A stretch of 26,337 nt of DNA, taken from positions 1 through 26,337 of the IMG/VR virus record IMGVR_UViG_3300042445_000437; one strand, given 5' to 3'. Origin of the DNA: a virus. This document shows positions 1-26,337 of this stretch, piece after piece (positions within the stretch are counted from its first letter, which is position 1; every line of letters begins with the position of its first letter). The position numbers and the translations under genes are program-made. The notes beneath the pieces are model-generated. The model searched no databases. It saw nothing but the letters and a program-made list of their open reading frames with translations, and was not told where the DNA came from.

Positions 1-528
1 GCATTGTATATGGGGTCGGTATCTGCTGAGTTATACGCTCAAACAAATATACTCATCAGGACCAATACTGATGGAACAGCAAAAGTATGGACATTTGGTG
101 ACGATGGTAGTTTAACATTGCCAGGTAACATCCTAGACAGCACAGGGGTTAATCAAACAGCCCAGCGTGTAGAAGGGTCGTGGACTGTTACAGCAGGTAC
201 TAACACCTACAGTTTCACACTGCCGTCGGACGGTACTTACACAATGTGGGTCAAGGGTAATATTCCTAATGGCATCATAGTGTGGAATGCTACCGCATCA
301 GTATCAAATACTAATGTTCCAGCAATAGGCACACAGTATGCTTGGAACTACACAGGTGGCGGAACACCAATTTCACTAACATCTATTCCTGATCAGATTA
401 AGGGAGTAGCAGGTACAATCAGTACAGATGCTACCTATGCGGGCACAACCAGCAATAGATTTGATTTTGGCATTAGTAATACCAGCGGTGCATCACAGAC
501 TGTTTATTATGGCTACACTAAAATTTAA
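1..528 (+). CDS. Tail fibre-like structural protein, 3' part (5' end outside window)
   Basis: The reading frame is open from the first base, so this is probably the C-terminal part of a longer gene; the TTG at 4 and ATG at 10 have no convincing ribosome binding site. Near the visible N-terminus is a segment of the type WTFGDDGSLTLPG (about residues 29-41), which I recognise as a repeat unit in fibre and baseplate-associated proteins of T4-like aquatic phages. The rest is rich in Thr, Ser, Gly and Asn with alternating hydrophobic residues, as expected for a beta-rich fibre, and ends in an aromatic YYGY segment. It lies directly upstream of two more structural genes. The exact function is not determinable. 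Structural role is fairly sure; fibre versus other appendage is inference. Confidence 0.7.
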   Translation, partial: ALYMGSVSAELYAQTNILIRTNTDGTAKVWTFGDDGSLTLPGNILDSTGVNQTAQRVEGSWTVTAGTNTYSFTLPSDGTYTMWVKGNIPNGIIVWNATASVSNTNVPAIGTQYAWNYTGGGTPISLTSIPDQIKGVAGTISTDATYAGTTSNRFDFGISNTSGASQTVYYGYTKI

Positions 529-529
529 C

Positions 530-537
530 GGTAAATA
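530..537 (+). promoter_or_regulatory. Weak late-promoter-like box
   Basis: GGTAAATA lies 18 bases before the ATG of the next gene, in the only gap between the two fibre-type genes. It differs by one base from the GATAAATA octamer found before several other genes here and resembles the T4 late consensus TATAAATA. No -35 element is visible, as expected for a T4-type late promoter. Low confidence because of the mismatch. Confidence 0.3.
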
Positions 538-555
538 TACTAAAGAGAGCGTATT

Positions 556-1131
556 ATGACAGTTCAAACAATCAATATCGGCAATGTAGTCAACGATGGA
601 CTAGGTGATGACCTACGCACGGCCTTTGAAAAAGTAAATGCCAACTTTGCGGATCTAAGCACTCAGCTAACTATTACTGCAATTAATCTAGGATTGAATG
701 GCTCTGACATTTTCAAACAAAAAGTAGGACAAGAATTACAATTCAGGAGTTTAGTTTCTGGTACTAAAATACTCATAGATGAGCAAACAGAAACCATAGT
801 AATCAACAATACATCACCAGATGCATTTACTAGAATAGATACCGATGCTGGCAGTGTTTTGGCCAGCACACATCAACAAATAACACTGGAAGGTACATAT
901 GCTCCGGAATCTTATACGCGGACCAAAGATATTGAAGTAACGACTTCCGGTAGCTCTGTAAAATTTAAAACTATTTTACCGATCACTGAAATATTAACAA
1001 CTTTTGATTTTGGTCCAGCAGCAGGCAACTTTACCAATACCACACAGTTAGCGTTGGCTTCAGCTAATATTGACTTCGGTACTGTCTTACTACCGGGAAG
1101 ATTAGATCTAGATTGTGGAACACTAGGTTAA
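556..1131 (+). CDS. Virion structural protein with conserved NDG-GD-LR-AF-K-N-NF N-terminus
   Basis: A 191-residue protein. Its N-terminus (about residues 6-34) carries the pattern G-x-V-x-NDG-x-GDDLRTAFEKVNANF, which I recognise as a common N-terminal module of structural proteins in marine T4-like phages. The remainder is Thr- and Ile-rich and probably beta-structured, with no enzymatic motif. The ATG at 556 fits because the conserved module starts at once, although the upstream AGAGAG is only a modest ribosome binding site. It sits between two structural genes in the same direction and is likely part of a late transcription unit. The specific particle component is unknown. Confidence 0.7.
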   Translation: MTVQTINIGNVVNDGLGDDLRTAFEKVNANFADLSTQLTITAINLGLNGSDIFKQKVGQELQFRSLVSGTKILIDEQTETIVINNTSPDAFTRIDTDAGSVLASTHQQITLEGTYAPESYTRTKDIEVTTSGSSVKFKTILPITEILTTFDFGPAAGNFTNTTQLALASANIDFGTVLLPGRLDLDCGTLG

Positions 1132-1141
1132 GGAGTAGTCA

Positions 1142-3751
1142 ATGATAACCTGGCAAACACCAGCTGGAAGCCTAGGAAAGATAACCGAAAGAATAATTAT
1201 AGAAATTCCTCTTTCTGCTAGCTCTAACATAGGATCAGTTTCTTATTCAGTTATCGCAGGAAGTCTACCGCGTGGGCTAAGATTATCAGGCAATAAAATT
1301 TCAGGCAGTCCTGTTGAGGTTAAACGATATACTGAAAGTCGATTCGTAGTACGAGCATCGGACGGCATCGATCTAGAGGACAGAACTTTTAGCATATCAG
1401 TAGACGGTGCCGATATACCCGAATGGGTTACTACCGAAGGTTTCTTAAAGGTCGGGCCGGGGGAAGCATATTTTGTCTTAGACAACAGTTATGTTAGCTT
1501 CCAGTTAGAAGCCACGGACACTGATCTTACCGCAGGCGATAAGTTAGAATATTTCTTGATACCCACTGGAGGACAACTGCCTCCGGGATTAAATTTATCC
1601 ACAGATGGTATTATTTCTGGATTCACCGATCCGATATTTGCTGTAGATTATATTTCATCAGACACCGGTTCGTACGATACAGGTGCATTTGATGTAACTC
1701 CTCTAGACTTTTCCGAAGCCAAATCAAACGGGTTTGATAGTTATTTCTACGATAATCAAACTTTCGATTACACTGAATCTAGCCGTATTCCTCGAAGACT
1801 CAGTAGGATATACACATTTGCAGTAGCAGTTAGTGATGGTGCGAATACCATTACTCGTATTTTTAAAATATATGTAGTAACTGAAGAATTCTTACAGGCC
1901 GATAACAGCCTGTTGCAGGTCGATACTAATTTGTTCCAAGCGGACAGTTCTAAGGATAGGATTCCATTATGGATAACTGAAAGCAATCTTGGAAGATATA
2001 GATCAAATAATTATCTAACTATATTTTTAGATGTTTATGATCCGCCTAGTCTATCAGGCACACTGACATTTTATTTGTTGTCTCAGAATCCTGACGGTAG
2101 TGTCAGTGAAATTCCGCCTGGCACCGAATTAGACAGTATCACTGGAGAGGTTGCTGGAAGGATTCCATACCAATCAGCTGTAACTAAAACTTACAAATTT
2201 ACCATGCTGGCTGTTAATTTTTCTCAGGTGTTGGCCACTACCACTTATACACTAGCAGGAAATTGGAATTCAATATCTAATTACCTTCCGAACTTTGCAG
2301 TAAAGTACGAAGAAGATATATATGTTTCTCTCATAGCCAATCGAAACGTTGTTCCTACAAATGAGACCTATTGGCTCAAGGGCACATCGTCGGCTCAGAA
2401 AACATTCACTATAGAACTAGTAGGAGAAATTGAAAGCAGCGTCGAATGGATAACTCCTAGTGATCGAGGAACTATTAAACCTAATCAACCTAGCAGGGTA
2501 TATGTTGAGGCACAAAGTTTACTGTATGGCGGAAGGATTGCCTACGAGTTTGTTTCAGGATCGTTGCCTCCTGGATTAACTTTTTTACCAACTGGTGATG
2601 TGCAAGGTAAAGTAAAGCAGTTTGCAGACACAGCTGGTCCAGGATTGACTAGATACTTCGACGGGGATTCGTCTTATGATGATTCTTCGGGCGATGTTAA
2701 AACATTTGATATTACATTTGACGGTGGATCGACTAGTTTCGATAAAAAGTTTACATTCACTATCAAAGCCAAGGATGCTGTTAATTTTGCAGAGCTCAAC
2801 AGAACATTCACTGTTACGGTTGTTGCAGACAATCAAAAAACATTCGCCAACTTGTATCTAAAAGCATTCCAATCTAAGAATAAGAGATTAGACTGGTACA
2901 ACTTTATCACAGATGCTACTATTTTTAAACCAGAAGATATCTATAGATACGGTGATGCAAATTACGGAATACAATCAGATCTCAAAGTTTTAGTGTTTGC
3001 TGGTATCGAATCTGTATCAGCAGTTAATTACATACAAGCTATGAGTAGAAATCATTATAAAAAACGCTTGCTCTTCGGAGACGTTAAAGTCGCCAAGGGC
3101 AAGGATCAAGATACTCAAGAAGTTGTGTATGAAGTGATCTATGTTGATATCGTGGACGAGTTTGAAAAATCTGGAAAAAGTGTAGCACAAACTCAACAAT
3201 TATCAAATGGAATAAACAGCAGAGTGCTGATCAGTTATGACGCTATCAAAGTAGACAGCGACATACCATTTGCCAGTGATAGAGATCATCAGCGTATTTT
3301 TCCAAATAGTTTAAAAAATATGCGCACCAGGATTGAGGGAGTCGGCGAAAGAGATCGCGAGCTACTACCGCTATGGATGAGAAGTATTCAAGAGGATACC
3401 TTTGTAGAATCTGGATATGTTAAATCGTTGGTTATCTGTTATGCCAAGCCCGGAAAAGCAGATATTATTCTATCTAGGATAAAAGCCAAGACACAATATG
3501 CTTCTAGAGGAGAATGGTCTTCTAGTATAAATTACACTATAAATGATTCAGTGTTGTACAAAGGACTGTACTATACCTGTATTTTAGATAACAATAATAA
3601 AATACCCAATACAGAAACTGATTTTTGGACTAGAAATTTTGATTTCAAATCGATCGATTTTCTAGCTGACCGATATCTAATTGACGTAATCGACGGGGAA
3701 ATAGAGGATAAATACCTTGCGTTTCCACAACGCGGAGAAAAATTACCATGA
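1142..3751 (+). CDS. Large baseplate or adhesion protein with Ig-like and carbohydrate-binding-like modules
   Basis: An 869-residue modular protein preceded by AAGGAG. Four segments match the putative-Ig (He_PIG, cadherin-like) signature of the type GSLPPGLTLS-x-x-G-x-I-x-G: about residues 42-60 (GSLPRGLRLSGNKISG), 143-160 (GQLPPGLNLSTDGIISG), 324-342 (degenerate) and 473-490 (GSLPPGLTFLPTGDVQG). Two further segments, about 373-414 and 790-833, have the W-x-Y-x-V-x-Y-x-x-x-x-Y-x-P-x-W spacing of CBM5/12 chitin-binding-like modules (for example GEWSSSINYTINDSVLYKG). Between them is a region (about 570-700) with an IYRYGDANYGIQSD segment that I recognise from marine T4-like virion proteins. It neighbours fibre-type genes. 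A role in host surface attachment or the baseplate is inferred. No enzyme signature is seen. Confidence 0.75.
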   Translation: MITWQTPAGSLGKITERIIIEIPLSASSNIGSVSYSVIAGSLPRGLRLSGNKISGSPVEVKRYTESRFVVRASDGIDLEDRTFSISVDGADIPEWVTTEGFLKVGPGEAYFVLDNSYVSFQLEATDTDLTAGDKLEYFLIPTGGQLPPGLNLSTDGIISGFTDPIFAVDYISSDTGSYDTGAFDVTPLDFSEAKSNGFDSYFYDNQTFDYTESSRIPRRLSRIYTFAVAVSDGANTITRIFKIYVVTEEFLQADNSLLQVDTNLFQADSSKDRIPLWITESNLGRYRSNNYLTIFLDVYDPPSLSGTLTFYLLSQNPDGSVSEIPPGTELDSITGEVAGRIPYQSAVTKTYKFTMLAVNFSQVLATTTYTLAGNWNSISNYLPNFAVKYEEDIYVSLIANRNVVPTNETYWLKGTSSAQKTFTIELVGEIESSVEWITPSDRGTIKPNQPSRVYVEAQSLLYGGRIAYEFVSGSLPPGLTFLPTGDVQGKVKQFADTAGPGLTRYFDGDSSYDDSSGDVKTFDITFDGGSTSFDKKFTFTIKAKDAVNFAELNRTFTVTVVADNQKTFANLYLKAFQSKNKRLDWYNFITDATIFKPEDIYRYGDANYGIQSDLKVLVFAGIESVSAVNYIQAMSRNHYKKRLLFGDVKVAKGKDQDTQEVVYEVIYVDIVDEFEKSGKSVAQTQQLSNGINSRVLISYDAIKVDSDIPFASDRDHQRIFPNSLKNMRTRIEGVGERDRELLPLWMRSIQEDTFVESGYVKSLVICYAKPGKADIILSRIKAKTQYASRGEWSSSINYTINDSVLYKGLYYTCILDNNNKIPNTETDFWTRNFDFKSIDFLADRYLIDVIDGEIEDKYLAFPQRGEKLP
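3707..3714 (+). promoter_or_regulatory. Possible late promoter GATAAATA inside the upstream gene
   Basis: The octamer GATAAATA, identical to the ones before 10238, 18465 and 23524, lies 33 bases before the ATG at 3748. It is inside coding sequence (codons for D-K-Y), so it may be chance. The distance to the next start is suitable for a short leader containing the GCGGAGAAAA ribosome-binding region. Confidence 0.3.
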
Positions 3752-4344
3752 CAATAACAACCACTAGCAATATCAATTACTTGAGCGTAAATGAAAACTT
3801 TCCAGTCGCAGGACAGGATAACGATACACAGGTATTTCGAGACAACTTTGATACCATAAAGACCAGTCTAAGAAATGCTAAAACTGAAGTCAATGAACTC
3901 CTCGGAGCAGCAGCGAGACTAGATAATGATAACGATTTTGGACTTAATATTGTACAGAACGCATTATTACAAAGTAATAGAGAACAAAAATGGGATGGCG
4001 GTGCTGTTGCAGCTAGTCCGCTAACTGTAGACTTTCAAAACGGATCATATCATATATATAGATTCGGTGCTAACACTACATTGGAATTTTTAAATCTTCC
4101 AGGTGATCCGGCATACACAGCAGAAGTTACTCCTATCGGAATGGGAAAGATACGTTTAGAATTATACGGCGATGGCACTGCTAGGACCATTGGTTTCTCA
4201 TCTTCAGGTGGCACTGTAATTAAAAAGAATTCGGATTTCCCTGCTAGTCTTGTACTAACATCTTCAACCAATCCAGTGTTCATCGATGTCTGGAGACACA
4301 GCCAAGAAATCATATTCATGCAATATCTTGGACAGTTTGCATGA
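3748..4344 (+). CDS. Virion structural protein with DNDTQ-FRDNF motif
   Basis: A 198-residue protein whose start overlaps the stop of the preceding gene (ATGA), implying translational coupling. Residues about 14-45 contain NENFPVAGQDNDTQVFRDNF followed by an amphipathic helix (IKTSLRNAKTEVNELL). This N-terminal module is recurrent in structural proteins of marine T4-like phages. The C-terminal half is beta-rich and ends in VWRHSQEIIFMQYLGQF. No catalytic motif is seen. Its position at the end of the structural block suggests a particle component, perhaps a fibre or baseplate accessory, but nothing more specific can be supported. Confidence 0.7.
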   Translation: MTITTTSNINYLSVNENFPVAGQDNDTQVFRDNFDTIKTSLRNAKTEVNELLGAAARLDNDNDFGLNIVQNALLQSNREQKWDGGAVAASPLTVDFQNGSYHIYRFGANTTLEFLNLPGDPAYTAEVTPIGMGKIRLELYGDGTARTIGFSSSGGTVIKKNSDFPASLVLTSSTNPVFIDVWRHSQEIIFMQYLGQFA

Positions 4345-4577
4345 TGTTTCATCCATTCGAAGGCAACCTTTCGGATTTCAAAGATGCCGAAATTGAACAA
4401 CGCCTTTTTGAATTGAACAAAAAATACCACGCTGCGGCACGTCTGGGCAAGCCAGAACTATTGACACAACTCGCAACATTTGTTACAATATATAGAGATG
4501 AACTTAATAAAAGATACTCTCTTAAAATTAAACAACAACTGGATGGCGACTTGGGTCAATTGATTAATGTGGACTAA
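4341..4577 (+). CDS. Small conserved T4-like phage protein, function unknown
   Basis: A 78-residue soluble protein. Two adjacent ATG codons (4341 and 4344) overlap the stop of the preceding gene, and either could be used; both lie close to an otherwise weak ribosome binding site. The N-terminal HPFEGNLSDFKDAEIEQRL and the LGKPELLTQLATFVTIYRDEL segment resemble a small family seen downstream of structural genes in marine T4-like phages. It is predicted to be mostly alpha-helical. I do not know its function. Confidence 0.65.
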   Translation: MMFHPFEGNLSDFKDAEIEQRLFELNKKYHAAARLGKPELLTQLATFVTIYRDELNKRYSLKIKQQLDGDLGQLINVD

Positions 4578-5034
4578 TACTGAAAAAGAACTAATAGAAG
4601 GCATCATCAAGCACGGTCCGGAAATATTGGAACATTGTGCGTGTTCTGATGATATCTCTAAATACCTATCTCGTCTACAGGACGAACATCTGCACTACCC
4701 CAAACCCACTGAAATAGACACATCGAAATGGTTTATGCCTAACGATTATTGTCCAAATTTAGTAGAGTATCTCTATGGGTGCTGTCAGACACAGGAACAG
4801 AAAGATAGAGTTAGTTTAGAATTAGATTTATATATAAAAAATAATATGATGGACATGTTGTTTTTTATAAAATACCTAGTAGATACCTTGCGTAAAAACA
4901 AGATAATATGGGGTGTGGGTAGAGGATCAAGTGTAGCAAGTTATGTGCTCTATTTAATAGGGGTGCATAAGGTGGATAGTATTAAATACAATCTACCAAT
5001 AGAAGAATTCTTCAAAGGAGATCAAAATGGGTAA
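4567..5034 (+). CDS. DNA polymerase III alpha-subunit (DnaE)-like fragment without catalytic aspartates
   Basis: A 155-residue protein overlapping its upstream neighbour by 11 bases. Residues about 80-150 align by eye with the bacterial PolIII alpha palm region: the stretch before the motif (FFIKYLVDTLRKNKIIWG) corresponds to the YFLIV-D-I-WAK-x-I segment. The block GVGRGSSVASYVLYLIGVHK (116-135) corresponds to the GPGRGSAAGSLVAY block and is followed by the counterpart of DPL-y-LLFERFL. In DnaE the catalytic PDFDVD aspartates come shortly after this point; here the protein stops instead. The N-terminal 60 residues are not recognisable, and no PHP, finger or tau-binding region is present. It is therefore unlikely to polymerise DNA by itself. 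It could be a stand-alone binding or decoy module, or the phage family that databases label DNA polymerase III alpha. Confidence 0.7.
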   Translation: MWTNTEKELIEGIIKHGPEILEHCACSDDISKYLSRLQDEHLHYPKPTEIDTSKWFMPNDYCPNLVEYLYGCCQTQEQKDRVSLELDLYIKNNMMDMLFFIKYLVDTLRKNKIIWGVGRGSSVASYVLYLIGVHKVDSIKYNLPIEEFFKGDQNG

Positions 5035-5254
5035 AGTATACACTAGCGTTAGAGGTAAAGAAATTGACATGGAAAAACTGTCATTGAAAAATGAAACTGA
5101 AATCGCAGTCGGAAATGTTAGAGTAAATGCACGTGGGGATGAATTAGGTCATGGCGGAAAAGTTGTTCGTACTAGAGAACAGGTTCTTCAAGACTATTAT
5201 AAAACCAATCCCAAAGCTATAACAGAAGAAATTGTCGAAAGAAGAAAGAAATAA
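5027..5254 (+). CDS. Small conserved protein with VNARGDELG motif, function unknown
   Basis: A 75-residue, charged protein preceded by AAAGGAGATCAAA and overlapping the end of the DnaE-like gene by 8 bases. Residues about 28-45 read VGNVRVNARGDELGHGGKVV, followed by RTREQV and YY. I recognise this as a widely conserved small protein of marine T4-like phages with no assigned role. It contains an RGD tripeptide, probably without adhesive meaning. The C-terminus is basic (RRKK). Confidence 0.7.
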   Translation: MGKVYTSVRGKEIDMEKLSLKNETEIAVGNVRVNARGDELGHGGKVVRTREQVLQDYYKTNPKAITEEIVERRKK

Positions 5255-5256
5255 TT

Positions 5257-5610
5257 ATGGCTGCATACGAAGCTAAGAAAGTAAAGATCCGTGCCTTGAA
5301 TGATCATGTGCTTGTTAAGGAAATGAATTTCAGCGAAAGAACAACCACTGCTGGAATTGTACTTAGAAGTGATAACGGTAAATCCGAAGGTATTAGGCCT
5401 CGTTGGGCACAGGTATACTGTGTTGGGCCCAACCAAAAGGATGTCAGCGTGGGACAATGGATACTAGTCGAACACGGCCGATGGACTCGCGGGATCGATA
5501 TTGATGATGGGGACGGTGCCAAAACCATCAGACGAGTAGATAACAACTGTATATTAGCAGTATCTGATATAGAGCCTAGCTTCGAAGACGATATGGTCAT
5601 GGGTGGCTAA
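5257..5610 (+). CDS. groES: GroES-like co-chaperonin
   Basis: A 117-residue protein matching the Cpn10 fold: KIRALNDHVLVKE (10-22) corresponds to the first strand RPLHDRVIVK, and TTAGIVL (30-36) to the mobile loop whose IVL tripeptide docks on GroEL. VYCVGPNQKDVSVGQWILVE and ILAVSDIEPSF correspond to the beta-barrel core and C-terminal strand. A 10-12-residue insertion follows the mobile loop compared with bacterial GroES. In T4 the equivalent role is filled by gp31, needed with host GroEL to fold the major capsid protein gp23; the same use is likely here. The gene lies in a run of tightly packed small genes. Confidence 0.85.
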   Translation: MAAYEAKKVKIRALNDHVLVKEMNFSERTTTAGIVLRSDNGKSEGIRPRWAQVYCVGPNQKDVSVGQWILVEHGRWTRGIDIDDGDGAKTIRRVDNNCILAVSDIEPSFEDDMVMGG

Positions 5611-5850
5611 ATGCATCTCAAGAGAAAAACTTGGGATGTGGCTAACGTAGTTAACCAGATACACGATATTTCAAGACAGTGTTCAAGCCCTTATAATGAG
5701 GGCTTCACTGCTTTTGAACTCAAAAAAGATCTGTATCAAATTAAATTTATCATAGATGAAGCACTCAAAACATCTCCTACCTTTTATGGAGAAGAAGAGT
5801 GGTTGACAGAACAAGAAAAAAAGCGTATCATTAAGATATTAAAGTCTTAA
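5611..5850 (+). CDS. Hypothetical small protein
   Basis: A 79-residue protein whose ATG directly follows the stop codon of the groES-like gene, suggesting coupled translation. It is alpha-helical and charged, with a C-terminal WLTEQEKKRIIKILKS segment. There are no recognisable motifs, no membrane segment and no cysteine pairs beyond a single Cys at residue 25. I do not recognise a family. Confidence 0.6.
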   Translation: MHLKRKTWDVANVVNQIHDISRQCSSPYNEGFTAFELKKDLYQIKFIIDEALKTSPTFYGEEEWLTEQEKKRIIKILKS

Positions 5851-5859
5851 GGAGATACG

Positions 5860-6228
5860 ATGACTAACCCATTTCGCGATCAAGCGAAGTTCATGAAAGC
5901 CTGCGATCAAAGCGTCGGCTCAATTAATGAAGCACAATACAAACTGTATTGCGATCTAATCCACGAAGAATTCAACGAAGAGTTTAAGGTAGCATTAGAA
6001 AACAACGACCGAGTAGAGCAATTAGATGCGCTGATCGATATATTAGTTGTTACTATAGGTGCTATCCATAGCGGCGGGTTTAACGCAGAAGCCGCATGGA
6101 AAGAAGTCATGCGTACCAACTTTGCTAAGATTGATACCGAAACTGGCAAGGTACGTAAACGTGAGGATGGCAAAGTACTCAAGCCGACTGGTTGGGTCGC
6201 TCCGGAACTAGCACCGTTTGTAAAATAG
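5860..6228 (+). CDS. MazG-like / PRA-PH-type nucleotide pyrophosphohydrolase
   Basis: A 122-residue all-alpha protein with an AAGGAGAT ribosome binding site. It has the metal-binding signature of the MazG-like superfamily: E37-x-x-E40 in the helix HEEFNEEF, then E53-x-x-D56 followed by D60 in VEQLDALIDILVV, and AWKEVMRTNFAKI near residue 85-97. The length and arrangement are closest to phosphoribosyl-ATP pyrophosphohydrolase-like phage proteins. These enzymes hydrolyse (d)NTPs or related nucleotides to monophosphates plus pyrophosphate. In phages they are thought to tune nucleotide pools or alarmone levels during infection. The substrate cannot be read from sequence. Confidence 0.75.
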   Translation: MTNPFRDQAKFMKACDQSVGSINEAQYKLYCDLIHEEFNEEFKVALENNDRVEQLDALIDILVVTIGAIHSGGFNAEAAWKEVMRTNFAKIDTETGKVRKREDGKVLKPTGWVAPELAPFVK

Positions 6229-6231
6229 TCA

Positions 6232-6492
6232 ATGACTGAAGAATTCAACATACTCGATATGTCTCCAGAAGAAGCTCAGGCCTTCATACGCAGAGTTATG
6301 GGCCCACCGAAGCGTCAAATAGCAGACGAAGAGTATAAACACGTTTGGCTTATGTTAAAAATGACCGAACCAACACGCACCAGCAATAATCAACATAGCT
6401 GGTGTGAAGAATATTATGTAGGTGGCAAGTATTATGATGTACATTACTTTCCCAATGAAGAACCAATTATAGAAGAAGTATTACCAGAATGA
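6232..6492 (+). CDS. Hypothetical small acidic protein
   Basis: An 86-residue acidic protein beginning 4 bases after the pyrophosphohydrolase stop and overlapping the start of the next gene by 4 bases (ATGA). Features visible are an N-terminal LDMSPEEAQAFIRRVMG helix and an aromatic-rich CEEYYVGGKYYDVHYF segment near residues 61-76. No family is recognised. The position between two nucleotide-handling enzymes suggests co-expression only. Confidence 0.6.
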   Translation: MTEEFNILDMSPEEAQAFIRRVMGPPKRQIADEEYKHVWLMLKMTEPTRTSNNQHSWCEEYYVGGKYYDVHYFPNEEPIIEEVLPE

Positions 6493-6923
6493 AAATAGGA
6501 TTTACCTGCTCAACCTTTGACCTGTTTCATGCAGGCCATATCATGATGCTCAAAGAAGCAAAGACGCAGTGCGATCATTTGATCGTGGGATTACAGACGG
6601 ATCCTACTATCGATCGACCCGGAATTAAAAACAAACCAGTTCAAAGTGTTTTTGAACGCTACGAGCAACTTAAGGCCTGCAAGTATATTGACGAGATACT
6701 TGTTTACGAAACGGAAGAAGATCTTGTAAACATCTTGCTTTCTTATCCTATTAATGTTAGAATACTAGGACAAGAATACGAAGATGAAGATTTTACCGGT
6801 AGACATGAATGTATAGATCGCGGTATTGAATTTTATTTCAACAAGCGAGAACATAATTTTTCAACCAGTGAACTGCGACAGCGAGTAATTGCTGCCGAAA
6901 TTAACAAAGGATTAAGACAATGA
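6489..6923 (+). CDS. Cytidylyltransferase-like protein (TagD / glycerol-3-phosphate cytidylyltransferase family)
   Basis: A 144-residue single-domain nucleotidyltransferase. The N-terminal FTCSTFDLFHAGHIMMLKEA holds the HxGH signature (H14-A-G-H17) that binds the nucleotide phosphates, and S125-T-S-x-L-R-x-R132 near the C-terminus matches the second family motif (ISTTxIxxR). This fits the glycerol-3-phosphate cytidylyltransferase group, which transfers CMP from CTP to a phosphorylated alcohol, although closely similar small enzymes use FMN, ethanolamine phosphate or sugar phosphates. It overlaps its upstream neighbour by 4 bases. A role in capsule, surface sugar or cofactor synthesis is possible. 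The substrate cannot be decided. Confidence 0.8.
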   Translation: MKIGFTCSTFDLFHAGHIMMLKEAKTQCDHLIVGLQTDPTIDRPGIKNKPVQSVFERYEQLKACKYIDEILVYETEEDLVNILLSYPINVRILGQEYEDEDFTGRHECIDRGIEFYFNKREHNFSTSELRQRVIAAEINKGLRQ

Positions 6924-7147
6924 GTATGGATCAAGGAGCAGTATTTTTGGCTTCTAGTATTTTATTAATGTTGGGCTTTATAGTGATAGTAGCTGGAGCA
7001 ATCGCTATTAATAATTTGCTATGTCGATATTGGAAACCTGTTAAGATTTTTCATCCAGACAGCTGGAGAGGTTTTAATCCACCTATCGTATCTACAGAAC
7101 AAAAAAATAAAGGAGTAATTGATGGAGATTCAACCAAAGGACACTAG
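6920..7147 (+). CDS. Small single-pass membrane protein
   Basis: A 75-residue protein overlapping the preceding gene by 4 bases. Residues about 8-31 (ASSILLMLGFIVIVAGAIAI) form one strong transmembrane helix. It is followed by a soluble tail containing CRYWKPVKIFHPDSWRG. No family is recognised. The 3' end overlaps the next small gene (start 7122) by 26 bases in a different frame. Confidence 0.6.
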   Translation: MSMDQGAVFLASSILLMLGFIVIVAGAIAINNLLCRYWKPVKIFHPDSWRGFNPPIVSTEQKNKGVIDGDSTKGH

Positions 7148-7289
7148 TAAGGGACATTTTTATGTCAGCCTTGCTAAAAGTGCTATCCGTATTGTAGCAG
7201 GCGGCTGTTTGATCACAGGCAACTTGCTAATGGCGGGTGTTTGTTTTATAATGGCTGAAGTGTTAGGCATTGTTGAGGAATTGGTATGA
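7122..7289 (+). CDS. Small hydrophobic protein, 55 residues
   Basis: An ATG at 7122 is preceded by AAAGGAGTAATTG, a strong ribosome binding site, and opens a 55-codon frame ending in TGA at 7287-7289. The start of the next gene overlaps this stop (ATGA at 7286), the same coupling used throughout the region. The protein has a soluble N-terminus (MEIQPKDTSKGHFYVSLAKS) and one hydrophobic helix (about 21-48), so it is probably a membrane protein. No family is recognised. The ribosome binding site plus stop-start overlap and the otherwise unexplained 138-base gap are the reasons for calling it. Confidence 0.65.
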   Translation: MEIQPKDTSKGHFYVSLAKSAIRIVAGGCLITGNLLMAGVCFIMAEVLGIVEELV

Positions 7290-7477
7290 GGAATATTGAA
7301 TTAGTTGATGCGGTGATCGCATTGCACGACATTGCTCGCACAGTAGAAAGAGAAATTGGTCGAGGCCAGTTAAGCGACGACATTCGATCATGCGCAGATC
7401 GATTGCATGAACTCTCGCTGTATGATGCAAAAAATAGTATAATTACACAAGACACTATTAACAAGGCAAAAGAATGA
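7286..7477 (+). CDS. Hypothetical small helical protein
   Basis: A 63-residue charged, predicted all-helical protein whose start overlaps the stop of the 55-residue membrane protein and whose end overlaps the start of gene 44 by 4 bases. The ribosome binding site region (TGAGGAATTGGT) includes GAGG. The sequence (HDIARTVEREIGRGQLSDDI, HELSLYDAKNS) has no known motif. Tight coupling to gene 44 suggests co-translation with the clamp loader, not necessarily a shared function. Confidence 0.6.
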   Translation: MRNIELVDAVIALHDIARTVEREIGRGQLSDDIRSCADRLHELSLYDAKNSIITQDTINKAKE

Positions 7478-8394
7478 AAGAACTATGGGTAGAAAAATAT
7501 CGTCCTAAGACTGTAGACGGCTATGTGTTTAGGGACGATCATCAACGCAAACAGGTCAAGACGTGGATCAAGGATGTCAGCATACCACATCTATTGTTAA
7601 GCGGAAGTGCGGGCATTGGCAAAACTACATTGGCTAAGATTCTTATCAGCGAGCTAGGAATCGAAGATTATGATGTGTTAGAGATCAACGCAAGTCGTAC
7701 GAACTCGGTAGACGACGTCCGTGATAAAATCACTAACTTCGTACAGATGATCCCGTTCGGTCCGTTTAAGGTTGTGCTACTTGATGAGGCTGATTATCTA
7801 AGTCCGAACGCCCAAGCTGCACTACGTGGCGTTATGGAAGAGTATCATGCCACTTCTAGGTTCATACTTACCTGCAACTATCCTAACAGGATTATTCCTG
7901 CTATCCATAGTCGTTGTCAAGGATTCCATGTCGAACGCACTGACATGACCGAGTATACTGCTAGAGCTGCCACGGTATTAGTAGAAGAAGGCGTAGACTT
8001 TGAATTAGATACACTAGACAGTTATGTTAAAGTCGCTTATCCAGATTTGAGAAAATGTCTACAACTTCTTCAGCAAAATAGTCAAGATGGAAAACTAGTA
8101 GCACCATCGTCGGGCGATTCAGGTGCAGCTGATTGGAAGTTTGATATGATCACACTATTCAAGGCCGGTAAGATCACCGAAGCTCGAAAAATGCTATGCG
8201 GTAAACTTCGTGCAGAAGAAATGGAAGAAGTGTTTGTGTGGTTGTATAATAATATCGATGTTTTCGGCAATGAAGAGAATCAAGATAAGGCCATTATAAT
8301 CATTAAACAGGGCCTTGTAGATCATACATTGATCATTGATCCGGAAATCAATCTAGCCGCTACTCTGGTGAAATTAGCAAGACTAAATGGGTGA
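7474..8394 (+). CDS. 44: Sliding-clamp loader ATPase subunit gp44
   Basis: A 306-residue AAA+ protein of the RFC small-subunit / T4 gp44 type (T4 gp44 is 319 residues). It opens with the family hallmark LWVEKYRPKTVDGYV. The Walker A motif is GSAGIGKTT (44-52, K50), the Walker B LLDEADYL (102-109) and the arginine-finger segment HSRC (145-148, R147), with sensor 1 in ILTCNYPNRII. In T4, four gp44 plus one gp62 load the gp45 ring on primer-template. The C-terminal collar region (about 215-306) is less conserved. No gp62 or gp45 lies within this window, unlike the T4 45-44-62 order, so its partners must be elsewhere. Confidence 0.93.
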   Translation: MKELWVEKYRPKTVDGYVFRDDHQRKQVKTWIKDVSIPHLLLSGSAGIGKTTLAKILISELGIEDYDVLEINASRTNSVDDVRDKITNFVQMIPFGPFKVVLLDEADYLSPNAQAALRGVMEEYHATSRFILTCNYPNRIIPAIHSRCQGFHVERTDMTEYTARAATVLVEEGVDFELDTLDSYVKVAYPDLRKCLQLLQQNSQDGKLVAPSSGDSGAADWKFDMITLFKAGKITEARKMLCGKLRAEEMEEVFVWLYNNIDVFGNEENQDKAIIIIKQGLVDHTLIIDPEINLAATLVKLARLNG

Positions 8395-8866
8395 TCCTGA
8401 GAAATCTAATTTAGCAAAAGGAAGAACTAGTTATGATTCTACATCAACTGGTTCTATAATTCCTTTTTTTAATAGAAACGTATCAGAATATCCTACAGAA
8501 GCAGGCGGAGTTAAATTTGATCTAGTTCCTGTTACAAAACAGAAAGATCTCATGATCAATCATGCCAGGATGTATGCTCAGCAAGAGTATGATCGCATCA
8601 TGGAACTAGTAGCTGTTCTAGAAGAGCAAGCGCAGTCTATTAAACGCAGACTAGAAATAACTGATTCTGTTCACGCAGCGGTATATCAATTTCAACCTGT
8701 AATGGGAAACATCTATTGGTTAGTCTGGGACAAGCGTAAGCAACATACACTGTTAACGCAGAACGGACCCAATGATTGGTCTAGTAGTGCCCCAGAGGAC
8801 TATGAATATCAAGCGCAGGTAAAATACATGGGCGATCATACTTGGATGGAAATCAATGAAGAATAA
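8387..8866 (+). CDS. DUF2452-like protein
   Basis: A 159-residue protein overlapping the end of gene 44 by 8 bases, in the position where gp62 would be expected but not resembling it. The order of recognisable segments is: SEYPTEAGGVKFDLVPV (53-69), a long helix through EYDRIMELVAVLEEQAQSIKRRLE, then FQPVMGNIYWLVWDKRKQHTLL and a GPNDW segment. This matches my memory of DUF2452, in which F-x-P-x-x-G-x-x-Y is followed by P-x-x-W. The family has no established function. The family assignment is moderately sure. Confidence 0.65.
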   Translation: MGDPEKSNLAKGRTSYDSTSTGSIIPFFNRNVSEYPTEAGGVKFDLVPVTKQKDLMINHARMYAQQEYDRIMELVAVLEEQAQSIKRRLEITDSVHAAVYQFQPVMGNIYWLVWDKRKQHTLLTQNGPNDWSSSAPEDYEYQAQVKYMGDHTWMEINEE

Positions 8867-9344
8867 ATTTATCAATCTCTACATGGACTGGGCTGACAGA
8901 GTTGCACAACTTAGTCATGCTGTGAGATTAAACGTGGGAGCAGTAGTTGTTAAAGATGACACAGTTATCAGCTATGGTTATAACGGTATGCCGGCTGGTT
9001 GGGATAACAACTGCGAAAATGTAGAATCAACCTTTGACGAAAGAGATGCTAATTCCAGCGATTGGACTTTCAACGAAGATGATAAGAAATACTATCGTCT
9101 AAAAACTAAACCGGAGGTGCTTCATGCTGAATCGAATGCGATTGCGAAACTGGCTAAGTCTCACAACAGTGGTCTGGGTGCTACTATGTTTATTACCCAT
9201 GCTCCATGTTTGGACTGTGCCAAACTTATCTACCAAAGTGGTATTGGCCATGTTCTATATAGGAACAGTTATCGGGATACTAGTGGTATCACATTTCTCG
9301 AAAAGTCGGGAGTAAGAGTAGAACAAATGAAAAAGGACGCCTAA
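8856..9344 (+). CDS. cd: Deoxycytidylate (dCMP) deaminase
   Basis: A 162-residue zinc-dependent deaminase. Zinc ligands and the catalytic glutamate are visible as H90-A-E92 in VLHAESNAIAKL, and C118 and C121 in HAPCLDCAK. The N-terminal VGAVVVKDDTVISYGYNGMPAG is the substrate-side strand and loop typical of dCMP deaminases. It converts dCMP to dUMP, feeding dTMP synthesis during phage DNA replication. It overlaps the DUF2452-like gene by 11 bases. Its last codons and stop lie within the left arm and loop of an intrinsic terminator. The allosteric dCTP region of the T4 enzyme cannot be judged by eye. Confidence 0.92.
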   Translation: MKNKFINLYMDWADRVAQLSHAVRLNVGAVVVKDDTVISYGYNGMPAGWDNNCENVESTFDERDANSSDWTFNEDDKKYYRLKTKPEVLHAESNAIAKLAKSHNSGLGATMFITHAPCLDCAKLIYQSGIGHVLYRNSYRDTSGITFLEKSGVRVEQMKKDA

Positions 9345-9357
9345 GCGTCCTTTTTTT
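9331..9357. terminator. Bidirectional intrinsic terminator between convergent genes
   Basis: The perfect stem AAAAGGACGC / GCGTCCTTTT with a four-base CTAA loop is followed by a run of T on the + strand; the A-run before it serves as the T-run for the minus strand. The TAA of the loop (9342-9344) is the dCMP deaminase stop, and the phoH stop (complement of 9356-9358) sits in the T-run. One hairpin therefore terminates both convergent genes. Confidence 0.92.
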
Positions 9358-10096
9358 ATGAATCGCCGTAGATCGCTAATATCTCCTTTACAGCTTCGTG
9401 GCGTTCGACATCCTCTACCGTAAACTGGCAGATGTCGACGTATCTATGATTTTTAAAGTCGTTGAATAATTTTAAGAATTCCAACAATCCGTTATTACTA
9501 GGGCGGTCTGCTTGTTGTAAGTCTCCAGTTACAACCATCTTAGATCCAGTTCCTAATCTAGTTAACAACATCTTCATTTGACTTGGAGTTGCATTCTGCA
9601 TCTCGTCAGCGACAACAATCGCATTTTTAAATGTGCGGCCTCTCATATAGGCTAATGGACTTGTTTCAACAACCCCCTCAGCGATCATATGTTCAATCTC
9701 TTTCGAGTTAAAGTTTTCCGCTAACACATCAAAAATAGGCTTGGTCCAGGGGGCCATCTTTTCATTTAGATCACCTGGGAGGAAACCGTGTTCCTCGTCT
9801 ACTGATACAGCAGGTCGAGTTATAATGATCTTATCCGCATCACCGTATTTTAATTGATCGATAGCCCACTGTACGCCCAGCATGGTTTTACCCGTACCGG
9901 CTGGGCCGATAGCGAATATAATCATTTTACTGGGATCGTTTAATTTAAGTAGATAAGTCTCTTGGCTTAGACTCTTGGGATAAATGTGGACTCGTTTGCG
10001 TTTGTCATTTAATCTATGATCAATATTTATTACGTTGCTTTGAAATCGTGGATCATATTGCTCTTTTTGCTGAACTTGCGCTCTTTTTCGCTTCAT
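9356..10096 (-). CDS. phoH: PhoH-like ATPase
   Basis: A 246-residue P-loop protein, the only minus-strand gene in the window. The Walker A is GPAGTGKT (64-71, K70) after MIIFAIG, and the Walker B is AIVVADEMQNATPSQMK. A GFLPGDLNEKM segment and a VVTGDLQQADRP segment are characteristic of the PhoH family (C-terminal ATPase domain only, as in phage versions). PhoH is an ATP-binding protein, induced by phosphate starvation in some bacteria. Its phage role is unclear, with RNA-related helicase/nuclease functions suggested for relatives. The start (complement of 10094-10096) has AGGAGGG 10 bases upstream. The leader carries a strong imperfect inverted repeat. Confidence 0.9.
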   Translation of the reverse strand: MKRKRAQVQQKEQYDPRFQSNVINIDHRLNDKRKRVHIYPKSLSQETYLLKLNDPSKMIIFAIGPAGTGKTMLGVQWAIDQLKYGDADKIIITRPAVSVDEEHGFLPGDLNEKMAPWTKPIFDVLAENFNSKEIEHMIAEGVVETSPLAYMRGRTFKNAIVVADEMQNATPSQMKMLLTRLGTGSKMVVTGDLQQADRPSNNGLLEFLKLFNDFKNHRYVDICQFTVEDVERHEAVKEILAIYGDS

Positions 10097-10117
10097 ATAA
10101 GGTTAGCCCTCCTGTAA

Positions 10118-10162
10118 GTGTTAGGCACGGACCTTTCAACCGTTGTGTCCGTGTCCGAACAC
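10118..10162. repeat. Imperfect inverted repeat in the phoH divergent leader
   Basis: GTGTTAGGCACGGAC (10118-10132) and GTCCGTGTCCGAACAC (10147-10162) pair over 14 positions (7 + 2 + 5) with one bulged T and one A-G mismatch, leaving a 14-base loop. It lies just upstream of the phoH Shine-Dalgarno (CCCTCCT, 10107-10113 on the + strand). There is no T-run on either side, so it is not a terminator. The rest of the 141-base intergenic space (10097-10237) holds a late-type box before 10238 and a weak TTAAATAC on the minus strand (10168-10175); no clear sigma70 promoter for phoH was found. Confidence 0.7.
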
Positions 10163-10215
10163 AAAAGTATTTAACCAACACTTTCAAAAGTTATGTGTTA
10201 TGTTTGTATTTTGAC

Positions 10216-10223
10216 GATAAATA
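10216..10223 (+). promoter_or_regulatory. Late-promoter-like box GATAAATA
   Basis: GATAAATA lies 14 bases before the ATG at 10238, in true intergenic sequence and preceded by TTTTGAC. It resembles the T4 late consensus TATAAATA. A start site about six bases downstream would leave a very short leader that still includes the AAAGGGAG ribosome binding site. The same octamer precedes several other genes here. Confidence 0.55.
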
Positions 10224-10237
10224 CAAAGGGAGAAATT

Positions 10238-10780
10238 ATGGCAGATATCAAAGACATTATCACGAATATAGAACAGATCTACGGGTCTAACAACAGTTTA
10301 AGTTTACTAAAAGACTTCGAACGTGTGATCGACGAATTAGATGTCTATGTCTACGACAATTGGATCGACGGTGAGCTTGTAGAAGGCCCCAAAGAAACCC
10401 GATATTTCGTAGAATGTACATTTATGTGGCCTAAAGACAAGATGCCTGAACCCAAGGGCGGAATGCGGCTAATCGAATACGGATGCGAAGTAAAGATGGG
10501 CGAAACTAAGATTTCGCAGGTTAGAAAAATAAAGACGCCAGATGACATAAGGCCCGGTACCAGAAAAGGCAAAATAGACAGAAAATCCATATGGTTAGTT
10601 AAAATTTCTATGCCTAAGAAACTGATGTCGGATATAAACAGAGGTTATATTGAGTTGGATCAAAACAAGATCGAAGATATAATTACCAAGAACGGCGGAG
10701 TAAATGCCGCTATTGATCCAGCCGAGCAACAAGCACAGGAGATGGCCAATGCAGAACCAGCCGCAGCACCAGCAGCTTAA
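10238..10780 (+). CDS. Conserved phage protein of unknown function with Ala/Pro-rich tail
   Basis: The frame is open from 10193, but the ATG at 10238 is preferred: it has AAAGGGAG at the right distance, follows the late-type box, and begins a sensible helix (MADIKDIITNIEQIYG). This gives 180 residues. The sequence SLSLLKDFERVIDELDVYVY, then FMWPKDKMPEPKGGMRLIEYGC, resembles a protein I have seen in marine T4-like phages without a function. The C-terminus is a low-complexity AEPAAAPAA tail. It overlaps the next gene by 32 bases. The two are probably co-transcribed late and may work together. Confidence 0.7.
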   Translation: MADIKDIITNIEQIYGSNNSLSLLKDFERVIDELDVYVYDNWIDGELVEGPKETRYFVECTFMWPKDKMPEPKGGMRLIEYGCEVKMGETKISQVRKIKTPDDIRPGTRKGKIDRKSIWLVKISMPKKLMSDINRGYIELDQNKIEDIITKNGGVNAAIDPAEQQAQEMANAEPAAAPAA

Positions 10781-11504
10781 AGAAGGACTACGTCCGCTGG
10801 ATCTTAAAGAAATGATCCATCCCGTATTCGAAGTTGACACATTTAAATCAAAAATGGGCGAAGACCAGGATGTCTGTGTGGTCAGCTTTAAAGTCAAGGA
10901 TCGAGCACCTGCAAAGGACCTCATGGAGTTTATCGAAAAGGGATTTTACTTCGTACTAGATTCAGATGTAAGCTCTGGAGAAGATGCCAAAGGCGAATAC
11001 AGCGTGTTTGTGGAACTTCCGCGAACTCCCCAACTTGCTGAACAGATCAAAGAGATCACCTACGGTGTTAGAAAGCTAACAGGTATCGAAGATTTTAAAT
11101 TTAAGTATCACAAAAGCAATAAGATGCACGAAGTATCAGAAGAAACATTAAAGTCTGTGGTGCCAGCAACTTCTAAGGACTACAGCGGGTTTATGGAAAA
11201 AATGAGAACTGAAGGTGTTAAAACTTTCTTCAATAAAACATTGATGGATGATTTGACATTAGATGGAGATATCATTACCATACATAAACCATTCAATAAA
11301 ACTGTACAGCTACGCATGATCAAAGAAGGTGAAACTGAAGCGATCCTAGAAGGATCAACAGATATAATATCCATGGATGAAGAATCTATGAGTGAAATTT
11401 TTTGGCTTACTAAAGTACTAGGTGATTACAATATCAATAAGGTAGGCGAAAACTTTATGTTTGACAACAACGGTCAAGCTATTTTATTACAAAGGATCGG
11501 ATAA
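10749..11504 (+). CDS. Conserved phage protein of unknown function
   Basis: The frame is open from an ATG at 10704, but the ATG at 10749 is preferred because AGGAGA (10737-10742) is spaced 6 bases before it. The 15 extra residues of the longer form would lie in the C-terminal coding region of the previous gene. The result is 251 residues: a short Gln/Pro-rich start (MQNQPQHQQ), then a mixed alpha/beta protein with EVDTFKSKMGEDQDVCVVSF, a helical KDLMEFIEKGFYFVLDSD and a C-terminal VGENFMFDNNGQAILLQRIG. No catalytic motif is seen. It is paired with the preceding gene and overlaps the endolysin start by one base. Confidence 0.65.
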   Translation: MQNQPQHQQLKEGLRPLDLKEMIHPVFEVDTFKSKMGEDQDVCVVSFKVKDRAPAKDLMEFIEKGFYFVLDSDVSSGEDAKGEYSVFVELPRTPQLAEQIKEITYGVRKLTGIEDFKFKYHKSNKMHEVSEETLKSVVPATSKDYSGFMEKMRTEGVKTFFNKTLMDDLTLDGDIITIHKPFNKTVQLRMIKEGETEAILEGSTDIISMDEESMSEIFWLTKVLGDYNINKVGENFMFDNNGQAILLQRIG

Positions 11505-12133
11505 TGAGTTTTACATTTGAATTTACTAAGAGTCAGTTGAAAGAAATGATTCCTAAAAATCCCTACGTAAGTCAGTGGTATGATGCTTTATCAGAAATAT
11601 TACCAGAATACAGTATTAATACTCCCCAGCGTGTGGCAGCTTTCCTAGCACAATGCGCTCACGAAAGCGGTGGGTTTGTATTCCTGAAAGAAAATCTAAA
11701 TTACAAAGCACCTAGTCTGCGTAAGGTATTTCCTAAATACTTCCCAGACGATGCTACGGCAGCAGCCTACGCTAACAAGCCAGAAAAAATTGCCAACCGA
11801 GTCTATGCTAATCGTATGGGCAACGGTCCGGAAGAATCCGGTGATGGTTGGACCTTTTGCGGACGCGGCCTGATTCAGTTAACTGGCAAAGACAATTACA
11901 CATTCTTTGCAGCATCTATAGATGTTCCTATTGAAGAAGCCGCAGAGTATCTGCAGACTTTTGAAGGTGCTGTTCAGTCAGCTTGTTTCTTCTGGGAACA
12001 AAACAATCTCAATACTTGGGCAGACAAAGGAGACATCCTTACACTGACCAAACGCATCAATGGCGGCACTATTGGTCTTGAGGATAGAATCAAACACTAC
12101 GAACACGCACTGCATATCTTCGGAGCACATTAA
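11504..12133 (+). CDS. GH19-type endolysin (chitinase-class lysozyme)
   Basis: A 209-residue protein whose start shares a base with the upstream stop (TAATG). It carries the glycoside hydrolase 19 hallmarks: FLAQCAHESGGF (47-58) with the catalytic acid E54, a second acidic residue E63 in FLKENLNY, and the substrate-groove segment FCGRGLIQLTGKDNY. No signal peptide is present, so export needs the holin. In phages GH19 enzymes cleave peptidoglycan glycan strands. The following three genes complete a lysis cassette. Length is normal for single-domain GH19 endolysins. Confidence 0.9.
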   Translation: MSFTFEFTKSQLKEMIPKNPYVSQWYDALSEILPEYSINTPQRVAAFLAQCAHESGGFVFLKENLNYKAPSLRKVFPKYFPDDATAAAYANKPEKIANRVYANRMGNGPEESGDGWTFCGRGLIQLTGKDNYTFFAASIDVPIEEAAEYLQTFEGAVQSACFFWEQNNLNTWADKGDILTLTKRINGGTIGLEDRIKHYEHALHIFGAH

Positions 12134-12135
12134 TT

Positions 12136-12603
12136 GTGTGGCAATTTCAGTGGATGCTTAGTTTAATTCCAGACAGTTTTTTTGTCTGGATTACCTATAT
12201 TCTAATGATTATAGGTGTTGGACTGTATGTTGCCAGCAAACTAGTTAAATGGATTCCATTGATGGGGCAGTACAAACTGCCAGCTGAGCTTATTGGTATA
12301 CTAGTATTATTAGCAGGAGTATATCTATCCGGTGGTTATGGTGTAGAGATGGCGTGGCGAGACAAAGTTCGAGAACTAGAAGAAAAGATTAAAGTTGCAG
12401 AATCAAAGAGTCAAGAAGTAAAAATACAGATACAAGAAAAAATAGTCTATAAGACTAAAGTTGTAAAAGAAAAAGAAACCGTATATATAGATAGGATCAA
12501 AGAAATAGCTAAAGAAGTAGATGCTAAATGCGAAGTAGATCCTAGAGTTATCGAAGAACTCAACAAGGCTTCTGAAGATCCGTTTAAAGGAGCAGCCAAA
12601 TGA
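12136..12603 (+). CDS. Inner-membrane spanin-like protein with two membrane helices
   Basis: A 155-residue protein starting at GTG 12136, two bases after the endolysin stop. Two transmembrane helices (about 15-33 and 49-66) are followed by a long charged coiled coil (about 72-130). The C-terminus has C132-EVDPRVIEELNKA, which resembles the C-x-V-P-x-x-V-x-x-L-N-x-A end of lambda Rz-type i-spanins. It is followed directly by a small lipoprotein, as expected for the outer spanin. The classical Rz has one membrane segment; the extra N-terminal one is unusual and could place the N-terminus in the periplasm or add a holin-like function. The i-spanin call is inference from architecture and order. 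Confidence 0.7.
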   Translation: MWQFQWMLSLIPDSFFVWITYILMIIGVGLYVASKLVKWIPLMGQYKLPAELIGILVLLAGVYLSGGYGVEMAWRDKVRELEEKIKVAESKSQEVKIQIQEKIVYKTKVVKEKETVYIDRIKEIAKEVDAKCEVDPRVIEELNKASEDPFKGAAK

Positions 12604-12863
12604 AGACGCTGTTGATAATCGCAGTGCTAATTTTATCCGGGTGCTCTACTGCTCCTGTAGTAATGAAATTTCCAGAAGTGCCCGAAGCGTTAATGCAGCA
12701 ATGCGAACCGTTAGACAAAGTTCCAGCTGACACTAAACAGCTTAGTACCACAGCAGAAGTAGTAATTAAAAATTACGGCAAATATCACGTATGCAGAATC
12801 AAGGTAGAAGAATGGCAAGAATGGTACAAGTCAAATAAGAAAATCTACGAAACAGTTAAATAA
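12600..12863 (+). CDS. Outer-membrane spanin-like lipoprotein (Rz1 type)
   Basis: An 87-residue protein overlapping the i-spanin candidate by 4 bases. The N-terminus MKTLLIIAVLILSGC is a textbook type II signal with lipobox LSGC and lipidated Cys at residue 15. The mature part has a proline-containing stretch (TAPVVMKFPEVPEA) and a C-terminal CRIKVEEWQEWYKSNK helix. Position, size and lipobox match an o-spanin that would span the periplasm with the preceding coiled-coil protein and fuse the membranes in the last lysis step. Confidence 0.75.
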   Translation: MKTLLIIAVLILSGCSTAPVVMKFPEVPEALMQQCEPLDKVPADTKQLSTTAEVVIKNYGKYHVCRIKVEEWQEWYKSNKKIYETVK

Positions 12864-12886
12864 GAGTATGTTTTTAGGAGCGACCT

Positions 12887-13387
12887 ATGGCAACAAATGA
12901 AGAATATGAAAAAATGAGCGCGGCAGAAAAGAAAAAAGAAGATTGGATGAACAGTAAATGGCGTCCAATGATGGGTTGGATGTATATGCTAGTCTGTACC
13001 ATGGACATGGTGATATTTCCAATCTTATGGAGTCTATTACAAACAACTACCGGTACAGCTATCACACAATGGAATCCACTAACCTTACAAGGTGCTGGAC
13101 TATTCCACATCGCAATGGGTGCAGTATTAGGTATTGCGGCATTCGGTCGTACACAGGAAAAACTAGGAGGAGCAAACAATGGCGGAGCACAAGTACCATC
13201 AAGCAACTTTACAGCACCTAGCGCACCTGCGTCAAGTTTCTCAGCACCAAGCTTCTCAGCACCAAGTACCCCAAGTAGCTTTAGCGGAGGCAGCTTTGGA
13301 AGCGCACCTAAGACAACGTCAGCAGCACCGGCAATGAGCAGCACAGGTAAGCCAATGCCAATGCAGCCCGATCAACCTGAACTATAA
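12887..13387 (+). CDS. Holin of the 3TM family with Ser/Ala/Pro-rich tail
   Basis: A 166-residue protein with AGGAG upstream. After a charged N-terminus it has WRPMMGWMYMLVCTMD, a first hydrophobic segment (about 28-51), then NPLTLQGAGLFHIAMGAVLG and a second one (66-86), ending GRTQEK. This is the pattern of the 3TM holin family found in phages and gene-transfer agents. Residues about 95-150 are a low-complexity tail with repeated SFSAP units (tandem 15-base DNA repeat at 13238-13266), then GGSFGSAP. Holins form inner-membrane lesions that release the endolysin. The long tail is unusual and may set timing or protein contacts. Confidence 0.75.
   Translation: MATNEEYEKMSAAEKKKEDWMNSKWRPMMGWMYMLVCTMDMVIFPILWSLLQTTTGTAITQWNPLTLQGAGLFHIAMGAVLGIAAFGRTQEKLGGANNGGAQVPSSNFTAPSAPASSFSAPSFSAPSTPSSFSGGSFGSAPKTTSAAPAMSSTGKPMPMQPDQPEL
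13238..13266 (+). repeat. Tandem 15-base repeat in holin tail
   Basis: TTCTCAGCACCAAG occurs at 13238-13251 and again at 13253-13266, in frame, encoding successive SFSAP units. It explains the low-complexity holin tail and could vary in copy number by slippage. Confidence 0.8.
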
Positions 13388-13399
13388 AGGAAAAATAAA

Positions 13400-13684
13400 A
13401 TGAAATTATTAGCAACAGCAATTTTTGCAGGTATGTTGGCGTTCGGTACAGCCGCATGTGCCAAAGAAGAACCAAAAAAAGCAACTACTCAAGCTGCACC
13501 AGCCTCAGCAGCAGATGCTAAAAAAGATGAAGCGCCAAAGACTAAAAAAGTCTGCGTTGATGTACAAGGCAAAGATGGCAAGCCTGTAATGGATCCTAAA
13601 ACTAAAAAACCTAAACAGAACTGTAAAGAAGTAAAAGTGCATAAGAAGCACGAAGGCACCGCAGTTCCAGATAAGAAAAAATAA
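13400..13684 (+). CDS. Small exported lysine-rich protein or lipoprotein
   Basis: A 94-residue protein with AAGGA upstream. MKLLATAIFAGMLAFGTAACA is a signal peptide. C20 preceded by TAA could be lipidated (a weak lipobox), or signal peptidase I could cleave after ACA. The mature part is very rich in Lys, Ala and Thr, with KVCVDVQGKDGKPVMDPK and two cysteines (C52, C71) that could form a disulfide. It is the last gene before the terminator at 13711 and follows the holin, so it is probably transcribed with the lysis genes. I do not recognise a family; cell-envelope interaction during lysis is only a guess. Confidence 0.6.
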   Translation: MKLLATAIFAGMLAFGTAACAKEEPKKATTQAAPASAADAKKDEAPKTKKVCVDVQGKDGKPVMDPKTKKPKQNCKEVKVHKKHEGTAVPDKKK

Positions 13685-13710
13685 AGCTCAGTAAATCTGT
13701 AGTAAATATA

Positions 13711-13738
13711 AAGGACTGCTTGACACAGTCCTTTTTTT
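13711..13738 (+). terminator. Intrinsic terminator after the lysis cassette, overlapping the dnaJ promoter
   Basis: The perfect 8-bp stem AAGGACTG (13711-13718) / CAGTCCTT (13726-13733), with the 7-base loop CTTGACA, is followed by seven T. It lies 27 bases after the stop of the exported protein. The loop contains the complete -35 hexamer of the downstream promoter. Confidence 0.9.
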
Positions 13739-13748
13739 ATCATATAAT
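13720..13748 (+). promoter_or_regulatory. Consensus sigma70 promoter of the dnaJ operon
   Basis: TTGACA (13720-13725), a 17-base spacer and TATAAT (13743-13748) make a perfect match to the sigma70 consensus at the optimal spacing. The terminator T-run forms part of the spacer. Only six bases separate the -10 box from the dnaJ ATG at 13755, so the expected start site (about seven bases downstream of the -10) falls on or within two bases of that A. The transcript should be leaderless or nearly so. This is probably an early promoter used by host RNA polymerase. Confidence 0.88.
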
Positions 13749-13754
13749 ATAACT

Positions 13755-14588
13755 ATGGATTATTACTCTACACTAGGTTTAAAACGAGGTGCATCAGACG
13801 CCGATATTAAAAAAGCATATCGCAGCATGGCTATGAAGCACCATCCCGACCGCGGCGGTGATGAAAAGAAATTCAAAGAAGTATCACAGGCCTATGAATA
13901 TCTAAGCGATCCTCAGAAAAAACAAATCATAGACCTTGGCGGGGATCCCAATTCGCAACAGAGACAGGGTGGTGGTTTTAATCAAGGCCCGTTTGAATTC
14001 CATTTCAATACAGGAAACTTTGGAGACATATTTGAAAATTTTGGGTTTGGGCAGCGGCCTATGCGCAAGAATAAAAGTCTCAATATCAAAGTGCAAATTA
14101 CATTAGAAGATGTATTGAAAGGCAAAGATATAAATGCAGAAATAGGCATACCTGGCTCCCGTAATAAAATCATCAATATAAAAATCCCAGCAGGAATAGA
14201 ACACGGACAACAGATAAGATACGAAGGCATGGGAGATATGTCTATTCCGGATCTTAGAGCAGGCGATCTAATAGTTAATGTATTTGTTGAAAAACATCCA
14301 ACCTTTTTCAGAGAAGGTAGCTCATTGATCTGCGAGCATGAACTTTCAATATGGGATGCTGTATTAGGAAAAGATCTAGAAATTAAAACACTGGACAGCA
14401 AAACATTAACTATATCAGTGCCAGCAGGCACCCAACCAGAAACGATTCTTAGTTGCCGTAATGAAGGTCTTCCCGATATGCGGACTAAGAGTCGAGGTAA
14501 TTTATTAATTAAATTTAAAATAGCTGTTCCTAAAAATCTAAGCGCGGAACAGATACAAAAAATAAGAGAAATAAAAAATGGATTTTAA
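13755..14588 (+). CDS. dnaJ: DnaJ/CbpA-type J-domain co-chaperone without zinc finger
   Basis: A 277-residue Hsp40. The J domain (1-60) has the canonical start DYYSTLGL and HPD at 30-32, needed to stimulate the DnaK ATPase. A short Gly/Phe-rich linker (about 66-100, FNQGPFEFHFNTGNFGDIF) leads to two C-terminal beta-sandwich substrate-binding domains (IKIPAGIEHGQQIRYEGMG; then VPAGTQPETILSCRNEGLP). There are no CxxCxGxG repeats, so it is the CbpA-like type. There is no Shine-Dalgarno, and the -10 box is six bases upstream, indicating leaderless translation. It overlaps the peptide deformylase start by 11 bases. It would redirect host DnaK to phage needs. Confidence 0.9.
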   Translation: MDYYSTLGLKRGASDADIKKAYRSMAMKHHPDRGGDEKKFKEVSQAYEYLSDPQKKQIIDLGGDPNSQQRQGGGFNQGPFEFHFNTGNFGDIFENFGFGQRPMRKNKSLNIKVQITLEDVLKGKDINAEIGIPGSRNKIINIKIPAGIEHGQQIRYEGMGDMSIPDLRAGDLIVNVFVEKHPTFFREGSSLICEHELSIWDAVLGKDLEIKTLDSKTLTISVPAGTQPETILSCRNEGLPDMRTKSRGNLLIKFKIAVPKNLSAEQIQKIREIKNGF

Positions 14589-15075
14589 ATTAGGAGCTCA
14601 CGGAAGTCTTATACAGCCCAGCAGTGCATGGGACTTTGCCACTGACGGTGATGCCAAACAATTAGAAAATGATATGATAGAATTTATGGTAGCAGCCGGC
14701 GGTATTGGATTAGCTGCTAATCAGATAGGATTAACCAAGCGTGTGTTTGTTATGGGCAGAAATGATATCAAAGATTTTCCTAAACCGTTCGCTGTGTTCA
14801 ATCCTGTAATCAAAGAAGCCAGTAGCGAATTGATCATTGATCAAGAAGGGTGTCTTAGCTATCCTGGATTATTTTTAACAGTTAAAAGGCCTAAATGGAT
14901 CGTTGCTGAGTATCAGGATAGCGATGGTAATCTCAATGAGATTAAGATCGACGGGTATCTCAGTAAATGTTTTCAACACGAATATGATCACCTAGATGGT
15001 ATTTGTTTTGTTGACAGGGTGTCTAGTATGAAGCTACAATTAGCAATGAAGAAACTAAGGAAAAAAAATAAATGA
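14578..15075 (+). CDS. def: Peptide deformylase
   Basis: A 165-residue metallo-hydrolase with all three family motifs: GIGLAANQ (42-49), EGCLS (90-94, metal ligand C92) and HEYDH (134-138; metal ligands H134 and H138, catalytic E135). It removes the formyl group from nascent protein N-termini. The 12-residue N-terminal sequence is close to host-type length, and the C-terminus is short and basic. Peptide deformylases are known in several marine T4-like phages, where they may maintain deformylation of abundant phage-directed products. The gene overlaps dnaJ by 11 bases and clpA by 4, so the three are translated as a unit. Confidence 0.93.
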   Translation: MDFKLGAHGSLIQPSSAWDFATDGDAKQLENDMIEFMVAAGGIGLAANQIGLTKRVFVMGRNDIKDFPKPFAVFNPVIKEASSELIIDQEGCLSYPGLFLTVKRPKWIVAEYQDSDGNLNEIKIDGYLSKCFQHEYDHLDGICFVDRVSSMKLQLAMKKLRKKNK

Positions 15076-17411
15076 TAGAACCTAGTCAGAATCTACAATT
15101 GATTTTTGAGAAATCTGTAGAAATAGCATCTAAATTAAACCATGAATACATAACTATAGAACACATAGTATTTGGTATCATGTGTGATGCAGAGTCATAT
15201 ACTCAAATAGAAGGGTTCGGAGCCGATGCTAATTTTATCAAAACCAACTTAGATCATTATCTAAAAAATAATCTTAATGATATTAAAAGTGCTGATCCTA
15301 AGACCAAACCTAAAAAAACAAACAGTGTAGAGCGTGTATTGAATAGATGCTTTACACAGGTGTTGTTCAGCGGCCGGCAACGTATGGAAGTCGCTGATGT
15401 CATTATAAGTGTGCTGGCTGAAAAGAACAGCTTCGGTTTCTACTTCCTAACCAAAGGTGGAGTCACTAAAGAAAAATTCATCAAGTATTTTCAAGAAAAC
15501 ATTACCATCGAAGATGATGTAGAGGAAGAACGTAGACCAGTGACAGTTTCTCAAATGGACAAAATATTAAATCAGTTCTGTACAAATCTTAGCTTAAAGG
15601 CCAAGCAACGACAGATAGATCCTGTAATTGGTAGAGAGGACGAATTAGAAAAGATACAGTTGGTATTAGCACGTAGAAATAAGTGCAACGTACTAATGGT
15701 CGGAGAGCCGGGCGTGGGTAAGACTGCTATTGCAGAAGGTCTAGCACGTAAGATTTTTGAAAAGAAAGTTCCTAAGTTTATACAGGATCATCAGGTGTAC
15801 ACTTTAGATATCAGTGCCTTGCTTGCTGGTTCAAAGTATCGTGGAGATTTTGAAGAACGCATCAAAGCAGTATTAACTGCATTAGAAAAGAAAGGCAAGA
15901 TTATCCTGTTCATCGACGAAGCACACATGATGCAAGGTGCAGGTGCTGCTAATCAAAGCAGCAATGATATGGCCAATATGTTAAAGCCAGTGTTGACTAA
16001 GGGTGTTATTAAGTTAATCGCATCGACAACTTGGGAAGAGTATCGTAAACACTTTGAAAAGGATCGTGCGTTGATGCGTAGATTCCAACGAATCACAATC
16101 GACGAACCTACTCCGGAGATGTCTGTTAAGATTCTCAAAGGCGTTCGTAAGTATTACGAAAAACATCATAATGTTAAAATTTCCGACGCAGCCATCGAAC
16201 AAGCAGTTAAACTGTCGGTGAAGTACATGAGTGATAAAAAACTTCCGGACAAGGCTATTGATATTATTGATTGTGCTGCTGCGAGATATAAAATCAAGGA
16301 CGATCCAACGACCGAAGGTATAGAACAGATCGTCGACATCGAGCAGATAACCTATGAGTTAAGCAAGATGATTAATATGCCATTAGAAACTGTTGCTCAG
16401 AAAGAAAGTAAAAATCTTTCAGATCTCGAAGGGGGTATGAAAGCAGCAGTGTACGGTCAGGACGGTGCTGTTGATGTATTGCTTGACAAAATATTTGTGT
16501 CTCAGGCAGGCATGAAATCTCCCAACAAACCAATTGGCAGTTTCTTATTCTTAGGACCTACTGGTTGTGGAAAAACTGAAACTGCTAGACAACTATCAGA
16601 TAAGATGGGTATGCCATTAGTTAGATTTGATATGAGCGAATATCAGGAAAAGCACAGTGTTGCTCGATTAATCGGTGCTCCTCCGGGCTATGTTGGCTAC
16701 GAAGATAACGCAGGTCAGCTGATTACCAAGCTACAAGAAACTCCTAATTGTGTATTGTTGTTAGATGAGATTGAAAAAGCTCATCAAGACGTATCTAATA
16801 TCTTATTGCAATTTATGGATAACGGATTTGTTACTGGTTCAAATGGAAAACAGGCCGATGGCAGGAACTGTATTCTTGTTATGACCAGCAATCTGGGAGC
16901 CAGAGACAACGAAAACAACACAATTGGTTTTGGTGATCTAGACAAAGACGGAGAAGATGACAAAGCCATTAAAAAGTTCTTTGCTCCTGAGTTCCGCAAT
17001 CGACTAGACGCAGTAATTAAGTTCAGCAAACTAAGCCAAGAAACAGTTATACAAATTGTTAAGAAATTTATCAGTGAGTTAAACACGCAACTCAAGGACA
17101 AAGGCATTGACATTGTCTTAGACAAACAAGCAGTAGTGTGGTTAGCAGAAAGAGGATACGACAAGAAAATGGGTGCTAGGCCGTTGGCTAGGATCATCGA
17201 CAATAAAATCAAGTCTCCCCTCAGTCGTCGAGTATTGTTTGGCGATCTAGTCGACGGCGGACGTGTAACTATAACTATCGAAAACGATGAACTAGCATTT
17301 AGCGTGGAAGATATTCCAAAGCCATTAACTAAAGATGAGAAAAAAGCTCTCAAAGCTCAAAAAATGTTAGAACTATCTAAAAATGAAATCACAGAAAACC
17401 AAGAAGACTAG
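15072..17411 (+). CDS. clpA: ClpA-type AAA+ unfoldase
   Basis: A 779-residue protein of full ClpA length. The N-terminal Clp-N-like helical domain (about 1-145) is divergent. The first AAA+ ring has Walker A GEPGVGKT (211-218, K217) and Walker B LFIDEAH (279-285). The second has Walker A GPTGCGKT (495-502, K501), Walker B VLLLDEIEKAH and sensor R in APEFRNRLDAVIKF. There is no ClpB-type middle coiled coil. An I-G-F tripeptide at 618-620 sits where ClpA carries its IGL ClpP-docking loop, so docking to host ClpP is likely. No clpP or clpS is nearby. It would unfold selected proteins for degradation or disassemble complexes. Confidence 0.92.
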   Translation: MIEPSQNLQLIFEKSVEIASKLNHEYITIEHIVFGIMCDAESYTQIEGFGADANFIKTNLDHYLKNNLNDIKSADPKTKPKKTNSVERVLNRCFTQVLFSGRQRMEVADVIISVLAEKNSFGFYFLTKGGVTKEKFIKYFQENITIEDDVEEERRPVTVSQMDKILNQFCTNLSLKAKQRQIDPVIGREDELEKIQLVLARRNKCNVLMVGEPGVGKTAIAEGLARKIFEKKVPKFIQDHQVYTLDISALLAGSKYRGDFEERIKAVLTALEKKGKIILFIDEAHMMQGAGAANQSSNDMANMLKPVLTKGVIKLIASTTWEEYRKHFEKDRALMRRFQRITIDEPTPEMSVKILKGVRKYYEKHHNVKISDAAIEQAVKLSVKYMSDKKLPDKAIDIIDCAAARYKIKDDPTTEGIEQIVDIEQITYELSKMINMPLETVAQKESKNLSDLEGGMKAAVYGQDGAVDVLLDKIFVSQAGMKSPNKPIGSFLFLGPTGCGKTETARQLSDKMGMPLVRFDMSEYQEKHSVARLIGAPPGYVGYEDNAGQLITKLQETPNCVLLLDEIEKAHQDVSNILLQFMDNGFVTGSNGKQADGRNCILVMTSNLGARDNENNTIGFGDLDKDGEDDKAIKKFFAPEFRNRLDAVIKFSKLSQETVIQIVKKFISELNTQLKDKGIDIVLDKQAVVWLAERGYDKKMGARPLARIIDNKIKSPLSRRVLFGDLVDGGRVTITIENDELAFSVEDIPKPLTKDEKKALKAQKMLELSKNEITENQED

Positions 17412-18063
17412 TCGAAAGTTTTACAATAAGTGGTTATATAAGGTCTCTATAAAGGTCAATGGAGCACCTGTATTTCGCTTAGGAGATATGGATACGGTCA
17501 TTGATTTTTGTAATAATGCCGATAATGATGCTCGACCCTATAGTCTAAGTCATAAAGTTCGAGATCATAAAGAACAGATCGTTGACATGGCGTCTTTTCT
17601 TAAACCCTATGATCCTAGCATATGGTCTAAGAGAGTAGAATCGAATATCGTGGACATATACACCAACGATCGACAGTTCTACGAAGACATAACCGATAGA
17701 TTTTTAGAAACAGTTGTTCATAGATTTGAACCAGATCCACAAACAGAGGATTTGTTAAAAGATGGAACTCACTATATCGTTTCTAAAAAGCTGCCGCATG
17801 ATAGATATCAATTTAGAGTATATCTGCTACCGCATAATATGTCGGGTGATCGTGATGGAAAACAACAATATCTCAATTGGATCAAGAAGCAAAATGAAAA
17901 AATAACCCTAACTCCGGCTGTAGAGAGCTGGTTTATTAAAACTGATTGGAATTGGGACCGTAGATATGTGCTAGTAGAGGACGAAGCTACACTAATCATG
18001 CTGAAACTTAGGAATAGTGAGGTTGTGGGCAGGATTTACAATTACGTAGTATCCGATAAATAA
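17383..18063 (+). CDS. Hypothetical protein downstream of clpA
   Basis: A 226-residue protein overlapping the end of clpA by 29 bases. The N-terminus is strongly basic (KKTSRKFYNKWLYKV), followed by FRLGDMDTVIDFCNN, a DIYTNDRQFYEDITDRFLE segment and SWFIKTDWNWDRRYVLVEDEATLIML. Aromatic and charged residues are frequent and no membrane segment is seen. No Shine-Dalgarno is evident, so translation may depend on coupling to clpA. I do not recognise a family. Its place at the end of the dnaJ-def-clpA unit makes an adaptor or substrate-linked role worth considering, but this is speculation. Confidence 0.6.
   Translation: MKSQKTKKTSRKFYNKWLYKVSIKVNGAPVFRLGDMDTVIDFCNNADNDARPYSLSHKVRDHKEQIVDMASFLKPYDPSIWSKRVESNIVDIYTNDRQFYEDITDRFLETVVHRFEPDPQTEDLLKDGTHYIVSKKLPHDRYQFRVYLLPHNMSGDRDGKQQYLNWIKKQNEKITLTPAVESWFIKTDWNWDRRYVLVEDEATLIMLKLRNSEVVGRIYNYVVSDK
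18055..18062 (+). promoter_or_regulatory. GATAAATA octamer over the upstream stop codon (ambiguous)
   Basis: GATAAATA covers the D-K-stop end of the preceding gene, only four bases before the ATG at 18067. As a late promoter it would start transcription on or just after that ATG, which is awkward. It may be a coding coincidence, but it lies exactly where early-type genes give way to virion-type genes. Confidence 0.3.
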
Positions 18064-18066
18064 GAG

Positions 18067-18420
18067 ATGTCCATAGAAAGCATAACACTATTAGAAAACA
18101 CCTTTACAGAATCTGCGAATTCTGATTTTTCCTACGGAGAAAAAAAGAAAGGTGCTGGGTATCATAAAAACTCCGATGGCATTCATACTGTTGTCTATCA
18201 ATTCAACAATTTTATCGGAACTGTTAAGATACAAGGCACCTTAGCTTTGTATCCCGGAGAAGCCGATTGGGTCGACGTTGACGGTACTACTATTGGTGTT
18301 TTAGATAGTTCTGCGTTAAACAACGACGAAACTAGAACATTCACAGGAAAATTTGTGTGGATTCGTGCTGCATACACTCTACAAAACGGTACTATAACCG
18401 AAATCCGTTATAATCACTAA
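18067..18420 (+). CDS. Probable virion structural protein
   Basis: A 117-residue beta-rich protein. The segments GTVKIQGTLALYPGEADWVDV and TRTFTGKFVWIRAAYTLQNG, ending EIRYNH, resemble C-terminal modules of particle proteins in marine T4-like phages. No enzyme motif or signal peptide is seen. The upstream AAGAG provides a modest ribosome binding site, and the start (MSIESITLL) is the only reasonable one. It is the first gene of the structural cluster that runs to 25011. Confidence 0.6.
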   Translation: MSIESITLLENTFTESANSDFSYGEKKKGAGYHKNSDGIHTVVYQFNNFIGTVKIQGTLALYPGEADWVDVDGTTIGVLDSSALNNDETRTFTGKFVWIRAAYTLQNGTITEIRYNH

Positions 18421-18432
18421 GCCTGTCTGAAC

Positions 18433-18440
18433 GATAAATA
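18433..18440 (+). promoter_or_regulatory. Late-promoter-like box GATAAATA
   Basis: GATAAATA lies in the 44-base gap between two virion-type genes, 24 bases before the ATG at 18465, and shares the longer context ACGATAAATA with the copy at 10216. The expected start site is about 18446-18448, giving a leader of roughly 18 bases with CGGA as the only ribosome-binding candidate. Confidence 0.6.
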
Positions 18441-18465
18441 TAGTATGACCTTACGGAACATACTA
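18441..18465. repeat. Inverted repeat between late-type promoter and start codon
   Basis: TAGTATG (18441-18447) and CATACTA (18459-18465) are perfect inverted copies separated by 11 bases. The right arm ends on the A of the ATG at 18465. If transcription starts near 18447, only the right arm is in the mRNA, which would favour a DNA-level operator over an RNA hairpin. Confidence 0.6.
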
Positions 18466-19535
18466 TGAGAGACCTAATATCTAAACTAGACGCTATCGTT
18501 AGCGAAACTGCATTAAATCCCGGCGATCCTGCGGGCGATTACGAAGCAAAAAAGAAAGCCCTGGCTGACCTAGAGGCAGATCCTAATTCAGACGGCGAAA
18601 TCAAAGATGCTATTATTCAACGAAAGGCTGACCTAGACAAAGAAGCTAAATCCAAAGGCGTATTTGAAATAGGTGATTCATTCGGTATCAGCTTTTCTCA
18701 AGATCACGAGATTACTACAGAAATCACTGATGTGCTAGAAGACGGTATTGTTATTGATCTAGACGATGCTGCTTTAGAAATGTTAAGTGCCCAGGGAATA
18801 ATGTTTCTCGAAGGAGAAGTTGTTCGTGAAGATAAACAGAAAGGCGTCGATGGCAAGGCCTGCTGGAAAGGCTACAAGCGCATGGGCACCAAACAAAAAG
18901 GTGGCAAGACTGTAGACAACTGCGTTAAAATGGAAGATCATTCAGAAGATCCGGAAGATCCAGAGAACTACGGCGAGTACGACAACGAAGGCGATATGGC
19001 CAAAGACGATCTTCGTACTATCAACAGTGCTGCTCAAGAATTATACGACATATTAGATACTGACGACAATCTACCAGAATGGGTGCAGGCAAAAATCACC
19101 AAGGCTGTAGACTATATCGACACAGCTCGTGATTATATGAAATCCAATAACTACGCCGAAGAGGGTAGTATACCGTTCGCAGGAAAAAAAGCTGGCCATA
19201 AAGAAGGTCCTGCTGGACAATGGCGCAATGACGGCACCAGCAAAAATCGACCTGCGCGGCAAGGAGACTTAGTTGGCGGCGAGAGCATTGCTAACGAAGC
19301 AGAATATCAAGGCCGCAACGTCCCATTAGGTAAGAAGATGGCCGGCGATGTTAAGAAATCTAAAGTATATGTACGCAAGCCCAATGGTAATATTGTCAAG
19401 GTAAACTTTGGCGATAAGAAAATGCGTATCAAAAAATCCAATCCAGCACGTAGAAAATCATTCCGTGCTAGACATAATTGCAAAAATCCAGGACCGCGTT
19501 GGAAAGCGAGATACTGGTCTTGTAGGAGCTGGTAA
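18465..19535 (+). CDS. Virion-associated protein with Cys-containing and basic C-terminal modules
   Basis: A 356-residue protein. The N-terminus MRDLISKLDAIVSE resembles that of the 495-residue protein at 23524 (LISKLDS), and may be a packaging or prohead-core signal. About residues 124-152 contain GKACWKGYKRMGTKQKGG followed by a second Cys (NCVKM), a short module I recognise in aquatic T4-like virion proteins. An acidic region follows. The last 60 residues are strongly basic and conserved in type: VYVRKPNGNIVKVNFGD, then RRKSFRARHNCKNPGPRWKA. This C-terminal domain recurs in phage particle proteins. A DNA-contacting or capsid-internal role is inference. Confidence 0.7.
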   Translation: MRDLISKLDAIVSETALNPGDPAGDYEAKKKALADLEADPNSDGEIKDAIIQRKADLDKEAKSKGVFEIGDSFGISFSQDHEITTEITDVLEDGIVIDLDDAALEMLSAQGIMFLEGEVVREDKQKGVDGKACWKGYKRMGTKQKGGKTVDNCVKMEDHSEDPEDPENYGEYDNEGDMAKDDLRTINSAAQELYDILDTDDNLPEWVQAKITKAVDYIDTARDYMKSNNYAEEGSIPFAGKKAGHKEGPAGQWRNDGTSKNRPARQGDLVGGESIANEAEYQGRNVPLGKKMAGDVKKSKVYVRKPNGNIVKVNFGDKKMRIKKSNPARRKSFRARHNCKNPGPRWKARYWSCRSW

Positions 19536-19870
19536 TGTTATTAAGAGAAATGTTTAGTCCTATTGGGTCTCCTAAAGACGAGCCCGACATTGATTGGTTA
19601 GGCGATCTTAAGTTTTTTATCGACAATGATACAAAGACGTTAGATCGACATTTCTTTCCAGCCATCGATAGACATAAAGATCATGTAGGAAATCCCAATG
19701 CTTATAAAATTTACATACGACCTCTAGAAATGTGTAAAGAAGAATATTGTAAAAAATATGAAATATCAGATCCGGGTGAGAAGTTTCCTAAGGAAAAACT
19801 AATCGAGTTAGCTAAACAACTAGCTAACGAGCAAGAAAAACATATTAAACACGGCGACTATGAAGATTAA
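19535..19870 (+). CDS. Hypothetical protein of the virion-type cluster
   Basis: A 111-residue soluble protein sharing one base with the upstream stop (TAATG) and overlapping the next gene by 11 bases. The N-terminus MLLREMFSPIG is a loose relative of the M-K-x-x-E starts of its neighbours. Visible segments are DIDWLGDLKFFIDNDTKTLD, a conserved-looking AYKIYIRPLEMCKEEYCKKY with two cysteines spaced four apart, and a charged C-terminal helix. I do not recognise a family. Position suggests a particle-associated protein. Confidence 0.6.
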   Translation: MLLREMFSPIGSPKDEPDIDWLGDLKFFIDNDTKTLDRHFFPAIDRHKDHVGNPNAYKIYIRPLEMCKEEYCKKYEISDPGEKFPKEKLIELAKQLANEQEKHIKHGDYED

Positions 19871-21014
19871 AGAATTAGTTGAAGCCGAGACAGGTGGCAA
19901 ACATATTACTTTCTGTTTCGGAAGGATGAACCCTCCCACGATTGGACACGAACAAGTTTTTAAAACTATGGCCGATGTAGGCGGGGACTATAAAATTTTT
20001 GTAAGTCAAACCCAAGATAAAAAAGAAAATCCCCTAGACTACGCTACAAAGACCAAGTTCATCAAGTTAATACATCCCAAGTATGCTGATCATTTAGTCG
20101 TTGATCCGAGGCTTAACACAATTGGAAAAGTCTGCTCTTATTTGTATGACCTCGGATATAGAGATGCTACCTTTGTAGCAGGTAGTGATCGACTAGCTAG
20201 TTTTCAAAAATTAATCTCCGATTACAACGGAGTTGAGGGTAAAGGACACGGGTATTATAAGTTTGAAGTATTAGATTTTAAATCCAGCGGGGAAAGAGAA
20301 GATGGCGCCGAAGGTATTAAAGGCGTTAGTGCAAGCAAAGCCAGAGAAAAAGCAGTAGATGGAGATTTGCAAGGATTCGCTGAAAAGACTGGCGCCGGGC
20401 AATACGCTGAAGAACTCTACAACGCTGTTCGCGTCGGCATGGGAATCAAAGAAGATTTTAGTGAGGGGTGGAAGAGTAAAATGGCCGGGGCAGCATTAGC
20501 TGCTGCTAATCTTTTAGGAAGCCCTGCTCAAGCAGCAGAAGAACCTATTAAGCCTATTACTATCGCTTATGTTAAGATAGATGGTGAAATAAGAAAATAT
20601 AACTTAGGTGATCGCTTTGAAAATGCTAGAGAAGCAGAAAAGTTTATCAGCGGAGTGTTGGATAAACAGGGACTACAAGGTTATACATTAGATATCAAAC
20701 ACGGCTATCCTAAAAAGAAAGAAGAGGTCAAAGAAGCTCCGATCGAAATGGACCCTAGCGATCCGATGGATCCTATGATTCACAGTCATGATAAGGCCAA
20801 TCCTGCTAAATTAAAATACCGTATGCTACGTGCCGCTGGACAATTAAAAGATCTAGCCAGTCGAGCTGAGAATGCCAGCCCCGGCGAATGGCAGCTAATG
20901 GCACGACAGTTCGACGAACTGAAAATGAACATGGAACAGATACGTCATGCTCTCGAGGAACTAGGCAAAATCAAAAGCAAAGGCGGCATTAGATCAAGAG
21001 GAATTTCCTTATGA
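19860..21014 (+). CDS. Nucleotidyltransferase (NMNAT-like) fused to a virion-type C-terminal region
   Basis: A 384-residue protein. Residues 1-9 (MKIKELVEA) look like a T4 capsid-targeting sequence with a possible LVE/A cleavage site. The enzymatic domain (about 13-195) has FGRMNPPTIGH (20-30), the (H/T)xGH motif of nicotinamide-nucleotide and related adenylyltransferases, and GVSASKAREKA (155-165), matching the ISSTxxR motif. A hydrophobic, signal-peptide-like segment follows (about 208-227, MAGAALAAANLLGSPAQAA), then a small KIDGEIRKYNLGDRF domain. A helical C-terminus comes last (KLKYRMLRAAGQLKDLASRA, then MARQFDELKMNMEQIRHAL). It may make NAD or a related nucleotide adduct and may travel inside the capsid; the latter is inference. 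Confidence 0.75.
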   Translation: MKIKELVEAETGGKHITFCFGRMNPPTIGHEQVFKTMADVGGDYKIFVSQTQDKKENPLDYATKTKFIKLIHPKYADHLVVDPRLNTIGKVCSYLYDLGYRDATFVAGSDRLASFQKLISDYNGVEGKGHGYYKFEVLDFKSSGEREDGAEGIKGVSASKAREKAVDGDLQGFAEKTGAGQYAEELYNAVRVGMGIKEDFSEGWKSKMAGAALAAANLLGSPAQAAEEPIKPITIAYVKIDGEIRKYNLGDRFENAREAEKFISGVLDKQGLQGYTLDIKHGYPKKKEEVKEAPIEMDPSDPMDPMIHSHDKANPAKLKYRMLRAAGQLKDLASRAENASPGEWQLMARQFDELKMNMEQIRHALEELGKIKSKGGIRSRGISL

Positions 21015-21706
21015 AAGCCAAAGAATTTATACCAGCAAGTAAACCTAGAAACTTTGTAGCTAAGAATCAAAAAACTGCAGGTGCTGGCGCACACAAAGAT
21101 AAAAAGAAAGCTGAAAAACAAGGCGACTTTAAACACAAGCAAAAACAGTTTGAAGATGCTGAGCCCATGGATCGTGAATTTGCTCTGGTCAAAAAGCTAG
21201 GTAGACTAGGTGAACGCATTGTGCAAAATCCTAAACTTTGGGACCGATACGACGAAGCCATTAACAACGAGAATATTGATTGGATCATTGATTTGATCCA
21301 GGACGGAACTGGTGCCACAGTCAGCGAGGTAACGAAGCTGGCTGACTTGTTTGGTGAGATAGGTGGCGGCCTGGGACGACTTACAGATTTTGCTTGGGCT
21401 GTAAAAGAAGGCAAATGGGAAAAAGATTTCATGGACCCGTATAGGAAGCATAGAAGTAAAGATATGACCGAAAGAGTAAGAGATCCAGAGGATTGGGATG
21501 AAGGCAATACAGAACCCGGAAATAACTTTGCTGTTTACATCAACGGTAAGAAGTGGAAAGTATTTCCTGGGCCAGCAGGTGCGTATGCAGATAGTCCGGA
21601 AGAAAAAAGAGAATTTCAAAGATTAAAAGACATGGCCGCTAGAAAGTCAGCAGCCACTGGTAAGAAGTGGGAAATTTATATTACCGGCGAGCCAGCAACA
21701 AAATAA
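21011..21706 (+). CDS. Virion-type protein with conserved basic N-terminal motif
   Basis: A 231-residue protein overlapping the nucleotidyltransferase by 4 bases. MKAKEFIPASKPRNFVAKNQ is followed by a Lys-rich segment (KDKKKAEKQGDFKHKQ). I recognise the KPRNFVAKN-x-KT-x-GAGAHKDKKK block as recurrent in marine T4-like phage proteins. The first seven residues match the M-[KR]-[AI]-x-E-[FLI]-[VIL] start shared with three other genes here, but no E-x-cleavage site follows at once. The centre is helical and contains LGEIGGGLGRL-like glycines. The C-terminal AVYINGKKWKVFPGPAGAYA is probably beta. Function unknown. Confidence 0.65.
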   Translation: MKAKEFIPASKPRNFVAKNQKTAGAGAHKDKKKAEKQGDFKHKQKQFEDAEPMDREFALVKKLGRLGERIVQNPKLWDRYDEAINNENIDWIIDLIQDGTGATVSEVTKLADLFGEIGGGLGRLTDFAWAVKEGKWEKDFMDPYRKHRSKDMTERVRDPEDWDEGNTEPGNNFAVYINGKKWKVFPGPAGAYADSPEEKREFQRLKDMAARKSAATGKKWEIYITGEPATK

Positions 21707-21924
21707 TGGATGAATTAGATCAGATCAAGAGACTTGCAGGCATAAATGAATTTAAAGGCCTTAAAACCTACGAAGGCATAAATGTTTCAATTTCTGGAAC
21801 TGAAAAAAGAAAAATAGAACGCGAGCAAGATATACGACCAGGAACTCCTGAATGGTTTCAACTTTGGTTTAGTTTGCCGTATCTAACTAACGAAAAATTT
21901 GGAGATAAGCAATGGTTGAGGTAA
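21706..21924 (+). CDS. Small virion-type protein with RLAGI N-terminus
   Basis: The frame is open from 21667, but the ATG at 21706 is preferred: it shares a base with the upstream stop (TAATG) like its neighbours, and it begins [16 protein letters not shown], a start typical of small marine T4-like phage proteins with an IKRLAGI motif. This gives 72 residues. The conserved-looking [19 protein letters not shown] segment near residues 44-62 is also familiar from such phages. Function unknown. It overlaps the Fe-S carrier gene by 13 bases. Confidence 0.65.
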
Positions 21925-22235
21925 CTCCAGCAGCTCGTATAAAAATACAAGATCTGTTGTCAGAAGAAAATAATCTTAATCTTAAATTAAGAACGTTCGT
22001 GCAAGGCGGCGGATGCAGTGGATTTAGTTATGGATTCACGTTTGACGATGTTCAAAATGATGATGACTTTGAAATACCGGTAGGTAGTTGGAAGATGGTC
22101 GTTGATGCTATGAGTATGCAATATCTCAACGGTGCTGAGATTGATTATAAAGAAGATATTACAGGTAGTCAATTTGTTATAAAAAATCCCAATGCTCAAA
22201 CAACCTGTGGCTGCGGCAGCAGCTTTTCAGTATGA
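21912..22235 (+). CDS. A-type iron-sulfur cluster carrier (IscA/ErpA/HesB family)
   Basis: A 107-residue protein with the family's three cluster-binding cysteines: C35 in [11 protein letters not shown], and C99 and C101 in [11 protein letters not shown]. Length and strand order match ErpA and IscA, with [14 protein letters not shown] at the N-terminus. These proteins accept [4Fe-4S] or [2Fe-2S] clusters from a scaffold and deliver them to apo-enzymes. Relatives are known in marine T4-like phages. The gene has no other Fe-S partner in the window, so it must work with host machinery. Its client is unknown. It is embedded among virion-type genes and overlaps both neighbours. Confidence 0.9.
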
Positions 22236-22309
22236 ACCCAAACAATTATCCAGTATTCCCAGAGGACGACGGCTATGACACTCCAAAAAATCCCTACAGC
22301 CCTGTTTAA
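22232..22309 (+). CDS. Putative 25-residue peptide
   Basis: An ATG overlaps the TGA of the Fe-S carrier (TATGA), the coupling style of this region, and opens 25 codons ending in TAA at 22307-22309. The peptide ([20 protein letters not shown] then PYSPV) is rich in Pro, Asn and Asp. No ribosome binding site beyond the coupling is visible. It could instead be a non-functional frame. Confidence is low. Confidence 0.35.
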
Positions 22310-22433
22310 AAATTTTGTAACAGGCATGTATTTTTACGCGATCGGAATGAGCTTTGCGTATGCAGGCGACATTGGCCAAACCTACGATTGGTGCGATCCA
22401 ACATATTGCTGTAATCCAACAAAGATATCTTAA
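22275..22433 (+). CDS. Small exported cysteine-containing protein, 52 residues
   Basis: An ATG at 22275 preceded by GAGGACGACGGCT opens 52 codons ending in TAA at 22431-22433, which shares its last base with the next ATG (TAATG). The protein has a basic and then hydrophobic N-terminus ([20 protein letters not shown]) with a plausible AYA signal-peptidase site, then a short tail with three cysteines (DWCDPTYCCNP). The stop-start overlap and signal-like organisation support it as a real gene filling an otherwise empty 197-base gap. Family unknown. Confidence 0.55.
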   Translation: MTLQKIPTALFKNFVTGMYFYAIGMSFAYAGDIGQTYDWCDPTYCCNPTKIS

Positions 22434-23275
22434 TGCGAGCTCACGAGTTTATCACTGAAAAGAAGAAGCGCAAGAAGAAAACACGTTGGGCTGCTTACGG
22501 CCCAGGTCCATACGGCGGCTATGGATATGCCACAGGCTATAGCGGAGACGGTGGGGGCGGTGATGGCGGCGTTGGAGAGGCAGACGCTAGCGATATAGAG
22601 TTAAAACAAAGATACGGCGAGTTTGATCCCGAGGACAAACCCATGTTGCCAACTACAAAAGTTGGAGGTGCTCCTGCTCCTACGCTATGGACAGCATATG
22701 ATGCTATCAAAAATATCTTAGGTAAACATCGAATAACCGACGACGAAGATAGTGTTGAACCCGGTATGTATTACGTGTACCAAAGCAACGAATCGCCGAT
22801 GTTTAGAGACACCGAAGAATCAGGAACTGGCGGCAGTATTAATATTCCCAACTTAGACAGCAAAGCTGCTAAAGATGTTGCTGTGGCTGTCCACGAAGCA
22901 TATCATGCATATGTGCATGATAAGACCAAAGGCAGCGGGCGTGTACATGCTAATGAAAAGATTATCAACAACTTAGCAGAAAAATGGTTGAGAAATCATT
23001 TGTCTGGATCCGCACTTCACGTAGCCTTAGAAACCATCATCGGTAGTCGTATTAGCTACGGCAGAGATCATATGCCCAAAAGCAGTGTAGCGAAAGAAAA
23101 CTTTGCAGATGGTAAGAAACCTGGACGCAAAGGACTAGCTAAACGTTCAGGAGTTAATACCAAGGCCAGTGTTAGTGATCTACGTAAAACTGCTAAAAAT
23201 TCATCGGGCGAGAAACAGCGGATGGCACACTGGCTAGCTAACATGAAAGCAGGCCGTGCTAAGAAGAATAAATAA
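22433..23275 (+). CDS. Putative zinc metalloprotease with capsid-targeting-like N-terminus
   Basis: A 280-residue protein starting MRAHEFITE, very close to the T4 capsid-targeting sequence (MKTYQEFI-x-E), followed by a basic KKKRKKKTR run and a Gly/Tyr-rich linker. VAVAVHEAYHAYVH contains HExxH (H154, E155, H158). A candidate third ligand is E175 in ANEKIINNLAE, 17 residues on, as in gluzincin-type proteases. The C-terminus (ENFADGKKPGRKGLAKRSG, then MAHWLANMK) is a basic module shared by many aquatic T4-like virion proteins. A capsid-packaged protease, used in assembly or injected, is a reasonable but unproven reading. Proteolytic activity itself is also untested. Confidence 0.7.
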   Translation: MRAHEFITEKKKRKKKTRWAAYGPGPYGGYGYATGYSGDGGGGDGGVGEADASDIELKQRYGEFDPEDKPMLPTTKVGGAPAPTLWTAYDAIKNILGKHRITDDEDSVEPGMYYVYQSNESPMFRDTEESGTGGSINIPNLDSKAAKDVAVAVHEAYHAYVHDKTKGSGRVHANEKIINNLAEKWLRNHLSGSALHVALETIIGSRISYGRDHMPKSSVAKENFADGKKPGRKGLAKRSGVNTKASVSDLRKTAKNSSGEKQRMAHWLANMKAGRAKKNK

Positions 23276-23279
23276 TAGT

Positions 23280-23465
23280 ATGAAAATAAGTGAAATTTTA
23301 GAATCAGCAACAGCAGGCGCTACAAGTGCTGGCAATGTATCTGTGGGCGCAGTATATCAAAACACGCCCGGAAAAACTCTAAAAAACAAGAACGGTACAG
23401 CAAAAAATGCGCTCGATCTAAAGGGTGTTAACTTGTTAACTGGCGGAAGTATCAAACGAAGATAA
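23280..23465 (+). CDS. Small virion-type protein with capsid-targeting-like N-terminus
   Basis: The frame is open from 23256, but the ATG at 23280 is preferred because it comes just after the upstream stop and begins MKISEILESA, matching the starts of neighbouring genes. This gives 61 residues, with a possible ILE/S processing site. The Gly/Ala/Ser-rich body ends in LKGVNLLTGGSIKRR, a C-terminus I recognise from small marine T4-like phage proteins. Its stop codon lies inside the late-type box at 23461. Function unknown. Confidence 0.65.
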   Translation: MKISEILESATAGATSAGNVSVGAVYQNTPGKTLKNKNGTAKNALDLKGVNLLTGGSIKRR

Positions 23466-23468
23466 ATA
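23461..23468 (+). promoter_or_regulatory. Late-promoter-like box GATAAATA
   Basis: GATAAATA overlaps the stop codon of the previous gene and lies 55 bases before the ATG at 23524. The expected start near 23474-23476 gives a leader of about 48 bases that carries the hairpin TCAACA-CGAC-TGTTGA (23483-23498) and the AAGGAAG ribosome binding site (23512-23518). Confidence 0.6.
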
Positions 23469-23482
23469 ATATACGGGTTTAG

Positions 23483-23498
23483 TCAACACGACTGTTGA
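23483..23498 (+). repeat. Short hairpin in the leader of the 495-residue protein
   Basis: TCAACA and TGTTGA are perfect inverted copies around a four-base CGAC loop, in the predicted leader between the late-type box and the ribosome binding site. No T-run follows, so it may stabilise the 5' end of a highly expressed message. It is short enough to be chance. Confidence 0.45.
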
Positions 23499-23523
23499 TA
23501 GAAACACACTAAGGAAGATAATA

Positions 23524-25011
23524 ATGGATTTTAAAACACTCATCAGCAAACTAGACAGCATGGAAGCACCCCCAAAGACTCCCGCTGCACCAGTATTAGA
23601 TAAAGCTGTACAGCTTAACGAAGATGCACAATTACGTGTTCTAAGTGGTCGTACTAGCTACGTTGCAGAAGCTAAGAAAAAGGCTGAAGAAGACGTTAAA
23701 GAAGAAATGAAAGTAGGTGATAAGAAAGCATCATCTACAGGTGGAACTATCGAAAAGACCAAGACTGGTATCAAGCATACAGCTGGTAAGAACTATGGCG
23801 GCGACAAAGCACCGAAGGACGACGAAGATGACGCACCTAAGGCTAAGAAAGCTAAAAAAGAATCTATAGATACAGAAGCTTTTGGCGGCAAGTTTGCTAA
23901 GATGGTTGAAGCTAAGAAAGCAGAAGCTGACAAAAAGAAAAAGAAAATGGAAGAAGGCTCTAAGCCAGACTTCTTAGACATGGACAAAGACGGCGACAAG
24001 AAAGAGCCAATGAAGAAAGCGGTTGCTGATAAGAAGGGCGGTCCAAAGAAAGGTGTAAATCCTTTTGCTAAGAAAGACGATGATGTTAAAGAATCCGACG
24101 AGATGAAAGTAGGAGATAAGAAAAAGTCTTCTACAGGCGGAACTATTGAAAAAACAGCAACAGGTATTAAACATACCGGCGGCAAAAACTACAGTGGCAA
24201 GACTGCCGAGAAAGAAGAAAAATCTAAGAAAGATGAGTCATTTGCTAGCCGTAAAAAAGTTATGGCAGAATCATTTGAACCAAAATTAACATTCAAAGAA
24301 ATGGTACGTCTAGTACAAGAAAGCGGAGGTCAACAACAAATTGATCCTACTGATAAAGCATTGTTCAACTGGGCCGAGCGTGTGGCTATCAGCAAGTTAG
24401 GCGAAGGTACTAAAGCCTCTCTATATGCAGGATTAATCTACGAACGCAATGGTGGCGTATTTGAAATGTACGATGTACTGAGCGAAGGTAAAAAAAAAGT
24501 CAATGAAGGTAGAGCCCAATTAACTGAGGGCATGATTGAGAAAGTTAAAAATGTCTTGATGTCTAAAATGGCATCGAAACTTTCGGACGAAGAAAAGTCT
24601 AAGATGAAGGCAACCGCAGAAAAGGTATTAGGCAAATCAGAAGTTTCATCAGACGATTTTACATTAGCAAATATTAAAGCAGTGGCTAAGGCATTGGGTG
24701 CTAAACCAGAAGCTGCAAGTGAATCCATTGAAGAAGGTCCAATGGATATGATTAAAGATGCAGGAAAGAAAGTTGGTGATTTCTTTGGTCAGAAGAAAGT
24801 AGATCCAAAGAGCGGTATGGGAACTATTGGTAGTGTAGACGCATGGGATAAGAGTGCAACATTAGGTGAAAAACTTGTTAGCCTAACTGGTGCATTAGGT
24901 GGAACTGCTGCAATGATCGCTGGATTCTTTGGTGGCCCGGCTTGGTTAATTATTCCGGGGTTGTTAGCATTACTGTTCTTGTCGCAAGTTGGAACAACCA
25001 AAGGTTACTAA
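23524..25011 (+). CDS. Lysine/glutamate-rich virion or prohead-core-type protein with internal repeats
   Basis: A 495-residue protein with AAGGAAG upstream. The N-terminus MDFKTLISKLDSMEAPP resembles that of the protein at 18465. Two 33-residue repeats, 61-93 and 193-225, are identical at 29 positions (EMKVGDKK-x-SSTGGTIEKT core). Between them is an EF-hand-like acidic loop, DMDKDGDKKEP (152-162). The central part is helical (KLTFKEMVRLVQESGG; MIEKVKNVLMSKMASKLSDE). Many sites fit the T4 gp21 protease preference (L/I-x-E before G/A/S), for example LSE/G, LTE/G and IEE/G. The C-terminus (about 449-490) has two hydrophobic, Gly-rich segments ending in LIIPGLLALLFLSQVGTTKGY. A prohead-core or packaged internal protein is the best reading. 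Its own terminator follows. Confidence 0.65.
   Translation: MDFKTLISKLDSMEAPPKTPAAPVLDKAVQLNEDAQLRVLSGRTSYVAEAKKKAEEDVKEEMKVGDKKASSTGGTIEKTKTGIKHTAGKNYGGDKAPKDDEDDAPKAKKAKKESIDTEAFGGKFAKMVEAKKAEADKKKKKMEEGSKPDFLDMDKDGDKKEPMKKAVADKKGGPKKGVNPFAKKDDDVKESDEMKVGDKKKSSTGGTIEKTATGIKHTGGKNYSGKTAEKEEKSKKDESFASRKKVMAESFEPKLTFKEMVRLVQESGGQQQIDPTDKALFNWAERVAISKLGEGTKASLYAGLIYERNGGVFEMYDVLSEGKKKVNEGRAQLTEGMIEKVKNVLMSKMASKLSDEEKSKMKATAEKVLGKSEVSSDDFTLANIKAVAKALGAKPEAASESIEEGPMDMIKDAGKKVGDFFGQKKVDPKSGMGTIGSVDAWDKSATLGEKLVSLTGALGGTAAMIAGFFGGPAWLIIPGLLALLFLSQVGTTKGY
23704..23802 (+). repeat. Intragenic repeat copy 1 (33 codons)
   Basis: This encodes EMKVGDKKASSTGGTIEKTK and the TGIKHTAGKNYGG that follows. 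It is 29 of 33 residues identical to the copy at 24100-24198, with many silent differences, so the duplication is old and the protein sequence has been kept. Confidence 0.9.
24100..24198 (+). repeat. Intragenic repeat copy 2 (33 codons)
   Basis: This encodes EMKVGDKKKSSTGGTIEKTA and the TGIKHTGGKNYSG that follows. It is the second copy of the repeat at 23704-23802, separated from it by 297 bases that contain the acidic loop. Confidence 0.9.
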
Positions 25012-25031
25012 TCAGTTTACGTTTGGTAAAC

Positions 25032-25063
25032 AAAAGCCAGTCATAGGTTGACTGGCTTTTTTT
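25032..25063 (+). terminator. Intrinsic terminator overlapping the dsbA-like promoter
   Basis: AAAAGCCAGTCA (25032-25043) pairs perfectly with TGACTGGCTTTT (25049-25060) around the five-base loop TAGGT, followed by more T to 25063. It lies 20 bases after the stop of the 495-residue protein. The right arm contains most of the -35 box of the next promoter. Confidence 0.92.
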
Positions 25064-25076
25064 ATGACTATATAAT
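25048..25076 (+). promoter_or_regulatory. Near-consensus sigma70 promoter of the dsbA-like operon
   Basis: TTGACT (25048-25053), a 17-base spacer and TATAAT (25071-25076) form a promoter one base short of consensus. The first T of the -35 is in the terminator loop, the rest in its right arm, and the T-run is in the spacer. The expected start near 25083 gives a leader of about 14 bases with TAGGAGAT before the ATG at 25097. Confidence 0.85.
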
Positions 25077-25096
25077 AGTTCTATAGGAGATAATTT

Positions 25097-25360
25097 ATGT
25101 CTACAAGAATGTATGGTCCGGAAGAAAAAGCAAAACTAGAGCGATTAATCAACGAAGGCTCAAATGTATTACGTGAGTTAGAAGATCTCCAAGAGGGTCT
25201 CAAAGAAACTGTTAAAGCTGTCGCAGAAGAACTACAAATTAAACCCAGCATCATCAACAAAGCAATTAAGATCGCACACAAAGATAACTGGAAAGACCAC
25301 GAACAAGAATGGAATGACATTGAAATGATTCTCGGTGTCACTAAAAGACTTCCTGAATGA
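25097..25360 (+). CDS. dsbA: DsbA-like double-stranded DNA-binding protein
   Basis: An 87-residue, charged all-helical protein. The segments EEKAKLERLINEGSNVLREL, LKETVKAVAEELQIKPSIIN and KAIKIAHKDNWKDHEQEWND fit the family of T4 DsbA (89 residues), including the conserved L-K-P/V-x-x-x-N-x-x-x-x-I-A-x-K-D region. T4 DsbA binds double-stranded DNA and is linked to late promoter regions. It is not the disulfide oxidase of the same name. It has its own near-consensus sigma70 promoter and good ribosome binding site and is followed by overlapping genes. It is likely expressed early or continuously. Confidence 0.75.
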   Translation: MSTRMYGPEEKAKLERLINEGSNVLRELEDLQEGLKETVKAVAEELQIKPSIINKAIKIAHKDNWKDHEQEWNDIEMILGVTKRLPE

Positions 25361-25641
25361 TTGAACTGTTAAAACCCACTTTTGACTGGATACGAGATGA
25401 CTGGCGATCAAATAAGTTTAGATTCTGCGTTGAGGTCCTGGCTTGGGCAATCTCGATTGGTTGCGCAATTACTATGGCAGCAACTGTTCCAAATCCGCCT
25501 CTATTGGTACTCTATCCTATTTGGATTACTGGTTGTGCCATGTATGCTTGGGCTAGTTATACTCGGAAATCGTTTGGCATGTTGGCTAACTATATCTTGT
25601 TAACAACTATAGATACTGTTGGCCTTATCAGGATGCTATAA
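25357..25641 (+). CDS. Conserved small membrane protein
   Basis: A 94-residue protein overlapping the dsbA-like gene by 4 bases. After a soluble N-terminus with FDWIRDDWRSNKFRF it has hydrophobic segments at about 24-44 and 48-66, and a weaker one near 75-92. The VPNPPLLVLYPIWITGCAMY block is a membrane hairpin with helix-breaking prolines. I recognise it as a conserved membrane protein of marine T4-like phages located near gene 43, with no established function. Its stop codon is part of a TATAAATA box. Confidence 0.7.
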   Translation: MIELLKPTFDWIRDDWRSNKFRFCVEVLAWAISIGCAITMAATVPNPPLLVLYPIWITGCAMYAWASYTRKSFGMLANYILLTTIDTVGLIRML

Positions 25642-25644
25642 ATA
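25637..25644 (+). promoter_or_regulatory. TATAAATA, exact match to T4 late promoter consensus
   Basis: TATAAATA overlaps the stop codon of the membrane protein (TAA 25639-25641) and lies 74 bases before the gene 43 start. A start site near 25650 would give a leader of about 68 bases that includes the hairpin at 25689-25706. It could also act as an AT-rich -10. Transcription of gene 43 is more certainly supplied by the promoter at 25048. Confidence 0.45.
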
Positions 25645-25688
25645 TATCGTAGAAGGTAGGCGTGGCCATAAACCGCACAATTGGTATT

Positions 25689-25706
25689 TGCAAGCCGTAA
25701 ATTGCA
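25689..25706 (+). promoter_or_regulatory. Hairpin before gene 43 with T4 polymerase-operator geometry
   Basis: TGCAA (25689-25693), the eight-base loop GCCGTAAA and TTGCA (25702-25706) form a 5-bp stem that ends one base before the AGGAGA Shine-Dalgarno (25708-25713). In T4, gp43 represses its own translation by binding a hairpin with a 5-bp stem and 8-base loop in the same place. The loop sequence here differs from that of T4. The remaining part of the 77-base gap (25645-25688) shows nothing else convincing. Confidence 0.55.
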
Positions 25707-25718
25707 TAGGAGAATAAA

Positions 25719-26337
25719 TTGAGTTATGTAGACGCTTTCTATGATAGAGAGCAGGATGTAATCAATGTGGTTGAACGTGATGACAAAGGTCAACGACATT
25801 ACAAAGAATATCCTGCTAAACATCTATTTTATTATCAAGACCCCCGCGGCAAGTTTCAATCGATCAAAGGCGAACCTTTAACACGAGTATCAAGTAGAAA
25901 CGTTAAAGAGCATCGCAAAGAGCTGGCTATACACAGCAATAAAAAATTATATGAATCAGACATCAATCCTATCTATCGATGTCTTGAAGATCAATATCTT
26001 AATGTAGACGCACCCAAACTCAACATAGCATTCTTTGATATTGAAGTAGACTTCGATCCAGAACGTGGCTACGCATCACCAGAAGATGCGTTCATGCCAA
26101 TTACTGCTATTGCTGTGTATCTGCAATGGATGGAGACCATGATATGTCTAGCTATTCCGCCTAAGACCTTGTCTATGGAAGAAGCCAAGCGACACGTTGA
26201 AGACTTCCCTAATACCATGCTGTTTGACAACGAAGCAGACATGTTGGATACATTCTTAAACTTGATCGAAGACGCAGATGTGTTAAGTGGATGGAACTCG
26301 GAAGGTTTCGATATTCCGTATACTGTGAACCGTGTAG
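25719..26337 (+). CDS. 43: DNA polymerase gp43, N-terminal part (continues past window)
   Basis: The open frame uses a TTG start at 25719: AGGAGA lies five bases upstream, an in-frame stop (TAG, 25707-25709) excludes anything earlier, and there is no usable ATG nearby. The visible 206 residues cover the N-terminal domain (VDAFYDREQDVINVVERDDK; EYPAKHLFYYQDPRGK) and the start of the 3'-5' exonuclease. Exo I is FFDIEVDF with D107 and E109. Exo II is the GWNSEGFDIPY segment just before the edge. IHSNKKLYESDINPIYRCL and DPERGYASPEDAFMPITAI are typical of gp43 from aquatic T4-like phages. This is the family B replicative polymerase. The polymerase domain lies outside the window. Confidence 0.93.
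   Translation, partial: MSYVDAFYDREQDVINVVERDDKGQRHYKEYPAKHLFYYQDPRGKFQSIKGEPLTRVSSRNVKEHRKELAIHSNKKLYESDINPIYRCLEDQYLNVDAPKLNIAFFDIEVDFDPERGYASPEDAFMPITAIAVYLQWMETMICLAIPPKTLSMEEAKRHVEDFPNTMLFDNEADMLDTFLNLIEDADVLSGWNSEGFDIPYTVNRV

Follow-up and report, generated by a model that had tools for sequence, protein, structure and literature searches.

The window, by which we mean the whole stretch of DNA analysed here, comprises the 26,337 bases of the virus record IMGVR_UViG_3300042445_000437, in which a lysis cassette is followed on the same strand by a dnaJ gene and two further genes that overlap end to end. Between the two gene groups lies a compact element, the parts of which are set out below together with the genes on either side.

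11504..13387, + strand: upstream lysis cassette, with endolysin, Rz-like and Rz1-like (spanin-like) genes and a holin
13400..13684, + strand: last upstream open reading frame, 94 aa, with a lipoprotein-like start and without a family match; transcripts from it are predicted to stop at the hairpin
13710..13734, + strand: putative terminator hairpin, AAAGGACTG / CAGTCCTTT, 9 bp, loop CTTGACA; compensated stem changes in relatives
13710-13718, + strand: 5' stem arm, AAAGGACTG
13719-13725, + strand: loop CTTGACA, 7 nt
13720..13725, + strand: -35 hexamer TTGACA, all six bases within the hairpin loop
13726-13734, + strand: 3' stem arm, CAGTCCTTT
13726..13742, + strand: promoter spacer, 17 nt, made up of the 3' stem arm and the T-run
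13732..13738, + strand: T-run TTTTTTT of the putative terminator, with predicted RNA 3' ends; T-rich columns s7-s13 in relatives
13743..13748, + strand: -10 hexamer TATAAT, kept in relatives
13749..13754, + strand: discriminator ATAACT, 6 nt; predicted +1 at 13755
13755..14588, + strand: dnaJ, 277 aa, J domain and DnaJ C-terminal domain (Pfam DnaJ, DnaJ_C), no Shine-Dalgarno (SD) sequence, predicted leaderless
14578..15075, + strand: peptide deformylase gene (Pfam PF01327), overlapping the end of dnaJ
15072..17411, + strand: Clp-type AAA+ ATPase gene (phrog_4871), overlapping the deformylase stop codon

An earlier sequence-only reading had the transcript that ends ahead of dnaJ as a lysis transcript; the endolysin, the two spanin-like genes and the holin make this a reasonable name, while the last reading frame of the series (13400-13684) has no assigned function. 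As for the source of the DNA, a blastn search against named phages returned no nucleotide relatives, and by the clamp loader the closest named phages are the PA5oct-like Pseudomonas jumbo phages (53%). The GroES-like/chaperonin, clamp loader and opposite-strand PhoH genes are close together both in the window and in PA5oct, the names in the window being assigned partly by eye. A scan of contigs for DnaJ listed matches of about 29-46% identity, mostly on bacterial contigs, and gave no clue to the host. The element itself occurs in a widespread group of large aquatic bacterial viruses.

Most of the anatomy can be read directly from the letters, as it was at the outset: TTGACA in the terminator loop, TATAAT 17 nt on and the ATG 6 nt beyond that, with the T-run (13732-13738) contained in the promoter spacer (13726-13742). 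The hairpin had been described as a perfect 8-bp stem at 13711-13733; it is there, with a stem of 9 bp that extends over 13710-13734. Its RNA fold has a z of -4.1, with none of 200 shuffles being equally stable, and it displays the sequence features of an intrinsic terminator, namely a G+C-containing 9-bp stem, a 7-nt loop and seven T. A sigma70 promoter calls for TTGACA and TATAAT 16-18 nt apart; here both hexamers are complete across a 17-nt spacer, and this is the sole 12/12 match in the 12 kb scanned (the score is against the sigma70 consensus, the use of which by the host is assumed). The pattern TTGACA-N15-19-TATAAT is expected 0.04 times per window, and the presence of the element is not due to chance. 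Counting on through the 6-nt discriminator, transcription is predicted to begin (+1) at the A of the dnaJ ATG (13755), which places the start where a leaderless message would have it, at or within a few nucleotides of the AUG. Consistent with the first reading of dnaJ as a gene devoid of a Shine-Dalgarno sequence, no SD-like 4-mer precedes it in the window, as against 20 of the 38 window genes scored that have one. A second strong promoter-like match, TTGACA-18-TACAAT at 15011-15040, is found within the deformylase gene, 31 nt before the ATG of the Clp ATPase; we rejected it as a promoter, since it falls on coding letters with a similar match in 29 of 76 relatives and probably reflects coding constraint.

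A search with DnaJ recovered 80 viral loci, from which 50 distinct 60-nt upstream sequences were compared; these are related sequences and not independent events, and their kinship inflates the counts that follow. A TTGAC-type promoter scoring 10-12 of 12 stands before dnaJ in 42 of the 50, with a spacer of 17 nt in 41 of these 42 and a distance of 5-9 nt from the -10 to the start codon in 40 (exactly 6 nt in 24). A second scan, independent of the DnaJ search, applied a degenerate pattern of the element to all viral contigs: all 62 of its matches immediately precede dnaJ, and in each the ATG follows the -10 at 5-9 nt. An SD-like 4-mer occurs in a mere two of 66 dnaJ upstream sequences, both from lineages with an altered or missing promoter. 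The sequence-only reading had proposed looking in related phages for TTGACA-type terminator loops ahead of dnaJ, and such loops are indeed the rule: TTGAC occupies the loop at 54 of 59 dnaJ sites versus 3 of 313 sites at other genes, and the fusion of terminator and promoter is thus nearly dnaJ-specific. Named jumbo phages with a dnaJ (Atu_ph07 and Phosso) have no such element, and in them dnaJ is internal to an operon, where it closely follows or overlaps the gene before it.

Within the element, the different parts vary in different ways. TTGAC is invariant in all 31 distinct elements with a spacer of 17 (compared from 12 upstream bases to the -10), whereas the surrounding stem varies. In the 24 elements of the same register seven stem pairs are standard throughout, with G-C/A-T and A-T/T-A exchanges between them, and a paired deletion separates GGACTGC..GCAGTCC from GGCTGC..GCAGCC in relatives. 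Since these changes preserve pairing, they fit RNA pairing rather than a fixed protein site. A T-rich run of about seven follows the stem in most relatives; in some it is short, e.g., TTACTTTTCG in L023, and termination may therefore be partial there.

The lineages that depart from this pattern are likewise informative. On the DnaJ tree about six changes lie between promoter-bearing and promoter-lacking rows (bootstrap 5-6; the starred branches alone force two), implying that the promoter state changed more than once. Six distinct hairpins are without TTGAC in the loop (the L010/L017 type, L035, L042, L044, L051 and the L062 type), and none of the six has TATAAT in place (one has TATTAT), whereas all promoter-bearing hairpins have both boxes; this joint loss of -35 and -10 was examined by a Fisher test. 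The hairpin is kept even where the promoter is lost. In L062 and L063 (about 4950-5000) a long hairpin whose loop contains AAGGAGG comes immediately ahead of the dnaJ ATG, and there, as read from the letters, a putative hairpin-loop SD stands in place of the promoter. At L035, L044 and L046 (about 4940-5000) a hairpin near the dnaJ ATG is accompanied by neither promoter nor SD, and in L060 the distance extends to 25 nt, to a GTG start preceded by TTTAGGAA. Judging from several distinct relatives that have no recognizable promoter, the element is not indispensable. Conversely, two distant dnaJ loci (L077 and L080, 31-35% identity) have the leaderless promoter but no terminator hairpin, indicating that the leaderless start can exist apart from the terminator fusion.

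These patterns bear on two alternative accounts of the hairpin. It might be a weak or non-working terminator attached to a real leaderless sigma70 promoter, and be kept as a stabilizer of mRNA 3' ends or as an RNase-processing site. The T-run is broken in L023, L060 and L064, as such an account would have it; however, the stem is strongly folded, the T-rich run survives in most relatives and hairpins persist where the promoter is gone, and we regard this account as distinctly unlikely. Alternatively, the inverted repeat might be no RNA signal at all but a DNA operator that surrounds the -35 and serves a regulator of the phage or of the host. A repeat that brackets the -35 occupies a frequent place for repressor binding, and inverted repeats surround the -35 at other early promoters of these phages too. 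Yet the stem letters vary with pairing kept, which points to RNA pairing and not to the recognition sequence of one protein, and the repeat is followed by a T-run; hence, an operator seems hardly probable.

Beyond dnaJ, the same phages have more than 100 other consensus promoters of the pattern TTGACR-N16-18-TATAAT, mostly on one strand, while a reversed control pattern finds almost no matches in the same genomes. Those in the early-gene regions of related phages (L085, L090-L095, L099 and L100) fall into two classes, one with a leader of about 18-28 nt containing AGGAG and the other with the start codon exactly 6 nt after the -10. Counting ATGs that open at least 60 aa behind 119 distinct non-dnaJ promoters, we found a distance from the -10 to the ATG of 6 nt in 13, of 2 nt in one and of 7-19 nt in none; the remaining ATGs peak at 24-34 nt and mostly have AGGAG-type SDs. 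By a simple binomial, the chance that 13 of 14 share one given distance out of 20 is about 1e-16. For three of the 13, an SD-led start in the same frame follows 21-39 nt downstream, and these three, to go by their sequence, may be ordinary genes. Three unrelated families, named from sequence with no family search, were followed into other contigs: the 6-nt distance from the -10 to the ATG is seen for a GIY-YIG-like protein of 112 aa in 47 of 52 distinct promoter-bearing upstream sequences, for a membrane-like protein of 76 aa in 16 of 17, and for a UVDE-like protein of 344 aa in 18 of 31, with 5 nt in six more. In all three the spacers diverge while the distance from the -10 to the ATG stays, which argues that leaderless starts are a property of particular genes retained over divergence. 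Thus, at least three other gene families besides dnaJ seem to be leaderless, and with leaderlessness extending past the chaperone operon, any chaperone-specific reason for it is weakened.

Sequence comparison, on which the whole analysis is built, establishes the anatomy, conservation, covariation, co-loss and spacing classes; RNA 5' and 3' ends, translation and timing are inferred. The 45-bp element would be an intrinsic terminator fused with a sigma70 promoter. In its RNA form it would stop transcripts arriving from the lysis cassette within the T-run (about 13732-13740), and in its DNA form it would serve as a full-consensus promoter for the host sigma70, with the -35 in the loop and the 3' stem and T-run as the spacer. 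Transcription would then start on the A of the dnaJ ATG, and the dnaJ-pdf-clp mRNA would be leaderless at its first gene, with dnaJ as one member of a larger set of leaderless genes that these phages carry at exact spacing. Leaderless translation is assumed to be efficient in the host. In RNA that reads through from upstream, dnaJ would lie behind the hairpin with no SD, and it would accordingly be made mainly from the leaderless RNA. We consider it highly probable that this is a working terminator-promoter that yields a leaderless dnaJ message. The original proposal, that a single element of about 45 bases both terminates and initiates, with dnaJ leaderless, thus gains strong comparative support from conservation and covariation, and the joint loss of the two boxes and the identically spaced leaderless genes in the same phages strengthen it further.

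The converse, that translation of dnaJ relies mostly on mRNA reading through from the lysis operon despite the want of an SD, with the promoter contributing little, would accommodate L035, L044 and L010, where dnaJ is kept behind a hairpin with no promoter seen; nevertheless, the strict preservation of the -35, the -10 and their spacing in most lineages makes this very improbable. That TATAATATA is a T4-type late promoter (gp55-like), with dnaJ a late gene and TTGACA incidental, has next to no likelihood: the phage has jumbo-phage relatives that carry T4-like genes and TATAACTA is one mismatch from TATAAATA, but such promoters have a TATAAATA -10 and no -35, whereas here the -10 is TATAAT and TTGAC never changes, keeping a constant distance of 17 nt, and TATAAATA-like sites occur no more often than in shuffles.

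If the terminator-promoter works as proposed, a polymerase that terminates would come to rest over the promoter. It has been observed that polymerase can remain on the DNA once it has terminated and then restart (PMC6978322), and such retention makes an in-place restart at the dnaJ promoter possible. Further, leaderless RNAs such as that of lambda cI and others are bound by 70S ribosomes, and their use shifts with initiation factors and fMet-tRNA levels (PMC9031893). The original suggestion that a leaderless dnaJ message might go on being translated when ribosomes or initiation factors change is a conjecture. One might also speculate, though we hold it to be unlikely, that dnaJ-pdf-clp and several early genes form a conserved leaderless regulon selected for translation by the 70S route regardless of SD-based competition, and that at dnaJ the fusion of the promoter to the lysis terminator lets the retained polymerase restart at once on the chaperone operon.

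Among known systems, the predicted dnaJ message is like the leaderless cI mRNA of lambda made from pRM, in being that of a phage gene with a start at or next to the AUG and no SD. The cI product is the lysogeny repressor and its promoter is activator-dependent. The present case is unlike it in having a full-consensus promoter inside a terminator and in that several unrelated families share the leaderless start. Reviews present lambda cI as a model leaderless mRNA and lambda as the system where leaderless initiation was first found (PMC9031893, PMC3160421). Leaderless genes of the Deinococcus-Thermus and Actinobacteria have the -10 about 10-12 bp before the start codon at a fixed spacing (PMC12340547, PMC3160421), the same -10-adjacent start as in the phage genes; however, they are cellular, and in Deinococcus often lack a -35, whereas the phage genes have a near-perfect -35 and -10. 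In Clostridium saccharoperbutylacetonicum, P_asr lies in the loop of the sol operon terminator and the promoter bases overlap it (PMC9402939). That promoter is antisense and produces a non-coding RNA, while at dnaJ promoter and terminator point in the same direction, serve successive operons and are conserved across many phages. Leaderless mRNAs and promoter-terminator overlaps are therefore known separately, whereas their fixed combination and the conserved leaderless phage gene set look new; searches of the open-licence literature turned up no description of a leaderless gene set conserved in such phages.

The locus offers a clear natural case of one 45-bp stretch that combines terminator, consensus promoter and start codon, and it points to a conserved leaderless class in a widespread phage group, a class that is exactly spaced and directly testable. 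It could serve as a natural system for asking why leaderless initiation persists in a genome that also has strong SD-led genes, and whether a terminated polymerase can restart in place.

A related arrangement is seen in PA5oct (Arenbergviridae; MK797984 186460-186530, locus L169 6470-6530), where TTGACA lies in the loop and the inner stem of the terminator AAAAGGGCACTTGACAAGTGCCCTTTTTTT at 186478-186507 and a TATAAT comes after it. It differs in its downstream gene, in its spacer of 18 and in its short leader with an SD; for PA5oct no dnaJ match was present among the hits listed, and no clear leaderless class emerged at its 16 consensus sites. At two sites of L091 (10514 and 11493) an AUG at the predicted RNA start is followed 21-27 nt later by an SD-led AUG in the same frame, resembling the 5'-uAUG mRNAs of E. 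coli (PMC4965119). Finally, at early promoters of L090 (15260, - strand) and L093 (8998, 9229 and 9682, all - strand) the -35 is bracketed by an inverted repeat; these repeats (GCGCAC...GTGCGC and GCACAC...GTGTGC) reach to the -10, have no T-run and are possible operators.

Follow-up and report, generated by a model that had tools for sequence, protein, structure and literature searches.

A putative terminator–promoter overlap ahead of a dsbA-like gene in a jumbo phage fragment, and its recurrence across viruses

Two sites in the window and their gene setting

We analysed a 26,337-base virus fragment from IMG/VR (the window, taken at its full length), which from its sequence is a piece of a jumbo phage that is a distant relative of T4 and PA5oct. 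Compared over its start, the DNA polymerase shares 50% identity with the enzyme from Sinorhizobium phage Phosso and 44% with the one from PA5oct, and the same two jumbo phages were matched by the dsbA-like protein in a sequence search. Two intergenic sites, one ahead of the dsbA-like gene and one ahead of a dnaJ-like gene, combine a terminator-like hairpin with a promoter-like element, and we refer to them as composites. The features of both sites are as follows.

23524–25011, + strand: upstream gene, 495 aa; the same family lies upstream of dsbA in 35 of 35 clustered sequences, the window included
25032–25060, + strand: predicted terminator hairpin with a 12-bp stem and a 5-base loop (RNAfold; covariation in relatives)
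25048–25053, + strand: candidate −35 box TTGACT, formed by the last loop base and the right arm; TTGAC is invariant in relatives
25057–25063, + strand: T-run of the terminator (7 T), also the first part of the promoter spacer (read directly; five T invariant in 30 relatives)
25071–25076, + strand: candidate −10 box TATAAT, separated from the −35 by a 17-base spacer; invariant in 30 relatives
25083, + strand: predicted transcription start, 7 bases past the −10, placed by the usual sigma-70 spacing
25085–25089, + strand: Shine-Dalgarno-like AGGAG of dsbA, whose ATG is at 25097 (read directly)
25097–25360, + strand: dsbA-like gene, downstream unit (phrog_12534, 8e-21; phrog_639, 6e-12)
13710–13734, + strand: predicted terminator hairpin of the first composite (RNAfold −12.1 kcal/mol, z −4.1; covariation)
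13720–13748, + strand: candidate promoter TTGACA-17-TATAAT with its −35 in the hairpin loop; 12/12 consensus match, retained by 39 of the 45 distinct relatives with a hairpin
13755–14588, + strand: dnaJ-like gene, downstream of the first composite (PF00226, PF01556)

At the dsbA site, positions 25032–25043 (AAAAGCCAGTCA) pair with 25049–25060 (TGACTGGCTTTT), and the resulting hairpin has a predicted energy of −19.8 kcal/mol (z −5.4), a stability equalled by none of 200 shuffled sequences in RNAfold. The genes on both sides are on the + strand, and the terminator and promoter signals together span about 45 bases, so that the site has the anatomy of a terminator–promoter overlap: a hairpin with a T-run between codirectional genes and a promoter for the next unit that shares its bases. 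Against the sigma-70 consensus TTGACA-17-TATAAT the dsbA site matches at 11 of 12 positions and the dnaJ site at 12 of 12, from which we infer use of sigma-70. A preliminary description of the window had reported a 12-bp stem at the dsbA site, TTGACT 17 bases from TATAAT and a T-run within the spacer, all of which are correct, and had claimed the same geometry at 13720, where we likewise found TTGACA-17-TATAAT with an overlapping hairpin; the layout of 13710–13748 is the same as at the dsbA site. The upstream gene at 23524–25011 had no match in Pfam or PHROG profile searches, and the dsbA-like gene scored 24.6 bits against PF11126, slightly below the cut-off of 25.

The genes between 11504 and 17411 encode, in order, a predicted endolysin, a holin and a small signal-peptide-bearing protein, followed by the composite and then by DnaJ, a peptide deformylase and a ClpA-like ATPase. 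This order would fit a boundary from a late unit to another unit. The distance from the end of the −10 to the dnaJ ATG is only 5–9 bases in nearly all composite-bearing relatives (L136–L214), and in the window (13743–13757) it is 6 bases, which would place the start at the A of the ATG itself; a leaderless dnaJ message is therefore predicted. A gap of 10 bases or fewer also occurs in 9 of 46 composites from other viruses.

Conservation in relatives and occurrence across viruses

The overlap with TTGAC(T/C)-17-TATAAT is present upstream of dsbA at 75 of the 79 loci whose upstream sequence was read. Across 30 aligned upstream sequences there is no change in TTGAC, in most of the stem core, in five T of the T-run or in TATAAT, and the loop varies. 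In 11 dsbA-site sequences a stem pair has changed in compensatory fashion from A-U to G-C, the right member of that pair being the sixth base of the −35. The four exceptions can be understood from their gene arrangement: in two (L081 and L083) the upstream gene lies on the opposite strand, and the promoter-like element is kept with the hairpin absent; in the other two (L079 and the similar L080) dsbA runs on directly from the upstream gene, with neither hairpin nor promoter.

A terminator-like hairpin occurs at the dnaJ site in 45 of 51 distinct upstream regions. TTGAC inside the hairpin and a promoter matching at least 10 of 12 positions occur together in 39 of these 45 and are both missing from the remaining 6, with no discordant case; two further sequences (L212 and L215) have the promoter and lack the hairpin. 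Two-sided changes affect 5 of the 9 stem pairs (25 cells, against 8.6 in shuffles), and most of this covariation signal is lost when the partner is slid. The counts at both sites come from related sequences and hence do not represent independent events. Retention of the overlap through compensatory stem changes, together with the joint presence or loss of the two signals at dnaJ, argues that both are under selection, and the existence of terminator-only and promoter-only forms indicates that each stands on its own. The hairpins of the two sites are unrelated in sequence and drift independently in relatives, which bears out the earlier view of a recurring architecture and led us to reject a copied mobile repeat.

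The separate existence of the two signals also favours passive compaction, in which genome-size pressure pushed a needed terminator and a needed promoter together and the overlap itself is idle. Both signals are AT-tailed and fit together under low constraint, TTGAC can act as a loop, and other promoters of the same genomes simply come after a terminator. The same nested offset is nevertheless found at unrelated sites and has long been retained, which speaks against an idle overlap and is not by itself proof of coupling. We regard compaction as a fairly probable account of why the overlap exists. Polymerase hand-over and promoter occlusion are competing accounts, with the lower probabilities given below; none of the three is exclusive of the reading of the site as a terminator–promoter overlap, which states what it is.

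The window holds three exact TTGAC-17-TATAAT matches. Two of them share bases with a terminator, where shuffles of the flanks and spacer predict 0.02. The third, at 22144–22172 on the minus strand, was considered as a further composite and rejected because it has no hairpin and sits inside an iron-sulphur carrier-like gene, in antisense orientation. It is an exact TTGACT-17-TATAAT whose two hexamers recur with a different spacer in similar matches in two other records, G007 (63053–63081) and G009 (34935–34963), and it may reflect either coding constraint or a genuine antisense promoter. The preliminary description had proposed comparing relatives with shuffled sequence. G001, a relative of 353 kb, has 46 exact promoters, 3 of which overlap a terminator (0.16 expected); for G002, a second relative of 280 kb, the count is 2 out of 25 (0.34 expected), and in RB49 it is none out of 10. 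Our scan finds about 70 terminator-like hairpins per genome and only 2–4 overlap sites per large genome, so the overlap is a minority device within any one genome; the idea of a general punctuation device in this genome does not hold at that frequency, though the arrangement recurs across viruses.

The pattern TTGAC-N4-8-TTTTT-N5-10-TATAAT was found in at least 120 stretches of IMG/VR, related contigs among them. Among the matches listed, 45 of the 80 with a spacer of 17 have an overlapping hairpin (shuffling just the 30 bases upstream gives a mean of 2.4 and a maximum of 8), compared with 2 of the 16 with spacers of 14, 15 or 19–22; because related contigs are included, these 45 overlaps do not amount to 45 independent origins. 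The listed composites differ in hairpin sequence and in neighbouring genes, and by eye their downstream proteins include sliding-clamp-like, RNase-H-like, Hsp20-like and high-light-inducible-like proteins. A chance meeting of a terminator with promoter-like letters might be suspected, since T-runs and AT-rich flanks readily produce −10-like strings and a scan of 7000–26337 returned 57 promoter-like matches against 46 expected. The excess of overlaps over shuffles both in the window and in IMG/VR, the stem covariation and the joint loss of both boxes make this explanation extremely improbable.

Strong promoters picked without requiring a T-run overlap far less often: of the viral CTTGACA-17-TATAATA promoters scanned, 121 show no overlap and three more (L222, L231 and L234) do, which gives about 2%. 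Of 115 such promoters in bacterial genomes, a loose rule counts 3 as overlapping, one of them with a convincing T-run. Among named phages, PA5oct carries a composite (AAAAGGGCACTTGACAAGTGCCCTTTTTTTGCCATATAAT, spacer 18) at 186478–186507, between a gene for a protein annotated as structural by mass spectrometry and a small gene; S-PM2 has one composite, at 124309–124337, ahead of a high-light-inducible gene; and a weaker example, with a 16-base spacer, lies at the end of regA in P-SSM2. The pattern scan gave no match in T4, KVP40, Aeh1, 44RR2.8t, Felix O1, SPO1, Phosso, Vibrio phage 2.275.O, RB49, Syn9 or Syn19, and its matches in phage K, SCTP-2, Atu_ph07, HTVC008M and S-SSM7 have no convincing overlapping terminator.

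Known systems and proposed function

The term terminator–promoter overlap is already established for concatenated operons, one of them being tufB-secE in Salmonella (Brandis, Cao and Hughes 2019, as cited in PMC7055797). As presented there, tufB-secE resembles the composites in that the upstream terminator and the next promoter share sequence between codirectional units. The phage composites differ in carrying the −35 inside the hairpin; when the E. coli tufB-secE gap was scanned, its hairpin contained no strong −35, so that the exact geometry found no counterpart there. An overlapping promoter–terminator element described for PhiX174 (PMC9135205) is, as far as that account goes, similarly one phage element that closes one unit and opens the next, but PhiX174 is a small, unrelated phage.

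Closer in phylogenetic terms are the PeSL cassettes of T4-like phages, which, going by the titles, are terminator–promoter composites (Arbiol 2010; Comeau 2014; titles cited in PMC4503421). The window sites share with them a stem-loop terminator and a strong early sigma-70-type promoter (here by sequence only), a position between codirectional genes and a T4-superfamily phage genome, and the genes upstream of the dnaJ site partly differ, as might be expected of a recombination cassette for module shuffling. In RB49, however, the promoter follows the stem-loop without overlap: no promoter was found inside a hairpin there, and the two signals abut, with the −35 at +12 to +32 from the hairpin end, whereas in the window composites it lies at −13 and −15. 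Nor are there many similar recombining copies; the sites are few, their hairpins are unrelated and the gene upstream of dsbA is constant, so that a cassette of this type is very improbable here. In the limited literature that we searched there was no published survey of the nested geometry, which is no proof of novelty. The composites are thus a well-conserved example of a known and little-studied kind of signal, in a recurring nested geometry.

The dsbA site very probably is a terminator–promoter overlap in which the terminator of the upstream unit is nested with the sigma-70-type promoter of the next, and the best reading of the overlap is as compact punctuation between transcription units. 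The hairpin and T-run would end transcripts of the 23524–25011 gene, with release near 25063–25067; the same bases would provide the −35 and spacer of a strong promoter, and a new transcript from about 25083 would cover dsbA and the genes after it. As the −35 pentamer occupies the loop and right arm, and the spacer is taken up by the T-run, neither signal would spoil the other. The suggestion that the device insulates a late from an early unit in minimal space is partly borne out, in that the units are compactly separated and late-type endolysin and holin genes lie upstream at the dnaJ site. A further proposal, of interference over shared bases between hairpin formation in the transcript and promoter opening in the DNA, fails as worded: the stem overlaps only the −35 and early spacer, promoter melting is predicted from about 25072, 12 bases beyond the stem, and the start at about 25083 is downstream, so the new RNA would never include the hairpin. 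Any interference between the two signals would come instead from a polymerase occupying the promoter.

The footprint of an elongation complex extends about 18 bases to each side. With such a footprint, a polymerase stalled at the terminator would sit over the whole stretch from −35 to −10. Heavy upstream transcription should therefore block access to the promoter, or the stalled enzyme could restart there. In the first case the overlap would act as a switch, with terminating polymerases covering the promoter and silencing dsbA until the upstream unit is off; this geometry and the late-type lysis genes upstream at the dnaJ site are consistent with such a switch, which we consider unlikely on balance. 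In the second, the terminating polymerase would stay on the DNA and restart at the overlapping promoter, so that upstream transcription would feed downstream initiation. The release point falls on the promoter by the expected footprint, polymerase is reported to remain on DNA after termination and to reinitiate nearby (PMC6978380, PMC6978322), and fitness is reduced when the tufB-secE overlap is interrupted, as stated in PMC7055797. Reported restarts are, however, also long-distance and often antisense, so an overlap is not required for them (PMC6978380, PMC6978322), and we find hand-over a doubtful explanation; it is similarly doubtful that phages repeatedly evolved the nested plan as a device dedicated to hand-over, with the overlap itself under selection.

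Under the reading as a terminator–promoter overlap, two signals usually drawn apart can share bases stably and repeatedly in different viruses. The composites, some of them in cultured phages (PA5oct, S-PM2), offer natural constructs for studying on-the-spot restart by terminating polymerases, and they carry a warning for annotation, as a promoter whose −35 is hidden in a terminator can be missed.

Further signals in the large relatives

The T4-type late promoter TATAAATA showed no enrichment in the relatives, but it was not enriched in RB49 either, so this result says little about late genes in the relatives. Dense one-strand runs of near-consensus TTGACA-17-TATAAT promoters occupy 310–338 kb of G001 and 69–85 kb of G002 and are likely early regions. 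A conserved hairpin, AAGTGGGCTTGACCCACTT, is followed by a T-run at G001 275184 and G002 121142 and has TTGAC in its loop; the correctly spaced −10 is weak or missing in G002, and a second promoter lies about 40 bases on. Over the whole records TATTAATA is over-represented (38 occurrences against 24 expected in G001, 34 against 18 in G002) and is possibly a phage signal.
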